This document shows positions 1 through 64,000 of a DNA stretch of 64,000 nucleotides, one piece after another (the stretch's first letter is position 1; every line of letters begins with the position of its first letter). The position numbers and the translations under genes were made by a program. The stretch covers positions 1 through 64,000 of the forward strand of contig JAGNIU010000010.1 in assembly GCA_018000995.1 (NCBI GenBank). The letters run 5' to 3'. The stretch is from Bacteroidia bacterium (GTDB lineage: Bacteria; Bacteroidota; Bacteroidia; B-17B0; Aurantibacillaceae). A model generated the notes under the pieces. That model saw only the letters and a list, made by a program, of their open reading frames with translations. It had not been told where the DNA came from and ran no database searches.

Positions 1-1
1 T

Positions 2-202
2 GGAATTTTAAATGTTGAATTAGAAATTTTAAATGGTGATACAAAAATACAGATAATTAATTCGCTTGGACAAATCCTGTTAAGCGAATCGGTAAACACT
101 CAACATCCAAAATTCAACATTCAACATTTTCCTTCCGGACTTTACTTTCTTGAACTAAGTAATGCTAATGGTAAACAAACTCAAAAATTTATTAAAGACT
201 AA
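2..202 (+). CDS. C-terminal end of a T9SS-secreted protein (5' truncated by window edge)
   Basis: The open frame entering from the left edge reads about 66 residues to TAA. It has the usual type A sorting-domain pattern: a turn with 'INSLGQILL', then 'FPSGLYFLEL' and the terminal 'KFIKD'. In this family the domain directs proteins with an N-terminal signal peptide through the type IX secretion system and is cleaved at the surface. The rest of the protein lies outside the window, so its function is unknown. The stop TAA shares a base with the ATG of the next gene (TAATG), so the two are probably cotranscribed. Confidence 0.8.
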   Translation, partial: GILNVELEILNGDTKIQIINSLGQILLSESVNTQHPKFNIQHFPSGLYFLELSNANGKQTQKFIKD

Positions 203-2640
203 TGAAAAAAATAATCTTCTTAATTTTTGTCGCCTCAAATCTAATTGCGCAAGATTGGGCTAAATATTTAAAACCCGATGCAACTTTCGAGCAACGTAAA
301 GAAGCATTTTATAATTATTATAAAAACGTACCCTCTTCGTGGGCCGACGATGATTATACCCGCTTTAAACGTTACGAAGCTTATATGGAGCCACGAAGTA
401 AAGTGCCTCAAGGTGTTATTCCAGCTGAAGAAATTTGGAAAGCCTATCAAGAACTAAATCAAAACACAAATAAAATTTCGCAAGCTGCTGCTGCTAATTG
501 GTCGATATTAGGACCAACTGTATTAGGAAATTTACCGGGACTAGGAAGAGTAAATTGCGTTTACTTTGATCCTACAAATAGTAATACTGTTTGGATTGGC
601 TCCGCAAGTGGTGGTTTATGGAAATCCGTTAATCAGGGAATTGGCTGGACATATATGAGTAATGGCATGCCAAATCTTGGAATATCTGACGTTGTGATTG
701 ACGCCTCTAATCCAAATACAATGTACGTTTCTACCGGTGATAAATATGCCTGGGCAACTTCATCAATTGGTGTTATGAAATCAACTAACGGTGGCGTTAC
801 ATGGACAACCACCGGATTAAATTATACTACCAATCAATTCAGATTAGTGTATCATTTAATCTTAGACCAAACAAATCCAAACGTATTAGTGGCAGCAGCT
901 TCTGATGGTATTTGGCGCACACAAAACGGAGGGACTAATTGGAGTCTGGTAAAAAGCGGTTTATTTTATGATGTAGAGTTTAACGCTGCAAGTACCAATA
1001 CACTTTACGCATCATCTGATAGTATTTATACATCGGTAGATAATGGTTTAACCTGGAAATCTTTTGGAGCCTCTCCAACCTTTATTGTGAATGCGGGAAG
1101 ACATGTTAGTCTTGCTGTTACTGCTGATAATTCAAATTACATTTACGTATTTGATGAATCGGCCAGATTATTCAGAAGCACAAATGCCGGAGCAACTTGG
1201 ACTCAAATGACAACCCCTACTCTTTATACTTATTGGAATTACGGAACCGTATTATCAGTATCACCATTAAATAAAGATGAAGTGATAGTAGGAGGTTTAA
1301 CTTTAGCAAAATCAACCGATGGCGGCGCTACTTGGCCTTTTAATGTGAATTCAGGAATACATCCTGATCACAAAGACTTTGTTTATTTTCCCGGCTCCGC
1401 AACAACTCTTTTTGCAGCTAATGATGGTGGTATTTACAAATCTACTAACGGTGGTTTAACTTACAGCGACTACAGCAGTGGTTTAGAAGTCACACAGTAT
1501 TACCGAATGGGATGTGCTGCTAATAGTAAAACTGAATTATTTGGAGGAACTCAAGATAATGGTACTCATAAATACCATGTTGGAAATTGGTCACGCGTAT
1601 ATTATGGTGATGGTACTGAAACATTTGTTGACCCCTTAGATTCAAATATTATGTATTTCTCTACTCAGGGGATTGAAATTTCAAAATCATTCAATGGTGG
1701 CGCTACATTTACCTATTTGGGTAAAGATACGGGGAGCTTCTACTATCCATACAATATGCATCCAAGTAATAATCAAATTATTTTTAAAGCCGGGAACATG
1801 GTAAAAAAATCCACTGATGCGGGATTAACATGGACACCTATTTCTCCTGCAATTGGACCGATGAATTCAATGGCTGTTTCCATTTCCAATCCAAATTATA
1901 TTTATGCTGCCAGTTATCAGAATATTTATAAAACTACTACCGGTGGTGGCGTTTGGACGAATGTTACTTCTAACATTCCTACCAGTATGACAAACATTAC
2001 ATATATTGCAATTCATCCCACCAACCCCAATCACCTTTGGGTAAGCACCTCTTCATACACAGCCGGATTAAAAGTTTATGAAACCACGAATGGCGGAACA
2101 ACCTGGACAAACACATCAACAGGATTACCAAACGTACCTATAAATTGCATTGTGCATAACGACAACTCATCCAATGACGAAATTTATGTTGGTACTGATA
2201 TTGGCGTTTATTATAAAGACAATACCATGAGTAGTTGGCAACCATACAACACCAATCTTCCTGCAGTTGTTGTAACAGAATTAGAAATTCATTATTTAAC
2301 TAATAAACTGCGAGCTTGTACGTATGGTAGAGGTATGTGGGAAACAGATTTAAATTCGATGCCAACAGGTATTAAAAACAAACCGGAAGTAAAATCTTAT
2401 ATGACTTTGTTTCCGAATCCAACAGCAGGAAATATCACAATTGGAATCGATAATCCAAAAGAAACAATTACTGCTTACAAAATTTACGATGTTCGCGGAA
2501 AAGAAGTTCTTCAAAAAGAAATTGCAGATAAACTCATTCAGAACCTTAGTATAAATACTGAAATTCTTGCACGCGGACTTTACATAGCAGAAGTAACAAC
2601 AAACGCCGGCAAATATGTTTCGAAGTTTGTTAAGGAGTAA
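202..2640 (+). CDS. Secreted BNR/VPS10-type beta-propeller protein with T9SS sorting domain
   Basis: The 812-residue product starts with a signal peptide (MKKIIFLIFVASNLIAQ). From about residue 110 to 700 it has many repeats of the type 'KSTNGGxTWT', the Asp-box/BNR signature of sialidase-like and VPS10 propellers. The last 80 residues form a type A T9SS sorting domain ('LFPNPTAGNITIGI' to 'KFVKE'). The likely fate is export to the cell surface or medium. Propellers of this kind can bind glycans or proteins, but no catalytic residues could be assigned. The start overlaps the preceding stop by one base. A strong hairpin follows directly after the stop. Confidence 0.85.
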   Translation: MKKIIFLIFVASNLIAQDWAKYLKPDATFEQRKEAFYNYYKNVPSSWADDDYTRFKRYEAYMEPRSKVPQGVIPAEEIWKAYQELNQNTNKISQAAAANWSILGPTVLGNLPGLGRVNCVYFDPTNSNTVWIGSASGGLWKSVNQGIGWTYMSNGMPNLGISDVVIDASNPNTMYVSTGDKYAWATSSIGVMKSTNGGVTWTTTGLNYTTNQFRLVYHLILDQTNPNVLVAAASDGIWRTQNGGTNWSLVKSGLFYDVEFNAASTNTLYASSDSIYTSVDNGLTWKSFGASPTFIVNAGRHVSLAVTADNSNYIYVFDESARLFRSTNAGATWTQMTTPTLYTYWNYGTVLSVSPLNKDEVIVGGLTLAKSTDGGATWPFNVNSGIHPDHKDFVYFPGSATTLFAANDGGIYKSTNGGLTYSDYSSGLEVTQYYRMGCAANSKTELFGGTQDNGTHKYHVGNWSRVYYGDGTETFVDPLDSNIMYFSTQGIEISKSFNGGATFTYLGKDTGSFYYPYNMHPSNNQIIFKAGNMVKKSTDAGLTWTPISPAIGPMNSMAVSISNPNYIYAASYQNIYKTTTGGGVWTNVTSNIPTSMTNITYIAIHPTNPNHLWVSTSSYTAGLKVYETTNGGTTWTNTSTGLPNVPINCIVHNDNSSNDEIYVGTDIGVYYKDNTMSSWQPYNTNLPAVVVTELEIHYLTNKLRACTYGRGMWETDLNSMPTGIKNKPEVKSYMTLFPNPTAGNITIGIDNPKETITAYKIYDVRGKEVLQKEIADKLIQNLSINTEILARGLYIAEVTTNAGKYVSKFVKE

Positions 2641-2740
2641 AAAAGAAATGGTGGCTTCGACTACGCTCAGCCACCATTTCTTTTGATGAAATTTATTAAA
2701 AAAATGCGGTGACTGAGCGTAGCCGAAGTCACTGATTAAT
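2641..2740. repeat. REP-like palindromic doublet between convergent genes; also a likely bidirectional terminator
   Basis: Two hairpins lie head to head between the convergent genes. The first has a perfect 16-bp stem (AAAAGAAATGGTGGCT at 2641-2656, complement at 2669-2684) with a 12-nt loop holding the core TCGACTACGCTC. The second (2709-2732) carries the inverted core CTGAGCGTAGCCGAAG between GTGACT and AGTCAC. The core resembles the CTTCGACAAGCTCAG repeat at 32963-33026, 54585-54608 and 59191-59209. Flanking A and T runs would let the first hairpin terminate transcription from both sides. Confidence 0.7.
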
Positions 2741-2741
2741 C

Positions 2742-3902
2742 CTACTCCTTCACAAATTTCTTAACTACCACCTTATCACCTGTCCTCCACTCTGCGAAAT
2801 AAATACCTGCAGAGAAATTACTGATGTCGATTTTTGTTTCAGAATCTGTTAAGCCTTCATAAACAAGTTCACCCAATGCATTGAATAATTTTATGCTTGC
2901 TGTGTTTACAGTACTGTTAATAATAATAAAATCCTTTGTGGGATTCGGATAAAAATTAAAATCAGTAATAGCATTAGTAGAATTAATTCCTAAACCTGCG
3001 CTACCGTTGTATTTTAAAATGGTTCCTGCATTACCTACAGCCCATCCATCAACAGGAGAAGCAAAGTGAACTGAATTTAATATTTGTGAAGTGCCTGATG
3101 CCATTGGATTCCAGTTTACACCACCATTAATGGTTTTCATAATTAATCCGCCAGTTCCTACAACGTAACCGGTATCCTGATCCACAAAATAAATTCCGTT
3201 TAATCCGTTTAGTACACCCGTTGGCATGTTGGTCCAAGTTGCACCGGCATCCATTGATTTTAAAACTCTGCCGCCTGTTCCTGCAATATAACCTACAGTT
3301 GGTGACGGGAAATGAATAGCGTTTAGATTAGTTGCTACTCCTGAAGTAACAGTTGTCCATGTATTACCTGCATCCTTAGTGCGACGAATAACGCCTGCAT
3401 TACCAACAACACATCCTGAATCCAAATCAGAGAACCAAATAGCATTTAAATTTTGAGTTGTGCCTGACGAACGTAATTGCCAAGTTACACCTGTATCGCA
3501 GCTAGTTTCAATTTTACCTGCAGTTCCTACTGCAAAGACACAAGCCATGTCACGGAAGTGTAATGATAAGATGCTATCAGGTCGCCCACCACTTAAAGTT
3601 GAGCCACCGCCAACATTCAATCTCATGAACCAGTTTGAGTTTTGACACATGATATAAAATCTGAAGGGATTTTTGGTATGCACTTCAAAAGTATTTACAC
3701 CACCCAAAATTAAATTTTGAGCCCAGTTAGTTCCGGCATTGGAAGTGCGGATGGGACCTGTAAAACCGGTAGCGCAAACATTATTCGCATCAATGGCGAA
3801 TACCGAATATAAATTATTGGTTGTGTAGGTTTGCGTAATCCACTGCGCACTGGCCGAATTAATAATTACGAATGTAAAAATGGAAAGTAAAAGTTTTTTC
3901 AT
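2742..3902 (-). CDS. Secreted YCF48-like beta-propeller protein with T9SS sorting domain
   Basis: The 386-residue product has a signal peptide (MKKLLLSIFTFVIINSASAQ). Repeats of about 43 residues follow, with the pattern 'LNAIHFxxxxxGYxxGxxGxxxKxxDxGxxW', typical of YCF48/photosystem II stability-type and BNR propellers. The last 75 residues ('FYPNPTKDFIIINS' to 'KKFVKE') form a T9SS type A sorting domain. It is probably a surface or released binding protein, with no enzymatic residues evident. It converges on the propeller gene at 202 and shares the hairpin region between them. Confidence 0.85.
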   Translation of the reverse strand: MKKLLLSIFTFVIINSASAQWITQTYTTNNLYSVFAIDANNVCATGFTGPIRTSNAGTNWAQNLILGGVNTFEVHTKNPFRFYIMCQNSNWFMRLNVGGGSTLSGGRPDSILSLHFRDMACVFAVGTAGKIETSCDTGVTWQLRSSGTTQNLNAIWFSDLDSGCVVGNAGVIRRTKDAGNTWTTVTSGVATNLNAIHFPSPTVGYIAGTGGRVLKSMDAGATWTNMPTGVLNGLNGIYFVDQDTGYVVGTGGLIMKTINGGVNWNPMASGTSQILNSVHFASPVDGWAVGNAGTILKYNGSAGLGINSTNAITDFNFYPNPTKDFIIINSTVNTASIKLFNALGELVYEGLTDSETKIDISNFSAGIYFAEWRTGDKVVVKKFVKE

Positions 3903-4017
3903 TTATATTATTTTAAGTTTTTAAAAGAGAACCTTTATACTAAAGTAGAATAATTTTCTTAATAAACAAATTAAGGCGCCTACTACTTATTACTATAAGA
4001 AGTTTATTTGTTTTTAC

Positions 4018-4025
4018 TAAGTTTG
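4018..4025 (+). promoter_or_regulatory. -7 promoter motif TAAGTTTG, 4 nt before the cupin start
   Basis: The octamer fits the Bacteroidota -7 consensus TAnnTTTG. It ends only 4 nt before the ATG at 4030, so transcription would begin at or very near the start codon, giving a leaderless mRNA. No TTG at the usual -33 spacing is visible, so this rests on the -7 motif alone. Confidence 0.4.
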
Positions 4026-4029
4026 CTCT

Positions 4030-4494
4030 ATGAACGCCCAACATTATATCAAAACATTAGAACTACTTCCACATCCTGAAGGCGGTTATTATAAAGAAAC
4101 TTACAGAAGTAAGGAGAGTATTAATTTACCGCAAGGAGAACGCAATTACAGTACTTCAATTTACTTTTTATTGGAAGAAAATAATTTCTCTGCCTTTCAT
4201 AAAATAAAAAGTGATGAGCTTTGGCATTTTTACGCGGGTGATATTTTAGAAGTAATTGAAATTACAAAAGAAGGGAAATTAAAAATAACAGAACTTGGTC
4301 CAGCTAATTTTCAATATTGCGTGTCGGCCGGTAATTGGTTTGGTTCACGTGTAAAAAATGGCGGTAAATTTTCTTTAGTGGGATGTACCGTTGCGCCGGG
4401 ATTTGATTTTAAAGATTTTGAAATGGCGGAGCGTGAGGCTTTAATAAAAGAGTTTGCCGAGCATGCTTCTATAATAAGAGAGTTGACACGTTAA
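4030..4494 (+). CDS. Cupin superfamily protein, DUF985/Cupin_5 type
   Basis: The 154-residue product matches the DUF985 (Cupin_5) family over its whole length. It opens with 'YIKTLELLPHPEGGYYKETYRS', followed by 'STSIYFLLEENNFSAFHKIKSDELWHF', where family cupin residues line the pocket, and closes with 'VGCTVAPGFDFKDFEMA'. The fold is a single-domain jelly-roll barrel. The physiological substrate of the family is not settled, so no reaction is assigned. It is transcribed alone, divergently from the propeller gene at 2742, and is followed by a terminator-like hairpin. Confidence 0.85.
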   Translation: MNAQHYIKTLELLPHPEGGYYKETYRSKESINLPQGERNYSTSIYFLLEENNFSAFHKIKSDELWHFYAGDILEVIEITKEGKLKITELGPANFQYCVSAGNWFGSRVKNGGKFSLVGCTVAPGFDFKDFEMAEREALIKEFAEHASIIRELTR

Positions 4495-4532
4495 CACCCC
4501 TCTGCTTCTTTTGCCTTTGGCGCAAGAAGCTT

Positions 4533-4568
4533 TCTCCCCTTAAAAAAGGGGAGAACCTGTTTTTTTTC
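4533..4568 (+). terminator. Rho-independent-type terminator after the cupin gene
   Basis: The stem TCTCCCC (4533-4539) pairs with GGGGAGA (4548-4554) and can extend inward through the T and A residues. A run of eight T follows at 4559-4566. A second GC-containing hairpin (GCTTCTT...AAGAAGC, about 4504-4530) lies just upstream. Confidence 0.6.
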
Positions 4569-4666
4569 AAATTAATTTTCGTGTTAAAAGATTGTAAATT
4601 TCTTCTTAAATAGATTTAGATAATAGTTGCTTAATACTTCTTAATGCGGTAGCAGAAAAACTAAAG

Positions 4667-4674
4667 TATCTTTG
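4667..4674 (+). promoter_or_regulatory. -7 promoter motif TATCTTTG just before a GTG start
   Basis: The octamer matches TAnnTTTG and ends 5 nt before the GTG at 4680. As with the cupin gene, the expected transcription start would coincide with the start codon. No well-spaced -33 TTG is present. Confidence 0.4.
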
Positions 4675-4679
4675 GCAAC

Positions 4680-4949
4680 GTGACGATACAAGAATTCATA
4701 AAACTAAGTTTCGAAGAAAAAAGTAATCTCGTTTGCGCGGAAGGCAATTTGATAGATGATTACAACGAAAATAATATTGAGGTGAAAGTTTTTTCGCTTC
4801 ATGAATTTTATGTGGAAGTAATCGTTAACACACAAGAAGAAACCTTAGTAGATATTATTCCTTATACAAGAGGTTTCAGTTTCTTCTCAAAACAAAAAGA
4901 ACAACTCAATCAAAGAGCAGCCTTATTAAATAGTTTTTTCCTTTTATGA
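4680..4949 (+). CDS. Small uncharacterised protein (GTG start)
   Basis: The 89-residue cytoplasmic-looking product is acidic in its first half ('SNLVCAEGNLIDDYNENNIEVKVFSLHEFYVEVIVNTQEE'). I do not recognise its family. No ATG lies upstream in frame and the -7 motif is adjacent, so the GTG is the most credible start. Its stop overlaps the start of a 32-codon membrane-peptide frame (ATGA, 4946-4949), suggesting translational coupling. The beta-rich, charged composition suggests a small folded domain, with function unknown. Confidence 0.6.
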   Translation: MTIQEFIKLSFEEKSNLVCAEGNLIDDYNENNIEVKVFSLHEFYVEVIVNTQEETLVDIIPYTRGFSFFSKQKEQLNQRAALLNSFFLL

Positions 4950-5044
4950 GAGCACATCACCGTAGTCGCCGCTGGGAATTTTTGTTATACGGAATCGTAT
5001 TTGGATTTTTAGCAGGGGTTATTCTTACTAAAATATTCTCCTAG
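4946..5044 (+). CDS. 32-residue single-span membrane peptide, coupled to the upstream gene
   Basis: An ATG inside the ATGA overlap with the gene at 4680 opens a 32-codon frame ending TAG at 5042-5044. The product has a strongly basic N-terminus (MRAHHRSRRWEF) and one hydrophobic segment (LLYGIVFGFLAGVILTKIF), the classic layout of a small inner-membrane protein with its N-terminus in the cytoplasm. It is shorter than the usual annotation cut-off. The stop abuts the end of the convergent cysteine desulfurase gene with no gap. It may work with the 89-residue partner; function unknown. Confidence 0.6.
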   Translation: MRAHHRSRRWEFLLYGIVFGFLAGVILTKIFS

Positions 5045-6187
5045 TTAAGCCTTCGCAGTAACCGCAAACATTTCTTTCAATTTCTTAACTACAATATCAA
5101 TTTCTTCTTTGGTATTGTATTTACTGAATGAAAAACGAACAGAAGGACGGTTCATATCGATTCCTAAACCACGTAATACGTGTGAACCTTGATTACTGCC
5201 ACTACTGCAAGCACTACCGCCACTCGCTGCAATACCTGCGATGTCTAAATTAAACAATAACATCTCCGCATCAGGATGTAATGGGAAACGGCAATTTAAT
5301 ACGGTGTATAATGAGTTTTCTCCTGTTTCACCATTAAAATCCATTCCTTCGATATTAGATTTTAATTGCTCCATCATATAATTTTTTAATCCGCGGATAT
5401 GAGTTTGGTGTTCTTCCATGTGCTCATTCGCTAATTCAAATGCTTTTGCTAAACCAACAATACCGGTAACATTTTCTGTTCCACCACGCATGTTACGCTC
5501 TTGCGCCCCACCACTGATGAACGGATTAATTTTTACAGTATGATTGATATAAATAAACCCAACACCTTTCGGACCATGAAATTTATGCGCTGCACAAGTC
5601 ACAAAATGTACTTTAATGCTTTGTAAATCTAATTTGAAATGCCCCATCGTTTGTACGGTGTCGCTATGAAACAAAGCATCGTACTTCTCACATAAGTCAG
5701 AAACTTTTTTTATTGGGAGAAGTGTTCCGATTTCATTATTCGCGTGCATTAAAGAGACTAAACTTTTTGGATTGCTTTTTAAAAGCTCCTCCAAATGGTT
5801 CATGTCCATATTTCCTTTATCGTCGTTCTTTAACCAACTTACTTTTATCTTTCCTTCTTTCTCTAACGTTTCTAAAGTATGTTCAACCGCGTGATGCTCT
5901 AATTTACTGGAGATAGCATGTTTGATGCCGTAAGCTTCAATGGCTTTACAAATGGCCATGTTATCGGCTTCTGTTCCACCTGAAGTAAAAAATATCTCGG
6001 CCGGCGTTACGTTCAAATATTTAGCAACGGTTTTACGTGCTGTTTCAATAGCAGTACGTGTTTTTCGTCCGAAAGAATGTATTGAAGACGGATTTCCGAA
6101 TTCTTCACGCATGTAAGGTAACATAGCGTTAAACACTTCTTCGTCTAATTTAGTTGTAGCGGCGTTATCGAGATAAATCTTGCTCAT
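5045..6187 (-). CDS. Cysteine desulfurase (class V aminotransferase, IscS/NifS family)
   Basis: The 380-residue protein is full length for the group. The start 'IYLDNAATT' and 'FFTSGGTEADNMAI' form the PLP-phosphate site. 'CAAHKFHGPKGVGFIYI' carries the Schiff-base lysine. 'SGGSACSSGSNQGSHVL' carries the persulfide-forming cysteine on the flexible loop. It takes sulfur from cysteine, giving alanine and an enzyme-bound persulfide for Fe-S clusters or thio-modification of tRNA. No Fe-S scaffold genes are adjacent, so the acceptor (Isc/Suf or MnmA) cannot be read from context. It could be called iscS, but the symbol is left open. Confidence 0.92.
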   Translation of the reverse strand: MSKIYLDNAATTKLDEEVFNAMLPYMREEFGNPSSIHSFGRKTRTAIETARKTVAKYLNVTPAEIFFTSGGTEADNMAICKAIEAYGIKHAISSKLEHHAVEHTLETLEKEGKIKVSWLKNDDKGNMDMNHLEELLKSNPKSLVSLMHANNEIGTLLPIKKVSDLCEKYDALFHSDTVQTMGHFKLDLQSIKVHFVTCAAHKFHGPKGVGFIYINHTVKINPFISGGAQERNMRGGTENVTGIVGLAKAFELANEHMEEHQTHIRGLKNYMMEQLKSNIEGMDFNGETGENSLYTVLNCRFPLHPDAEMLLFNLDIAGIAASGGSACSSGSNQGSHVLRGLGIDMNRPSVRFSFSKYNTKEEIDIVVKKLKEMFAVTAKA

Positions 6188-6277
6188 TTTGTAAATGAAT
6201 TTTAGTTCTGTAAATATCGGGGTATTTTTTGAGGTTTTAAACCTAAAATCGTGAATATTATGGGATTCTAAAGTTCA

Positions 6278-6349
6278 GCCACGAAAACACAAAGGCACTA
6301 AATTCCACTAAAATTTGGTGGGGTTTTGTGTTTTAGTGATTTGGTGGCA
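6278..6349. repeat. Imperfect palindromic intergenic repeat, family B (copy 1)
   Basis: A 72-bp imperfect inverted repeat begins GCCACGAAAACACAAAGGCA and ends TTAGTGATTTGGTGGC. The middle, CCACTAAAATTTGGTGG, is itself palindromic. A related element lies at 38885-38956 after uvrA. It sits downstream of the phosphohexomutase gene and upstream of the cysteine desulfurase gene (both leftward). It may form a long hairpin in RNA; no coding potential is seen. Confidence 0.6.
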
Positions 6350-6364
6350 AAATTTACGAAATGT

Positions 6365-7759
6365 CTAACTCTTAATAATCTCTTTTATATCGCTAATAAT
6401 CTTCTTCGCCAATGTTTCGGCCGTAGATTGTGTTGCACTTTCAGAATAAATGCGAATGATAGGTTCAGTATTTGATTTGCGAAGGTGAACCCATTCTTTA
6501 TCAAATTCTATTTTAACACCATCCACTGTATTCACAGGTTGTTTTGAATATTTGTTTTTAACGCTTTCTAAAACTTTGTCGACATTAATTTCGGGAGTCA
6601 ATTCAATTTTATTTTTAGAGATGAAATAATTGGGATACGATTTACGCAATGACGAAACCGATTTACCATATTTCGCTAAGTGCGTCAAGAAAATCGCAAT
6701 TCCTACTAAAGCATCTCTGCCATAATGTAATTCAGGTAGAATAATTCCACCGTTACCTTCTCCCCCAATTACAGCTTTACTATCTTTCATCATGGTAACA
6801 ACATTCACTTCTCCAACTGCAGAAGCAGAATATTTTCCACCATTCTTTTCAGTAATATCTCTTAATGCGCGTGTTGATGATAAATTGGAAACAGTATTTC
6901 CGCCTTTGTGATGTTGTAAAACGTAATCAGCCACTGCCACCAAAGTATATTCTTCACCAAACATTTCTCCATCTTCGCAAACCATTGCTAAACGATCAAC
7001 ATCCGGATCCACACTAATTCCTAAATGTGATTTTGTCTTTACAACCATAGCCGAAAGATCTGCTAAATGTTCAGGAAGTGGTTCTGGATTGTGAGCGAAA
7101 TGTCCATCAGGTTCGCAATATAATTTATGAATTTTCTTCACACCTAAAACTTCCAATAACATTGGCACTGCAAAACCACCACAAGAATTAACTGCATCTA
7201 CGCTAATCGAAAAATCAGCAGCAGCAATTGCTTTTACATCTACGTAAGGTAATTTTAAAATCTTCTCGAAATGCTTTTGCAATTGATCATCTTTACGAGT
7301 GTATTTCCCTAAATGATTCACTTCACAATACGTGAATTCTTCTTTTTCAGCAATCTGTAAAATAAGTTTTCCTTCTGCTTCCGAAATAAATTCACCTTTA
7401 TGGTTTAATAATTTTAAAGCGTTCCATTGTTTTGGATTATGAGAGGCAGTTAAAATAATTCCACCCTGTGCTTTTAATTCAGTCACAGCCATTTCAACTG
7501 TAGGTGTTGTGCTTAAATCTAAATCATAAACATCAATTCCCAATCCCATTAAGGTTCCGCAAACAATGTTGTTTACCATCACACCCGAAAGACGAGCATC
7601 TCTTCCAACGACAACTGCCGGGGTTCCACTTTTGGTATTACTAATAATCCATGAACCGTATGCCGAGGCAAACTTTACTATATCTAAAGGGGTTAATCCA
7701 TCATTGGGTTTTCCGCCAATGGTGCCCCTAAATCCCGAAATGCTTTTAATTAGTGTCAA
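6365..7759 (-). CDS. glmM: Phosphoglucosamine mutase / phosphohexomutase
   Basis: The protein has the four-domain alpha-D-phosphohexomutase layout. 'GGIILTASHNPKQWNALKLL' holds the phosphoserine. 'SVDPDVDRLAMV' is the Mg-binding loop, 'GGEGNGGIILPELHYGRDAL' the sugar-specificity loop, and 'RKSNTEPIIRIYSES' the phosphate-binding loop. It interconverts glucosamine-6-P and glucosamine-1-P for cell-wall precursors, or related hexose phosphates. The frame opens at 7789, but homologues start 'MTLIKSISGxRGTIGG', so I chose the TTG at 7759 (464 residues). The ATG at 7789 would add ten residues. The GlmM subtype is likely rather than proven. Confidence 0.85.
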   Translation of the reverse strand: MTLIKSISGFRGTIGGKPNDGLTPLDIVKFASAYGSWIISNTKSGTPAVVVGRDARLSGVMVNNIVCGTLMGLGIDVYDLDLSTTPTVEMAVTELKAQGGIILTASHNPKQWNALKLLNHKGEFISEAEGKLILQIAEKEEFTYCEVNHLGKYTRKDDQLQKHFEKILKLPYVDVKAIAAADFSISVDAVNSCGGFAVPMLLEVLGVKKIHKLYCEPDGHFAHNPEPLPEHLADLSAMVVKTKSHLGISVDPDVDRLAMVCEDGEMFGEEYTLVAVADYVLQHHKGGNTVSNLSSTRALRDITEKNGGKYSASAVGEVNVVTMMKDSKAVIGGEGNGGIILPELHYGRDALVGIAIFLTHLAKYGKSVSSLRKSYPNYFISKNKIELTPEINVDKVLESVKNKYSKQPVNTVDGVKIEFDKEWVHLRKSNTEPIIRIYSESATQSTAETLAKKIISDIKEIIKS

Positions 7760-7885
7760 GAGTAAAAAATTTTGTCGTAAAGTTAACATCCTTAAAACGA
7801 TAGCTCTTTTTTAATCTGCTTTTTTATTGACATTATTTAGGCTTTTTCTGTTAAAAACATAATGCCCGAAAACCAAAAATAAACT

Positions 7886-7893
7886 TAACTTTG
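7886..7893 (+). promoter_or_regulatory. -7 promoter motif TAACTTTG for the TPR gene
   Basis: The octamer fits TAnnTTTG and lies 22 nt upstream of the ATG at 7916, in the divergent region shared with the phosphohexomutase gene. No -33 TTG at canonical spacing was found. Confidence 0.45.
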
Positions 7894-7915
7894 CGTAAAC
7901 AAGGGTGCCTATTTT

Positions 7916-9322
7916 ATGAGTCATTTCGACGGAGAAGATTTTGAAGGACAGGATTTTGAAGAAGTTCTAAAGCGGTTTGAAGACATGCTTGCTAATGGCA
8001 CTGCAAGTTTTTTTGATGCCGATGAATTAGAAGATATCATCGAATACTATTTTCAATGGCTTAATTACGATATGGTTAAGAAGGCGATTGATTTTGCCTT
8101 AAAGCAATTCCCATTTTCGAGTAATATCAAAATTAAACAAGCTCAATATTTATCGAGTCAGCATTACACCAAAGAAGCCCTTAATTTACTAAACGAAGTT
8201 GAACAGGTAGAAACCAACAATTTCGATTTATTTATGGCCCGCGGTTATATTTATAGTCAGATGGGATTAGGCGAACAAGCTATTGAGAATTTTAAGAAAG
8301 CTTTGCCTTTAGCTGAATACAAAGATGAAGTGTATTTAGCCTTGGGAGTTGAGTTTTTGAATGAAGACAAACCGGATGATGCTATTTACTATTTAAAAAA
8401 AGCCATTAAAATAAATCCAAGAAATGAAGTAGCTTTAAATGAATTATCGTTGTGTTATGATTTGACGAATAAAGCTGAAGAAGCCATTTCGTTTTTCATG
8501 GATTACATTGATGAATTTCCTTACAGTTATTACGCCTGGTTTAATTTAGGCTTAGCTTATAACCGTTTTGGTTTATTTGAAAAAGCGATTGAAGCTTACG
8601 ATTACGCCATTGCGATTAATGATAAATTCAGTTCGGCTTATTTCAACAAAGCCAACTCCTTAGCACAATTAGAAAATTACAGAGAAGCGATTGAAGTGTA
8701 TAAAGAAACCTTTAAACACGAGAATCAAGATGCGAATACTTACTATTACATTGGTGAGTGTTACGAAAACTTAAATGAGTTTGATGAAGCACTCAAAAAT
8801 TATAACCGCTGTGTAAAAATTGATCCGGCTCACGCCGATTCTTGGTTAGGGATTGGAGTTTGTTTGGATGCCATGAATCGTTTAACAGAAGGTATTCATT
8901 ACATTAAAAAAGCTTTAGAAATCAATCCTAACGAAGCTGAATATTGGTACGTGTTTGCGGAAGTACAACAGAAGTTAGGCTTTCACGAGGAGGCTGCAAT
9001 GGCTTACCAACGTGTTATTGAATTAGAGTACCCTGACTTTGATGTTTGGTTAGATTACGCTAAACTTTTGGATGAAGCCGGTTATTATAAAGATTGTATT
9101 GAGACTTTATCAGAAGGTATTAAGTATTTTCCGGAGGTGGCCGAAATGTATTACCGTTTAGGTGTAATATTATTAGAAACAGGAAAACGCCACGAAGGCA
9201 TTGAGAATTTAAGCAAAGCTTTAGAAATGGATTTTAATAAATACACCGAGATATTTGAATATTCACCCGCATTGAAAGAAGATGCTGAGATATTAGAATT
9301 AATTAACTCATTTAAAAATTAA
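7916..9322 (+). CDS. Cytoplasmic tetratricopeptide-repeat protein
   Basis: The 468-residue protein is built almost entirely of TPR units of 34 residues from about residue 75 to 445. Examples are 'AIENFKKALPLAEYKDEVYLALG', 'YYAWFNLGLAYNRFGLFEKAIEAYDYAI' and 'AHADSWLGIGVCLDAMNRLTEGIHYIKKAL'. The N-terminus is very acidic and has no signal peptide. TPR superhelices bind peptides or proteins, and the partner is unknown. The next gene (comA-like) starts one base after its stop, so the two are probably cotranscribed. Bacteroidota have conserved copies of this type of TPR protein. Confidence 0.85.
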   Translation: MSHFDGEDFEGQDFEEVLKRFEDMLANGTASFFDADELEDIIEYYFQWLNYDMVKKAIDFALKQFPFSSNIKIKQAQYLSSQHYTKEALNLLNEVEQVETNNFDLFMARGYIYSQMGLGEQAIENFKKALPLAEYKDEVYLALGVEFLNEDKPDDAIYYLKKAIKINPRNEVALNELSLCYDLTNKAEEAISFFMDYIDEFPYSYYAWFNLGLAYNRFGLFEKAIEAYDYAIAINDKFSSAYFNKANSLAQLENYREAIEVYKETFKHENQDANTYYYIGECYENLNEFDEALKNYNRCVKIDPAHADSWLGIGVCLDAMNRLTEGIHYIKKALEINPNEAEYWYVFAEVQQKLGFHEEAAMAYQRVIELEYPDFDVWLDYAKLLDEAGYYKDCIETLSEGIKYFPEVAEMYYRLGVILLETGKRHEGIENLSKALEMDFNKYTEIFEYSPALKEDAEILELINSFKN

Positions 9323-9323
9323 T

Positions 9324-10109
9324 ATGGCCTACTCTGTTAACTTACCTTTTTTGCCTGATCGCACCGAAAAACCCCGTAAATCGGGATTAACAATGGTGAT
9401 GGACAAAGGCATCAGTACCCGTCAAGCTGAAGACATGATGGAAACCAGTGCTGATTATATTGATTATATAAAATTAGGCTTTGGAACTTCTGTTATTTCA
9501 AAAAACGTAAAAGAAAAAATTAAGCTCTACCAAAAAAATAACATTAAAGTTTATTTAGGTGGAACTTTGTTTGAAGCATTTATTATCCGTAATAAATTTG
9601 AAGATTATATTAAGTTCATTACATCCTTAGGAATTGATTCGGCTGAAGTATCAGATGGCAGTATCACAATCGATCACGATAAAAAATGCGGATACATTTC
9701 TACACTCGCTAAAAATTTTAATGTACTATCAGAAGTTGGTTCAAAAGAAGAAGGTGTTATTATTCACCCCGCGCGTTGGATTAAAATGATGCAAGCCGAA
9801 TTAGATGCCGGTGCCGCACAAGTTATTGCTGAAGCCCGTGAAAGCGGAAACGTAGGTATTTTTCATAAGAACGGTAGCGCTCACACCCTACTAATTAACC
9901 GTATCGTTAATAAAATTAAACTTGAAAATATTATTTGGGAAACGCCTCAAAAACCACAACAAGTGTATTTTTTAAAGTTGTTCGGAAGCAATGTTAATGT
10001 GGGAAATATCAGCGTTGACGACGTAATTCCATTAGAAACCCTTAGATTAGGTTTAAGAGGCGACACATTTTTCAGCTTTTTACCTGATAATTTGAAACAA
10101 AGCACGTAA
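9324..10109 (+). CDS. comA: Phosphosulfolactate synthase family protein (ComA-like)
   Basis: The 261-residue product matches the ComA TIM-barrel family. It has 'RKSGLTMVMDKG' near the N-terminus, 'DYIKLGFGTSVI', 'VYLGGTLFEAF', 'GIDSAEVSDGSITI', and 'IIWETPQKPQQVYFLKLFGSNVNVGNI' near the C-terminus. The known enzyme adds sulfite to phosphoenolpyruvate, giving phosphosulfolactate, the first step to coenzyme M or sulfolactate. No ComB, ComC or other sulfonate gene is next to it, so the end product here is open. It starts 1 nt after the TPR gene. Confidence 0.85.
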   Translation: MAYSVNLPFLPDRTEKPRKSGLTMVMDKGISTRQAEDMMETSADYIDYIKLGFGTSVISKNVKEKIKLYQKNNIKVYLGGTLFEAFIIRNKFEDYIKFITSLGIDSAEVSDGSITIDHDKKCGYISTLAKNFNVLSEVGSKEEGVIIHPARWIKMMQAELDAGAAQVIAEARESGNVGIFHKNGSAHTLLINRIVNKIKLENIIWETPQKPQQVYFLKLFGSNVNVGNISVDDVIPLETLRLGLRGDTFFSFLPDNLKQST

Positions 10110-10114
10110 ATTTG
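10107..10114 (+). promoter_or_regulatory. -7 promoter motif TAAATTTG overlapping the comA-like stop
   Basis: The octamer matches TAnnTTTG and uses the TAA stop of the upstream gene. It lies 28 nt before the ATG at 10143 and may give the rhodanese gene its own promoter. Confidence 0.35.
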
Positions 10115-10142
10115 AAGTTGAATTAAATTAATACAAAACAAC

Positions 10143-10445
10143 ATGCAAGAGATAACAGCAAAAGAATTGAAAGAGTTAATCGATAAGAAAGTCGATTTTC
10201 AGTTAATTGATGTTCGCGAACCGCATGAGTTTGACGATATGAATTTACAAGGCGAGTTATTGCCAATGGGTGATGTAATGGATAACGCCGATAAAATATC
10301 AAAAGACAAACAAGTTGTTATTCATTGCCGCAGCGGTAAAAGAAGCGCAGCAGTTATTCAGGCATTAGAAACTCAAATGGGTTATAAAAATTTGTATAAT
10401 CTTAAAGGAGGAATTCTCGCATACATAGAAGAAGTAGGACTTTAA
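10143..10445 (+). CDS. Single-domain rhodanese-like sulfurtransferase
   Basis: The 100-residue product is one rhodanese domain. 'QLIDVREPHEF' is the first conserved motif and 'VVIHCRSGKRSAAVIQAL' the active-site loop, whose cysteine would carry the persulfide. 'GYKNLYNLKGGILAYIEEVGL' closes the fold. It has no signal peptide, so it acts in the cytoplasm. Single-domain rhodaneses relay sulfane sulfur to acceptor proteins, and the acceptor is unknown. It follows a ComA-like gene, which may point to a shared role in sulfur metabolism, though the link is only positional. Confidence 0.9.
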   Translation: MQEITAKELKELIDKKVDFQLIDVREPHEFDDMNLQGELLPMGDVMDNADKISKDKQVVIHCRSGKRSAAVIQALETQMGYKNLYNLKGGILAYIEEVGL

Positions 10446-10447
10446 AA

Positions 10448-10523
10448 GTTTATAGTTGATAGACTATAGTTTATAGTTTTATCAATTTAAACCACTATAA
10501 ACTATCAACCATAAACTATAAAC
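10448..10523. repeat. AT-rich inverted repeat of GTTTATAG units
   Basis: The left arm (10448-10476) and right arm (10495-10523) are imperfect reverse complements made of repeated 'TATAGTTTATAG' words, so the whole gap between the rhodanese and DedA genes is a long AT-rich hairpin. It is a different family from the other repeats in the window. Low-complexity internal repetition makes exact arm borders uncertain. Confidence 0.6.
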
Positions 10524-10529
10524 TTACCC

Positions 10530-11165
10530 ATGGTAGAATTATTCAATCACATTTTCCCTCACCTTGATTTAGAATGGATATTTTTAAATTACGGTACATC
10601 TATTTACGTTATTCTTTTCTTAATAATCTTTGTTGAAACCGGATTAGTAGCAATGCCATTTTTACCAGGTGATTCTCTTTTATTCATGGCCGGTTTGTTT
10701 GCACGCTCCGGACATTTAAATATGTCGTACTTACTTATTCTATTATTTATTGCAGCAGTAGTTGGTGATAATTGTAATTATTGGATTGGAAGAACCATTG
10801 GCGTAAAAGTGTTTCACATAAAATGGAAAGGCTCTTCCATTGTAAAACAAAAACATTTAGATGCAGCTCATGCGTTTTTTGAAAAGCATGGTACTAAAGC
10901 TATCATTATGGCGCGTTTCGTTCCGTTTGTGCGCACCTTCGCTCCTTTTGCGGCCGGTGTAAGTGAAATGAATTACAAGAAGTATTTAATGTTCGATATT
11001 TTAGGTGGTGCTTTATGGATTGGCAGTTTATTAACCGCCGGCTATTTATTGGGAGAAGTAGAATTCATCCGCAAACATATTGATTTAGTTTGTTTAGGGA
11101 TTATTGGTTTTTCGGTGTTACCGATTGTTATTTCCTTCGCTAAAGCAAAATTCGGAAAGAAATAG
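10530..11165 (+). CDS. DedA family (VTT domain) inner-membrane protein
   Basis: The 211-residue polytopic protein carries the DedA/SNARE-associated signature. 'FVETGLVAMPFLPGDSLLFMAG' comes first. 'IAAVVGDNCNYWIGRTIG' is next, and then 'FEKHGTKAIIMARFVPFVRTFAPFAAGVSEM' with the conserved arginines. There are four to five hydrophobic segments. DedA proteins act in membrane homeostasis, and some are lipid scramblases or undecaprenyl-phosphate flippases. The specific lipid here is unknown. It stands between the AT-rich palindrome and a T9SS cargo gene. Confidence 0.88.
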   Translation: MVELFNHIFPHLDLEWIFLNYGTSIYVILFLIIFVETGLVAMPFLPGDSLLFMAGLFARSGHLNMSYLLILLFIAAVVGDNCNYWIGRTIGVKVFHIKWKGSSIVKQKHLDAAHAFFEKHGTKAIIMARFVPFVRTFAPFAAGVSEMNYKKYLMFDILGGALWIGSLLTAGYLLGEVEFIRKHIDLVCLGIIGFSVLPIVISFAKAKFGKK

Positions 11166-11187
11166 CTTTATTCTTCCTTCTTTTTTC

Positions 11188-11195
11188 TATTTTTG
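11188..11195 (+). promoter_or_regulatory. -7 promoter motif TATTTTTG
   Basis: A match to TAnnTTTG 24 nt upstream of the ATG at 11220. It overlaps the TTG that would start a longer frame at 11193, which argues that the ATG at 11220 is the true start. Confidence 0.4.
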
Positions 11196-11219
11196 GGAAA
11201 ACCCTTTAATCCCATTTAT

Positions 11220-12149
11220 ATGAAAAAAACATTTACTCTACTTTCTTTATTTACGGTTCTATTTTGTTCGGCACAGCCAACATTCCAGTATTCAAACACC
11301 GTTTCACCTACTGCTGGTGCAACAGCTACAGTTTTACTGGGCAGCAAACCTAGTTCACCGGGAGCATCAGGTGCTGGTGTAACTTGGAATTTTTCTTCAT
11401 TAACTTTTACAGCGGTAGGAACAGCAAGTGTAGTGCTTCCTTCAGCTACGCCGTTTGGATCATCTTTTCCTGGAGCTAATTCAGCCGCAGTGATAGCTAC
11501 ACCAACCAGCACTTTTTATACTTTCGAAAATGTTCAGCCAACTTTTCAGGATCAATTAGGAAATGATATTACTGCTACAGGCGGTTCAACATATACTCCC
11601 GACCCTAAAAGACATATGACATTCCCACTTACTTATGGCGCTTCTTACACAGATTCATATCAATGTATCTCCTGCTCACCAAGCAGTTTTACTTTAACTT
11701 ATGATGCGTATGGTACATTAATAGTTAATGGTAAGACTTATAGCAATGTTGCCAGAGTAACAAAAATGTTTGGTACACCCTATTACAATTATTACAGCAC
11801 CAATCCTATTCTTTCCATATTTGCGTATGATTCCAGTCCAACAAGTTCACCAACTTCTTTCCTTCTTGAAAGCAGTATACTTTCAGGCATCAGTGAAAAT
11901 TATGTTGTGAAACATATGACAGTATATCCTAATCCCGCAAGCGGTTCTATAACCTTACAAAACGACAATTTTGTGAAGGTTAGTTTTGCTCTCTACAATA
12001 TTCTTGGAAAAGAAGTAAAAGCTTCACAAGAACTTAGTCAGGGCGAAATCACAAAAATCGATATCAGCAATTATTCTTCAGGACTTTATTTCATAAAATA
12101 CCATGATGAATTCGGGAATGATTCTTACACAAAATTAATAGTTGAATAA
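11220..12149 (+). CDS. Secreted protein of unknown function with T9SS sorting domain
   Basis: I start the gene at the ATG at 11220 because it opens a good signal peptide (MKKTFTLLSLFTVLFCSAQ). The frame is open from a TTG at 11193, but that would bury the signal. The 309-residue product has a Ser/Thr/Pro-rich middle with no recognised domain. 'CISCSPSS' might hold a disulfide. The last 75 residues ('VYPNPASGSITLQ' to 'KLIVE') form a T9SS type A sorting domain. It is probably displayed or released at the cell surface. A bidirectional terminator separates it from the convergent saccharopine dehydrogenase-like gene. Confidence 0.8.
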   Translation: MKKTFTLLSLFTVLFCSAQPTFQYSNTVSPTAGATATVLLGSKPSSPGASGAGVTWNFSSLTFTAVGTASVVLPSATPFGSSFPGANSAAVIATPTSTFYTFENVQPTFQDQLGNDITATGGSTYTPDPKRHMTFPLTYGASYTDSYQCISCSPSSFTLTYDAYGTLIVNGKTYSNVARVTKMFGTPYYNYYSTNPILSIFAYDSSPTSSPTSFLLESSILSGISENYVVKHMTVYPNPASGSITLQNDNFVKVSFALYNILGKEVKASQELSQGEITKIDISNYSSGLYFIKYHDEFGNDSYTKLIVE

Positions 12150-12165
12150 AAAACAATTACCAAAT

Positions 12166-12193
12166 AAAAAAGCCTCCAAATGGAGGCTTTTTT
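12166..12193. terminator. Bidirectional terminator between convergent genes
   Basis: The perfect stem AGCCTCC (12171-12177) / GGAGGCT (12182-12188) has a four-base loop AAAT. A run of A lies on the left and a run of T on the right, so it can stop transcription in both directions. Confidence 0.85.
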
Positions 12194-12195
12194 AT

Positions 12196-13518
12196 TTAAT
12201 TACTTTCGTTAAATATAATTCCCAATTCTTCGAGTTCAACTAACATCGGCTCGTAAATTTCTTTTACAATCGGAATTTGTACGCCACTTAACTTGAATTT
12301 TCCCGTAAGGAAATTTTTAACCGTAATAGCCAAAGGCAGACCAACAGTTTTTGCCATGGCAGTATGTTCTTCATCATCTCCAATTACTACTAAAGAAGAA
12401 GTAAGTTTGTGATTTTTTCCATTTAAAGTGTACTCAAACAAATGTTGCATCACAATCATGTCTTTATCGCCATGTTGCAATTTCCATTTCTCTTCCAATA
12501 AATCTTGTAACAATTGCGCCGGCGAACCTTCAACTAATTTTATCTTTTTGTTATCGAATAACTCTAAGTAATCCAATTTAACTTCTACATCTTTGTCCCA
12601 ATCATTTTGCATGAAAGCTTTTAATTTTTCTTTCGTGCTCATTTTCCCATCCGGTAAAAATGAATCCAATAATTGTGTATACGTTAATTTATTCGATTCT
12701 CTTATTTTATAACCATCATCGGTTAAACCTAATTTCACAAATACATTCCACGCTTTGCAATAACCGGTCTGACGAAGTGTTCCTCTTAATAATGTTTTTA
12801 TATTACTTAAACCATAAGGTTCTTTATATCCAATACTATCGCGATTAGCATAAGCATCAAAACTTCCGTAACCATCAACAGCAATTGAATCAATTTGTGT
12901 GTAAATACGATTGTAGGGAATAAATTTTAAATTTCCATTCTCAATAAACTGTGCAGTGCCTTGTCCCGCTAAAATAACGTTGCGCGGATTCCAACTGAAT
13001 TTATAACCCCACGGATTATCATTACTCTCCGGAGCAACCAATCCTCCGCAATATGATTTGAAGGACGTAATTTCTGCACCCTTATGTTTTAGTTCATCAA
13101 TTATTTTCATAGCCGAAGCATGATCAATCCCCGGATCTAAACCACATTCGTTTAATATTAATAATCCTTTTTGTTTTGCTTCTGCATCCAATGCCTTCAT
13201 CTCGTCGCTAACATAACTTGCTGTAGCAATATGTTTACCAAATTTCACACAATCACGTGCCACATCACCATGCATAAAGGCAGGAAGCATAGAAATAACT
13301 AAATCAGCTGATTTAATAGCACTTTCACGAGCTTCGGCATTGCTTACATCTAAACTTATTGCTTTAGCAGTTGTAAAGCCCTTTATTTTGGCTTCTGCTA
13401 ATTGTATATTGTTATCTGCAACCGTAATTTGCCAGTTATGACTAAGCGATTGCTTTAAAAGGTAAGAAATCAGACTGGAAGTGGAGCGACCCGCGCCTAT
13501 TATTAATATTTTATTCAT
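12196..13518 (-). CDS. Saccharopine dehydrogenase family protein
   Basis: The 440-residue product starts with a Rossmann dinucleotide site (KILIIGAGRSTSSLISYLL). 'ISMLPAFMHGDVARDCV' and 'NECGLDPGIDHASAMKIID' follow, typical of the NADP-binding and catalytic halves of saccharopine reductase/dehydrogenase. Members interconvert saccharopine with glutamate and aminoadipate semialdehyde in lysine metabolism, or act on related imine-linked amino acids. No lysine-pathway partner is next to it, so the substrate is inferred from family only. It has its own -7 motif back-to-back with that of the DUF4476 gene. Confidence 0.85.
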   Translation of the reverse strand: MNKILIIGAGRSTSSLISYLLKQSLSHNWQITVADNNIQLAEAKIKGFTTAKAISLDVSNAEARESAIKSADLVISMLPAFMHGDVARDCVKFGKHIATASYVSDEMKALDAEAKQKGLLILNECGLDPGIDHASAMKIIDELKHKGAEITSFKSYCGGLVAPESNDNPWGYKFSWNPRNVILAGQGTAQFIENGNLKFIPYNRIYTQIDSIAVDGYGSFDAYANRDSIGYKEPYGLSNIKTLLRGTLRQTGYCKAWNVFVKLGLTDDGYKIRESNKLTYTQLLDSFLPDGKMSTKEKLKAFMQNDWDKDVEVKLDYLELFDNKKIKLVEGSPAQLLQDLLEEKWKLQHGDKDMIVMQHLFEYTLNGKNHKLTSSLVVIGDDEEHTAMAKTVGLPLAITVKNFLTGKFKLSGVQIPIVKEIYEPMLVELEELGIIFNESN

Positions 13519-13534
13519 AATGCTTAAGCTAAGA

Positions 13535-13554
13535 CAAAATTAAACTTAAATTTG
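13535..13554. promoter_or_regulatory. Back-to-back divergent -7 motifs
   Basis: On the minus strand TAATTTTG (13542-13535) lies 16 nt before the saccharopine dehydrogenase-like start at 13518. On the plus strand TAAATTTG (13547-13554) lies 19 nt before the start at 13574. Both fit TAnnTTTG and are separated by 4 bp, so the two promoters would compete or share a regulator. Confidence 0.4.
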
Positions 13555-13573
13555 TTCTTATCTATTAAAATTA

Positions 13574-14674
13574 ATGTTCCGACTAATATTTACATATTTA
13601 TTCTTGTTTTTTTTAGGGGGCTTCTCTTATTCGCAGGTATTAAATAATAACCTTGTAGTAATTAGTGAAAATGGAAAACGGTTTATCCTTTATGTTGACG
13701 GTGAAAAAGTAAATAATGAAGCGCAGGCTAATGTAAAAGCTTTTAATATTAGTGAGGGCTGGTGTAAATTAAAAGCCGAATTTGAAAATGACAATCTGGT
13801 TGTTTCTGATTCAATACACATCAAAGCTTTCGAAAAAAATAACAATAAGGAAATCACCTACTCTATTAAACAAGTTAACGCAAAATCAGCTAAATTTAAT
13901 TTTGTTTCTATTGGTGAATTATCAGCCCCTAAAATACCTAGAGTAGCCGAGGCCCCTGTTGATAAAGGTCCTGTTATAGATAATAATACGTATGGTAATT
14001 TGTACAAAGCCAAGGAAAATAAACCCATCTTTTTTAAAAATTACAGCGATTCCACCAAAACCTGCTCTGTTGATTTATCCGATATGGATATTAAATTCGG
14101 AATTAATTTAATTAATAAGACTAACGATATTCTAAATAAATTTAAGTATGCGGAATCTATTATTGATCAAAACTGCTATACCGTTAATCAATTAATTCAG
14201 ATATTAAATCTGTTAGAAATTGAAATGGATAAATTGAAATTAGTGAAGCGGGGCTATTCGCATATCAAAGACAAATCCAACGCTAAAAAAATCGACGGGG
14301 TGTTTAAGTTTAAAAGTATGAAAGAAGATTACGATTCGTTTTTATTGGATGTTGCCAATGCTTCTCATCAGGAAAATTTACATTGCGCTGTGGCTATTAG
14401 TGATGAAAAATTAAACAGCATTATTTCCACTATAAAAAAAGGACATTACGAACACGATAAGATTAAAATAGCAAAAGAAGAAGTCGTAAATAATTGCTTC
14501 AACACATTACAAGTAGAAAAACTTCTGGCTCTTTTTAGTTACGATCGCGAAAAGATGGATTTCGCCAAAGCAGCGTATGCGGTTACTGTGGATAAAGAAA
14601 ATTATAAAATATTAGTTGAGAATTTTCAATTCAGTGAAAACAAAAGTGATTTTTTAAAATTCATTTCAAAATAA
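13574..14674 (+). CDS. Exported protein with two DUF4476-type helical domains
   Basis: The 366-residue protein has a signal peptide ending at about residue 21 (FLFFLGGFSYSQ). An N-terminal region of about 110 residues looks beta-rich and may be an adhesin-like domain ('NNLVVISENGKRFILYVDGEKVN'). Two similar helical domains follow, about 165-260 and 270-366. Each has the DUF4476 pattern of a lead helix, a 'CyTvxQllqiLnL' or 'CFNTLQVEKLLALFSYD' helix and a trailing 'F'-rich helix. DUF4476 proteins occur in Bacteroidota with unknown role. The next gene starts one base after its stop. Confidence 0.8.
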   Translation: MFRLIFTYLFLFFLGGFSYSQVLNNNLVVISENGKRFILYVDGEKVNNEAQANVKAFNISEGWCKLKAEFENDNLVVSDSIHIKAFEKNNNKEITYSIKQVNAKSAKFNFVSIGELSAPKIPRVAEAPVDKGPVIDNNTYGNLYKAKENKPIFFKNYSDSTKTCSVDLSDMDIKFGINLINKTNDILNKFKYAESIIDQNCYTVNQLIQILNLLEIEMDKLKLVKRGYSHIKDKSNAKKIDGVFKFKSMKEDYDSFLLDVANASHQENLHCAVAISDEKLNSIISTIKKGHYEHDKIKIAKEEVVNNCFNTLQVEKLLALFSYDREKMDFAKAAYAVTVDKENYKILVENFQFSENKSDFLKFISK

Positions 14675-14675
14675 A

Positions 14676-15101
14676 ATGGAAAACACATTACCAAAAAACA
14701 AACTTATTGTAATTGGACTTCTTGGTGCCATAGCCGTTTCATTAGGTGCTTTAGGTGCTCACTTTTTAAAATCAAAATTAGAGACGGGATTAATTACGCC
14801 CGATTTATTAAATGGTTTTGATACCGCTGTAAAATATCAAATGTATCACGTAATTGGCATGTTGTTATTAGTGGTATTGGCAAAATTATATCCCAGCAAA
14901 TATTTTAATTGGGCTTATAATTTATTTTTCGTGGGAATACTTTTGTTCTCAGGCTCACTATACTTTTTATGCACGCGTCATTTATTAGGAGCAGATTGGC
15001 TTAAATTTTTAGGCCCAATTACACCCATTGGTGGCATTTGTTTCGTTTTAGGTTGGTTATGCTTATGCCTTGCCGTGTTAAAATCTGATAAAAAAGTATG
15101 A
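14676..15101 (+). CDS. DUF423 family inner-membrane protein
   Basis: The 141-residue product has four hydrophobic segments and the DUF423 (YgdD-like) signature. 'GLLGAIAVSLGALGAHFLKSKL' is followed by 'FDTAVKYQMYHVIGMLLLVVL', 'FFVGILLFSGSLYFLC' and 'LGPITPIGGICFVLGWLCL'. The family is widespread, small and of undefined function. It is probably in one transcript with the DUF4476 gene (1-nt gap). Confidence 0.9.
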   Translation: MENTLPKNKLIVIGLLGAIAVSLGALGAHFLKSKLETGLITPDLLNGFDTAVKYQMYHVIGMLLLVVLAKLYPSKYFNWAYNLFFVGILLFSGSLYFLCTRHLLGADWLKFLGPITPIGGICFVLGWLCLCLAVLKSDKKV

Positions 15102-15171
15102 TTTAAGTCTTTTGGCATACCGCTTGCCATATTGAAATTATCACCATATTTACAACATAAAACAAAACAAT

Positions 15172-15567
15172 ATGAAAAAGATAACCTTAATGATTTTAGC
15201 AGCTGTAAGCATTTTATTTACCAACTGTAAAACAAAATCTAAAGCCACTACAACTTCCGATAGCAGTTCAACCGCCGCTAAAGATGTAAAAATACAATGT
15301 CGCGTAGCAGTATCCTTTATAAGCTTTGCTTCAGGCATTGATGCTGCAGCTTACGATAAAATTGAAGCTTTTATTAAAAACCATGCTAAAAAACCTGCAT
15401 TTGATGTAATTCCTATGGGACGGGAAGGTGAAAGAGATATATGCATGAGTTTGAAAGAAATGAACAAAGACGAGCAAAAAGCCTTTATAGCAGAATTGAA
15501 TAATCTCGCCAAAACCTCTGACAGAGTGAAAGTTAACGAAAATCAGGAGCGGACGAAACAACCATAA
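15172..15567 (+). CDS. Small lipoprotein of unknown function
   Basis: The 131-residue product has a type II signal peptide with lipobox ILFTNC, cysteine about residue 19. A short Lys/Thr/Ser linker and a compact domain of about 90 residues follow ('CRVAVSFISFASGIDAAAYDKIEAFI', 'PMGREGERDICMSLKEM'). The family is not recognised. It should be anchored in the outer or inner membrane, facing the periplasm. It is a single gene followed by a terminator just before pckA. Confidence 0.75.
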   Translation: MKKITLMILAAVSILFTNCKTKSKATTTSDSSSTAAKDVKIQCRVAVSFISFASGIDAAAYDKIEAFIKNHAKKPAFDVIPMGREGERDICMSLKEMNKDEQKAFIAELNNLAKTSDRVKVNENQERTKQP

Positions 15568-15578
15568 AACTTGTGAAT

Positions 15579-15607
15579 AAAAGGGCTGTAAAAGGCCCTT
15601 TTTTTTT
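15579..15607 (+). terminator. Rho-independent terminator upstream of pckA
   Basis: The stem AAGGGC / GCCCTT (about 15581-15600) is followed by a run of ten T to 15607. The T run directly precedes the pckA -7 motif, so termination and initiation signals abut. Confidence 0.75.
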
Positions 15608-15608
15608 G

Positions 15609-15616
15609 TAAATTTG
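15609..15616 (+). promoter_or_regulatory. -7 promoter motif TAAATTTG for pckA
   Basis: A match to TAnnTTTG 25 nt upstream of the pckA ATG at 15642. The -33 position falls inside the terminator hairpin and has no TTG. Confidence 0.45.
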
Positions 15617-15641
15617 CGGCAAATAAAATCTCCTTTTAGCA

Positions 15642-17255
15642 ATGAACGAAATTGGATTAAAAGCAACAAACGTAAGCGTAGCAGATCTTGGATTATCTAA
15701 CGTTGAAACGGCTTACTGGAATCTATCTCCTGAAGAATTAGTAAAAGAAACCTTAAACCTTAAACAAGGTGTTTTAACCGATGTTGGGGCTTTAGCAGTT
15801 GATACCGGCGAATTTACAGGCCGCTCACCTAAAGATAAATTTGTAGTGGTTGATGATAACACCAAAGATTCAGTTTGGTGGGGTGATGTAAACAACCGCT
15901 TCGATAAAGATAAATTTGAAGTGCTTCACAAACGCATGTTGAAGTATTTTGAAGGAAAAAAAGTTTGGGTACGTGATTCATACGCTTGTGCAGATCCGAA
16001 ATACAGAATCAATATCCGCGTTGTGACTGAAACGCCTTGGAGCAATTTATTCGCAAACAATTTATTTTTACGTCCAACCCAAGAAGAAATTAAAACTTTC
16101 AAACACGATTGGTTAATTTTAAACGCTCCGGATTATAAAGCAGATCCTGCAATCGACGGCACTCGTCAGCATAACTTCGCTATTATTGATTTCACCCGCA
16201 AAATGATTTTAATTGGTGGAACTGCTTACACAGGTGAAATTAAAAAAGGAATTTTCGCTGTATTAAATTATATTTTACCTCACGAGAAAAAAGTTTTATC
16301 AATGCACTGTTCTGCTAACATTGGCAAATCAGGTGACACTGCTATTTTCTTTGGTTTATCAGGTACAGGTAAAACAACTTTATCAGCTGATCCAAACCGT
16401 AAATTAATTGGTGATGACGAACATGGTTGGTCTGATAATGGTGTGTTTAACTTTGAAGGTGGTTGCTACGCAAAGTGTGTAGATTTATCAGCAGAAAAAG
16501 AACCACAAATTTTTGGTGCAATTAAAGCAGGTTCATTATTAGAAAACATTAATTTCTATGAAGGAACAAAAACCGTTGATTATACAAACATCAAGAAAAC
16601 TGAAAACACTCGTGTAAGTTATCCTTCACATTATATCGACAATGCAGTTACTCCTGCAGTTGGAGATATTCCTAAAAATATTTTCTTCTTAACTTGTGAT
16701 GCATTTGGTGTATTACCTCCAATTTCAAAATTAACGCCAGCGCAAGCGATGTACCATTTTATTAGTGGTTACACTGCAAAGGTTGCAGGTACTGAAATGG
16801 GAATTACAGAACCTACATTAACTTTCTCAGCTTGTTTCGGAAAAGTATTTTTACCATTACACCCTACTCAATATGCTGAGTTATTAGGTGAGAAATTGAA
16901 AAAACATAACGTTAACGTTTGGTTATTAAACACCGGATGGGTTGGCGGAAAATATGGCGTAGGAAGTCGTATTAAATTATCATACACCCGTTCATTAATT
17001 ACAGCAGCATTAAACGGAGAGTTAGATAAAGTAGAATACGGTTCAACTCCATTCTTCAAATTAAATTTCCCTAAATCATGTACAGGTGTTCCGGCAGAAA
17101 TATTAGAGCCGAAAAATGCTTGGAAAGATAAAGACGCATTTACACAAACAGCACAAAGCTTAGCTAATTCATTCGTGAAAAATTTCGAGCAATACGCTTC
17201 AGCAGCCAACGCCGAAATTTTAGCAGCAGCCCCACAAGCAGAAGTAACTGCTTAG
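15642..17255 (+). CDS. pckA: ATP-dependent phosphoenolpyruvate carboxykinase
   Basis: The 537-residue enzyme is full length. 'TGEFTGRSPKDKFVV' is the N-terminal substrate motif. 'MHCSANIG' lies before the P-loop 'FFGLSGTGKTTLSADP' at about residues 236-250. 'LIGDDEHGWSDNGVFNFEGGCYAK' carries the metal and kinase-2 motifs, and 'ENTRVSYP' contains the conserved arginine. It converts oxaloacetate and ATP to PEP, CO2 and ADP at the start of gluconeogenesis. In anaerobic growth it may run in reverse. The gene is monocistronic, flanked by terminators on both sides. Confidence 0.97.
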   Translation: MNEIGLKATNVSVADLGLSNVETAYWNLSPEELVKETLNLKQGVLTDVGALAVDTGEFTGRSPKDKFVVVDDNTKDSVWWGDVNNRFDKDKFEVLHKRMLKYFEGKKVWVRDSYACADPKYRINIRVVTETPWSNLFANNLFLRPTQEEIKTFKHDWLILNAPDYKADPAIDGTRQHNFAIIDFTRKMILIGGTAYTGEIKKGIFAVLNYILPHEKKVLSMHCSANIGKSGDTAIFFGLSGTGKTTLSADPNRKLIGDDEHGWSDNGVFNFEGGCYAKCVDLSAEKEPQIFGAIKAGSLLENINFYEGTKTVDYTNIKKTENTRVSYPSHYIDNAVTPAVGDIPKNIFFLTCDAFGVLPPISKLTPAQAMYHFISGYTAKVAGTEMGITEPTLTFSACFGKVFLPLHPTQYAELLGEKLKKHNVNVWLLNTGWVGGKYGVGSRIKLSYTRSLITAALNGELDKVEYGSTPFFKLNFPKSCTGVPAEILEPKNAWKDKDAFTQTAQSLANSFVKNFEQYASAANAEILAAAPQAEVTA

Positions 17256-17273
17256 TATTTTTAGTCCTTAAAC

Positions 17274-17309
17274 AAAAAGCCATCTGCGTTACGCGGATGG
17301 CTTTTTTTT
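17274..17309 (+). terminator. Rho-independent terminator after pckA
   Basis: The stem GCCATCTGCG (17279-17288) pairs with CGCGGATGGC (17292-17301) with one T-G wobble and a 3-nt loop. It is preceded by five A and followed by eight T. Confidence 0.9.
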
Positions 17310-17362
17310 ATTACTGTAAAATACCTTGCTCAATAACTAAACTGTACAAGAAATTCAAAATT

Positions 17363-18439
17363 TTAATTTAGCGAGAAAGAATACATTTTTCCTAATCCAT
17401 AAAAAGTATATTCACCAGGAACCATACTTCCGCTAACTACAATTTCATAATAACCGTCTTTAACCTTATTAAAATTAATAGGTACATCATTATCGTGTCT
17501 TTCGCTTGTTGAACCACCGGCAAAAGCTGCAGAAGTGCTTGTAAAACCTGCCATGTGTCGACCCGGGTTATTCTTTCCTTTTATCTCAAATCTTACTAGT
17601 CTGAATAAATCAACAGGATTACTACCCTCTCCTATTCTTACGAGAAAAGAATTATTTTTACTTGAACTTAAAACAACATCAGATGTTGGTCCTTGAATAA
17701 CCCAAAAGCTTGTTGCCTTTGCGTAACCAAATCCACCACTTGTGGCAGTTTTCATTTCTGGAGTGTCGTATTCTAAAGCTTTAATAGAATTATTTCCCTT
17801 ATCCCAATAATAAACCTGATGAACAAACTCAATAGCCGGAACCGAACTGCCTGATGTATTTACTTCAGTAGTTGAAGATTTTTCATTTGCAGAAGATGAA
17901 CCTCCTTTGAGTGCATTCAATTCTTTTTTTAGAGCAGAAGCTTTTGCATAATCTTCTACCGCAACTGCTTTATCAATATCAGTCTCTAATTTTTTAATTT
18001 TTTCTGTGTTCCCATCACTTGTTCCTGATTTTGCTGTTGAATTATCACCCTTAAGAACGCTTAATTCCTTCTTTAATGCACTTGCTTTGGCATAATCTTC
18101 AGCAGCGACTGCAACCTTAATCTCATCTTCAAGTTTCTTAATTTTGTCGGCATTCTGATTAGTATTACTATTAACCTTTAGTTTTTTTAATTGCTCCTTT
18201 AAGGAAGCTGCCTTTTCAAAATCTTCAGCATTTTTAGCAGCATCCAATTGAGTTCTTAAACTAATAGCATTTTTATAAACTGCAGCGTCAGACATATTGT
18301 CTTTTTCAACAGCTTCTTTTTTCTTCTGCTCTAGCTCCGGCAAAGTATAATCAACTATTTGTTTTTGAGAGAATGATTGAATAGAAATAAAAAGAATAAT
18401 AAGCACAAAACTCTTTCTGGTAAATAAAAAAGAATCCAT
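17363..18439 (-). CDS. Secreted protein with four UVR-like helical-hairpin repeats
   Basis: I start at the ATG at 18439, which opens a signal peptide (MDSFLFTRKSFVLIILFISI then QSFSQ), giving 358 residues. The frame runs on to 18556, and an ATG at 18457 is also possible. Four repeats of about 30 residues follow (about 33-60, 62-88, 99-130, 145-178) with the pattern 'LExxixxAVaxEDYakAsaLKKEL'. This is close to the UVR motif of UvrB/UvrC and ClpC. The C-terminal half (about 195-358) is beta-rich and unrecognised. The same repeat type occurs in the locus at 26-30 kb. DNA repair is unlikely for an exported protein. Confidence 0.7.
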   Translation of the reverse strand: MDSFLFTRKSFVLIILFISIQSFSQKQIVDYTLPELEQKKKEAVEKDNMSDAAVYKNAISLRTQLDAAKNAEDFEKAASLKEQLKKLKVNSNTNQNADKIKKLEDEIKVAVAAEDYAKASALKKELSVLKGDNSTAKSGTSDGNTEKIKKLETDIDKAVAVEDYAKASALKKELNALKGGSSSANEKSSTTEVNTSGSSVPAIEFVHQVYYWDKGNNSIKALEYDTPEMKTATSGGFGYAKATSFWVIQGPTSDVVLSSSKNNSFLVRIGEGSNPVDLFRLVRFEIKGKNNPGRHMAGFTSTSAAFAGGSTSERHDNDVPINFNKVKDGYYEIVVSGSMVPGEYTFYGLGKMYSFSLN

Positions 18440-18841
18440 TGTTTTTTGATAAATCATAGTTAAAGTTTTAAGATGAATAGATTTTACAAGTTTGTAAAGT
18501 AAAGAAAATTTAGCTCTACAAAAAAAGTTCATAAAAAAACTGCAGTAGATACTCATAAATTAGTATCCCATCCAAATTTTTATTCAAATCCAAGGAAAAT
18601 TAGTATTAGTCGGGTTTAATAACATTTTTGAGGGGATAAAAAGATTACTTGTCGATAATGAACAAATGAATACTATAATAGCTACTCAGTTCAATTTTCG
18701 CAACAGCAAAATATTTAGCGAATAAAGTTTTTATTATTTAATAAATACGTTATTATTGTATGGCACTTAAATACAAGACTGTGATACTCTTCTTATTAAG
18801 CACATACCCCCTAACCTTCAATTTCAGGCGTTCTATTTTAT
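18440..18841. other. 402-bp gene-free divergent control region
   Basis: This stretch separates the leftward UVR-repeat gene from the rightward hydrolase/regulator pair. It is AT-rich, with no convincing open frame apart from the non-coding upstream extension of the left gene. I see no strong palindrome and no clear TAnnTTTG match near either start. It presumably carries both promoters, but I cannot place them. Confidence 0.5.
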
Positions 18842-19648
18842 ATGCTTAATAAAGTAGTTATTGATAATATTAATATTTATACCCGTGGTGATGTAAGAAA
18901 CGGAGCCTTGGTTTTTATACATGGAAATTCACTTAGCGCAATTACGTTTAAAAAACAATTTGAATTACTTCCAGATTATATTCCATTAGTAGCTTTTGAT
19001 TTGCCCGGACATGGTTTATCTGCAAGACATGATGACTACGAAGATGTTTATTGCATTCCGGGCTATATCCGTTCTCTGCAAACCGTTATTAAATCTCTTC
19101 AATTAGATAATTTTATTTTGGTTGGTCATTCATTAGGCGGCCATATTGCTATTCAAGCATCTGAAAATATAAAGGGATTAAAAGGTCTTATGGTTTTTGG
19201 AACCCCTCCAATAGGTATGCCTCCTGAAATGGATCAAATGTTTTTACCAAACCCTCAAATGAGTTTATTATTTTCAAATACAATAAATTCTGAAGATGCT
19301 CTAAAATTAAGTGCAGAATTTATACATTCTAACACTGAACTTATTGCTGAATTAGCCGAAATAATAACCACAACTGACGGCAAGGCGCGAGAAAATTTAG
19401 GCGTATCGATTAGTAAAGGACAATTTAGCAACGAAAAAGAAATATTAAATAATTTTAAAGCTCCCATTGCCATTTTACAAGGAGAAAACGAAAGATTCGT
19501 AAATGCTCTTTATTTGAATAATCTTGATATACCAAGCCTCTGGAAGAAGAATATCATTCAGATTACAGGAGCCGGACATATTCCTCAAATGGAAAATACA
19601 AAAGAATTTAATTCAGCTATATCCGAGCTATACTCTCATGTCTTTTAA
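18842..19648 (+). CDS. Alpha/beta hydrolase, adjacent to a PAS regulator
   Basis: The 268-residue cytoplasmic protein has 'VFIHGNSLSAITF' (oxyanion loop), 'VAFDLPGHGLS', nucleophile elbow 'GHSLGGH' (Ser about 97) and a C-terminal 'GAGHIPQME' (His about 246). The acidic triad position reads 'QGENERFVN', so glutamate appears to replace the usual aspartate. Length and layout resemble RsbQ/KAI2-type small hydrolases. RsbQ serves a PAS-containing partner in Bacillus, and here the next gene, 2 nt downstream, encodes a PAS-LuxR protein. I infer that the hydrolase may make or bind the ligand of that regulator. The substrate is unknown. Confidence 0.8.
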   Translation: MLNKVVIDNINIYTRGDVRNGALVFIHGNSLSAITFKKQFELLPDYIPLVAFDLPGHGLSARHDDYEDVYCIPGYIRSLQTVIKSLQLDNFILVGHSLGGHIAIQASENIKGLKGLMVFGTPPIGMPPEMDQMFLPNPQMSLLFSNTINSEDALKLSAEFIHSNTELIAELAEIITTTDGKARENLGVSISKGQFSNEKEILNNFKAPIAILQGENERFVNALYLNNLDIPSLWKKNIIQITGAGHIPQMENTKEFNSAISELYSHVF

Positions 19649-19650
19649 TT

Positions 19651-20391
19651 ATGTCCGAGAAAAAAAGTGATATATTTCAATATCTAAGTTCATTAGAACA
19701 AAAATTATCACTTAGAAAATTTGTTCGCAGGTCTCTTAAAGACATTGAGAATTATCCTCTGGCAAAAGGACAAGCGCATTATATTTTAGATTTCAGCAAA
19801 AGTACAGTTAGTTATCAGAAAGGTATAGAAGAATTATTAGGCTATTCACCGGAAGAGTTCTCATTTAAATTGGCTGCAAGTTATTTTCATCCCGATGATG
19901 CTGACATAGTTACCCGATTAATGAAAGCTACTTTGATGTTTGCTTCTGAAAATGACGTAAGTAAAAACGTTTCCTTTTCTTTGATTTACAGAATAAAGAA
20001 GAAGGATGGTAGTTTTATAAAAGTATTTCGTCAATCCAATACTTTTGATGTTGACGAACAAGGAAAAATAATAAGCAATCTATCTGTGATATCCGATATT
20101 ACTTTTTTAAGCACAGTCTCGAAAGTTGAATGGAGATTTGAAGCACCCGGACTAGATCAAGAGAAATTCAGGGAATACGTAACAAAAGAATACAAAGGTT
20201 TTTTTTCAGAAAAGGAAAAGAATGTTATTCAGTTGCTCAATCAAGGTTTGTCGAGTAAAGAAGCCGCCGAAAAATTACAATTAAGCAAACACACAGTAGA
20301 TACTCACAGAAGAAAAATACTTAAGAAAGCTCAATGTAAAAACACAGTAGAGCTTATAAATTTTTGCAAACATAACGGGATAATTAATTAA
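19651..20391 (+). CDS. PAS domain-LuxR type transcriptional regulator
   Basis: The 246-residue protein has a PAS fold at about residues 40-160. 'GIEELLGYSPEEF' and 'FHPDDADIV' are followed by the PAC strand 'YRIKKKDGSFIKVFRQSNTF'. A LuxR/GerE helix-turn-helix occupies about 178-240 ('FSEKEKNVIQLLNQGLSSKEAAEKLQLSKHTVDTHRRKILKKAQ'). There is no receiver domain, so control should come through the PAS ligand. It is cotranscribed with the hydrolase (2-nt gap). A 24-bp palindrome begins at its stop codon. It probably controls itself or the envelope locus downstream. Confidence 0.88.
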   Translation: MSEKKSDIFQYLSSLEQKLSLRKFVRRSLKDIENYPLAKGQAHYILDFSKSTVSYQKGIEELLGYSPEEFSFKLAASYFHPDDADIVTRLMKATLMFASENDVSKNVSFSLIYRIKKKDGSFIKVFRQSNTFDVDEQGKIISNLSVISDITFLSTVSKVEWRFEAPGLDQEKFREYVTKEYKGFFSEKEKNVIQLLNQGLSSKEAAEKLQLSKHTVDTHRRKILKKAQCKNTVELINFCKHNGIIN

Positions 20392-20411
20392 TACTCATTA
20401 ATGAGTATTAA
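20388..20411. promoter_or_regulatory. 24-bp perfect palindrome, candidate operator
   Basis: The sequence is a perfect inverted repeat of the half-site TTAATACTCATT with no spacer, overlapping the TAA stop of the PAS-LuxR gene. The AT content and lack of a T run make it a poor terminator. Its place between the regulator and the first lipoprotein gene suits a LuxR-type dimer site or a promoter operator for the downstream locus. Confidence 0.5.
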
Positions 20412-20499
20412 AATGAAGAGATTTCTATTTTTAATTTAAGATAATTTTATAATCTACTGCCATTACAATTTTTTTTATATTTTTGAAAAAAACCCTTTT

Positions 20500-21060
20500 A
20501 TGAAACTAAATCCCACAATTACACTCTCCGTTCTAGCATTGATGTTAAGCGTTAATGCCTGTAAACCAAAGAAAAGTCTTCAAAAATCTGAAGGATCAGT
20601 TGAGATTACCAACATACCATTAAGCACAAAGGAGTATAAAACCAATAAAGATTATTTCAGAGCAACAACGAGTGGAAAAAGCCCTGATATGGCAGCATCA
20701 AAAAAGATTGCCATGTTGAATGCTAAAAGTGAAATGGCAAGTAGCATCCAGTCAACCGTTAAAAAAGTTTCTGAACAATACACCAATCAGGTAACTGTAG
20801 GAAACAAAATGGAATTTGAAGCGAAATTTGAAGAGTTACAGCGCGAAGTTGTAAGCCAAAAAATGTCGGACGTGAGAATTGCCGGTGAAAAAATCCTTAA
20901 GCAACCTGATGGTTCTTTCGAATATTGGATTTGTTTGGAAATGGCTAAAGATGCTATTCTTAACGGCATTCAGAATAGCGACAAGAACAAGTTGAATTAC
21001 GATAAGAAGAAGTACGAAGAGATATTTAACCAGGAAATGCAAAAACTGGAGGGACAATAA
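20500..21060 (+). CDS. LPP20 family lipoprotein
   Basis: The 186-residue product has a type II signal with lipobox LSVNAC (cysteine about 21). The LPP20 pattern follows: 'SKKIAMLNAKSEMASSIQSTVKKV', a helix of regularly spaced alanines, and later 'YWICLEMAK'. The C-terminus ('YDKKKYEEIFNQEMQKLEGQ') is nearly the same as that of the LPP20 protein at 23620 ('FNKERFERIFNEEIEKLEKK'), a shared tail that marks them as partners. The family includes Helicobacter Lpp20 and Vibrio FlgP. A hairpin separates it from the caspase gene. Confidence 0.82.
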   Translation: MKLNPTITLSVLALMLSVNACKPKKSLQKSEGSVEITNIPLSTKEYKTNKDYFRATTSGKSPDMAASKKIAMLNAKSEMASSIQSTVKKVSEQYTNQVTVGNKMEFEAKFEELQREVVSQKMSDVRIAGEKILKQPDGSFEYWICLEMAKDAILNGIQNSDKNKLNYDKKKYEEIFNQEMQKLEGQ

Positions 21061-21081
21061 TCCTTAAGAACACTGAAAAGT

Positions 21082-21116
21082 AAAATGCCATAGCAGAAAA
21101 AAGCGTGGCATTTTAT
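21082..21116 (+). terminator. Hairpin (attenuator or terminator) after the LPP20 gene
   Basis: The perfect 9-bp stem AAAATGCCA (21082-21090) / TGGCATTTT (21106-21114) has a 15-nt loop and a short T-rich tail. It ends 16 nt before the caspase-domain gene, so it may reduce rather than stop read-through. Confidence 0.55.
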
Positions 21117-21130
21117 TTTAAATACATCCC

Positions 21131-23617
21131 ATGAAAAAGTTTTTATCAATATATTTTGTTCTTACATGCAGCTTCTTCTATGCGCAAAGCATTAAGCTGA
21201 TAAAAACTTTATCGATAGGCTCTGAGTCTATTAAAAATATCAGTATTAGCGGGCATTGCAAATATATTGGCGCATCTACTGTATCAAAAGTAAAAATATG
21301 GAATCTTGCCTCTGGAAAAGAATTTGACATCGCATCTACAAAAGATCTTGTTCATTTTGGTAATAGCACCGGACTTGTTCTAACCAATTCCTATAGCAAC
21401 ATAAAAATAGTTGACGTTTCTACAGGCAAACTCAATTTGGAGTTAGAAGGAAAACAAGAGATCATGAATGATGCAAAATTCAGCACTGGTTTGAGTTTTA
21501 TATTTACTATTGGCGAAAGTGGTAAAGTTCATATGTGGAGTTCTAAAGACGGATCTTTAATAAACTCTATCAGCGCTTCCGAATCAGCCCTTACAAAATT
21601 ATCAGTTAGCTATTCCAGTAAATACTTAGCGGTGGCTGATATTAATAAAACCATTTATCTTATCGATGTTCCAAATGCAGCTGTTATAAAAACAATTACT
21701 CTTGAAGAAGATATTAAGCAATTACATTTTAGCAGGGATGAAGAACTCATCTACTTCGTAACAGATGACAATAAACTTTATTCAAATAAAGTTTTTGAAA
21801 GAGATGTAGATAATCTATACATCACCAAAGCAAAGTGCATCGATATATCAACCGATGGGAAAATAATGGCCTTAGGCAATATGGATAATGGCATAAGCTT
21901 TGTCACATTATCTAACAAACCTATTTCTAAAACAGAAAACGGAACTGCTTCCATTACTGATATTAGCTGGAGCAAAGACGGAAAATTAATATGTGGCTCT
22001 TATGCTAACGGAAAAGTCAACCTTTTTGATGTAAGCGGATTCAATCTACCTCCAACAGATTTTTACCTGAAAAATTTTATTCCAAAATTGAGTATCTCTG
22101 AAGTAGGTTTAATTGACGAGAACCAAAATAAAGTAACAGAATTAAATGAAAAAGCTAAACTTGCAATTTCACTTACCAACTCAGGAAAAATCGAATTGAC
22201 AGATTTACTTATTCAGGTTTTACCTTTATCAGGCAATATTAAGTATAGCACAAAAGACACAATCGCCATTGGAAGAATTGAACCATCCGAATCAGCAAAA
22301 GTTATTGTACCATTAACAAAAGTTGTTTCATCAACCCGTGAATCTTTAAAGCTAATTGTAAGAGACAGAAATAATAAAGTTTATGGTGACACCATTAAGT
22401 TCAATAAGAATTTTGAATTTCAGGGCTCAACAGGACTTTCACTTAATGAGCACAGCATCATCTCAGATAATAATAAGATCCAAAAAGGAAAACAATTTAA
22501 ACTTAAAGTAACCTTCATAAATAAAGGGAAGACTGCTGTTTCAAACATCAGAGCATCTTTATTACTACCAAAGAACATCACTGTTTATGAAGATAAAAAA
22601 CTAGCGATCGCTACTTTAAACTCCGAAGAAGCTAATTCTCTTGAATTCGGATTAATCACCAGCGAGAATTACGGATCCAATACTATTCCGCTTAAGATTC
22701 ATGTTTATACAAATGCCGGAGCAGAAGATTTTCCCTTGGTACTGAATATTGATAATAATGATGTTGCCGTTGTTACCCACGAAACAAATACAAATCAAAA
22801 TACAAATAGTGGCGGCGACGAAAAATTAATGAGAGGAAGTGCTGATCCCATGAAAGGCATTAATATGTCTAACGCATCAAAAGAATTAAAACCGGGAAAA
22901 TATTACGCTTTAATTATCGGCATCGATAATTACAAAGGAAGCTGGGCAGCCTTAAAGAATGCTGTTAATGATGCAAAAGCTGTTGAATCCATGCTCAAAA
23001 CAAAATACAAGTTCGAATCCATTAAAGCGCTTTACAACGAACAGGCCACCCGTACACAAATTATTACTCAATTGGAATGGCTTTCAGATAACATAAAAGA
23101 AAACGATAACCTCCTAATTTACTATTCAGGACACGGAGAATATAAAAAACAATTGAATAAAGGATTTTGGGTGCCGTGCGACGCAACTACTACTTCCACC
23201 TCGCAATTCATTTCCAATTCGGATTTACAAACTTTTTTGGGAGGTATAAAATCAAAACACACATTACTTATTTCGGATGCTTGCTTTAGTGGTGATATTT
23301 TTAGAGGTAATACGGTTTCTGTACCATTTGAAAACAGTGAGAAATATTATACCAACATCTATGAAAAAATCTCCCGCCAGGCTATTTCATCAGGGGGATT
23401 AGAGCCTGTGATGGATGGTGGAAAAGACGGGCATTCTGTTTTTGCTTATTATTTACTTAAAACCTTAAATGCAAATTCAAGTAAGTATTTTGATTCTAGT
23501 CAGCTATTTGAGCAAATAAAAATTCCGGTTATTAATAACTCCGAGCAAACACCAATTTTTAATTCTATTAAAAGTACCGGAGACGAAGGCGGACATTTTA
23601 TTTTTATTAAAAAGTAA
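21131..23617 (+). CDS. Exported WD40-like / caspase-fold (peptidase C14) protein
   Basis: The 828-residue protein has a signal peptide (MKKFLSIYFVLTCSFFYAQ). A WD40-like propeller spans about 20-310 ('HMWSSKDGSLINSIS', 'DISWSKDGKLICGSYANGKVNLFDVSG'). Two CARDB-like beta domains follow at about 320-550. A caspase/metacaspase domain starts at about 590 ('YYALIIGIDNYKG'), with the catalytic dyad His 668 ('YYSGHGE') and Cys 718 ('SDACFSGD'). The dyad is intact, so it is probably an active cysteine protease or a caspase-like scaffold. The signal peptide places it in the periplasm or at the surface. It lies 2 nt before an LPP20 gene and a CsgG gene, suggesting one envelope complex. Confidence 0.87.
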   Translation: MKKFLSIYFVLTCSFFYAQSIKLIKTLSIGSESIKNISISGHCKYIGASTVSKVKIWNLASGKEFDIASTKDLVHFGNSTGLVLTNSYSNIKIVDVSTGKLNLELEGKQEIMNDAKFSTGLSFIFTIGESGKVHMWSSKDGSLINSISASESALTKLSVSYSSKYLAVADINKTIYLIDVPNAAVIKTITLEEDIKQLHFSRDEELIYFVTDDNKLYSNKVFERDVDNLYITKAKCIDISTDGKIMALGNMDNGISFVTLSNKPISKTENGTASITDISWSKDGKLICGSYANGKVNLFDVSGFNLPPTDFYLKNFIPKLSISEVGLIDENQNKVTELNEKAKLAISLTNSGKIELTDLLIQVLPLSGNIKYSTKDTIAIGRIEPSESAKVIVPLTKVVSSTRESLKLIVRDRNNKVYGDTIKFNKNFEFQGSTGLSLNEHSIISDNNKIQKGKQFKLKVTFINKGKTAVSNIRASLLLPKNITVYEDKKLAIATLNSEEANSLEFGLITSENYGSNTIPLKIHVYTNAGAEDFPLVLNIDNNDVAVVTHETNTNQNTNSGGDEKLMRGSADPMKGINMSNASKELKPGKYYALIIGIDNYKGSWAALKNAVNDAKAVESMLKTKYKFESIKALYNEQATRTQIITQLEWLSDNIKENDNLLIYYSGHGEYKKQLNKGFWVPCDATTTSTSQFISNSDLQTFLGGIKSKHTLLISDACFSGDIFRGNTVSVPFENSEKYYTNIYEKISRQAISSGGLEPVMDGGKDGHSVFAYYLLKTLNANSSKYFDSSQLFEQIKIPVINNSEQTPIFNSIKSTGDEGGHFIFIKK

Positions 23618-23619
23618 AG

Positions 23620-24165
23620 ATGAGATACAGATTTATAATAACATACTTAATAACCTTTTCTACTTTGCTTTCAGTCGCACAAAAAGTTAAAGAAGTTTCA
23701 TCATCGCAATTTCCATGTCAGGGAATAGAGTTTAACTCAGACAAAAATCATTTGAGAGGTTCGGGTTACGCTGAGAGCAGCGACCCTACAATTGCGCGAG
23801 AAAAAGCAGTTATACTTGCTAAAGAAGCATTAGCCGCTTCTATAAAATCTCAAATTGATGTTGTAACTACCCTTTATACAAAATCAACTAATAATCCACA
23901 GGAATATACTAAAGAGTTTGAGAACATTAACGCTGAAACAATTGATGAAACTATAGAAGGTGTTAATGTGATTTGTCAGAAACAAGAAAAACTAAAAAAT
24001 AAAAATACAAAATATTATATAGCATGTGAAATTGGCACACTTCCTTTAATAACAAAAATTGAAGAAAAAGTATATTCCAATAAAAATTTAAAGGTTGATT
24101 TTAATAAAGAAAGATTTGAACGCATTTTTAATGAGGAAATTGAAAAACTAGAAAAGAAACAATGA
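23620..24165 (+). CDS. LPP20-like exported protein
   Basis: The 181-residue product has a signal peptide cleaved near 'LLSVAQ' (residue 21), with no lipobox. The LPP20 core contains 'LRGSGYAESSDPTIAREKAVILAKEALAASIKSQIDVV' and 'KYYIACEIGTLPLI'. Its C-terminal helix matches the lipoprotein at 20500. It begins 2 nt after the caspase gene and ends with an ATGA overlap with the CsgG gene, so the three are one transcriptional unit. It likely forms part of a periplasmic or outer-membrane assembly. Confidence 0.78.
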   Translation: MRYRFIITYLITFSTLLSVAQKVKEVSSSQFPCQGIEFNSDKNHLRGSGYAESSDPTIAREKAVILAKEALAASIKSQIDVVTTLYTKSTNNPQEYTKEFENINAETIDETIEGVNVICQKQEKLKNKNTKYYIACEIGTLPLITKIEEKVYSNKNLKVDFNKERFERIFNEEIEKLEKKQ

Positions 24166-25583
24166 AAAATTTAAAATACACATTACTTTTAATCATTACT
24201 TTTTTCAGTAGCACTTTAAGTGTTGCAGATACTGAATCACCTCTAACAATTGCCGTTTCTGACTTTGCTACTAAAGGTGGGGCAGCCGACCAGCAATGGA
24301 TTGGAAACAGTTGTATTGAAGCAATAGTTTCTAAATTATCAGGACAAAAAAATATTAAGGTCATTGAGCGCCAATATTTGAGTAAGATTATTGACGAAAT
24401 AAAATTACAGGCTTCGGGTTTAGTTGATGAAAACACTGCGGTTGAAGCAGGCAATCTGGTGGCGGTAAAATATTTTGTTATTGGCTCAGCTACAATTTCA
24501 GAATCTAATATTGTGCTTCGTGTACGCGTGGTGGATGTTGGCACTTCTCAAATCAAAACATCATCTGAAGTAAGTGGCACCTTAAATGATATATTTAAAT
24601 TACAAAATGAGCTCACTCAGAAAATTGCAGCTGGTCTGACTTTGGGAAATGTTACGTTTGAAAGTAATGATGCCGGCAACCAACCTAATATGACCTTCTC
24701 GGTAGCGAATAAATTAGAGAAAATTAAAAAACTGGCTGACGCCCTACCCTTCTTTACATTAGACCCTGCAAGAAAACGTAAAAACGCAGAATATCTTTTG
24801 GCAATGAACATGTGTGATGATTTGATTGAAAAATTCCCAACACTACAAAAAGCACATTACTATAAAGGTTTATTCAGTATACAATCTGAAGATTATACAA
24901 CTTCCGATATTGAATCGAAAGAAGCAAAAAATCTCAATAAGGAAGATGCGGATGCTTATTTACTACGCGCCTTTCATTTTTACGTGAACGAAAAATATTT
25001 TGAAGCAGAACAAGCTTTATCTTATGCCTCGTCTAAATTTCCTTACGATTCACGTATTTGGTATGCATTAGCAAAAGTGAATTTGGGTCAGAATAACACT
25101 ACAGCTGCCATTGAGAACTTAATCAATTCACTTAACAATTCTCCTTATCTTGAAATTGCAGAAACCAACTTGCGTTCTCTTTTGGGAAGCACTCAGATCT
25201 CCGCCTCGTCATTTTCAAACATTAAATACTATAATGTTTCTGTATTATATAAAGTAATGTATAGTCTGGGCGGTTCGTTGAATGAGAATACTTATAATTT
25301 AGCAAAAGAAACATCAATGAGTGCTCCAAACTACGCAGTTCCGTTTTATTTAATGGGCTTATATGAAAAAGCAAAAGGAAAAGCAGAAAGCGCGCAAGCT
25401 AGTTTCTTCTCGGCGATAAAATTAAAACCAACCTTTGCTGAAGCACATCGGGATTTTGGAACACTTCTTTTAGCTAATGGTAAATGCAAAACAGGAAAAC
25501 ATCATTTAGAACTTTATATGCAATCTACCAATGCAGCCTCTGACTTTACTGAACTACATCAAAAAATTAAAAACTGTAATTAA
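24162..25583 (+). CDS. CsgG-like N-terminal domain fused to TPR repeats
   Basis: The 473-residue protein has a signal peptide to about residue 23. A CsgG/TolB-N/FlgO-like domain spans about 27-150 ('TIAVSDFATKGGAADQQWIGNSC', 'KNIKVIERQYLSKIIDEI', 'AVKYFVIGSATISESNIVLRVRVVDVGT'). Five to six TPR units follow at about 195-460, e.g. 'AHYYKGLFSIQSEDYTTSD' and 'AVPFYLMGLYEKAKGKAESAQASFFSAIKLKPTFAEAHRDFG'. CsgG itself is an outer-membrane secretion channel, but this form lacks the lipobox and the barrel hairpins, so it is more likely a ring or scaffold. It is joined to the LPP20 gene by a 4-bp overlap. Confidence 0.82.
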   Translation: MKNLKYTLLLIITFFSSTLSVADTESPLTIAVSDFATKGGAADQQWIGNSCIEAIVSKLSGQKNIKVIERQYLSKIIDEIKLQASGLVDENTAVEAGNLVAVKYFVIGSATISESNIVLRVRVVDVGTSQIKTSSEVSGTLNDIFKLQNELTQKIAAGLTLGNVTFESNDAGNQPNMTFSVANKLEKIKKLADALPFFTLDPARKRKNAEYLLAMNMCDDLIEKFPTLQKAHYYKGLFSIQSEDYTTSDIESKEAKNLNKEDADAYLLRAFHFYVNEKYFEAEQALSYASSKFPYDSRIWYALAKVNLGQNNTTAAIENLINSLNNSPYLEIAETNLRSLLGSTQISASSFSNIKYYNVSVLYKVMYSLGGSLNENTYNLAKETSMSAPNYAVPFYLMGLYEKAKGKAESAQASFFSAIKLKPTFAEAHRDFGTLLLANGKCKTGKHHLELYMQSTNAASDFTELHQKIKNCN

Positions 25584-25589
25584 TAAACT

Positions 25590-26153
25590 ATGAAAAAAAC
25601 AATCAAATTTATTCTGTTAATCGCAATTATTATTGGCGGCATTAGCTGTAATAATAAAGCTAATTTAGCTCCACAAGATGGACCGAAATTAAAAATAGGT
25701 GATGTGTATTATGGTGGCGCAGTTTTTTATGTAGAACCGAGTGGTAAACATGGCTTAGTTGTCAATTTTGATGGGGGATCAACTGTTGTCTGGGCGCCTT
25801 ATTCAGCAATAACCGGTGCAACTCAAGACACTCTTTATGCCGGATTAAATAATACCAATTTACTTGCTTCATTTTTTGGTTCAGCCACTTGTGCAGCCCG
25901 AAAATGTTATGACAAGGTTTCCTATGATTATAATGATTGGTACTTGCCATCAAAATATGAACTAAATCTGCTGCGTTTACAAAATAAAAGCCTCCCAACG
26001 TATTACCAATTAAACGAAGGATCATACTACTGGAGCTCAACAGAGTTTTCAAGTACCCAGGCTTGGCGTCAACTCATATCAGCAACAACATTAAACCAAT
26101 CGAAGGCCAGCAAAACCGGAAGCAATTATTATGTTGCTATAAGAAGATTCTAA
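25590..26153 (+). CDS. DUF1566-type lipoprotein (uninterrupted domain)
   Basis: The 187-residue product has lipobox GGISC (cysteine about 20). It then has the DUF1566/Lcl-C fold: 'KIGDVYYGGAVFYVEPSGKHGLVV', 'DWYLPSKYELNLL' and 'YYWSSTEFSSTQAWRQL', ending 'YYVAIRRF'. This C-type-lectin-like fold is common in fibrobacter and Bacteroidota surface proteins. Together with the barrel gene downstream it forms the first of two tandem units; the second unit has a related lipoprotein with an inserted domain. It starts 6 nt after the CsgG gene. Confidence 0.82.
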   Translation: MKKTIKFILLIAIIIGGISCNNKANLAPQDGPKLKIGDVYYGGAVFYVEPSGKHGLVVNFDGGSTVVWAPYSAITGATQDTLYAGLNNTNLLASFFGSATCAARKCYDKVSYDYNDWYLPSKYELNLLRLQNKSLPTYYQLNEGSYYWSSTEFSSTQAWRQLISATTLNQSKASKTGSNYYVAIRRF

Positions 26154-26174
26154 TAAATAATTATTATTAACGAC

Positions 26175-27389
26175 ATGAAAAATAGATTAAAAATAGTTCT
26201 TACTTGCCTGTTCTTTATCACTGGTATGTGCGCTTTGAATGCACAAATGTATAGCGACACCAAAAAAACGGAAGTACAGCTAAAGAAAAAAGAAACGCCT
26301 GAAAAAGACTCAACTAAATCGCGCAATGTTCCCGGATTTATTTTTAGCATGACTGCCGGAGTAAATAGAGGGATAACTTCAGGAAACTATTCAATTCGTT
26401 ATGAGTTTGACGATGAAGAAGGTTATATATACAACGAATATAAAGTTAAAAACACATTTGGTTATAGAGTTGGTACAGGAGTTGCTCTTCAGTTCAAGAA
26501 GTTCATCTTAGAACTTCCTGTTACGATTTGTGTTGATAGATTTAAAATACCTGAAATAAGTGAAACTGATCGCTTACGAATAGGCTCTCTTGAATTCGGA
26601 TTAAATCAATATTTCAAATTCCTAAAGGGAAAACACTACTTTTTGATTGGTGAATATATGGCGTTGCACGAACACTTCGATATTAATTCATTTGGTTTAA
26701 ACTTAGGCTATGGCTACAATATATTAAAACGTTTAAATGTAAGTTTAAGGTATCAATTTAATTTTATGAGTTTAAATAGAAGTGCGCCGATGATTCAGGC
26801 GTATAAAGGCACCTCTACAGATGACTATTACTGGATGTGGAATAATAGATATAACACTTTACAACTTGTAGCAAAGTATGATTTAGTGCATGGCGTTAGT
26901 CATAAAAAGTATAAAAATAAAAAATCCCCTAAGAAATCAGATAATGAATACGAATACCTAAATTCACAAAACACCTACACTCCTCCTCCAACTAAAGTTG
27001 CAGTTGATTACTCGGGTTATTCTGACTCAGATTTAAATTTAGCTCTTAAAGAAGCGAATTCGAAAAGTGATTTGGATGCTATGCTTGGTATTCAAAAAGA
27101 ATTAGATAAACGTAAACAAGCTGATGAGTTTAGCAAATACAGTTATGTTCAATTAGAGCAAGAATTAAATAAAGCTCTCGACAAAGAAGATTACAAGCGT
27201 GCCGACATGATTAAAAAAGAAATGGCGAAACGTGATACTCAAAAAGGAATGCCTTCAGAAAATAAAGGTGATAGCTTAGAAAGTAAATCTATTGAAGAGC
27301 TGAATAAACTAAAAGAGGAAGCTGTACAAAAAGAAGATTACGATAAAGCAAAACAAATTCAAGATATCATTAACAAGAAAAAACCATAA
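26175..27389 (+). CDS. Outer-membrane beta-barrel protein with UVR-like helical tail (paralogue 1)
   Basis: The 404-residue product has a signal peptide (MKNRLKIVLTCLFFITGMCA then LNAQ). A region of about residues 45-235 has alternating amphipathic strands ('FGYRVGTGVALQFKKFILELPVTICVDRF', 'FGLNLGYGYNILKRLNVSLRYQFNF') like a PorT-type 8-strand barrel. The last 120 residues hold three UVR-like helical hairpins ('SDLNLALKEANSKSDLDAML', 'LEQELNKALDKEDYKRADMI', 'LKEEAVQKEDYDKAKQIQ'). Its tail is nearly identical to that of the paralogue at 28389. It may anchor the system in the outer membrane with the tail facing the periplasm. Confidence 0.75.
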   Translation: MKNRLKIVLTCLFFITGMCALNAQMYSDTKKTEVQLKKKETPEKDSTKSRNVPGFIFSMTAGVNRGITSGNYSIRYEFDDEEGYIYNEYKVKNTFGYRVGTGVALQFKKFILELPVTICVDRFKIPEISETDRLRIGSLEFGLNQYFKFLKGKHYFLIGEYMALHEHFDINSFGLNLGYGYNILKRLNVSLRYQFNFMSLNRSAPMIQAYKGTSTDDYYWMWNNRYNTLQLVAKYDLVHGVSHKKYKNKKSPKKSDNEYEYLNSQNTYTPPPTKVAVDYSGYSDSDLNLALKEANSKSDLDAMLGIQKELDKRKQADEFSKYSYVQLEQELNKALDKEDYKRADMIKKEMAKRDTQKGMPSENKGDSLESKSIEELNKLKEEAVQKEDYDKAKQIQDIINKKKP

Positions 27390-27390
27390 C

Positions 27391-28386
27391 ATGAAAAACC
27401 TAAGTAAACTTGCCCTTTTAATTGCAATTACCTCACTCGTTTTTGCATGCGGAGATAAAAAAGTTTTAGAGCCTGCTGCTTCTGTAAAAAAAGAAGTGCC
27501 AAAAAAAATAGGCGACTCTTATCAGGGCGGAACTATATTTTATGTAGACGGATCTGGTCAACATGGTTATATCGCAGCGCCCAACGATATTCAATCGTTT
27601 GGTAATATTTTGATACCTGATAATTCTCAGATAACATCTAACATTGTGGTTACAGGAGTGCCTGAAACTTCAGGACTTCTTTTAACATCAGTTAGGATTA
27701 GCATTTCACATACATATAATCAAGATTTAGACATTTCATTAAAAGCTCCCAACGGAACTATTATAGATTTATCAAGCGATAACGGTGGAACAGGTGATAA
27801 TTATACTAATACAAGTTTTGGATATACTGGAGGACCAATTACTTCAGGTAGCGCGCCTTTTACGGGAAGCTTCACCCCTGAGCAATCTTTTTCGAACTTT
27901 ACTGGCACAACAAATAACGGAACATGGAGTCTAATTGTAGCTGATGATGCAAGTGCTGATGTTGGAACCTTAATAAGTTGGTCAATATCCTTTAATCCGT
28001 TCGGAACATTTAGTTGTCCAACACCAAACTTTGGATGGTACAATGGCATAAATTTAACAACAGGGGCTTCTGGATCTTCTGCAGGAACTGGCTCAGGCAA
28101 CACATCAGTAATTGTAACATCACAAGGAATTGGCACATATGCAGCTTCATATTGTAATGCCTATACCAATGGAGGTTATTCTGATTGGTTTCTACCATCA
28201 ATGTACGAATTGGATTATTTATATCAGAACAGAAGTTTTATTGGAAATTTGAACCTATCTGCTATTTATTGGTCTTCCACTGAATTTAATTCCAATACTG
28301 CATGGGCCACAAATTTCAGTAACGGACTCATGAGTAATTACACAAAATCAAGTTCTTATTTAGTTAGACCAATCAGATCATTCTAA
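27391..28386 (+). CDS. DUF1566 lipoprotein with an inserted proprotein convertase P-domain
   Basis: The 331-residue product has lipobox LVFAC (cysteine about 20). The DUF1566 fold begins ('KIGDSYQGGTIFYVDGSGQHGYIAAP') and is interrupted at about residues 70-205 by a P-domain ('VRISISHTYNQDLDISLKAPNG', 'TNNGTWSLIVADDASADVG'). It then resumes ('FGWYNGINLTTGASG', 'DWFLPSMYELDYL', 'IYWSSTEFNSNTAW') to the end. P-domains are beta-sandwich modules found beside subtilases and in Bacteroidota surface proteins, often as binding units. It begins 1 nt after the barrel gene. A nested insertion relative to the paralogue at 25590 is evident. Confidence 0.83.
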   Translation: MKNLSKLALLIAITSLVFACGDKKVLEPAASVKKEVPKKIGDSYQGGTIFYVDGSGQHGYIAAPNDIQSFGNILIPDNSQITSNIVVTGVPETSGLLLTSVRISISHTYNQDLDISLKAPNGTIIDLSSDNGGTGDNYTNTSFGYTGGPITSGSAPFTGSFTPEQSFSNFTGTTNNGTWSLIVADDASADVGTLISWSISFNPFGTFSCPTPNFGWYNGINLTTGASGSSAGTGSGNTSVIVTSQGIGTYAASYCNAYTNGGYSDWFLPSMYELDYLYQNRSFIGNLNLSAIYWSSTEFNSNTAWATNFSNGLMSNYTKSSSYLVRPIRSF

Positions 28387-28388
28387 TA

Positions 28389-29669
28389 ATGTTATTTAAA
28401 AAGAATCAAATGAAATTTAATATAAAAAATAGTTTACTTCTCATCATATTCTCAATCTCATTTAGCACATATTATGCGCAAATGTACAGCGAGCCTCAGA
28501 AAACTGAAGTAAAAAAAGAAAAGCCAAAAAAGGCCGTTGCTCCAGTAGACACCAGTGGCAAAAAGTATTTAGGTATTGGTTTAATTGTTAACGGAACTGC
28601 GGGTCTATCTTATGGCATATCTAAAGGTAATTACAATTACGATATCTATAAAACGAATTACTCTCCATACAGTGCCCGTTCAGAAGATTACGACAGATAT
28701 ACTTACTCCTTAAAACACGCCATTGGCTACCGACTTGGCTTTGGCGTTGGTTTCCAAAGCAGGTCATTTGGTGTAGAAATTCCTGTTATGTTTTGCGTCG
28801 ACAGATTTAAAGTTCCTGACATAAGCTCAAAAAATCGTTTAAAAATAAGATCGTTAGAACTTGGACTGAATGAAAACTGGCGTTTTGCAAAAGAAAAAGC
28901 TTTTATTCTTTTTGGACAGTACTTCGCATATAACTGGTTGTTTAAGGGTGAGCATTCCATTGGACTCAATTTTGGAGCCGGGTATGTATTTCTTAAGAAA
29001 TTTAATGTGAGTTTAAGATATAAGTTTAACTTATTTTCAATTGATAGAAATGAGTCTGGCGTTGTGCGTTTCGAGGATTATCCCGATAAGGACGAATCAT
29101 TTACTATTGGAAACGTTCGCTCAGCTTATAATTCTTTGCTACTCGTGTTACATTATGATTTAGTAAATACTCGAAAAATGAAATACGTTAAGAAAAAACA
29201 ACCTAAAGTAAAAAAACCAGCTGATGATTACGAGTATTTAAATCAACAAAATATTTCAACCCCTACTCCAACTAAACCGGCAATTGATTATTCAGGTTAT
29301 TCTGATTCAGATTTAAATTTAGCTCTAAAAGAAGCCAATTCGAAAAGTGATTTGGATGCTATGCTTGGTATTCAGAAAGAATTAGATAAGCGTAAACAAG
29401 CGGATGAGTTTAGCAAATTCAGTTATGTTCAATTAGAACAAGAATTAAATAAAGCTTTAGACAAAGAAGATTACAAGCGTGCCGATATGATTAAAAAAGA
29501 AATGGCGAAACGCGATACCCAAAAAGGAATGCCTTCTGAAAACAAAGGTGATAGTTTAGAAAGTAAGTCTATTGAAGAATTGCAAAAACTAAAAGATGAA
29601 GCCGTACAAAAAGAAGATTACGATAAAGCAAAACTAATTCAAGATATAATTAACAAGAAAAAACCATAA
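28389..29669 (+). CDS. Outer-membrane beta-barrel protein with UVR-like helical tail (paralogue 2)
   Basis: The 426-residue product has a signal peptide (MKFNIKNSLLLIIFSISFST then YYAQ). A second ATG at 28410, seven codons in, is an equally good start. The barrel region (about 55-255) resembles the paralogue at 26175 only moderately ('IGYRLGFGVGFQSRSFGVEIPVMFCVDRFKVP'). The last 120 residues (three UVR-like hairpins) differ from it at only a handful of positions. It follows the P-domain lipoprotein by 2 nt, completing the second lipoprotein-barrel unit. Confidence 0.75.
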   Translation: MLFKKNQMKFNIKNSLLLIIFSISFSTYYAQMYSEPQKTEVKKEKPKKAVAPVDTSGKKYLGIGLIVNGTAGLSYGISKGNYNYDIYKTNYSPYSARSEDYDRYTYSLKHAIGYRLGFGVGFQSRSFGVEIPVMFCVDRFKVPDISSKNRLKIRSLELGLNENWRFAKEKAFILFGQYFAYNWLFKGEHSIGLNFGAGYVFLKKFNVSLRYKFNLFSIDRNESGVVRFEDYPDKDESFTIGNVRSAYNSLLLVLHYDLVNTRKMKYVKKKQPKVKKPADDYEYLNQQNISTPTPTKPAIDYSGYSDSDLNLALKEANSKSDLDAMLGIQKELDKRKQADEFSKFSYVQLEQELNKALDKEDYKRADMIKKEMAKRDTQKGMPSENKGDSLESKSIEELQKLKDEAVQKEDYDKAKLIQDIINKKKP

Positions 29670-29686
29670 CCAAAACAAATCCCTAT

Positions 29687-30493
29687 ATGAAAAAAATGAA
29701 TTTAAAATTATTACTACTTGCACTAGTTGCGATTACAATTACCTCGTGTAAAACAAAAGGTAAAGCCTTTTTATACACAGAGTCTTCTATTTCACCTTCT
29801 GAAGTAAAAGGAAGAACTGTAGGCATTTTACCAAATCGTTTACCCGTTACGTTACAAAACAGCGAAGAGTGGCGTAAAAGAAATTACGAGTCCATTAAAA
29901 AAATATTAGTGGCCCAAGGCTTTAGTGTTGTTGATTATAACACGTGCAATCAAATGTTCCAGCAATCCGGTTTACCACTTGAGGATACAAAATCGTCGAG
30001 AGATAAATATGCTGATCTTGCTCAGAAGATGAATGCCGATCTGCTAATATTTCCATATTACGGCACAACTTTCTCAAGTACAGGTTTCAGTAACTCATAT
30101 ATTTCAATTGCTTCACTACAGTTCTACAGCTTAAAACATAATGATTTTAGCGCGCGTGTAGATCTTGAAGGTGTGACTAAAATACAAACCTGGCCGCAAA
30201 TGGTACCTTACGCAGGGATCATTTATCAAATCCTTATACTTGGACCATGCAGAAAAGGGCATAAAAAAGCTTTTAATAAAGCATTTCAAGAAGGTTTCAA
30301 TACTTATTTTTCTCGCTTCTCCGGTGGTTCAAACGGTGGCGGTAGCAGTACACCCGGAAACAACTCAGGAGGTTCTAAATACGGTAAATATTCTGTAGAG
30401 GAATTAGAAACATTAAAGAAAGCGGCTGCCGCAAATGGCGATTACAAAACAGCAGGCGAAATTAAAGACGAATTAGATAAACGTAAAAAATAA
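29687..30493 (+). CDS. Lipoprotein with one UVR-like C-terminal hairpin
   Basis: The 268-residue product has lipobox TITSC (cysteine about 21). A domain follows ('VKGRTVGILPNRLPVTLQNSEEWRKRNYESIKKILVAQGFSVVDY' and 'KYADLAQKMNADLLIFPYYG') that resembles the periplasmic CsgG/TolB-N-like alpha/beta fold. Near residues 210-228 there is a Gly/Ser-rich linker, then one UVR-like unit ('SVEELETLKKAAAANGDYKTAGEIKDELDKRKK'). Assignment to a fold is inference. It lies 17 nt after the second barrel gene and before a hairpin, apparently closing the main run. Confidence 0.7.
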   Translation: MKKMNLKLLLLALVAITITSCKTKGKAFLYTESSISPSEVKGRTVGILPNRLPVTLQNSEEWRKRNYESIKKILVAQGFSVVDYNTCNQMFQQSGLPLEDTKSSRDKYADLAQKMNADLLIFPYYGTTFSSTGFSNSYISIASLQFYSLKHNDFSARVDLEGVTKIQTWPQMVPYAGIIYQILILGPCRKGHKKAFNKAFQEGFNTYFSRFSGGSNGGGSSTPGNNSGGSKYGKYSVEELETLKKAAAANGDYKTAGEIKDELDKRKK

Positions 30494-30500
30494 AACATCA

Positions 30501-30522
30501 CGGGCGCGCAAGCGCCCGTTTT
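30501..30522 (+). terminator. GC-rich hairpin after the UVR-tailed lipoprotein
   Basis: The perfect 7-bp stem CGGGCGC (30501-30507) / GCGCCCG (30512-30518) has a GCAA loop of the stable GNRA type. It is strikingly GC-rich for this AT-rich DNA. Only four T follow, so termination may be partial. Confidence 0.65.
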
Positions 30523-30535
30523 CAATAAAACTCAA

Positions 30536-31894
30536 ATGAAAAATAGATTCAGCATTATATTTATTCTGTTAGCAACAACTCTGTTCTCTCAAAAAAAACC
30601 GGAGTGGATTACTAACCGCCCCTTTTCAAATGATTTTTTTATTGGAATAAACTTTGCTTCCAAAGAAAGCTCAGATTATATCGATCAGGCTATATTAAAA
30701 GCTTTAAATAACCTTTCTTCAGAAATAGTAGTAAACATTAAAAGTGAAACTTTTTTAAAAACTACTGATATAGATAATGAAGTTAAACAATCGTACGAAA
30801 GCAATATAAAAGCTAATGTGCAAAAAGACCTTGAAGGCTATGAGCAGGTTGAAGTTTGGCAGGATAAAAAAGAATATTGGGTTTACTATCGTTTATCAAA
30901 ATCAGCTTACTACTCGCTAAAACGCCAGAAATTTGAAACTGCTCTTACAAGTTCAACCGAACTTTTTAATAAAGCTAAACAAGATGAAGCAGCAGGTAAT
31001 TTTGTACAGGCTATTCACTCCTACATTTTAAGTACTAAACCTATTGAACCTTACCTTGCCGAAACATTTGATGCTGTTTTAAAAAACAAAAGCAACGAGA
31101 TTCTATCAGGTGCAATTAACGGAATCAATACCATTTTCGCTAACCTAAAAGTGGTTCCACAAAACAAAAAAATAGTTCAAAAAAACGGCGAAAAAGTTAC
31201 TCAAACTCTGAATACAAAAGTACTTTTCTCTAAAGCCGGAAAACAAATCCCCGTTTCGTCTCTTCCTCTTAAATACATTACAGAAAAAGGAACTATTTCA
31301 TTAACCGCAAATAAATCTGTTACCGACGATCAAGGGTTTACATCAACACAAATGACCGATGTTTCTGCACCAGATAACAATGCATCACTAAAGGCAATTA
31401 TTGATTTAGAAGAACTCCTACGCGAAAATGATGATGTTTTAATTACTAAAGCTGTTCTCAGAAAAGCGAGTCCTTACGATATGTTTATTATAACCATCAG
31501 AAATCCTACTATTTTCTTTATCGCGAATGAAAAAAACTTAGCAAAAAAATTAGCCGTAAATGTTTTGGAACCTGCTTTAAAAGATTATTTAAAACAAAAT
31601 GGATTTACATTTGTCCCTTCAAAATCTGAAGCTGATTTTATAATTGATATTACTGCCGACACACGAAAAGGCGGAGGAGCTTATGATTTATCTGTTACAT
31701 TTTTGGATGCAAATATTACTTTAACGAATGCAAAAAGTAATGAGCAAATTTATTCAAAACAATTCTCGAGCATCAAAGGCGTAAAACAAGATCATGAAGC
31801 AGCCGGAAATGAAGCCTACAGAAAAACAATAAATACCAATTTCAAAAATGAACTCTTTCCTGAGTTGAATTCGAAATTTAAAATAAATCCGTAA
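30536..31894 (+). CDS. Exported LPP20-type protein with long C-terminal extension
   Basis: The 452-residue product has a signal peptide (MKNRFSIIFILLATTLFSQ). An LPP20-like N-terminal domain follows ('FFIGINFASKESSDYIDQAILKALNNLSSEIVVNIKSETF', 'YWVYYRLSKSAYYSLKRQKFETAL'). A helical stretch ('NKAKQDEAAGNFVQAIHSYILSTKPIEPYLAETF') may be TPR-like, and a C-terminal domain at about 335-450 ('LKDYLKQNGFTFVPSKSEADFIIDITADTRK') looks like an alpha/beta domain. It lies just past a hairpin but on the same strand, so it may belong to the same system or have its own promoter. Confidence 0.75.
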   Translation: MKNRFSIIFILLATTLFSQKKPEWITNRPFSNDFFIGINFASKESSDYIDQAILKALNNLSSEIVVNIKSETFLKTTDIDNEVKQSYESNIKANVQKDLEGYEQVEVWQDKKEYWVYYRLSKSAYYSLKRQKFETALTSSTELFNKAKQDEAAGNFVQAIHSYILSTKPIEPYLAETFDAVLKNKSNEILSGAINGINTIFANLKVVPQNKKIVQKNGEKVTQTLNTKVLFSKAGKQIPVSSLPLKYITEKGTISLTANKSVTDDQGFTSTQMTDVSAPDNNASLKAIIDLEELLRENDDVLITKAVLRKASPYDMFIITIRNPTIFFIANEKNLAKKLAVNVLEPALKDYLKQNGFTFVPSKSEADFIIDITADTRKGGGAYDLSVTFLDANITLTNAKSNEQIYSKQFSSIKGVKQDHEAAGNEAYRKTINTNFKNELFPELNSKFKINP

Positions 31895-31944
31895 ACACCT
31901 TAACCCTCAGGATCTTAATCTCTTTTTAATTTCATAAAATACCA

Positions 31945-31959
31945 ATACCTTTAAGGTAT
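31945..31959. promoter_or_regulatory. Palindrome ATACCTT-T-AAGGTAT before the aldo/keto reductase gene
   Basis: This short perfect inverted repeat lies 10 nt upstream of the ATG at 31970. It contains TACCTTTA, a near match to the -7 consensus, so it could be a promoter overlapped by an operator. Confidence 0.35.
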
Positions 31960-31969
31960 AGATTTTATT

Positions 31970-32956
31970 ATGGAATACAGAAGATTAGGAAAATCAGGAT
32001 TACAAGTAAGCACACTTTCGTTTGGAACTTGGGTAACGTTTGGAAAACAAATTGATGATAAAATTGCAGATAGTTTATTAAGCACCGCATATGATGCAGG
32101 TGTAAACTTTTTCGATAATGCCGAAATTTACGCAGCCGGTAAATCAGAAACCGTAATGGGAAATATTCTTAAAAAGAAAACATGGTCTCGCAGTTCTTAT
32201 TGTGTTTCAAGTAAAGTGTTTTTTGGTTATGAAGATAAATTACCAAATCAGGTTGGACTTTCACGCAAACATGTTATTGAAGGCTGTCATGCTGCTTTAA
32301 AACGCTTACAGGTTGATTATATCGATTTATTCTTTTGTCACCGCCCTGATAAAAACACACCTATTGAAGAAACGGTTCTTGCTACGAATACTTTAATCCA
32401 GCAAGGCAAAATTTTATATTGGGGAACCAGCGAATGGGCTAATGATGAAATTATGGCGGCAATCGCTGTTGCGAAAGATTATAAATTAATCGGTCCAACT
32501 ATGGAGCAACCACAATACAATATGTTTGAGCGCACCAAATTGGAAAAAGATTTTTTATTACTGTTCAGAGATTACGGACTAGGAACTACAATTTGGAGTC
32601 CGTTAGCGAGTGGTTTACTAACCGGAAAATATAATAACGCTGACCCAAAAGATACACGTTTAAATATAGAAGGTATGGATTGGTTAAAGGAAAGAACTTT
32701 AGGCGATCAATCCAGAATTGAAAAAACAAAAAAGCTAGATGCACTAGCAAAAGAATTAGGTACTACTCTACCAAAAATGTCAATTGCCTGGACAGTAAAA
32801 AATCCAAACGTAAGTACAACTATTTTAGGAGCGAGTAAAGTTGAACAATTAAAAGAAACCATTACGTCGCTGGAGGTTTTACCTTTATTGACAGATGAAG
32901 TGATGGCAAAAATTGAAACGATACTAAATAATAAGCCGGTTCTAGCACAGTATTAA
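31970..32956 (+). CDS. Aldo/keto reductase (potassium-channel beta subunit type)
   Basis: The 328-residue TIM-barrel enzyme carries the NADPH-dependent AKR motifs. The catalytic Asp and Tyr are in 'GVNFFDNAEIYAAGKSE', the Lys in 'YCVSSKVFFG' and the His in 'IDLFFCHRPD'. 'TTIWSPLASGLLTGKYN' and 'STTILGASKVEQLKE' form the cofactor site. It matches the KCNAB/YghZ-like class. It probably reduces aldehydes or ketones; the substrate is unknown. It stands alone, followed by a REP-like doublet. Confidence 0.9.
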   Translation: MEYRRLGKSGLQVSTLSFGTWVTFGKQIDDKIADSLLSTAYDAGVNFFDNAEIYAAGKSETVMGNILKKKTWSRSSYCVSSKVFFGYEDKLPNQVGLSRKHVIEGCHAALKRLQVDYIDLFFCHRPDKNTPIEETVLATNTLIQQGKILYWGTSEWANDEIMAAIAVAKDYKLIGPTMEQPQYNMFERTKLEKDFLLLFRDYGLGTTIWSPLASGLLTGKYNNADPKDTRLNIEGMDWLKERTLGDQSRIEKTKKLDALAKELGTTLPKMSIAWTVKNPNVSTTILGASKVEQLKETITSLEVLPLLTDEVMAKIETILNNKPVLAQY

Positions 32957-32962
32957 ATGGAA

Positions 32963-33026
32963 GTGGCTTCGACAAGCTCAGCCACCGAAATAGAAAAGGC
33001 GGTCACTGAGCTTGTCGAAGTGCCGC
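32963..33026. repeat. REP-like palindromic doublet, copy 2
   Basis: The first hairpin has stem GTGGCT / AGCCAC (32963-32968 / 32980-32985) around TCGACAAGCTC. The second lies at 32999-33026 with GCGG / CCGC and CACT / AGTG arms around the inverted core CTGAGCTTGTCGAAG. The head-to-head layout and the core are the same as at 2641-2740, though here the genes on both sides are co-directional. It fills the gap between the AKR and CoA-transferase genes. Confidence 0.7.
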
Positions 33027-33039
33027 TTAAGAAATAAAT

Positions 33040-34119
33040 ATGAAACAATTCTTCTCCGACTTAAAAGTAATTGAATTAGCTGGCGTTTTAGCCGGACCAT
33101 CAGTAGGTGTATTTTTTGCAGAATTAGGTGCAAAGGTTATTAAAATAGAAAATAAAAAAACAAACGGTGATATCACCAGAACCTGGAAACTTTCCGAGGA
33201 AGACCAAAATGCTTCAACATCCGCTTACTATTGGAGTATAAATACAGGAAAAGAAGTTTTGTTTTTAGATCTTACCTCAGAAGGAGATGTCAAAAAAGTT
33301 TATGATTTAATAAAGGATGCAGATATCGTCATAACGAATTACAAAAAAGGTGATGATATTAAATTAAAAGTAGATTACCATTCTCTACTTTCTATAAATC
33401 CAAAAATCATCTATGCTTCCATTACCGGATTTGGAAACGAGAGTTCACGTTTAGCTTACGATTTAATTTTGCAAGCTGAAAGTGGCTTCATGGATATCAA
33501 CGGCGAGAAAGACAGCATGCCCGTTAAACTTCCTGTTGCTTTCATTGATCTTATTGCTGGTCACCAGTTAAAGGAAGCTATCCTTGTTGCACTTTTAAAC
33601 CGTGAAAAAACAAATCAAGGTTCTCATGTTACGGCTTCTTTATTTGATAGCGCCCTTGCCTCTTTAGTAAACCAAGCTACCAATTGGTTAATTGCAAAAC
33701 ATCTTCCTAAGGCCATCGGATCACTGAATCCTAATATCTCTCCTTACGGAGAAATATTTAAAACAGCTGATGGACATTTAATAACTTTTGCCATTGGCAG
33801 CGACAAACAATTTGCGCATTTATGTGAATTTGTAGGCTCGAAAGAATTAATTACCAATGAAAAATTCAGCACGAACCAACATAGAGTCACTAACCGTTCT
33901 GAATTATTTCAATTGTTAACTGTAAAAATTGAAAAAATACGGTTTGATGAGTTGTTTAAGCAATGTTTACAAAAGGAAATTCCTATTGGCAAAATACGTA
34001 ATATAAAAGAAGTGTTTGAATTGCCGGAAGCTCAGGAAATGCTAAAACATTTTACTGTGAATGGTGAAACTAAAACAGCGGTTAATTCAATTGCCTTTAA
34101 GTTTATTGATAATGTATAA
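33040..34119 (+). CDS. CaiB/BaiF family CoA-transferase (class III)
   Basis: The 359-residue protein opens with the class III signature 'LKVIELAGVLAGPSVGVFFAELGAKVIKIE'. The catalytic Asp motif is 'RLAYDLILQAESGFMDINGE'. 'GSHVTASLFDSALASLVNQA' and 'ISPYGEIFKTADGHLITFAI' follow. It would move CoA between an acyl-CoA and an organic acid, or act in isomerisation of acyl-CoAs such as the racemase branch. The substrate is unknown. It is slightly shorter than usual (about 380-400). It overlaps the next gene by 8 nt. Confidence 0.88.
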   Translation: MKQFFSDLKVIELAGVLAGPSVGVFFAELGAKVIKIENKKTNGDITRTWKLSEEDQNASTSAYYWSINTGKEVLFLDLTSEGDVKKVYDLIKDADIVITNYKKGDDIKLKVDYHSLLSINPKIIYASITGFGNESSRLAYDLILQAESGFMDINGEKDSMPVKLPVAFIDLIAGHQLKEAILVALLNREKTNQGSHVTASLFDSALASLVNQATNWLIAKHLPKAIGSLNPNISPYGEIFKTADGHLITFAIGSDKQFAHLCEFVGSKELITNEKFSTNQHRVTNRSELFQLLTVKIEKIRFDELFKQCLQKEIPIGKIRNIKEVFELPEAQEMLKHFTVNGETKTAVNSIAFKFIDNV

Positions 34120-34546
34120 AATTAAAATTGCTCATAGTCCTGCCGAAGTAGAACGCATCATAGATCTGCGTGTAAAAATATTACGCAAACCCTGGAACCA
34201 ACCCGCCGAAACTGCGACTGACAATTTAGAAGTGATTGCTATCAACTGCTATATCGAGAACGAAAAAAAAGAAGTAGTTGCCTGTGGACGATTACAAGAG
34301 AATGAAAATAAAGTAGGACAAATCCGCTTCATGGCGGTTGATGATAACCAACAAGGCAAAGGTTTAGGAAAAATGATAGTGAATGCCTTAGAAATGGAAG
34401 GCAAAAAATTAAATCTAAAAACCATAGAACTCCAAGCCCGCGAAAACGCAGTTGAATTCTACAAAAGCTGCGGTTATACTATAAAAGAAAAATCGTTTTT
34501 GCTTTGGGGAATTATTCAGCATTATTTGATGGAGAAGGAATTGTAG
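34112..34546 (+). CDS. GNAT family N-acetyltransferase
   Basis: I chose the ATG at 34112, which overlaps the CoA-transferase stop by 8 nt. The longer frame from 34061 would run deep inside that gene. The 144-residue product has the GNAT acetyl-CoA motif 'VGQIRFMAVDDNQQGKGLGKMIVNALEMEG' and a C-terminal 'IELQARENAVEFYKSCGYTIKEK'. It acetylates an amine on a small molecule or protein, with unknown substrate. It is translationally coupled to the CoA-transferase gene. Its last 35 bases overlap the convergent membrane-protein gene. Confidence 0.88.
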   Translation: MYKIKIAHSPAEVERIIDLRVKILRKPWNQPAETATDNLEVIAINCYIENEKKEVVACGRLQENENKVGQIRFMAVDDNQQGKGLGKMIVNALEMEGKKLNLKTIELQARENAVEFYKSCGYTIKEKSFLLWGIIQHYLMEKEL

Positions 34547-35063
34547 TCGCTAATTTTATCCTTTGCTCTATATCTTGGATTAAGAATTCATAATCATAAA
34601 CTATTGAAGGAATAAAAATATCTTTTTCTTTCGTGGGTATTTTTGTTGGTGGGTATTTACTCATATTTAAATCGTACCAAGTGTATTTCCCATTTAAAAT
34701 ATAAGTTCCGTTATGGATAGTTTTAATCGTAATATCATTTTTAAATAAAATTACCTTTCTTTTTTTTCCATCAATAAGTAAAAACAATGCCTCATTTGAA
34801 ATTATAAATTCCGCTTTCAAATAATGTGTTAGAAAAGCCTGAGCTCTACACTTAAGAAAGAAAAGCATTCCAAACAATAAAATAAAAGGGAAAAACATCA
34901 TACCGCCCATTGACCCTTCTCCGGAATCAACAACCGCTACAATCATAAAAAGTAAAAGTCCTGTTATTACAAGCCCTACCGTAAGAAAATATCGAATCCT
35001 GAATTTTTTGAGGTAATTATCTTTTTTTGATAAGTCTGTCTTGTATATCTCAGCATTTTCCAT
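34512..35063 (-). CDS. Small inner-membrane protein with two transmembrane segments
   Basis: The 183-residue product has two hydrophobic spans near residues 27-48 ('YFLTVGLVITGLLLFMIVAVV') and 54-70 ('MMFFPFILLFGMLFFLKC'). A soluble domain follows, with 'ILFKNDITIKTIHNGTYILNGKYTWYDLNM', which looks like a small PH-like or beta-sandwich domain. I do not recognise the family. The 3' end overlaps the GNAT gene by 35 bp in the opposite direction. Confidence 0.65.
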   Translation of the reverse strand: MENAEIYKTDLSKKDNYLKKFRIRYFLTVGLVITGLLLFMIVAVVDSGEGSMGGMMFFPFILLFGMLFFLKCRAQAFLTHYLKAEFIISNEALFLLIDGKKRKVILFKNDITIKTIHNGTYILNGKYTWYDLNMSKYPPTKIPTKEKDIFIPSIVYDYEFLIQDIEQRIKLATTIPSPSNNAE

Positions 35064-35096
35064 TGGTATTTACATTAGTAAATATACAAAATTAAA

Positions 35097-35119
35097 AGTC
35101 CGGGCGCTCAACCCGGACT
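35097..35119 (-). terminator. Terminator for the ECF sigma gene
   Basis: The perfect 8-bp stem AGTCCGGG (35097-35104) / CCCGGACT (35112-35119) has a 7-nt loop. On the minus strand it is followed by TTTTAATTTT. It lies between the sigma factor stop and the start of the membrane-protein gene, and so ends the sigma transcript. Confidence 0.75.
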
Positions 35120-35177
35120 CAAAAATTAAAACTAGAACAAAAACTAAACAAACAAAATTCTGCCATAGGCAGACAAC

Positions 35178-35777
35178 TTAAATATACACTTCGGTTTTAC
35201 TTTCTTCAATCATCTTTTTCAAGTTAATTAAAGCATAGCGCATACGTCCAAGCGAAGTATTGATGGATACATTGCAGAAATCTGCAATTTCTTTAAAACT
35301 CATATCGTAATACATACGCATAATTACTACTTCCTTTTGTTCATCAGGTAAAGAGCCAATCATGCTACGTATTTTTTTACGGAACTGAATTTGTTCTTTA
35401 TCATTTTTAAAACCATCATCAGTACTTGCAATGGTTGCAAAAACATCAACTTCCTCACCATCTTCAGTTACATAAACCGGAACAGTTGGTAGTTTTTTGT
35501 TCTTACGGAAATGATCGATAATTAAATTACGAGCAATGCGTAATACCCAAGGCAAAAACTTTCCTTCTTCAGAATATTGGTTACGTTTTAAAGTTTGAAT
35601 TACTTTAAAGAACGTATCCTGGAATATATCTTCGGCTAAAGCTCTATCGCGAACAATAACATATATGCTGGAAAATATCCTGCGTTTGTGGCGTTGCAAT
35701 AAAGTGGCTAGTGCTTCTTCGTTGCCATTGATGTAGAGTTGTACTAACTCATTATCTCCTTGAATTTGAACAGACAT
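35178..35777 (-). CDS. ECF-type RNA polymerase sigma factor (sigma-70 family)
   Basis: The 199-residue protein has sigma region 2 ('YVIVRDRALAEDIFQDTFFKVIQTL', 'GKFLPWVLRIARNLIIDHFRKNKK') and region 4 ('SLPDEQKEVVIMRMYYDMSFKEIADFCNVSINTSLGRMRYALINLKKMI'), with an acidic linker between. It directs RNA polymerase to a subset of promoters. No anti-sigma gene lies next to it, which is unusual for the group, so its control is unknown. It is transcribed divergently from uvrA. Confidence 0.9.
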   Translation of the reverse strand: MSVQIQGDNELVQLYINGNEEALATLLQRHKRRIFSSIYVIVRDRALAEDIFQDTFFKVIQTLKRNQYSEEGKFLPWVLRIARNLIIDHFRKNKKLPTVPVYVTEDGEEVDVFATIASTDDGFKNDKEQIQFRKKIRSMIGSLPDEQKEVVIMRMYYDMSFKEIADFCNVSINTSLGRMRYALINLKKMIEESKTEVYI

Positions 35778-36039
35778 GCATTTTCCCTTTTTTTAATCGT
35801 AAGTTATCGGGTGTAAATGTCTATTCTATGGCAATTGGTTTTTTTGGTTATAAGGCAAATATATCCCTATTCATCAAAAAAACAAAAATTAAAGCTTCCG
35901 TAATGAGTGAAATAGTCGTTTTAATGAGTAAAATTGTTAAAATGGAGATTTGGAATGATATAAAGCTCCATTCTAAACAACTGTTTTTCAGCCCCTTAAA
36001 TACTTAATAACAATACTTAAAAATGCCTTTTACAAAGCT

Positions 36040-36047
36040 TAATTTTG
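36040..36047 (+). promoter_or_regulatory. -7 promoter motif TAATTTTG overlapping the alternative uvrA TTG
   Basis: A match to TAnnTTTG that ends 6 nt before the GTG at 36054. It overlaps the TTG (36045) that would start a longer frame, so transcription would begin near the GTG. Confidence 0.45.
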
Positions 36048-36053
36048 TTGTCC

Positions 36054-38870
36054 GTGAGCAAAGAAAAAGACATTTCAGTACTTAGTCCTAAGGAATTTAT
36101 CATCATTAAAGGCGCGCGCATGCACAATTTAAAAAATGTGGATGTGGCCATTCCCCGTAACAAATTCGTGGTGATTACAGGTTTATCGGGCTCCGGAAAA
36201 TCTTCTTTAGCTTTTGATACTTTATATGCAGAAGGTCAAAGAAGATATGTAGAAAGTTTATCTGCGTACGCCAGACAATTTTTAGGACGATTAGAAAAAC
36301 CACAAGTTGATTATATAAAAGGAATTTCTCCCGCCATCGCGATTGAACAAAAAGTTATTTCAAGAAATCCGCGAAGCACTGTTGGAACCATTACTGAGAT
36401 TTACGATTACTTCAAATTATTATTCGCCCGTGCTGGAAAAACATATAGTCCTGTTACAGGAAAAATTGTAAAGCGTAATAATGTAACGGATGTAGTTGAA
36501 TTTGTATTAGGATTAAAGAATGAAACGAAGTGTTTAGTCCTCTCTAAGATTCAAGTCCCGAAAGGAAGAACATTAGGACAAAGTTTAGATCTATTATCAC
36601 AACAAGGTTTTTCACGAATTATATTAAACGGTGAGATTGCAAAAATTGCAGATACTAACATTAAAAAAATAAAAAGTACAGATGAAGTTCTTTTATTAAT
36701 TGACCGTTTGGTAGTTAATAAAGATGATGAAGATTTTTCGGGACGAGTTGCTGATAGCGTACAAACTTCATTCTACGAAGGAAAAGGCGAATGTCATATT
36801 TGGGTGGGCGACACCAAGTTTGAAAAACATTTTTTCTCAAACCTATTCGAAGCAGACGGCATTACTTTTGAAGAACTGGATATAAATTTTTTCACCTTTA
36901 ATAATCCAATTGGTGCTTGTAAAACCTGCGAAGGTTTTGGAAGTATAATTGGTATTGATCCTGATTTAGTTATTCCAAATAAAAGCCTGAGTGTTTATGA
37001 TAGCGCCGTTGCATGTTGGAATGGCGAAACAATGAGTATGTATAAAAAAGAACTCATTAAGAATGCACACAAATTTAATTTCCCGGTTCACAAACCTATT
37101 GCAGAGCTAACTAAAACACAATTGGCTTTATTATGGAATGGTAACGAACATTTTGATGGAATAAATACATTCTTTAAAATGTTAGAGAAAGAAAGTTACA
37201 AAATTCAATACCGTGTGATGTTAGCCCGCTACAGAGGGAAAACAACTTGTCCGGATTGTTTAGGTACACGCCTCCGCAAAGATGCGAACTACGTAAAAGT
37301 TGCCGGAAAAAATATTACAGAATTGGTATTGATGCCTGTTTCTGATTTACTGCCATTTTTTAAATCGATTGAATTAAACGAGCACGATACTAAAATTGCA
37401 AAACGTCTATTAGTAGAAATCACAAACCGTTTACAGTATTTAATGGATGTTGGTTTAGGCTATTTAACACTTAACCGCGTAGCGAATACTTTAAGCGGAG
37501 GTGAAAGTCAACGTATTAATTTAGCGACTTCATTAGGCAGCAGTTTAGTGGGGAGTTTATATATTTTAGATGAGCCAAGTATTGGTTTACATCCTAGAGA
37601 TACAGAACGTTTAATAAAAGTATTGAAGTCATTACAAAAACAAGGTAACACCGTTATCATTGTTGAGCACGACGAAGACATAATGCTTGCCGCTGATGAA
37701 TTAATTGATATTGGTCCGGAAGCAGGAAGTTTAGGCGGACATTTAGTTTTCCAAGGTACACACAAAGAATTATTAAAAGACAGCGAAAGTTTTACTGCAA
37801 AATATTTAACAGATAAATTACGAATTGAAACACCTAAGACTCGTCGTAAATGGAAAGAATTCTTAGAAGTAAAAAACGTAAGCGATAACAATTTAAAAAA
37901 CGTCACAGTAAAATTTCCATTGAACACTTTATGTTGTGTTACAGGAGTGAGTGGTTCAGGAAAATCAACTTTAATTAAAAAAGCATTGATTCCTATCATG
38001 CAACGTTATATTGAAGGCTATTATGAAAGCGTTGATCACACGCATTTAATTGGAGGAAGTCTAAAACAAATAAAACAATTAGAGTACGTCGACCAAAACC
38101 CTATTGGCAAATCGTCAAGAAGTAATCCTGTAACGTATATTAAAGGTTACGACGAAATAAGAAATTTATTCTCCGACCAAGGCTTAGCAAAACAGCGTGG
38201 ATTTAAACCTTCTCATTTTTCATTCAATGTAGATGGTGGCAGATGTGAGGTTTGTGAAGGAGAAGGGCAAATTACAGTGGAAATGCAATTCATGGCCGAT
38301 ATTCAATTGCCATGTGATGCTTGCGGTGGAAAACGCTTTAAGGGAGAAATTTTAGAGATTTTATATAAAGGCAAAAGTATTTCCGACGTACTTAATATGA
38401 CCGTTAGTGATGCAGTACAATTCTTTTCTCAAGACAAAGAAGACCGCACCGCTAAAAAAATAATTGAAAAATTAAAAGCATTAGAAGAAGTTGGTTTAGG
38501 TTACGTACAACTCGGACAAAGCAGCAGCACCTTGAGTGGTGGTGAAGCGCAACGAATTAAATTAGCATCCTTCTTAATTCAAATAAACAACACCTCACCT
38601 ACTTTTTTTGTATTTGATGAACCTACAACCGGTTTACATTTTCATGATGTTGCCAAATTATTGAAGTCGTTTAATGCTTTATTAGATAAAGGACATTCTA
38701 TCGTTGTCATTGAACATAATCTCGAAGTCATAAAATGTGCTGATTGGATTATAGATTTAGGTCCGGAAGGCGGAGAAACAGGCGGAAATGTTGTTTTTGA
38801 AGGGACTCCGGAAGAACTCATTAAGAGTAAGGAATCGCAGACGGCGAGGTATCTAAAGGAAAAAATATAG
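36054..38870 (+). CDS. uvrA: Excinuclease ABC subunit A
   Basis: The 938-residue protein is the full-length UvrA ATPase of nucleotide excision repair. It recognises DNA damage with UvrB. The N-terminal Walker A is 'VITGLSGSGKSSLAFDTLYAEGQRRYVESLS'. CxxC zinc motifs occur at 'CKTCEGFG' with 'CPDCLGTR', and at 'CEVCEGEGQ' with 'CDACGGKR'. ABC signatures are 'LSGGESQRINLA' and 'LSGGEAQRIKLA', and the second P-loop is 'GVSGSGKSTLIKK'. I start at GTG 36054 rather than the in-frame TTG at 36045, because the TTG lies within the -7 motif. It is a single gene, followed by a family B repeat. Confidence 0.96.
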   Translation: MSKEKDISVLSPKEFIIIKGARMHNLKNVDVAIPRNKFVVITGLSGSGKSSLAFDTLYAEGQRRYVESLSAYARQFLGRLEKPQVDYIKGISPAIAIEQKVISRNPRSTVGTITEIYDYFKLLFARAGKTYSPVTGKIVKRNNVTDVVEFVLGLKNETKCLVLSKIQVPKGRTLGQSLDLLSQQGFSRIILNGEIAKIADTNIKKIKSTDEVLLLIDRLVVNKDDEDFSGRVADSVQTSFYEGKGECHIWVGDTKFEKHFFSNLFEADGITFEELDINFFTFNNPIGACKTCEGFGSIIGIDPDLVIPNKSLSVYDSAVACWNGETMSMYKKELIKNAHKFNFPVHKPIAELTKTQLALLWNGNEHFDGINTFFKMLEKESYKIQYRVMLARYRGKTTCPDCLGTRLRKDANYVKVAGKNITELVLMPVSDLLPFFKSIELNEHDTKIAKRLLVEITNRLQYLMDVGLGYLTLNRVANTLSGGESQRINLATSLGSSLVGSLYILDEPSIGLHPRDTERLIKVLKSLQKQGNTVIIVEHDEDIMLAADELIDIGPEAGSLGGHLVFQGTHKELLKDSESFTAKYLTDKLRIETPKTRRKWKEFLEVKNVSDNNLKNVTVKFPLNTLCCVTGVSGSGKSTLIKKALIPIMQRYIEGYYESVDHTHLIGGSLKQIKQLEYVDQNPIGKSSRSNPVTYIKGYDEIRNLFSDQGLAKQRGFKPSHFSFNVDGGRCEVCEGEGQITVEMQFMADIQLPCDACGGKRFKGEILEILYKGKSISDVLNMTVSDAVQFFSQDKEDRTAKKIIEKLKALEEVGLGYVQLGQSSSTLSGGEAQRIKLASFLIQINNTSPTFFVFDEPTTGLHFHDVAKLLKSFNALLDKGHSIVVIEHNLEVIKCADWIIDLGPEGGETGGNVVFEGTPEELIKSKESQTARYLKEKI

Positions 38871-38884
38871 AATTACTCTTTTTT

Positions 38885-38956
38885 GCCACTAAATCTCAAA
38901 AGCACAAAATCCCACTAAAATTTCGTGAAACTTTCGTGTTTTAGTGTTTTTGTGGC
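38885..38956. repeat. Imperfect palindromic intergenic repeat, family B (copy 2)
   Basis: The 72-bp inverted repeat starts GCCACTAAATCTCAAAAGCA and ends TTTTAGTGTTTTTGTGGC. It shares the centre CCACTAAAATTT and the terminal GCCAC/GTGGC arms with the element at 6278-6349. It lies directly after uvrA and may act as a terminator as well. Confidence 0.6.
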
Positions 38957-39032
38957 GGAAAAATTGAGGTTTATACAAAAAGGAATTCCCTCTAAAATCT
39001 CGTTTTTTTCTTGTAAATTCAAGCCTTAATAA

Positions 39033-39776
39033 ATGGCGACTTCATTCAGCATAAAGCTTGGTAATTTTTTGTACAAGACCTCATTTCCTCTGTACAAAAA
39101 AATGTATTCCGTTTTTAAGAATAAACAAGATGCGTTTGAAATTGAATTATTAAAAAAACACATCAAACAAGGCGATACCGTTTTAGATATTGGCGCCAAC
39201 ATTGGTTTTTACGCGACTATTTTATCGGACATTGTTGGAGAGAAAGGAAAGATTCATTGCTTTGAACCTGATACAACCAATTTCAATCACCTTAAAAAAA
39301 CAACTTCATCCTACAAAAATATTATCATCAACAATAAAGCTGTTGGTCCAAAGACAGAAAAACTAAAAATTTATACGTCCAAAGAATTAAACGTTGATCA
39401 CCGCACTTACAAACCAGAAGAATACGATCAGGAAATTGAAATTGACGCAGTGAGCATTGATGATTATTTAAAAGGTGAGAAAGTTGATTTCATTAAAATG
39501 GATATTCAGGGATTTGAAATGGAAGCCATGAAAGGCATGAAAGAAACTTTGAAGAATAATCCCAAAGTAAAAATGATTTCAGAATTCTGGCCTTATGGTT
39601 TAAGAAAATCAGGAAGTTCTCTACGCGACTATTTTGTTCTACTGAAAGAATTAAATTTTAATGTCGAAATTCTGAAAGAAAATAAATTAGAAACCTTAGA
39701 CCTGGAAACAGTTTTGAAACTGGAATCTTTGGGTGAAGAACATTATTTCAATATTCTGGTTACACCTAATGTTTAA
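39033..39776 (+). CDS. FkbM family SAM-dependent methyltransferase
   Basis: The 247-residue enzyme has the Rossmann SAM site 'DTVLDIGANIGFYATILSDIVGEKGKIHCFEPD' and the FkbM signature 'VDFIKMDIQGFEMEAMKGM'. It typically O-methylates a sugar or polyketide. It is the first of three genes for methyl/glycosyl transfer, overlapping the next gene by 8 nt, so the cluster may decorate a surface glycan or lipid. Regulation is unknown. Confidence 0.9.
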   Translation: MATSFSIKLGNFLYKTSFPLYKKMYSVFKNKQDAFEIELLKKHIKQGDTVLDIGANIGFYATILSDIVGEKGKIHCFEPDTTNFNHLKKTTSSYKNIIINNKAVGPKTEKLKIYTSKELNVDHRTYKPEEYDQEIEIDAVSIDDYLKGEKVDFIKMDIQGFEMEAMKGMKETLKNNPKVKMISEFWPYGLRKSGSSLRDYFVLLKELNFNVEILKENKLETLDLETVLKLESLGEEHYFNILVTPNV

Positions 39777-40521
39777 AAAATACACCATACCCTATTCTCT
39801 AGATGATCCAAAAACAACTTTGGCACACAGGGATATTATTTTAAACAAACCCTTTTTAAAACGATTATATCAAGACTGGTATGATGTTTTTATAAAAGAA
39901 TCACGTGCCGTTGGAAAAGGAATTTATTTAGAGATTGGTTCAGGTGGCGGATTTTTGAAAGATGTGTTTCCTGAAGTGGTGACTTCTGATATTTTAGATT
40001 TACCGGTTGTAGATAAAGTTTTTAGTGCAGAAGAATTGCCATACAAAGAAAATGAATTAGGAAGTATTATGATGCTGAATGTATTTCATCACATCCCTAA
40101 ACCTTATTTATTTTTAAAAGAAGCTGAGCGTTGTTTAGTGAAAGGCGGAAAGATTATTATGGTTGAACCGGCAAATTCAGCATTAGGAAGATTTATCTAC
40201 AAACGTTTCCATCACGAACCTTTTGATGAAAAAGGCGGACGAGAAATTGAAGCTGGAAATCCATTAAGCAACTCCAATCAAGCCCTGCCTCACATTTATT
40301 TCGAAAGAGATACCGAACAGTTTAAAAAGGACTATCCTACTCTTAAAATCACGAAAATTCAATATCACAGTCCGTTTATGTACGTTTTAAGTGGCGGGGT
40401 ATCAAGAAGCGCGATGTTTCCCTATTTTATGTACGGATTTTTTAAGGGATTTGAGAAATTATTGTCACCTTTACAAAGACAATTAGGCTTGTTTTGCACA
40501 GTCATAATTGAAAAGCAATAA
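39769..40521 (+). CDS. Class I SAM-dependent methyltransferase
   Basis: I chose the ATG at 39769, overlapping the FkbM stop by 8 nt; the frame extends upstream to 39733. The 250-residue product has 'GKGIYLEIGSGGGFLKDVFPEVVTSDI' (SAM motif I), 'AEELPYKENELGSIMMLNVFHHI' and 'LVKGGKIIMVEPANSALGRFIYKRFHHEPFDEKGG'. This pattern is seen in Bacteroidota glycan-cluster methyltransferases. It is cotranscribed with the neighbours; the substrate is unknown. Confidence 0.87.
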   Translation: MFKKYTIPYSLDDPKTTLAHRDIILNKPFLKRLYQDWYDVFIKESRAVGKGIYLEIGSGGGFLKDVFPEVVTSDILDLPVVDKVFSAEELPYKENELGSIMMLNVFHHIPKPYLFLKEAERCLVKGGKIIMVEPANSALGRFIYKRFHHEPFDEKGGREIEAGNPLSNSNQALPHIYFERDTEQFKKDYPTLKITKIQYHSPFMYVLSGGVSRSAMFPYFMYGFFKGFEKLLSPLQRQLGLFCTVIIEKQ

Positions 40522-40524
40522 ATA

Positions 40525-41943
40525 GTGTCAGACAAAAAAACATATTTCAATTCTATAGCACAAAAGCGTAAAAAGCGTGCAGTGAGTTCTTATTATTGGA
40601 ATGAGATTAGTAATTACTGTAAGTATTTTTCGCACGAAGATTCATCTGTTTTAGAAGTTGGTTGTGGAAGTGGTGATCTATTAGCTACTATTGAAGGCTC
40701 ACGCAAAGTGGGAATTGATTTTAGTGAAGAATACATTGCCTGGGCTAAAGAAAAACATCAAGGAAAAAATATTGAGTTTTTACAAATGGATGCCAATGAA
40801 ATTAAATTGAATGAGAAATTCGATTTAATCATCATCAGTAACTTAATTGGCTTTGTCGACGATATTCAGAATGTATTTGAACAGGTAAAAAAAGTCTCTC
40901 ACCCTAATACCAAAGTAATTGTTCAATATTACAATTCACTTTGGGAGCCGGTTATAAAATTTGCAGAGCTTATTAGTCTAAAGAAAAAGACACCAACTCA
41001 AAACTGGCTAAACTCGCGTGACATCAACAATTTATTATTTGTGTCGGGATTTGATGTTTACAGAAACACTAAACGATTAATTTTCCCTTTATGGTTCCCT
41101 ATTCTATCGTTTATCTTAAACCGTTACTTAGCAAAGTTTCCGTTTTTCAGATTCTTTAGTTTAAACCTTTACAGTTTCGCAAAACCTCTTCCTGAAAACA
41201 ACGAAGCTGAATACGCAACTAAATATTCAACAACGGTTGTTATCCCTGCACGTAATGAAAGCGGTAATATCGAAAACGCCATTACTCGTCTGCCTAAATT
41301 TGGTAAGCACGTTGAAATTATTTTTATTGAAGGAAACAGTACTGATGATACTTGGGAAAAGATTCAGGAAATTCAGAAAAAGTATTCAGCTACACACGAT
41401 ATTAAAATTGGCCAGCAAAAAGGAAAAGGAAAAGCTGATGCTGTTCGTGAAGGCTACAAAATTGCAACCGGTGATATTTTAATGATTTTAGATGCCGACT
41501 TAACTGTGCCGCCTGAAGATATTCCTAAATTCTACAATGCTATTGCCAGCAGTAAAGGTGATTTTATTAATGGCACTCGTTTAGTTTACCCGATGGATAA
41601 GGAAGCAATGCGTTTCTTAAATTATTTAGGAAATCATTTCTTTAGCTGGGCGTTCACTTGGTTACTAGAACAACGCTTTAAAGATACTTTATGCGGAACG
41701 AAAGTAATGTTCAGAAACGATTACATTAAACTTACTAAGAACAGAAAGTATTTTGGCGAGTTCGATCCGTTCGGAGATTTTGATTTATTATTCGGTGCTC
41801 ACAAATTAAATTTAAAGATTGTTGAAGTTCCTATCCGCTACCGTGAGCGTACATATGGTACCACAAACATTTCCCGCTTCAAACATGGCGTTATTTTATT
41901 ACGCATGTGTGCATTTGCTTCCCGTAAATGTAAGTTTATTTAA
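40525..41943 (+). CDS. Methyltransferase-glycosyltransferase (GT2) fusion protein
   Basis: The 472-residue protein starts with GTG. Residues 1-200 form a SAM methyltransferase ('SSVLEVGCGSGDLLATIEGSRKVGIDFSEEYI'). Residues 230-472 form a family 2 glycosyltransferase with 'TVVIPARNESGNIENAI', 'GKGKADAVREGYKIATGDILMILDADLTVPPEDIPKF' (DAD metal site) and 'LCGTKVMFRNDYI', akin to dolichol-phosphate-mannose/polyprenyl-P sugar synthases. It lies 3 nt after the previous gene. The fusion suggests both reactions act on one lipid- or glycan-linked product. Its stop overlaps the convergent EEP-family gene by 8 nt. Confidence 0.88.
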   Translation: MSDKKTYFNSIAQKRKKRAVSSYYWNEISNYCKYFSHEDSSVLEVGCGSGDLLATIEGSRKVGIDFSEEYIAWAKEKHQGKNIEFLQMDANEIKLNEKFDLIIISNLIGFVDDIQNVFEQVKKVSHPNTKVIVQYYNSLWEPVIKFAELISLKKKTPTQNWLNSRDINNLLFVSGFDVYRNTKRLIFPLWFPILSFILNRYLAKFPFFRFFSLNLYSFAKPLPENNEAEYATKYSTTVVIPARNESGNIENAITRLPKFGKHVEIIFIEGNSTDDTWEKIQEIQKKYSATHDIKIGQQKGKGKADAVREGYKIATGDILMILDADLTVPPEDIPKFYNAIASSKGDFINGTRLVYPMDKEAMRFLNYLGNHFFSWAFTWLLEQRFKDTLCGTKVMFRNDYIKLTKNRKYFGEFDPFGDFDLLFGAHKLNLKIVEVPIRYRERTYGTTNISRFKHGVILLRMCAFASRKCKFI

Positions 41944-43051
41944 TCTTCAGATAAGCTGTAATAGGAAAGTGATCCGTGAAGGTTTCTTCACTTCGTGTAA
42001 ACTGAGTACATTTTAAATCTTTACTGTGAAAAATATAATCAATTCTGAATTGAGGGAATTTTCCGGCGTAGGTCCTTCCCAATCCACTCCCCTTTTCAAT
42101 AAACGTATCCTTTAAATCTTCAGAAATTAAATTATACGCGTAAGAGCCCGGTGTATCATTAAAATCGCCACATAGAATAATTTTATACCTGCAATTTTTT
42201 ATACTGGCATGAATCAATTCAGCCTGATCAGCGCGTTTCACAAAGGCACGTTTTAAACTGCGTAAAATACTTTTAGAATTTTCTAACTCGTCTTTCGCGT
42301 CATTGTTATCCTGTAGATCGCCTACGAACGTATAATCTTTTTTACTAAAATGAATGGATTGCAAATGCATATTATAAATACGGACAGTGTCCCTTTTAAT
42401 CAATACATCAGTATAAATACAAATATTATTGGAACGGGTATTAAATATTATTTTTCCCTTGTTCACGATAGGATATTTTGAAAAGGTTGCGATACCAAAA
42501 TGATTATGTTTATGAGCAATTGAAGTATATTCTACATGATAATATTTAGTGTTCAGTGTGCTTAAAACTGTATCAATATTAAAATATTCTTTCATGGTGC
42601 TTGAATTATAAAATTCTTGAAGACATAATATATCCGGATTTATTTCCTCTAATTGATTTAATATATGCTGACGGGATTGCGCGTTCTTACTCCAATTGTA
42701 CAAATCAAACAACATACTATTGTAAGAGGTTACTTTAATATCATTATTGGAACCGGAGTTGCTAAAACTAAACTGCACATACCTGCGAACTGTAAAAAAA
42801 CACAGTAGAATTATGACTAAAGAAATTAAAGCTTCGCGTCTAAACTGACTTATCCAATAAATCACAAACAATAAATTTATTAATACGAGATAAGGAAATC
42901 CTAAACCAAAAAAAGCAATGAACCAAAACAAATGTGGTGAAATATATTTAGCAGAGGCAGAAACAAGAAGAGCGACAACAACAAAATAATTTAACCACAA
43001 AAGAATTCTGTTAAATAAAGAAAGTTCGCGGGATTGGCGAACTTTTACCAT
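41936..43051 (-). CDS. Membrane-anchored endonuclease/exonuclease/phosphatase family protein
   Basis: The 371-residue protein has three hydrophobic spans in the first 95 residues. An EEP domain follows: 'DIKVTSYNSMLFDLYNWSK' (Asn site), 'PDILCLQEFYNSS' (Glu metal ligand), 'KIILCGDFNDTPGSYAYNLI' (Asp/Asn) and 'RIDYIFHSKDLKC' plus 'TDHFPITAYL' (catalytic His). It would hydrolyse a phosphodiester, perhaps a lipid or nucleic acid; specificity is unknown. It ends the leftward aroC-to-EEP run, 43 nt after the map gene. Confidence 0.85.
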   Translation of the reverse strand: MVKVRQSRELSLFNRILLWLNYFVVVALLVSASAKYISPHLFWFIAFFGLGFPYLVLINLLFVIYWISQFRREALISLVIILLCFFTVRRYVQFSFSNSGSNNDIKVTSYNSMLFDLYNWSKNAQSRQHILNQLEEINPDILCLQEFYNSSTMKEYFNIDTVLSTLNTKYYHVEYTSIAHKHNHFGIATFSKYPIVNKGKIIFNTRSNNICIYTDVLIKRDTVRIYNMHLQSIHFSKKDYTFVGDLQDNNDAKDELENSKSILRSLKRAFVKRADQAELIHASIKNCRYKIILCGDFNDTPGSYAYNLISEDLKDTFIEKGSGLGRTYAGKFPQFRIDYIFHSKDLKCTQFTRSEETFTDHFPITAYLKIK

Positions 43052-43094
43052 TTGCCGTAACTCCGACGCAGATATATTCTTGAAAATTGAGATT

Positions 43095-43874
43095 TTAAAT
43101 TTTTAATTTAAGCGCTTCTTCAACATAGGCAAACGTTGAAAGGATATCAGGCTTTCCGTCTACAATAGCCACATCATGTTCGAAATGCGCGCTTGGTAAA
43201 CCATCGGCCGTTACTATTGTCCAGCCATCATTTAATTGCTTTACGTTTTTCTTTCCTAAATTAATCATAGGTTCAATAGCGAATACCATTCCGTCCTTTA
43301 TTTTCGGACCATCACCTCTTTTTCCATAATTAGGAACTTCAGGGTCTTCGTGTAAACTTTTTCCAAGACCATGTCCAACTAATTCGCGAACTACTCCATA
43401 ACCGTTCTTTTCAGCGTGATTTTGTATGGCGTAACTAATATCACCAATTCGGTTACCGGCAATACATTGTTCTATTCCTTTGTATAAACTTTCTTTTGTT
43501 ACTTCTAATAATTTTTGGAGTTCAGGTTTAACAACACCAACCGCAAACGAATAAGCGTGATCACCATAAAAACCATTTTTCTTCACACCACAATCCACCG
43601 AAATAATATCACCTTCCTGTAAAGCTTTATCAGTTGGAATGCCATGTACAACTGCCTCATTAATCGAGATACATAATGTAGCAGGAAAACCACGATATCC
43701 CTTAAAAGCAGGAACGCCACCGTTATCACGGATAAATTCTTCAGCGATTTTATCAAGGAATTTTGGCGTAACACCGGGCTTTACTTCTTTTGCAACAATA
43801 CCTAATGTACGCGATACCATTAAGGCTGATTCGCGCATCAATTCAATTTCTTCTCTTGTTTTTATATAAATCAT
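43095..43874 (-). CDS. map: Type I methionine aminopeptidase
   Basis: The 259-residue enzyme carries the five metal ligands in order: 'ISVDCGVKKNGFYGDHAYSF' (two Asp), 'LVGHGLGKSLHEDPEVPNYG' (His), 'MVFAIEPMINLG' (Glu) and 'AHFEHDVAIVDGKP' (Glu). It removes N-terminal methionine from new proteins. The start overlaps the stop of the HAD gene by 4 bp. The length agrees with type I family members. It is part of the minus-strand run. Confidence 0.95.
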   Translation of the reverse strand: MIYIKTREEIELMRESALMVSRTLGIVAKEVKPGVTPKFLDKIAEEFIRDNGGVPAFKGYRGFPATLCISINEAVVHGIPTDKALQEGDIISVDCGVKKNGFYGDHAYSFAVGVVKPELQKLLEVTKESLYKGIEQCIAGNRIGDISYAIQNHAEKNGYGVVRELVGHGLGKSLHEDPEVPNYGKRGDGPKIKDGMVFAIEPMINLGKKNVKQLNDGWTIVTADGLPSAHFEHDVAIVDGKPDILSTFAYVEEALKLKI

Positions 43875-44335
43875 TTTCTACCTAAAAATCGTTTAAAGAA
43901 AGAAACTTCTTCTTTCGTGTAATTATTATGTGCATCAGGATTAACAACTGTATGAAAAAAATTACCGCCATCAGGATGTAACATTTGCCAGGTTTCACTC
44001 CAACCTCTAAATCCACCCACATTTCTGTCGTCAATAAAAATATCTGCATTTACTTTACGCGAAATTTTATCTGAAAATTCTTCTTCAGGATAATTTTTAT
44101 TCACTGCATAAAATTCAACTCCATTCTTTTTACAATACTCAACAGCTTCGTCCAACAAGGGACCACTTCTAAAAGTCCATAATATTAATTTATGTCCGCG
44201 CCCTTGTAATTCTTTTAGTGTGGCGAATGCAAATAACATTTCCTTTCCTATTTGAGGATAAGCATGTGTAACAATAGTTCCGTCGAAATCAACGGCTATT
44301 ACTTTACTATCTGCACTTATAAAACCTTCTGACAT
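43871..44335 (-). CDS. HAD-superfamily phosphatase-like protein (BT0820 type)
   Basis: The 154-residue product has HAD motif I 'VIAVDFDGTIVT', motif II region 'HKLILWTFRSGPLLDEAVEYCKKNGVEF' and motif III/IV 'FIDDRNVGG'. The compact form without a cap domain resembles the Bacteroides BT0820 group. It would dephosphorylate a small metabolite, identity unknown. It overlaps map by ATGA and follows gpmA with a 1-nt gap, so these three form a tight unit. Confidence 0.82.
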   Translation of the reverse strand: MSEGFISADSKVIAVDFDGTIVTHAYPQIGKEMLFAFATLKELQGRGHKLILWTFRSGPLLDEAVEYCKKNGVEFYAVNKNYPEEEFSDKISRKVNADIFIDDRNVGGFRGWSETWQMLHPDGGNFFHTVVNPDAHNNYTKEEVSFFKRFLGRK

Positions 44336-44336
44336 A

Positions 44337-44942
44337 TTATAAATTCTTAGCTGAGATTACTTTTAAATCCTTATCCAATTCGTAAATACGGGGCACGCCT
44401 GTTCCAATTTCAAATTCTAATATTTGTGCCGGCGTCATTTTTTCTAAATACATGATTAAAGCGCGTAAACTATTTCCATGCGCTGCAATTACAATATTTT
44501 TTCCTTCTTTCAATTTAGGAATAATTTCACTCTCAAAATACGGAATAACACGTGCTGCTGTATCTTTTAAACTTTCTCCATTCGGAGGGGGCACATCAAA
44601 ACTTCTTCTCCAAATTTTCACTTGCTCTTCGCCATACTTTGCAACTGTATCTGCTTTGTTCAATCCTTGCAAATCACCATACATGCGTTCATTCAACGCT
44701 TTGTTATAATTTGGCGTTAACGGTTTATGTCCTGAAGTTTCTAAAGCAATCTTCAACGTGTTTTGCGCTCGTTTTAAATCAGAGGCATAAGCATAATCAA
44801 AAGTGAAGCCTTTTAATTTTTCTCCGGCTGCTTTTGCTTCCTCAACACCTTTTGGCGTTAATTCCACATCCACCCATCCGGTAAATTTATTTTCTAAATT
44901 CCAAACACTTTGTCCGTGACGAAATATAATCAGAGTAGCCAT
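44337..44942 (-). CDS. gpmA: 2,3-bisphosphoglycerate-dependent phosphoglycerate mutase
   Basis: The 201-residue enzyme is the dPGM form. '[28 protein letters not shown]' carries the catalytic histidine (about residue 9). '[46 protein letters not shown]' is the substrate loop, and '[19 protein letters not shown]' has the second histidine. It interconverts 3- and 2-phosphoglycerate in glycolysis. It is shorter than E. coli GpmA by about 50 residues at the C-terminus. It lies downstream of the spermidine-synthase-like gene after a 61-nt gap. Confidence 0.93.
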
Positions 44943-45003
44943 AATAAATTCAAAAATTCAATGTTAATTTACAAGGCTAAATTTAAGAAGAATTTAGCTA
45001 ATC

Positions 45004-46467
45004 TTAATGGCCTGAATAGTAGTAAAGTATGTAATTTTTACGCCAGCTTTGATTGGCTAAAGCGTTATATCTCTCCAATACGGGGCGACCATCAGAATTC
45101 ACCAAATCTGTGGGTTTTACTTGAGGCTTTACCTCAAATTTCTTAACAATAGGTTCGCTTAAACTTGCAAAAAATACCAAATTCCGTTCGTCTTCCTTAT
45201 CTGAAGTAGCTGCTATTTTATAATTGAAGTCTGATTTTTTTAAGGTGTTTAATAAAATGGAAGTGCCTATTCCACGTTCGCCTTCCAAATAACCGTGCCA
45301 GTTGATGATGAGAGATGCGTTTGGCGACATCATTTTTTTTATTTTTTCAAGACTCTCCATCGTTAAAACGTGCGAAGGTTGTTCTTCAGCTTTAAAAATA
45401 TCAATCAGAATTAGATTATAAGTTTCGTTACATTGATTTATAAAATGACGGCCATCATCGTAAACTGAACTTACACTTTCATTTAAATTAAAATAGTTTT
45501 TCGCGACATCAATTATTCTCTCGTCTAATTCAACGCCTGTTACTTTAAATCCTTTTCTCACTAATAAATTTGAAGTTACTCCACCGCCAAGACCTAATAC
45601 CAAAGCATTACCACTTTCAACTGTATCAATATTAAAATCTAAAAGATTCACATAACCTGAGAGTGAATTTCCGGTACGCATATCCATTTCGGTTTGAACT
45701 ATGTTATTTACCAGTAATTTTCTTGTGGATGTCATGCCATCACCATTAATTTCTATGGTATCATCCAACACATTAATCTTCCCCAACATTCCATCCACTT
45801 CGTAAATACAATTTTTAAGAGGGGTTTTACTTGTGAATCCTAAAACAAGTAGCGCAACTAAAACAATTACGACGTTAAAGTTGTTTTTTTTTTGAGATAA
45901 TAAAATGAGTGATGAAGCTAACAGAAGAGCGAATACAATTAAGGTGGTATTTACTCCGAACATTGGTATTAAGAAAAATCCACATAAGAACGTAGAAATA
46001 ATTCCACCCACCGTTGAAATTGAATACACCAAACCACTTACTCTGCCCGACTCGTTACTATTCTCGGTTTGGATAGCAATAATTATTGGAGAAGCGGCTC
46101 CCATTAAAAACATTGGGAGAACTAAAAGTAAAACACTTGCCATAACAACAGCTGTGACCAAAGAGGCACTTAGTGCAATAGAAGCAAAAGCATTCGTAAT
46201 AATTGGCATAAAACCCATGTAGGCTGCTGATACTAATAAAATGGTAGCGAGAATTTTTGTTCTGTTTTCTTTCAGACTTAATTTTCCACCGTAAAAATAA
46301 CCTGCCGCTAAACTTCCTAAAGTAATAGCGATTACCGAAGCCCAAACATATAAACTACTCCCAAAATAAGGAGAGATTAATTTTGAACCGCAAAGTTCGG
46401 TTGCCATAACAGCAGCGCCTTCAAAGAAACTAATAACGTATATGGAATTACTTTTTTTCACCCTCAC
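45004..46467 (-). CDS. Fused membrane/spermidine synthase-like protein
   Basis: The 487-residue protein has an N-terminal half of six or more hydrophobic spans ('[14 protein letters not shown]', '[16 protein letters not shown]'), as in SpeE-like fused MFS proteins. The C-terminal half is a spermidine synthase-like SAM domain: '[37 protein letters not shown]', '[33 protein letters not shown]'. The aminopropyl-transfer Asp is partly conserved, so the true substrate is uncertain. It starts with GTG sharing bases with the aroC stop (GTGA), so it is coupled to aroC. Confidence 0.83.
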
Positions 46468-47540
46468 AGTTTTGAAACACGTGAACGTAATAAATGATCA
46501 ACTAACACTAAAGCCGCCATGTTTTCTACAATAGGAACTGCACGAGGTAAAACACATGGATCGTGTCTGCCTTTTCCTTCTAAATCAACTTCTTCTCCTT
46601 TTGCATTCACACTTTTTTGAGATTGCATAACAGTAGCAACAGGTTTAAAAGCAACGTTGAAATAAATATCTTGTCCGTTACTTATACCACCTTGTACTCC
46701 ACCACTGTTATTTGTCTTCGTAGAAATTTCTTTTCCACTTTCAAAAATATCATTTAGTTCAGATCCATAAGAATTTATGGCGTGAAAACCTGCGCCGTAT
46801 TCAAAACCTTTCACCGCATTAATACTTAACATTGCTTTTCCTAAATCGGCATGCAATTTATCAAATACAGGTTCGCCTAATCCAATTGGAGTTCCTTTTA
46901 TAACACAAGAAATAATTCCACCAACAGTATTCCCTCCTTTACGGGTTTCTTCAATTAAAGAAATCATTTTGTTGGCCGTAGTTTCATCCGGACAACGAAT
47001 AATATTGGATTCTGTTTTTGATAAATCCAATTTTGAATATGGGATTGTAAGTTTCACATCCTTAACACAACTTACATAAGCCTGAATAGAAATATTACTT
47101 TGTTTTAAAATCAATTTAGCAATTGCTCCACCAACAATACGGCAAGCTGTTTCTCTTGCACTACTTCTTCCTCCGCCTTTATAATCGCGGATGCCATATT
47201 TTGTTTCGTAAGTAAAATCAGCGTGGCTTGGACGAAAAACATCTTTTAAATGTTCGTAATCGCCACTCTTTTGATTTTCGTTAGGAATAATAAATCCAAT
47301 TGGAGTTCCTGCAGTTTTTCCTTCAAAAATGCCTGATAAAAACTGAACTTTATCGCTCTCTTTACGTTGAGTTGTGATATGAGATTGTCCGGGCTTGCGG
47401 CGGTCTAATTCATTCTGAATAAAGTCAAAATCAATACTTAAACCGGCAGGACAACCATCAATAATGCCACCGATAGCCTCGCCGTGACTCTCGCCAAAGG
47501 TGGTTAGTTTAAATACTTGTCCAAATGAATTGCCTGACAT
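46464..47540 (-). CDS. aroC: Chorismate synthase
   Basis: The 358-residue enzyme carries the family motifs '[20 protein letters not shown]', '[24 protein letters not shown]' and '[24 protein letters not shown]', and near the C-terminus '[21 protein letters not shown]'. It converts EPSP to chorismate using reduced FMN, the last shared step of aromatic biosynthesis. Its stop overlaps the start of the spermidine-synthase-like gene. A TAATTTTG -7 motif (47553-47546 on the minus strand) ends 5 nt before its ATG. Confidence 0.97.
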
Positions 47541-47545
47541 AGAGA

Positions 47546-47553
47546 CAAAATTA
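47546..47553 (-). promoter_or_regulatory. -7 promoter motif TAATTTTG for aroC
   Basis: Read on the minus strand the octamer fits TAnnTTTG and ends 5 nt before the aroC start at 47540, another possible leaderless arrangement. Confidence 0.4.
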
Positions 47554-47688
47554 AGAATTTAATCCGTAGGATTTACTTTAATTCTAGAGTTATAGAAGCA
47601 ATATCAGACGTTCCTAAGTTTACCAGAATAAAAATCCAACGGATTAGAGAACTAAGAATGAAGAATTTATTACATTTATAACCAGAAT

Positions 47689-48936
47689 ATGAGCAAGCTT
47701 CTGATTAAAAATATTAAGTCTTTGGTACAAACACGCGAAACCAACGTAACTAAGGTTTGTGGTAAGGATATGAGCGTTTTACCTTGTATTGAAGACGCAT
47801 GGCTAGCTATTGATAATGGTTTAATTGCTGATTTTGGGAAGATGGAAGATTTCCCAGGAATTACCGATTGGAAAGATTTGGAAGTAATTGATGCCTCCGG
47901 AAAATTAGTTCTGCCCTGTTATGCCGATAGCCATACCCATATAGTTTACGCCGGTAACCGCGAAAGCGAATTTGTTGATAGGATAAATGGTTTGTCATAT
48001 GAAGAAATTGCAAAACGTGGTGGTGGTATTTTAAATTCAGCCAAAAAATTAAGAGAGACCAGCGAAGATGATTTGTTTGAGCAATCACTCGTTCGTTTTA
48101 ATGAAATAATTTCACAAGGCACAGGCGCAGTTGAAATAAAAAGTGGTTACGGATTAAATTTAGAATCTGAATTAAAAATTCTCCGCGTTATAAAACGCTT
48201 GAAGGATTTAAATATTATTCCTGTAAAAGCTACTTTTTTAGGAGCACACGCTTTGCCTTCTGAATTTAAAGATAACAAGAAAGGTTATATTGATCTAATC
48301 ATCAACGAAATGTTACCTGCTATTGCCAAAGAAAAATTAGCGGATTACATTGATGTATTTTGTGAGAAAAATTATTTCTCCGCCGAAGAAACCAAAGAAA
48401 TTTTATTGGCAGGTTTAAAACACGGACTAACACCGAAAGTTCACGCTGAACAATTAAGTCACAGTAACGGAATCAAAACTGCTGTTGAATGCAAAGCAAT
48501 AAGTGTTGACCATTTAGAATTTTGTAATGATGACGATATTGCAATTTTAAAAAACAGCAATACAATGCCCACTATTTTACCCGGCGCAGCTTTCTTTTTA
48601 AATTTACAATTACCGCCTGCTCGTAAAATGATTGATGCAGGTTTAGCAATAGCATTTGCGAGCGATTACAATCCGGGAAGTAGTCCGAGTGGTAACATGA
48701 ATTTTATGATGAGTTTAGGTTGTATTGATTACAAATTAAATCCTGAAGAAGTTATTAATGCTTCAACAATAAATTCAGCTTACGCAATGGACTTAACTAA
48801 AGAAGTAGGAAGTATTACTATTGGTAAAAAAGCAAATATCTTCATCACAAAACCAATAGCAAGTTACGGCTATATCCCCTACGCTTTTGGAAGCAGTTTA
48901 ATTGAAACTGTAATAATTAACGGCGCGAAGTTTTAA
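47689..48936 (+). CDS. hutI: Imidazolonepropionase
   Basis: The 415-residue amidohydrolase has the metal site 'VLPCYADSHTHIVYAGNRESEFVDR' near residue 85. 'GTGAVEIKSGYGLNLESELKILRVI', 'HALPSEFK', 'KVHAEQLSHSNGIKTAVE', 'SVDHLEF' and 'FASDYNPGSSPSGNMNFMMSLGC' complete the pattern. It opens the imidazolone ring in histidine degradation. Other hut genes are not next to it. Its 3' end overlaps the convergent porin-like gene by 20 bp. Confidence 0.95.
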   Translation: MSKLLIKNIKSLVQTRETNVTKVCGKDMSVLPCIEDAWLAIDNGLIADFGKMEDFPGITDWKDLEVIDASGKLVLPCYADSHTHIVYAGNRESEFVDRINGLSYEEIAKRGGGILNSAKKLRETSEDDLFEQSLVRFNEIISQGTGAVEIKSGYGLNLESELKILRVIKRLKDLNIIPVKATFLGAHALPSEFKDNKKGYIDLIINEMLPAIAKEKLADYIDVFCEKNYFSAEETKEILLAGLKHGLTPKVHAEQLSHSNGIKTAVECKAISVDHLEFCNDDDIAILKNSNTMPTILPGAAFFLNLQLPPARKMIDAGLAIAFASDYNPGSSPSGNMNFMMSLGCIDYKLNPEEVINASTINSAYAMDLTKEVGSITIGKKANIFITKPIASYGYIPYAFGSSLIETVIINGAKF

Positions 48937-49627
48937 AGTAGTAGGAAATTCCTGTTTTGAGCGAATACCTCCAATACTTCCATCCAAACATAGAATTAAA
49001 ATAAATAGGCTCACTTCCACTATCATAAAAAAATAGCCTGATTTTTGATTTCTTTAGATTTAAATCGACCCCAAATCCTATTTGCCATGTCACGTCGAAT
49101 TTTTGATACTGATATCTTCTTCCTGACATCTCCTCTACCTTTCCATTTGTATAGGTTGTTCTTACATATGATTTAGCATCCAAAAAAAAGTTTGGCGAAA
49201 GCCCTGTCATGATATATGGTGAAATTTTTCCTTTCAATAAACAAAAATCCATATGAACTGGCAATAAAAGCCAATTCTCTACATGTCTACCACAAATGTT
49301 ACTTACTCCCTGAGGATTCCAAATTGGATTTGCATCCGGATAATCGTTATATGAACTACGTGCTTCTTCATAATGAAGTCCAAATACTAATGTGTGTTTC
49401 CTTCCAAAAGCATACATTGCATCAATTCCGACAGAATAAGAGTAATAATTGTTGTTTTTATTAACAGACACATAATTACTAAATCCATCTGGCTTATAAT
49501 AATGTCCAACGGCTGATAAAAAAGAGAAATTCGGACCAAAATACCATCCTTTAAGAGTATCCTTAACCTGCGAAAAAGAAAAGCAAGCAATAAATAATAG
49601 AACTATTATCAAATTCTTTGCTTTCAT
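48917..49627 (-). CDS. Exported outer-membrane beta-barrel-like protein
   Basis: The 236-residue protein has a signal peptide (MKAKNLIIVLLFIACFSFSQ). Alternating aromatic strands ('YYSYSVGIDAMYAFGRKHTLVFGLHYEEA', 'FDVTWQIGFGVDLNLKKSKIRLFFYD', ending 'YWRYSLKTGISYYF') suggest an 8-strand outer-membrane barrel of the PorT type. The C-terminus does not end in Phe, but the last strand is aromatic-rich. The function is unknown. It is a separate gene between hutI and tamB. Confidence 0.7.
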   Translation of the reverse strand: MKAKNLIIVLLFIACFSFSQVKDTLKGWYFGPNFSFLSAVGHYYKPDGFSNYVSVNKNNNYYSYSVGIDAMYAFGRKHTLVFGLHYEEARSSYNDYPDANPIWNPQGVSNICGRHVENWLLLPVHMDFCLLKGKISPYIMTGLSPNFFLDAKSYVRTTYTNGKVEEMSGRRYQYQKFDVTWQIGFGVDLNLKKSKIRLFFYDSGSEPIYFNSMFGWKYWRYSLKTGISYYFKTSRR

Positions 49628-49673
49628 GAAATTGAATTGCTATAGTAAATATACAAATTCTAATTCTAAAAAA

Positions 49674-52600
49674 CTACGGCGTAGTCTCAGTTGGCGTTTC
49701 CGTTTTTTTAGTAACGCTTTTCACCTTCTTAATATATCGTCTGTACAACTCAGCCCAAGTTTCATATTCTTCACGATAAAAAACACCAACGCCTTGTGTG
49801 TACGGTCCGCCTTGTGTGGTTAACTGTGTATTATCATTAGTCCGGTTAAAACCTTTTACGCGGTAACGTCCGTCTTCGGTAAGCTTATATTCAATATTCA
49901 CATCACCAATTAAACCACTGGTATTTGTTGTTTGATTATTATTGAAACCGAAATTACCATCCACCGATAAACGGTTGTTTAATAATTGTTTTGATAAAGC
50001 AACATCTAACTCATCACTGCTCACTTCATTTCCCGGACGGTAATTTACACCCACATCAACCTCTTTAGTTAAATTACTTAACCACCCGCTTAAACGATTC
50101 GACAACATTTCTGTTCCATTAGCTGCAATTGCAGAACCCGCCGAAATACCTCCTGAACCCGAATACTGCAATGGCGTCACAAAACTTTTTAATAATAGTA
50201 ATGAAAACACCTGACGATTCAACTCTGCTTCATCATTTAAAATACTTTGAATTTTTGAAGCTGTGTTTTCATCTAAAGTTGGTAAATCAATAGCAAACGA
50301 AATATTTGGCGCCATTAATTTATCGTGCATTAATAATTTACAATCCACGGGTAAACGTCGTTTGTAAGTACCGGTTGTATCGTGTGGGAATAACGGAGCA
50401 ATAGAAGCGCGTTGTTTGTAAATAGCTGCAATATCAATTTCGGCGGCGTACGGACTACCACTCCAGTTAATAGTGCTTCCCTTTTGAATATCGAATTTTT
50501 TTGTGATTACGTTTTCGAGTGTAAACAAATAATCGCCGCTACTTAGTTTGTATTCACCAAACATATCAAACTTACCAAGGTTACTAATATTTAATTTTAT
50601 ATCGCCTTTACCTCTTCCTCTGATAACATCGCCACTTTTTGCATCCAAAACAATTTGAACTTCGGCGTCAGGCGTAGCATGAACTTCCATATCCAATGTA
50701 AATCCGGATTTATGCTCTTCTTTCAATTTCTTGATTGTGTCTTGCTTAACAAAACGAATAAAATTATTCTCAGAAACTGAAGCCGGGCCGTCTAACGGAA
50801 TTGTGAACACTGTTCCCTTCTCAGTCTTCACTTTAATTTCCATCGCAATATTATTTAGGAAACCATAAATACCCGCTGTTCCTGTTGCATAAGCTTTTCC
50901 ATAAAACGGATCTTTACCAATGTTTGGTTTATTTAAAATCAACATATTCTTAAAATTCAAGTCATAGTCAATTTGCATATTCTTAAAATTGGTATGGAAA
51001 ATATTTCCATTCAATTCGCAGGGTGCTACTTTCTTATTTACATTATCTGTTAATTTTATATCCTGAAAACTAATTTGATCGGGATAAACATCAATAACCC
51101 CCGTTAAATAATAAACCACATTTAAATAATCTACTTTCAATTCACATTTAAGAATTTTGAATTTTCCGTTTATCATTGGCTTTTCCGGTGTTCCCGTAAC
51201 TTTTCCTTCTCCGGTTACTAGTCCGGAGTTTAAAGTAATAATACCTGCCAAATACGGGTTCAGTAAAGTAAGATTAGCAGGTTGTGCCGATAAAGTTATA
51301 TCTAAACTTTCCTCTTTTTTGTTGAGATAATAGTAACCCGAGAAACTTATATTTTTTATTTTCTCTCCAAATGGATTCTGAATTCCCATTGAAGTATAAC
51401 CGTCGAGGTATAAATATTTATCTGTGTTATTGTACTCTGCTTTTAATTCTCCGTAACCCAAGCTTTTGTCGTTCAGTTTTAATTTATCAAATGCTAAATC
51501 ACTACTAAAAGCCAAATTTTTTACGGTGTTGTGTAGTGAAAACTGTCCGTTCAATACCCCTTCCAACTTTAAAGATCTTCCAAAAAACGGGCTCAACTGT
51601 TTTAACTGAAAATTCCGTACATCAAATGCAAGTTTATCACCCGGCTTAGCGGATAAGCCTCCGTAAATAGAAAGTCCTTGATTACCATTTGAGAAAATTA
51701 ACGGTTTTACTCTAACTGTACCTGAAGAATCAATAAACGTACTATCCGAAGTAATTAAATTCCAAGTGCTATCGTGAGCGGTTAAAAATATATTATCAAA
51801 GGTTAAAGTGGCTATGCTATTATCAACAAACATTTTTCCGGCAATCTTTCCTGCGTTTTTAGGCGAAGTTTTATTATCCCATTCTGCATTATACTTTGTG
51901 TTTTTATCTTTTGACACAAAATACATGAAGTAATTATTGATGCGGATACTATCCGTTAAATCAATATGATCAGATTTCAATACTAAATTGATTTTATTGT
52001 TTTGAGAATACGACTCGATTCGGTTTTTATTAAATCGTATTGTTTTGTAACGGATAGAATCAGAATTGGCATTAAGATTTAATATATTTTTAGAAGCGTC
52101 AAAATCCCCTTCAAATACCGAACCTGAACTAATCATTAAATCATTCGACATAAAATCACGAATAGTATTGAATTTTTTGATGGTTAGTTTATACTTGAAT
52201 ACGTCGGTATAAACAGTATTTCCTTTGTTCTTAACAAAAAACGCGGGGTAATACGCAAACATAAACTGATTAAAGGCAGGACCAAGATTAGTAATTTTAA
52301 AAGGACCGTTAACTGACAAATTAAAGATATTAGAAGTCAGTTTTAGTTGTTTTTCAATTGTTGACTGTTCAAGTGCTAAATCAAAAGTGCTAATCTTATA
52401 CTCTTTTTCCTCTGTTTTATAAATAGTATTATCGATGTTGATTACACCGGATACATTATCAATATTATCTCCTTTCAAAATAATAAATACTTGTGAAGAA
52501 ATAAAACCGTCGGTTTTGGTATCCACTAATCCTAGGCGTTTTAAATTTAATTTATTGATGGTGGAGATAAAATCCATTTCCGGAATTTTATTATTCAAAT

Positions 52601-54161
52601 CAATTTTCCCGTCGAAATCCAAATCGGCATTATTATCCTTCATCACAAATTTTCCCTTAAATACTTTATTTCTTACATTTCCGTTTATGGTGATGTGTTG
52701 ATAAGCGTAATTTTTAAATGTGATGTTATTGATGTATCCGTTTAATTCGGCATCCACATCCTTTAAGGTTATTCCTTTGCCCTTAATATTAGAATTAATT
52801 GATAAAGCACCCAAATCCGGCAAGCCTGCCAGTTTCCCTAAATTAAAATTGTTTGATGCTAATCTACCTTTGTAACTAACAATATCTTTTACAGTATCAA
52901 TATGCATTTGTAAATCGGTGTACAAAGAACCGAGTGCTGTTTTAAATGTTCCGTCAGAAGCAAAATCATTTATATAACCATCAAACTTTCCTTTAAAAGT
53001 AACGATGCCTAATTTCGAGATATTGGAAGGTAATTCTATATGTTTCTTTTCAGAAAAAGGATAAGTAGGAATTTTTTCTATATCTTTTTTACTGGTACTT
53101 AAATTCTGTACATCAAAATGCAAGTAAGTGTTTTTAATATCCGGCAATCCTTTTAAAGCTAAATTCCCTGCAAACTTTGTGTTTTCAGCAAAAAGAAATT
53201 TAATTTTTTCACCTTTCAAATCGTTTACATAACCTTTTACATTGCCACTAAAATAAAGTTCTTTATCCAAGCCATTTAATTCTTTTACAAAATAGGCTAT
53301 GTCCTTAAAATTTATCTTTGTTTCCTCTAACAACAGCGCACGTATTTTTACTTTATTAATAAAATCCTGATAATCCTCCCAAGTCGTATAATTAAACGAG
53401 AAACCTCCTTTTAAAACACTGTTAGTTGTTTTTAAATTCAAATTCATGCAGACTAATTCTTCGGAGGATATTTTAATATTTCCGTTAAAGTCTTCCAAAA
53501 CCAAACCACATTGTTCGTTAAACTTTAATCCTTTAACATTAGAAAATATTTTAGTGTTGACTATTTTAATGTTATTGAATTCACCATGCACATTCTTAAC
53601 ATGGATGTTATTGAAATTAATATTCTCGGTAACCGAAACATCATGGCGTTCATTTCTGTAAACAAACTCAACATTACTTAAAAGCAATCTTCCGTAAGAA
53701 ATTTTCCATGTAGAAGCACTTTTAACAGAAGTAGTATCTCCTGAAGAAAAATAATTAACCAGCTGCTGAAAATTAAAATCATCTTTGTCTTTATACTTTA
53801 CAATTTTAGTTTTTGTATCACTTAATTTTACTTCCGAAATTTGTAGAGTTTGTTTTCTGTAATTAAAATTATCGAAGGTGACCGAAATAGATTTACTGTA
53901 AAGAATGGTATCGTGCCTATCATCTTCAACAAAAACGCCTTCTAACTCAGCGCTCTTTACAAAATGCAGTTTTACCTTGTCAATTTCAATCCGAGTTCCA
54001 ATTTCATCCGATAAATAAGAGGAAGCTTTATGAGCCAGCCAGGTTTGAAAATCCGAAGAGTTTACAGCTATCACCACAAAAACGCATAAAAGAACCACCA
54101 AAACAAACGTGTACTTGAGTGTTTTAAGCAATATTCTTGTAATTTTACGCCATACGGTCAT
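49674..54161 (-). CDS. tamB: Translocation/assembly module TamB-like protein
   Basis: The 1495-residue protein has one N-terminal transmembrane segment (about 15-34, 'TFVLVVLLCVFVVIAVNS'). A very long beta-rich region follows, with the DUF490 domain in the last 450 residues ('GRGKGDIKLNISNLGKFDMFGEYKLSSGDYLFTLEN', 'WSGSPYAAEIDIAAIYKQRASIAPLF', 'LLLLKSFVTPLQYSG', 'LDVALSKQLLNNRLSVDGNFGF'). TamB spans the periplasm as a lipid-conducting groove and supports outer-membrane assembly. Bacteroidota members are often longer than E. coli TamB (about 1,260). No TamA partner is visible here. It is divergent from tsaD with a 30-bp gap. Confidence 0.88.
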   Translation of the reverse strand: MTVWRKITRILLKTLKYTFVLVVLLCVFVVIAVNSSDFQTWLAHKASSYLSDEIGTRIEIDKVKLHFVKSAELEGVFVEDDRHDTILYSKSISVTFDNFNYRKQTLQISEVKLSDTKTKIVKYKDKDDFNFQQLVNYFSSGDTTSVKSASTWKISYGRLLLSNVEFVYRNERHDVSVTENINFNNIHVKNVHGEFNNIKIVNTKIFSNVKGLKFNEQCGLVLEDFNGNIKISSEELVCMNLNLKTTNSVLKGGFSFNYTTWEDYQDFINKVKIRALLLEETKINFKDIAYFVKELNGLDKELYFSGNVKGYVNDLKGEKIKFLFAENTKFAGNLALKGLPDIKNTYLHFDVQNLSTSKKDIEKIPTYPFSEKKHIELPSNISKLGIVTFKGKFDGYINDFASDGTFKTALGSLYTDLQMHIDTVKDIVSYKGRLASNNFNLGKLAGLPDLGALSINSNIKGKGITLKDVDAELNGYINNITFKNYAYQHITINGNVRNKVFKGKFVMKDNNADLDFDGKIDLNNKIPEMDFISTINKLNLKRLGLVDTKTDGFISSQVFIILKGDNIDNVSGVINIDNTIYKTEEKEYKISTFDLALEQSTIEKQLKLTSNIFNLSVNGPFKITNLGPAFNQFMFAYYPAFFVKNKGNTVYTDVFKYKLTIKKFNTIRDFMSNDLMISSGSVFEGDFDASKNILNLNANSDSIRYKTIRFNKNRIESYSQNNKINLVLKSDHIDLTDSIRINNYFMYFVSKDKNTKYNAEWDNKTSPKNAGKIAGKMFVDNSIATLTFDNIFLTAHDSTWNLITSDSTFIDSSGTVRVKPLIFSNGNQGLSIYGGLSAKPGDKLAFDVRNFQLKQLSPFFGRSLKLEGVLNGQFSLHNTVKNLAFSSDLAFDKLKLNDKSLGYGELKAEYNNTDKYLYLDGYTSMGIQNPFGEKIKNISFSGYYYLNKKEESLDITLSAQPANLTLLNPYLAGIITLNSGLVTGEGKVTGTPEKPMINGKFKILKCELKVDYLNVVYYLTGVIDVYPDQISFQDIKLTDNVNKKVAPCELNGNIFHTNFKNMQIDYDLNFKNMLILNKPNIGKDPFYGKAYATGTAGIYGFLNNIAMEIKVKTEKGTVFTIPLDGPASVSENNFIRFVKQDTIKKLKEEHKSGFTLDMEVHATPDAEVQIVLDAKSGDVIRGRGKGDIKLNISNLGKFDMFGEYKLSSGDYLFTLENVITKKFDIQKGSTINWSGSPYAAEIDIAAIYKQRASIAPLFPHDTTGTYKRRLPVDCKLLMHDKLMAPNISFAIDLPTLDENTASKIQSILNDEAELNRQVFSLLLLKSFVTPLQYSGSGGISAGSAIAANGTEMLSNRLSGWLSNLTKEVDVGVNYRPGNEVSSDELDVALSKQLLNNRLSVDGNFGFNNNQTTNTSGLIGDVNIEYKLTEDGRYRVKGFNRTNDNTQLTTQGGPYTQGVGVFYREEYETWAELYRRYIKKVKSVTKKTETPTETTP

Positions 54162-54191
54162 AAGCCTATAAAGTTAATAAAAATTAGACGC

Positions 54192-55229
54192 ATGAAGAGT
54201 GATAAAGTTTATATTCTCGGAATAGAATCGAGTTGCGACGATACTTCATGTGCTATTATAGAAAACGATGTTTTACTCTCCAATGTTACAGCAAATCAGA
54301 AAATACACGAGCAATACGGAGGCGTAATACCTGAATTAGCCAGTCGCGACCACCAAAAAAACATTGTACCAACGGTACATGCTGCATTGGAAAAAGCCGG
54401 TGTTAATTTATCACAAATATCAGCCATTGCCTTTACACGCGGTCCCGGTTTAATGGGAAGTTTATTGGTAGGAACCAGTTTTGCTAAGTCTTTATCAATG
54501 GGATTAAATATTCCATTAATTGAAGTAAATCACATGCAAGCGCATATTCTTGCTCATTTTATTCAAGAAAAAGAAAACCCGCGCCGTCATCCTGAGCTTG
54601 CCGAAGGGCCGTTTTTGTGTCTTACGGTTAGTGGCGGTCATACCCAAATTGTGAAAGTAAAAGATTATTTAAACTTTGAATTAATAGGAGAAACACAAGA
54701 CGACGCCGTTGGTGAAGCCTTTGATAAAGCTGCTAAAATATTAGGTTTGCCTTATCCGGGTGGACCATTAATTGATAAATACGCACAGACCGGGAATCCC
54801 ACTAAATTTTCTTTCTCCAAATCGAAAGTACCGGGATTGAATTATAGTTTTAGTGGCATAAAGACTTCCTTTTTATATTTTATTCAGAATGCTGTAAAAG
54901 AAAATCCAAAATTTATAGAAGAGAACTTGAATGATATTTGTGCTTCGTATCAAAATCATTTAGTAAAAACCTTATTGCATAATTTGGAGGAAGCTTCCAA
55001 ACTTCACAACATAAATCAAATTGCCATTGCAGGAGGTGTTTCTGCAAACAGCGAATTACGTAAACAACTGAAAGAAACCGGCGAAAAATTGAAATGGGAT
55101 GTATTTATTCCCCCATTTGAGTTTTGTACTGATAATGCCGCTATGATTGCAATTACAGGCTATTACAAATTTCTTAAAAAAGAGTTTTGCGATTTGTCAG
55201 CGGTTCCGCAAGCGCGATACCATTTATAA
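54192..55229 (+). CDS. tsaD: tRNA N6-adenosine threonylcarbamoyltransferase with a repeat-derived insert
   Basis: The 345-residue enzyme has the TsaD motifs. 'ILGIESSCDDTSCAII' comes first, then the metal-binding histidines in 'EVNHMQAHILAHF' (HxxxH), and 'LTVSGGHTQIV'. 'GEAFDKAAKILGLPYPGGP' and 'IAIAGGVSANSELR' follow, and the third ligand region is 'TDNAAMIA'. It makes threonylcarbamoyladenosine-37 in ANN-decoding tRNAs. Residues 130-140 ('PRRHPELAEGP') lie in a loop just before the VSGGHT motif and are encoded by a copy of the REP-like core, an in-frame insert not seen in typical TsaD. The gene is divergent from tamB. Confidence 0.93.
   Translation: MKSDKVYILGIESSCDDTSCAIIENDVLLSNVTANQKIHEQYGGVIPELASRDHQKNIVPTVHAALEKAGVNLSQISAIAFTRGPGLMGSLLVGTSFAKSLSMGLNIPLIEVNHMQAHILAHFIQEKENPRRHPELAEGPFLCLTVSGGHTQIVKVKDYLNFELIGETQDDAVGEAFDKAAKILGLPYPGGPLIDKYAQTGNPTKFSFSKSKVPGLNYSFSGIKTSFLYFIQNAVKENPKFIEENLNDICASYQNHLVKTLLHNLEEASKLHNINQIAIAGGVSANSELRKQLKETGEKLKWDVFIPPFEFCTDNAAMIAITGYYKFLKKEFCDLSAVPQARYHL
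54585..54608. repeat. REP-like core inserted in the tsaD coding sequence
   Basis: The stretch contains CATCCTGAGCTTGCCGAAGG, the same core as the intergenic copies at 33006-33020 and 59191-59209. It is read in frame as 'RHPELAEG'. Neither stop codon nor frameshift results. Confidence 0.75.
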
Positions 55230-55250
55230 AGTAAAATTACTCAGTTATTT

Positions 55251-55334
55251 CTGCGTTTATCTGCGTTATCTGCGGGAAAAATCACTGTATGCGCTTTTAA
55301 TGGTTTCACGCAGATTTCGCGGATTTTCGCAGAT
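55251..55334. repeat. Inverted repeat of CTGCG-rich words, family C
   Basis: The left arm (55251-55277) has CTGCGTTTATCTGCGTTATC and the right arm (55307-55334) has CACGCAGATTTCGCGGATTT, nearly complementary over 20+ bases. The element lies in the tsaD-lpdA gap, downstream of tsaD. No coding potential. It differs in sequence from families A and B. Confidence 0.65.
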
Positions 55335-55446
55335 AGCTATATGTATTTTAATCCTATAATACCCTGAATTTCAACCCGAATTAATTAGGAAAAATTCAAG
55401 TTTAGATTAATATAAATCTTAAATTAGCATTCTATAAATTACAATT

Positions 55447-56835
55447 ATGAGCTACGATGTTATTGTTATTGGAAGTGGTCCTGGTGGTTATGTTACTGCC
55501 ATCCGTGCTTCTCAATTAGGTTTTAAAACCGCTGTTATTGAAAAAGAAAATCTTGGTGGTATTTGTTTAAACTGGGGTTGTATCCCCACCAAAGCTTTAT
55601 TAAAAAGCGCGCAGGTATTCGAATATTTAAATCACGCGAAAGATTACGGTATTAGTGCTGATAATATTAAAGCGGATTTCGGTGCTGTTATAAAACGTAG
55701 CCGCGATGTAGCAGATGGTATGAGCAAAGGCATTCAATTTTTAATGAAGAAAAATAAAATTGATGTGATTATGGGAACGGCTAAAGTAAAGCCGGGAAAA
55801 AAAGTTGAAGTAAAAGATGCTGAAGGAAAAGTAACCGTTTACGACGGAAAACATATTATCATAGCAACAGGCGCACGATCTCGTCAGTTACCAAATTTAC
55901 CACAAGACGGTAAAAAAATTATTGGTTACCGTGAGGCGATGAGCTTACCTAAACAACCTAAGACAATGGTCGTTGTTGGTTCGGGTGCTATCGGCGTTGA
56001 GTTCGCTTATTTTTATGCAACTATGGGAACGAAAGTTACGGTTGTTGAATTCATGCCGAACATTGTTCCGGTTGAAGATGAAGAAGTATCAAAACAATTA
56101 GAGAAATCATTTAAGAAGGTTGGTATTGATATCATGACAGAAGCTTCTGTTGAGAGTGTAGATACAAAAGGTGATGGTTGTAAAGTAAAAGTGAAAACCA
56201 AAGTTGGTGAGATTATTTTAGATGCTGATATCGTTTTATCTGCAGTTGGAATTGCTTCTAACATTGAAGGCATTGGCTTAGAAGAAACAGGCATTAAAAC
56301 CGATAAAGGAAAAGTTGTAGTTGATAAATTTTACGCAACAAATGTTCCGGGCTATTACGCTATTGGAGATTGTGTTCCCGGTCAAGCTTTAGCTCACGTA
56401 GCAAGTGCTGAAGGAATTACTTGCGTAGAAAAAATTAAAGGTTTACATGTTGATCCGATTGATTACAATAACATTCCGGGTTGTACGTATTGTCAGCCGG
56501 AGATTGCTTCTGTTGGATTTACAGAGAAGAAAGCGAAAGAAGCAGGTTACACTGTTAAAGTTGGGAAATTCCCTTTCATGGCATCAGGAAAAGCAAAAGC
56601 TGCCGGTGCTGCTGATGGATTTGTGAAATTAATTTTTGATGCGAAATACGGCGAGTTATTAGGCGCGCACATGATTGGTGCTAACGTAACGGAGATGGTT
56701 GCTGAAACTGTTGCCATCCGTAAATTAGAGACAACAGGACACGAATTAATTAAAACGATTCACCCTCACCCTACTATGAGTGAGGCTATCATGGAAGCTG
56801 CTGCTGCGGCTTACGGTGAAGTAATTCACATCTAA
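55447..56835 (+). CDS. lpdA: Dihydrolipoyl dehydrogenase (E3)
   Basis: The 462-residue flavoprotein has the FAD site 'VIVIGSGPGGYVTAIRASQLG' and the redox disulfide 'GGICLNWGCIPTKALL' (Cys 40 and 45). The NAD site is 'MVVVGSGAIGVEFAYFYATMGTKVTVVE'. The second FAD motif is 'YYAIGDCVPGQALAHVASAEG', and the catalytic His-Glu pair (about 441 and 446) sits in 'HPHPTMSEAIMEAA'. It reoxidises lipoamide in the 2-oxo acid dehydrogenase complexes or glycine cleavage. No E1 or E2 gene is adjacent, so the complex it serves cannot be told. Confidence 0.95.
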   Translation: MSYDVIVIGSGPGGYVTAIRASQLGFKTAVIEKENLGGICLNWGCIPTKALLKSAQVFEYLNHAKDYGISADNIKADFGAVIKRSRDVADGMSKGIQFLMKKNKIDVIMGTAKVKPGKKVEVKDAEGKVTVYDGKHIIIATGARSRQLPNLPQDGKKIIGYREAMSLPKQPKTMVVVGSGAIGVEFAYFYATMGTKVTVVEFMPNIVPVEDEEVSKQLEKSFKKVGIDIMTEASVESVDTKGDGCKVKVKTKVGEIILDADIVLSAVGIASNIEGIGLEETGIKTDKGKVVVDKFYATNVPGYYAIGDCVPGQALAHVASAEGITCVEKIKGLHVDPIDYNNIPGCTYCQPEIASVGFTEKKAKEAGYTVKVGKFPFMASGKAKAAGAADGFVKLIFDAKYGELLGAHMIGANVTEMVAETVAIRKLETTGHELIKTIHPHPTMSEAIMEAAAAAYGEVIHI

Positions 56836-56860
56836 TACAAAGTATTAAACATAATTTAAA

Positions 56861-56889
56861 AACGGGTTCATTATGAGCCCGTTTTTTTT
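56861..56889 (+). terminator. Rho-independent terminator after lpdA
   Basis: The stem AACGGGTTCA (56861-56870) pairs with TGAGCCCGTT (56874-56883) with one wobble and a 3-nt loop, followed by eight T. It lies 16 nt before the next gene's TTG start. Confidence 0.85.
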
Positions 56890-56904
56890 ATATTTACTAC
56901 TGAA

Positions 56905-59172
56905 TTGAAGAAACATTTATTTATATTTTTTATTTTACTAAGCTCCTTTCTTTTTGCACAGAAAAAAGATAAGGCTTGGTTTTTATTAGATGGTATCGAC
57001 TACAAAACGCTTTCTCCACAGGATAAATATATTTTTGATTCCATACTTCCACTCTATCACACAGCCAATCACGATTCCATTCGCTTACGACATTTAATTT
57101 TCTTTGCGAATACTTTAGGTGATGAAAAAATTTGGCCACGTTATAATCAACTAGCTTTAAAATTGGCCGAAAAAGGTGGTGAAGACAGAGCTTTCTTAAT
57201 TTTTAAAACGCACGCATTAAATAATGTGGCGTATGAATTATCTACACTTAAAAATGATGCAAAGGGAGCACTTGCCATTTATGAGGACATTTATAAAATT
57301 CAAAACCGACTAAATGATTTAACCGGACTTTCAGCTACTACTAATAATCTTGCCAACATTTATAAAAAACAAGGCAACACTGAGAAAGCCATCGAGTATC
57401 ATTTAAAATCTTTGGCTACTAAAGAAAAAAATAACGATAAATTAGGTGTTGGTATTTCCTATAATAATTTAGGCTCCATTTATAGAGACCAAGGTGATTT
57501 AGTATCGGCAGTAAATTGTTTTTCGAAAGCATTAAAATTGTTTGAAAGTCAGAAAGACAACCGGCAAGTGGCCAATGCACTTATTAATTTAGGACGCGTG
57601 TATCAAAATCAGGGAGATGTAAATAAAGCCCTTGAGAATTATAAAAAAGCTAAACTTCTATTTGAAATGATTGGTGAAAGACAATCCGTTGCTTCAACAC
57701 TACATTTTATTGGATTAGCGTATGAAGATAAAGGCGAGAGTGAAAAGGTATTCAAAAATTATTATGAAGCTAAACGTGAATACGAAAAAATTGGCGATTT
57801 AATTGGGATTGGAAATTCTCACATTTACATGGCTGAAGCTTATAAACGTTTGGGGCGACAGGACAGTGCCATTATATTATTGAACAAAGCTTGTGATATT
57901 TTTAAGGAAGGCGAAAACAAATATTCCTTAACTCAAGCCTATTCAAATTTAGCAGATATTTATTTTGAAAGGGACGAATTATTAAAAGCAGAAAATTACG
58001 CTAAGGAAGCGCTACAAATTGCCGAGACTTTTGGCTATCCATCTTTAATAAGAGGTCCTTCTTATGTATTGTACAGAGTTTATAAAAAGCAATCGAAAAT
58101 TGGACCATCGCTTGAGATGTATGAGCAATTTATTAAGATGCGCGATAGTTTAGACCGTATTGAAAACAAGAAAGGAATTTTAAAACAACAATTTAAATCG
58201 GAGTACGATAAAAAAATTGTTGCTGATAGTATTGCGCAAGCCAATGAAAGATTAATAGAACAAAGCCGACACGAACACGAAATTGCTCGTCAACGTTTAT
58301 TTACTTATGGTGGGGGTTTTGGTTTTGTATTGATGTTAGTGATTGCCTTTATTTCTTTTAGAGCTTTTAAAAACAAACAACATGCTAATAAAGAAATATC
58401 GCAACAAAAACATATTATAGAAGAAAAACAAAAAGCCATTGTAGATTCGATTAATTATGCAAAGAGAATTCAATATACTCTATTAGCGCATGAAGATTTA
58501 TTGAAAGGTAATCTGAATGAACACTTCGTTATATTTAAACCGAAGGACATAGTAAGTGGCGATTTTTATTGGGCGACTTCTGCTAATAATAAATTTTATC
58601 TCGCTGTTTGTGACTCAACCGGCCACGGCGTTCCCGGTGCCTTCATGAGTTTATTAAACATTGGTTTTTTAAGTGAAGCGATAAATGAAAAAGGAATTTA
58701 CCAACCACACGAAGTTTTAAATTATGTCCGCCAGAAATTAATTGAAAGCATCAGCAAAGAAGAACAGAAAGATGGTTTTGACGGTACTTTAGTTTGTTTT
58801 GACAAAGCGAATAATACCATAACCTACTCTTCAGCTAATAACAGAGTACTATTATTTCAAAACGAAAAAATTAACGAACTAGGCTACGATAAAATGCCGG
58901 TTGGACAAGCCGAGAAACTAAACTCATTTAACTCACATACTGTAAACAGCAACAAAGGCGACATTTTATATTTACTAACCGATGGTTATAGCGACCAATT
59001 TGGTGGACCAGCCGGAAAAAAATTCAAGTACAAACAATTTAGCGAAACGCTTCATCAAATAGCAACATTACCACTACCCCAACAAAAAGAAAAACTAGAA
59101 TTCGCCTTCAACGCCTGGAAAGGTGAGCAGGAACAGGTGGACGATGTGTGCGTTATCGGCATCCGCCTATAA
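56905..59172 (+). CDS. TPR sensor with SpoIIE/PP2C-type phosphatase domain
   Basis: The 755-residue protein starts with TTG, supported by a signal peptide (KKHLFIFFILLSSFLFAQ). TPR units fill about 60-380 ('LSATTNNLANIYKKQGNTEKAIEYHLKSL' and seven or more others). A coiled coil and a transmembrane span follow at about 470-490 ('GFGFVLMLVIAFISFRAF'). A cytoplasmic SpoIIE domain occupies about 530-755, with 'IVSGDFYWA', 'AVCDSTGHGVPGAFMSLLN', 'LLTDGYSDQFGG' and 'VDDVCVIGIRL', all metal-binding acidic residues present. It likely dephosphorylates a serine on an anti-sigma-factor antagonist. No such partner is next to it. Confidence 0.87.
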   Translation: MKKHLFIFFILLSSFLFAQKKDKAWFLLDGIDYKTLSPQDKYIFDSILPLYHTANHDSIRLRHLIFFANTLGDEKIWPRYNQLALKLAEKGGEDRAFLIFKTHALNNVAYELSTLKNDAKGALAIYEDIYKIQNRLNDLTGLSATTNNLANIYKKQGNTEKAIEYHLKSLATKEKNNDKLGVGISYNNLGSIYRDQGDLVSAVNCFSKALKLFESQKDNRQVANALINLGRVYQNQGDVNKALENYKKAKLLFEMIGERQSVASTLHFIGLAYEDKGESEKVFKNYYEAKREYEKIGDLIGIGNSHIYMAEAYKRLGRQDSAIILLNKACDIFKEGENKYSLTQAYSNLADIYFERDELLKAENYAKEALQIAETFGYPSLIRGPSYVLYRVYKKQSKIGPSLEMYEQFIKMRDSLDRIENKKGILKQQFKSEYDKKIVADSIAQANERLIEQSRHEHEIARQRLFTYGGGFGFVLMLVIAFISFRAFKNKQHANKEISQQKHIIEEKQKAIVDSINYAKRIQYTLLAHEDLLKGNLNEHFVIFKPKDIVSGDFYWATSANNKFYLAVCDSTGHGVPGAFMSLLNIGFLSEAINEKGIYQPHEVLNYVRQKLIESISKEEQKDGFDGTLVCFDKANNTITYSSANNRVLLFQNEKINELGYDKMPVGQAEKLNSFNSHTVNSNKGDILYLLTDGYSDQFGGPAGKKFKYKQFSETLHQIATLPLPQQKEKLEFAFNAWKGEQEQVDDVCVIGIRL

Positions 59173-59190
59173 CGGACACGAGGAAGCCTG

Positions 59191-59209
59191 CCCTGAGCTT
59201 GCCGAAGGG
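59191..59209. repeat. REP-like core, single copy
   Basis: The sequence CCCTGAGCTTGCCGAAGGG lies 18 nt after the phosphatase stop. Its outer bases CCCT/AGGG form a short stem. It matches the tsaD insert in 16 of 16 core positions and differs by one base from the 33 kb copy. Confidence 0.65.
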
Positions 59210-59339
59210 TTTGTGTGATTGGGATTAGGTTGTAAAAGAGAAACTCTTTGTAGTGTAGAGATAAATAAGACAAAAATCATTTAATGAGCTCGACTTTCGT
59301 TCGATTTAATTAATATATTTACTTACTAATTCACCAATC

Positions 59340-61217
59340 ATGAAAAGATTACTCACCAATACAGTTTTAATTTGCGTTTTTAGCTTTAATGCTTTAGCTC
59401 AAAACTTTGAAAAACCAAAAATTGATGATTCAAATAAACTTGGCTCTGCAACTAAATCTCAAGAGTTCACTTTACAGTGTGCGGGAGAGATTAATACAAT
59501 AAGCGCTGACTTAAAATGGCTCCCAACGTTAACGAATAAATGTGTTGGACGAAATCATAGCATTCCTGATCAAGAGGCAATTGAAAAAATGATTAATGAG
59601 AAAACCTTATTGAAACAAAATCAAAGTGCTAATAAGGCTATGAATTCCGAAAACGCCATCACAAGTGTTACTCCTGTTATTGGAACAAATTTTTTAGGTA
59701 ACGTTAATAATGGTATGTCACCAATGGACAATTCAATTGCTATTTCTGATGGAGGTTGGATTGTTAGTGTTGCGAATACAACTATCGAATATGATGATAT
59801 TACTGGTGCAAACACATATTACAATACCATTCCTGCTTTTTATAACGACAACACTATAACAAACACATGCGACCCTGTAGTTCATTATGATTCCGGTGCC
59901 GATCGTTTTATTTTCTTTGCTCAGGAATGTGCCGGAAGTTCTTCAAACTCATATTTATTAATCTGTTTTTCAAAAACAAATAATCCAAATGACGGTTGGT
60001 GGAAATACAAATTAACCGGAAACCCACTAAACAATAACAAGTGGTTCGACTATCCAAAAATTGCAGTTTCTAATAACGAGTTATATATCACGGGCAACCT
60101 TTTTTCAAACAACCCGGGAGGAACGTTTGATCAAGCAATACTTTATCAAATTGAAAAAACAAATGGTTATTTAGGAGGTTCTATCAACTGGCAATATTGG
60201 TCGGCCATTGCTGGTTCTCCATTTACCTTACTTCCGGTTTCCAATGGACAATCCGGAAATTATGGTCCGGGCTGTTATATAGTTGCAACCAGTTCAGGTG
60301 GAGCTTCTGCTATTAAATTTTATGATTTAACCAATGATATGTCGGCATCAAATGAGCAGTTAAACTATTATTCTGTTCCAACAACGGCATATGCTCCTGC
60401 GGGCGACGCTCAACAATTAGGCACTTCTTGCTTATTAGATAATGGCGATTGCCGAACATTAAGTGGTTTTTATTTAAATGGTACCGTTCATTTTGTTTTT
60501 CATTCAGACGTTGGTAGTGGTTGGAACGGAATTAATTATAACAGATTAAATGTAAGCTCAAAAACAAATCAATCGTCCACCTTTGGCTCAGCGGGTAATT
60601 CAGATTATTCATATCCTTCAGTAGTTTCTTATGCCACATTACCTACTGACGCCTCAGTAATGATTGGATTTGGCAGAAGCAGCGCCAATATGTACCCTGA
60701 AGTACGGGCGGTGAATTGCGACAACGGAATGAATTGGTCAAGTTCTTCTTTAGTAAAATCAAGCAGCAATTATGTGAGTTATACATCAACAACAAAAGAA
60801 AGATGGGGTGATTATACGGGAACTGCACGTAAACACAATTCAACAAACCCATCCATTTGGTTAAATGGCATGTATGCAACATCGTCTAATCTTTGGAATA
60901 CTTGGATAGCAGAAATTCACGACAATCAAGTAGGTATAAAAGAAAATATTAAGAAAGATAACGCAGTAAAAGTTTATCCTAATCCTGTTGTAGAAACTTT
61001 TTCAGTAGAATTTGTTTTAGAAAAGTCCAGCAATTTAATTATTGAAGTAGTTGATGCTAATGGAAAGACGGTAAAACAACTCTTCAATGGTAAAGGTGTT
61101 CAAGGCGTAAACAATTTTTCATTTAATAAAGCTAACCTTTCTTCAGGGACTTATTTTTTAGTAATCACAAACAGTTCAACAATTATAAAAAATGAAAAAA
61201 TTATTATTACTAACTAA
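59340..61217 (+). CDS. Large secreted protein of unknown function with T9SS sorting domain
   Basis: The 625-residue product has a signal peptide (MKRLLTNTVLICVFSFNA then LAQ). The main body (about 120-520) is rich in Gly, Asn, Ser and Trp. It includes 'MSPMDNSIAISDGGWIVSVANTTIEYDD' and 'RFIFFAQECAGSSSNSYLLICFSKTNNP', a layout like a beta-propeller, though no family can be named. The C-terminal 80 residues ('VYPNPVVETFSVEFVL' to 'KIIITN') are a T9SS type A sorting domain. The start of the next gene lies within its last codons. Confidence 0.8.
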   Translation: MKRLLTNTVLICVFSFNALAQNFEKPKIDDSNKLGSATKSQEFTLQCAGEINTISADLKWLPTLTNKCVGRNHSIPDQEAIEKMINEKTLLKQNQSANKAMNSENAITSVTPVIGTNFLGNVNNGMSPMDNSIAISDGGWIVSVANTTIEYDDITGANTYYNTIPAFYNDNTITNTCDPVVHYDSGADRFIFFAQECAGSSSNSYLLICFSKTNNPNDGWWKYKLTGNPLNNNKWFDYPKIAVSNNELYITGNLFSNNPGGTFDQAILYQIEKTNGYLGGSINWQYWSAIAGSPFTLLPVSNGQSGNYGPGCYIVATSSGGASAIKFYDLTNDMSASNEQLNYYSVPTTAYAPAGDAQQLGTSCLLDNGDCRTLSGFYLNGTVHFVFHSDVGSGWNGINYNRLNVSSKTNQSSTFGSAGNSDYSYPSVVSYATLPTDASVMIGFGRSSANMYPEVRAVNCDNGMNWSSSSLVKSSSNYVSYTSTTKERWGDYTGTARKHNSTNPSIWLNGMYATSSNLWNTWIAEIHDNQVGIKENIKKDNAVKVYPNPVVETFSVEFVLEKSSNLIIEVVDANGKTVKQLFNGKGVQGVNNFSFNKANLSSGTYFLVITNSSTIIKNEKIIITN

Positions 61218-61494
61218 ATTGTTTGTTGTTTGTGCTGTTGTTGTTTCATGTCAATCAAGAAAAAACACTTCTACAACCACTGAAACAAAAACAAGTGTTA
61301 CAACAAATACGGATGCTGTAAATTCTAACTCACAAACATCAAACTCTTCCGGTTCAACGGGTACAGGTAGTGGAATAAAAAAAGACACAACTAGTCTCCC
61401 AACAAAAACTACAGCTATAAATCATTCTGCTCCAAATCAAGCACAAATTGATTCTTTGAAAAAAGCAAAGACTGAAAGCAAAAAGAAAAATTAG
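61192..61494 (+). CDS. Small lipoprotein, overlapping the upstream T9SS cargo gene by 26 bp
   Basis: The 100-residue product has a type II signal with lipobox VVVSC (cysteine about 20). The rest is a Ser/Thr/Asn-rich, low-complexity tail ('NTSTTTETKTSVTTNTDAVN', 'SLKKAKTESKKKN'). The signal requires the ATG at 61192, which is inside the preceding gene in another frame, so the two are likely coupled in translation. The mature part looks disordered and may act as a tether. Confidence 0.7.
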   Translation: MKKLLLLTKLFVVCAVVVSCQSRKNTSTTTETKTSVTTNTDAVNSNSQTSNSSGSTGTGSGIKKDTTSLPTKTTAINHSAPNQAQIDSLKKAKTESKKKN

Positions 61495-61517
61495 TATTCG
61501 CCTGTACAATTCAGAAC

Positions 61518-62000
61518 TTATTTTGTGTCTTCCTTATTAATTGCAGGGCGGTATTTTAATTGCATGCCATGTAAAAAATTGCGTAGAAACTGATCATGAC
61601 AGATACGATATTGTTTTTGGTCAGGTTTGCGGAAGAAGGCGCTTAATTCATGAGGACTCATAGGCAAGCCGACCGACTTCATAATTTCCATAATATCTGT
61701 GTCTTTTAAATCCAGTGCTATTTTTAATTTTCTGAAAATAATATTGTTGTTAAGCGTTGTTTCGGGCACAGGCTGCTCGCCTTCTTTTTTACCGCGCTTT
61801 TCATTAATAAAACCATTTAAAAAATAAGCCAGTTCATTATCGTTCAGTTCAACTAAATCCGGGTCACCATCTTTTTGCAACCAAGCTATGATTTGCGAAG
61901 GCTTGGCCTCATAACCGGCTGAGGCAAATACCTCCAGCATTTTACGGTTATTGAAATCGAAGGTGTATCGGATACGTCGCAGTATATCGTTGTTAGTCAT
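61518..62000 (-). CDS. DUF1456 family protein
   Basis: The 160-residue product matches the DUF1456 (YehS-like) family. Two similar helical units are visible: 'NNDILRRIRYTFDFNNRKMLEVFASAGYEAKPSQIIAWLQKDGDPD' and 'NNIIFRKLKIALDLKDTDIMEIMKSVGLPMSPHELSAFFRKPDQKQY'. The family is cytoplasmic, widespread and functionally undefined. It is transcribed against the neighbouring genes. Confidence 0.9.
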   Translation of the reverse strand: MTNNDILRRIRYTFDFNNRKMLEVFASAGYEAKPSQIIAWLQKDGDPDLVELNDNELAYFLNGFINEKRGKKEGEQPVPETTLNNNIIFRKLKIALDLKDTDIMEIMKSVGLPMSPHELSAFFRKPDQKQYRICHDQFLRNFLHGMQLKYRPAINKEDTK

Positions 62001-62080
62001 AATTGTTCTTCAGAAAGAAAATAAAAGTAACCATTTTATCATCAGTACTCAAACAAAGTTTCAGGGGATTTTAAAATCCG

Positions 62081-62101
62081 TGATTTATTTACTAAATTTA
62101 T
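62081..62101 (+). repeat. 21-bp direct repeat, copy 1
   Basis: TGATTTATTTACTAAATTTA(T) occurs here and again at 62599-62619. Each copy lies upstream of an unknown gene (51 and 77 nt before the starts at 62152 and 62696), suggesting a shared upstream element. Confidence 0.5.
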
Positions 62102-62151
62102 GATTAAGCACAGATTACTATAATTGCATATCTTTACATTTAAATAACACA

Positions 62152-62523
62152 ATGAGTAAAACACTTGATTTTTATATTAACGAGGGAAAATTTATTTCTA
62201 TCGGCGCGCAAGCCTCTTTTCAATTACAACAGTCATCAAGCGCTGCCTTTCAAGAGTATTTAAATAATATGATTGAGAGAATTAATAGTCAACCAAATTA
62301 TCACAAACTAAATTTTCAGGACATTTGTAAATTAACTTCACAATTGACCCATAAAAATGTAATTCAAGATGGTAATGCATGGAACGATTTCAATTCAGTT
62401 GGATGGCATATGATTATTCTTTGTTTTGTATATAAAAAAAGCCTACCTGCACTAACCGAATTTTCAATTGACGACATATTCATACAATCTTGGAAAGAAT
62501 ATTTCACGGCATATAGTAATTAG
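62152..62523 (+). CDS. Small unknown protein
   Basis: The 123-residue product has no signal peptide or recognised motif. It looks helical, with 'SSSAAFQEYLNNMIERINSQPNYHKLNFQDICKLTSQLTHKNVIQDG' and a Trp-rich C-terminus. It sits between a DUF1456 gene and another unknown gene. A repeat found upstream (62081-62101) recurs before the next gene. No function can be assigned. Confidence 0.55.
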   Translation: MSKTLDFYINEGKFISIGAQASFQLQQSSSAAFQEYLNNMIERINSQPNYHKLNFQDICKLTSQLTHKNVIQDGNAWNDFNSVGWHMIILCFVYKKSLPALTEFSIDDIFIQSWKEYFTAYSN

Positions 62524-62598
62524 ATTTTAAACCAACCTATAACACTGGGCTTGCGTCGGTGGACTGAATTTTCATGCGTTGCCTTCCATTTTAAGTTA

Positions 62599-62619
62599 TG
62601 ATTTATTTACTAAATTTAT
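62599..62619 (+). repeat. 21-bp direct repeat, copy 2
   Basis: Identical in sequence to 62081-62101. The region between the copies (518 bp apart) contains the 123-codon gene, so this may be a relic of local duplication of the upstream region. Confidence 0.5.
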
Positions 62620-62695
62620 AGCTATTTAAATTATAATCCGTTAAAACGGGATTTCATGAAAGCGTAAACATTTTTATCTATTTATTCATTGCAAA

Positions 62696-63487
62696 ATGGG
62701 AATTTTAATAAAATCTATACACATTACAGAATTTAGTGAGAGGACTTGGGGCAGAGTTTATTTACAATATGATTTAAATAGCGAACCGTGTTTCATATTT
62801 AAAAATTGGCTAAAATTTGATGAGAAGACATATAAGGGAGTTGGTGATTTAAACGAAATAGAAAGCTACAATTGGTTTCCGGAAAACAAACGTCATGTTT
62901 TTTCGGATTATACCCAAGTTCTAAATGGCAAGGCAGATCATTTAACTTTAACAACTCCTGAGTTTAAAGAGAAATACGGCACCCCATCAAAAATTCTTAA
63001 AAAACTATTAATTGAATTAGCTGCTAACGTTGGTGAACCAATAGAAAATAGAAAAGGCTGGTTTGCCCGTTATCAAAAGCCAGAAATTATACTTAGTCCA
63101 ATTGTTTTAAGTAAAGATTTGAAGGTTACTCTCCCGCTATATAATGAAATTGAATTAAAATTCAAGCCTAATCTTAAACTTCTTTACATTCTATTTCTAC
63201 GTCACCCGGAAGGCCTTCTTTTAAAAGAGATATATAAATATAAAGAAGAATTAACCTCGATTTATAGCAAAATCAGTAAAAGTCCTAAAGAAGCATCCGT
63301 GAACAAAGTGATAAATTCACTAATTGATTTACGGGGAAACACTATAAACGAAACGATTTCAAAGATTAAAAAAATTCTTATTGATGAATTAGGCGAAACT
63401 ATTTCCGAATCTTATCAAATACAAGGAGTTTCAGGTGAACCCTACAAGCTGGGAATAGATTATGACTTAATAACAATTGAACTCTAG
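62696..63487 (+). CDS. Unknown cytoplasmic protein with a possible winged-helix C-terminal domain
   Basis: The 263-residue product has no signal peptide. The N-terminal 120 residues are unrecognised ('YLQYDLNSEPCFIFKNWLKFD'). The region at about 155-260 ('LKLLYILFLRHPEGLLLKEIYKYKEELTSIYSKISK', 'GNTINETISKIKKILIDELGE', 'YQIQGVSGEPYKLGI') resembles the layout of response-regulator-type winged-helix domains, where a helix is followed by 'hxxxIxkIrxxL...Y.I.G...Y.l'. This is inference from pattern. A hairpin follows its stop. Confidence 0.6.
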   Translation: MGILIKSIHITEFSERTWGRVYLQYDLNSEPCFIFKNWLKFDEKTYKGVGDLNEIESYNWFPENKRHVFSDYTQVLNGKADHLTLTTPEFKEKYGTPSKILKKLLIELAANVGEPIENRKGWFARYQKPEIILSPIVLSKDLKVTLPLYNEIELKFKPNLKLLYILFLRHPEGLLLKEIYKYKEELTSIYSKISKSPKEASVNKVINSLIDLRGNTINETISKIKKILIDELGETISESYQIQGVSGEPYKLGIDYDLITIEL

Positions 63488-63490
63488 AAA

Positions 63491-63508
63491 AACGGCAACC
63501 TTGCCGTT
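63491..63508 (+). terminator. Hairpin after the gene at 62696
   Basis: The perfect inverted repeat AACGGCAA / TTGCCGTT (63491-63498 / 63501-63508) begins 3 nt past the stop codon. The T run is weak. Confidence 0.55.
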
Positions 63509-63566
63509 ATGTTACTTTCCATAACGTTTCTTATTATATTAAGTATAACTAAAGAAACAAAAGATT

Positions 63567-63869
63567 ATGGAAAATATTAGATTCTTTACCGCAAAGTACA
63601 TGTTTCACGAAAATGGAAAAGAAACATGGCCAAAAATTTATGTTCTCACTCCTGATGGAGATTTATATTCTGAATATTTTTACTATCGAAATACTGCAAA
63701 AGATCTTCAAAAGGTAAATTTCAAAGAATTCAAAGCTTATAATTATTCTTATAGCACTTATCAACCTTTAGAGGAAGTCGATTTTAAAACGGCAATTACT
63801 ACACATTTAATTGGTCAAAGAAATTGGGTTCGTGATTACCTAAAAAGAAAAGGTTTTGAAAACTTATAG
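63567..63869 (+). CDS. Small unknown protein
   Basis: The 100-residue product is rich in aromatic residues ('FFTAKYMFHENGKETWPKIYVLTPDGDLYSEYFYYRN') and has no signal peptide. No family is recognised. It lies after a hairpin and before another gene with a signal peptide. Function cannot be assigned. Confidence 0.55.
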   Translation: MENIRFFTAKYMFHENGKETWPKIYVLTPDGDLYSEYFYYRNTAKDLQKVNFKEFKAYNYSYSTYQPLEEVDFKTAITTHLIGQRNWVRDYLKRKGFENL

Positions 63870-63918
63870 ATAAAATAGATTTTTCATTCATTAAAAAATT
63901 AACCCTAAAATTATTCTT

Positions 63919-64000
63919 ATGAAAACGACTACAATCATAGTAGCAATTTTGTTTAGCACAGCCTTAAAAAGTCAAATCATTTTTAATGGAAAAATTGAAC
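63919..64000 (+). CDS. Start of an exported protein (3' truncated by window edge)
   Basis: The first 27 codons read a signal peptide ('MKTTTIIVAILFSTALKSQ') followed by 'IIFNGKIE'. The rest lies outside the window, so only export can be predicted. Confidence 0.55.
   Translation, partial: MKTTTIIVAILFSTALKSQIIFNGKIE

Follow-up and report, generated by a model that had tools for sequence, protein, structure and literature searches.

Ten clustered genes for exported LPP20-type, CsgG-type and UVR-tailed barrel proteins in a Bacteroidia genome: a recurrent cassette, often with a caspase, that may build an outer-membrane scaffold

Ten open reading frames, all on the forward strand, occupy positions 20500–31894 of the stretch of Bacteroidia DNA analysed here (64,000 nucleotides in full, referred to as the window), and raise the question of whether they form one unit of the cell envelope and, if so, of what kind. 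All ten products have signal-peptide-like or lipobox-like N-termini, as judged by eye and by regular-expression matching; the rightward, exported-only gene set proposed by a sequence-only reading was found where it had been described. The intergenic gaps from gene a to gene j are 70, 2, -4, 6, 21, 1, 2, 17 and 42 nt; another 75 nt separate j from the next gene. The clustering of the ten genes is beyond chance.

Gene a (20500–21060) encodes a 186-aa LPP20-like lipoprotein with the lipobox ...VNAC (Pfam LPP20 E-value 2.7e-4, below the cut-off). It is followed by a 70-nt spacer (21061–21130, forward strand) in which direct reading revealed a hairpin (aaaatgcca...tggcatttt) with a loop exceeding the limit of the terminator scan, possibly the end of the gene a transcript. 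Gene b (21131–23617) encodes an exported protein of 828 aa with a WD40 propeller, an Ig/CARDB-like region (CARDB sub-threshold in Pfam) and a caspase domain. Gene c (23620–24165) encodes a 181-aa exported LPP20-like protein (Pfam LPP20 E-value 0.026, below the cut-off) that shares 47% identity with the product of the gene preceding d in the related locus L106. The product of gene d (24162–25583) is a 473-aa exported protein with a CsgG domain (5.3e-12) and tetratricopeptide repeats (TPR). Two pairs of a small lipoprotein and a barrel protein come next: gene e (25590–26153; 187 aa, Lcl_C, formerly DUF1566, below threshold at 31.4 bits against 34.9, Pfam E-value 2.5e-7; NCBIfam Lcl adhesin 1.4e-11, far under its cut-off) with gene f (26175–27389; 404 aa), and gene g (27391–28386; 331 aa, P-domain and Lcl_C, Pfam E-values 2e-13 and 9.6e-12) with gene h (28389–29669; 426 aa, 61% identical to f in pairwise comparison). 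Gene i (29687–30493) encodes a 268-aa lipoprotein. The hairpin previously noted ahead of the third LPP20-type gene is real, being GC-rich with an 8-bp stem (30500–30519, forward strand); gene j itself (30536–31894) encodes an exported protein of 452 aa with an N-terminal LPP20 domain (1.3e-9) and a further C-terminal domain. Since hairpins occur both in the a–b spacer and between i and j, genes a and j may be transcribed apart from the rest.

The core of the set, namely d, the UVR-tailed barrel, i and j, recurs with complete or partial synteny in nine further Bacteroidota genomes, which belong to several families. Scanning of the species genomes with the i alignment yielded eight loci (L100–L107), six of which by their coordinates belong to G028 (L100), G304 (L101), G496 (L103), G499 (L104), G319 (L105) and G418 (L106). 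The order d, barrel or UVR protein, i, j is kept in L101 and L103–L106, L102 and L107 being truncated; G003 shares this synteny, which is partial in L089, L102 and L107. The invariant part comprises the CsgG-TPR gene, the gene for a UVR-tailed protein and i, joined by j wherever the contig reaches, except in L102. Seven syntenic homologues of d (alignment A7) and ten sequences homologous to i (A3) were collected.

In a family-wide search i was detected in 3 of 87 genomes, the window's own, G003 and G028 (the order-level search covers the same 87 genomes). The one-contig genome G003, from another genus, carries in a row the CsgG-TPR gene, an Lcl/P-domain lipoprotein, a barrel, i, j and a caspase. 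In G028 a single contig carries i, j, an Lcl lipoprotein, a barrel and another copy of i, and the caspase closest to b lies at the end of a different contig; the two contigs presumably join. In a class sample of 395 genomes, the whole i profile brought up a flood of proteins of about 200 aa that matched its C-terminal UVR part, and later searches relied on the N-domain (A6) only. Full-length i was found in this sample in G000, G304, G319 and G418, and d (E < 1e-30) in exactly those four (Fisher p ~1e-9 for co-occurrence in 4 of 395). Sequence identities computed for pairs of loci correlate among i, d and j with r of 0.94–0.98, a descriptive figure, as the pairs are non-independent and three loci are close relatives. 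It is clear that the cassette is a real recurrent unit, sporadic in each of four families (3/87, 3/64, 1/12 and 1/8 genomes), with roughly 550 genomes covered by the searches.

The strict co-occurrence of d and i, the kept gene order, the correlated divergence, the common UVR-type tails and a j-like/caspase fusion (see below) all speak against an ordinary accessory cluster of surface lipoproteins, in which independently useful exported proteins would be co-transcribed and share no complex. Such a cluster is considered distinctly unlikely, even though LPP20, CsgG, TPR, Lcl and C14 are each common domain types, and both the small-lipoprotein slot and the caspase differ among loci.

A trio of the type LPP20–TPR protein X–LPP20 is also conserved in the family (L096 7513–10978, L097 7576–10981, L099 1538–5179). 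Its outer genes are related to a (45–54% identity, to the first gene) and to j (25–28%); however, the trio has neither barrel, nor lipoprotein i, nor caspase, and j-type homologues occur in 52 of the 87 family genomes as against 3 of 87 for the cassette. The other seven genomes of the window's genus have no j-type homologue. Protein X was compared with d as a possible relative and did not align to it (hhalign probability under 1%).

Within its genus the cassette is present in the window's genome only. In G058 and G054, of the same genus, pckA lies directly beside an aldo-keto reductase gene, whereas in the window 14.7 kb lie in between (17256–31969). G053 has no cassette at the corresponding site either; what is found there, named from the translations, is an aldehyde-dehydrogenase-like gene, two small genes, and homologues of the hydrolase and PAS-LuxR genes of the window. 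Given its restriction to a single genome of the genus and the unoccupied site in two relatives, the cassette looks horizontally acquired; on these sequence comparisons it appears to have been gained by transfer in this lineage, while repeated loss may account for the pattern instead. The i protein of the window shares 65% identity with its homologue in L106, a locus of a different family, versus 57% with the one in G003, of its own family. The G+C content is 34.1% inside the cassette and 34.2–35.2% outside, no integrase was identified beside it, and none of the plasmid records encodes i.

The same strain-variable interval, absent in G058 and G054, holds an exported UVR-repeat protein with an unknown C-terminal domain (17363–18556, reverse strand; Pfam UVR 4.7e-13), which adjoins the cassette on the opposite strand and is a candidate associate. 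A candidate regulator with PAS and LuxR-type HTH domains (19651–20391, forward strand; from translation), 108 nt upstream of the cassette, has a 67% homologue in G053. The two small tandem genes of G053 (L153 8031–8961) resemble, from their translations, SiaC/DUF1987 regulatory proteins, and in G055 and G057 homologues of the window's SpoIIE-like protein (56905–59172) lie near the reductase gene. The interval is a variable site in the genus (loci L153–L157).

The structure models of i and f, built from alignments of 11 rows, are of moderate confidence (mean pLDDT 73.5 and 66.9, respectively). The best fold matches of i were PelC (Z 13.8), FlgT (11.8), an LPHT ring chain (11.7) and CsgG/TraT (~10); with LptE and TolB coming next at Z ~9, the fold is a broad one. 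Sequence identity to PelC is ~9%, and the FlgT-type match is common to PelC, CsgG and LpoB as well. Gene i, taken for a lipoprotein in the sequence-only reading, is indeed one, but not a plain one, since its N-domain is predicted to adopt a PelC/FlgT/CsgG-type lipoprotein fold and its tail carries one UVR-type hairpin. Protein d scored 45.9 bits with Pfam CsgG against a cut-off of 20.8, covering profile positions 10–104 of 210; its C-terminal half consists of TPRs, its signal peptide has no lipobox, and a weak FlgO match falls under the Pfam cut-off. Comparison of the i N-domain with d by hhalign gave no significant match with these shallow alignments (probability under 1%), so that a common fold of the two rests on Pfam for d and on the structure model for i. 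Sequence-profile searches of the PDB with i and with a/c returned no useful match.

The model of f has strands at 54–239 and helices at 284–402, with NspA (Z 14.7), OprF (14.1) and OmpA (13.8) as barrel matches. It is thus predicted to be an eight-stranded OmpA-like outer-membrane barrel followed by three helical hairpins where Pfam places UVR motifs. The assignment of f and h as barrels accordingly stands, by model in the case of f, and is extended by C-terminal UVR motifs that had gone unnoticed (28.0 bits, E-value 1.7e-6, for f and 22.8 bits for h, both over the cut-off of 21.5). The UVR match of i, at 20.3 bits, is just under this cut-off and is in register across homologues. UVR-type tails sit on the barrel or its stand-in in every locus that has one, and on every complete copy of i. 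The protein in the barrel position of L106 keeps the UVR repeats while lacking a barrel, which makes the barrel dispensable. Protein f falls outside the OmpA family proper, as it has no Pfam OmpA match (the peptidoglycan-binding domain) and its C-terminus consists of UVR hairpins. Two more UVR-tailed exported proteins, a Lys/Ala-rich coiled coil and a PEGA-like lipoprotein, are encoded 3' of i in G028 (L089 5457–7584).

Taken with the gene order, these folds lead us to propose that the genes are a horizontally spread envelope cassette building an outer-membrane-anchored periplasmic scaffold, probably a ring, a proposal whose chances we regard as about even. A scaffold is favoured because of the ring-type folds and the UVR tails. 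Its CsgG/PelC/FlgT-type subunits would be d and i, and its LPP20 subunits a, c and j; the scaffold would be tied to the small OmpA-like barrels f and h through the UVR hairpins on the barrel tails and the tail of i, and the small lipoproteins of the variable slot (Lcl/DUF1566 in this genome) would be attached to the assembly or displayed by it. About half of the carriers would recruit an exported caspase, which is probably a regulated periplasmic or surface protease and may make contact through j, as suggested by the j-like/caspase fusion. Gene content, synteny, co-occurrence, the empty site and the fusion are observations, and the folds of i and f are predictions; ring assembly, UVR–UVR pairing, lipoprotein display and proteolysis are the features that we infer. 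Against the ring stands the occurrence of PelC-like and TolB-N-like folds also in LptE and LpoB, which form no ring.

Can the cassette be assigned to a known system? FlgP is of the LPP20 type, and both domain types of the proposed scaffold subunits, CsgG/PelC/FlgT-type and LPP20, are also found in the Vibrio flagellar H-ring. Protein i folds like FlgT and the LPHT ring chain in its model, and j has an LPP20 domain; UVR-tailed barrels, TPRs, Lcl lipoproteins and a caspase, on the other hand, are no H-ring parts. In Vibrio, the outer-membrane lipoproteins FlgO and FlgP together with periplasmic FlgT make the H-ring scaffold (PMC7990780). Scanning or reading of neighbouring genes in the window and the related loci revealed none of flagellar type, in agreement with the lack of flagellar context reported earlier. 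PelC, the best fold match to the i N-domain, forms a ring of twelve lipoproteins joined to the outer-membrane barrel PelB (PMC12141448). The cassette differs from this PelBC complex, defined by a PelC ring and a 16-stranded, TPR-bearing PelB, in that its barrels are eight-stranded, the TPRs are on d and not on a barrel, and polysaccharide genes are missing. Similarly, d matches Pfam CsgG over the cut-off, yet only partially, with a TPR half and no lipobox, and no csgA/B/E/F homologues were found in the cassette, while a CsgG channel is defined by the full domain, transmembrane beta-hairpins, a lipid anchor and CsgA/B/E/F. The H-ring and the PelC ring could serve as models, by analogy, of how the cassette works, rather than as families to which it would belong. 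Curli, Pel and known defence genes do not accompany the cassette in the stretches examined. As the sequence-only reading had supposed, no named system with this gene set was found in Pfam, NCBIfam, PADLOC, the PDB or the literature searched, and the latter contained nothing relevant joining LPP20 with CsgG in Bacteroidetes, a caspase with LPP20, or a UVR domain with a lipoprotein. The parts are of known kinds; their assembly appears to be undescribed.

The small lipoproteins invite another reading, an export or surface-display apparatus in which a CsgG/PelC-type vestibule or pore would export e and g, the barrels encoded next to them (e–f, g–h) would hold them, and the caspase would process the cargo. 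The lipoprotein–barrel pairs are in line with it: the tandem units reported before are present in the window, where they are a local duplication, G028 has one such pair, other small lipoproteins fill the position ahead of the barrel in L101 and in L103/L104, other cargo–barrel gene pairs provide a precedent, and CsgG and PelC are known export-associated folds (PMC12141448). Against it, that position is empty in L105 and L106. An eight-stranded barrel is no export channel in itself. The lumens of the modelled barrels are probably occluded, and d covers the N-terminal part of the CsgG profile, so that the transmembrane hairpins may be missing. An export apparatus is accordingly held to be unlikely.

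Returning to the proposed scaffold, the caspase is its most variable partner. Pfam detected WD40 repeats and Peptidase_C14 in b, the latter at residues 592–812 (E-value 3.6e-22; 79.6 bits against a cut-off of 21.4), and the predicted dyad residues, His668 in YYSGHG and Cys718 in DACFSG, are both exactly where the sequence-only reading had placed them; by sequence, b is thus a C14 peptidase with the His–Cys dyad. Its closest caspase domain is that of G028 (79%). A caspase was found at 6 of the 10 cassette loci (the window, G028 on the other contig, G003, L101, L102 and L106). It was not found in the available flanks of L103–L105, which are of one lineage, nor seen in L107, where the contig ends within i. 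The trio of caspase, LPP20 and CsgG-TPR genes was recovered together in G003, L101 and L106, contrary to the refuting condition of the sequence-only reading that such homologues never co-occur, but the caspase is not universal: it is a frequent, non-obligate partner of the cassette. In the caspase-domain tree, from which one protein without the His motif was omitted, the cassette label changes at least three times, which may reflect either repeated gain or a single gain with two losses; L101 is on a very long branch and its placement is unsure. With an approximate density of ~0.33 caspase hits per Mb, counted by hand for the family, a rough estimate of the chance of such pairing is p < 1e-6 when five of nine loci are taken as independent, and ~1e-5 to 1e-3 when three are. 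In L102, i is followed by a single ORF that joins a domain like the j C-terminus, an Ig-like domain and a caspase, and that takes the place of j (hhalign of A5, the j alignment, with the L102 N-terminus: probability 96.9, E-value 1.5e-10). Of all the observations, this fusion hints most strongly that the caspase and j act together.

On the predicted structures, the outer-membrane proteolytic or scaffold complex suggested by the sequence-only reading is plausible, the basis for proteolysis being the intact His/Cys dyad. More specifically, though this is less likely than not, the cassette might be a new kind of mobile outer-membrane scaffold made of PelC/CsgG-type and LPP20 subunits with UVR-clipped small barrels, to which an exported caspase has repeatedly been recruited as a protease. 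If true, exported bacterial caspases, about whose roles little is known, would gain a natural context, and the building blocks of flagellar rings and polysaccharide export would have been reassembled into a mobile envelope unit of their own. The UVR motif, familiar chiefly from UvrB/UvrC, would then be a docking hairpin on exported Bacteroidota proteins, outside DNA repair. Like metacaspases and orthocaspases, b is a Peptidase_C14 with an intact HC dyad. A survey of bacterial metacaspases describes, in the part considered here, WD40 and signal-peptide architectures and diverse operon settings (PMC3501461); the exported caspase of the present loci differs in being tied to LPP20, CsgG and UVR-barrel genes, a neighbourhood that does not appear in that part of the survey.

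In known defence systems the caspase effectors are cytoplasmic, whereas every product of the cassette is exported. This makes an anti-phage or regulated-death system with a caspase effector very improbable, as does the failure to identify any integrase or defence gene in the stretch examined. The generic caspase model of PADLOC does match b (E-value 6.6e-20), and the cassette is apparently mobile and sporadic; nevertheless, the other nine of the ten products match no PADLOC model, and no defined multi-gene defence system was returned.

Caspase genes were also found, in both convergent and tandem orientation, 2–62 nt from a gene for a Reg_prop/Y_Y_Y/SpoIIE-type protein of 990–1110 aa at ten loci (L037–L041, L043–L045, L106 and L035, the latter in the window's own genome), a pairing separate from the cassette. 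Such proximity, which includes the cassettes of G003 and L106, could point to an envelope-stress or signalling module in which the caspase would cleave or sense periplasmic proteins and feed the propeller–SpoIIE phosphatase, LPP20 and CsgG proteins forming a sensor scaffold; the PAS-LuxR regulator upstream of the cassette would fit as well. There is, however, no such phosphatase beside the window's cassette, the nearest match in the window being 33 kb off, L101 and L102 have no SpoIIE-type neighbour, and the SpoIIE link tracks a caspase subgroup and not the cassette, so that this module is also thought improbable. In several family genomes an overlapping pair of CsgG-domain genes is followed by a third gene (L092 9199–14327, L093 9781–15062, L094 3103–8435), which in L092 encodes TPR and SpoIIE domains.
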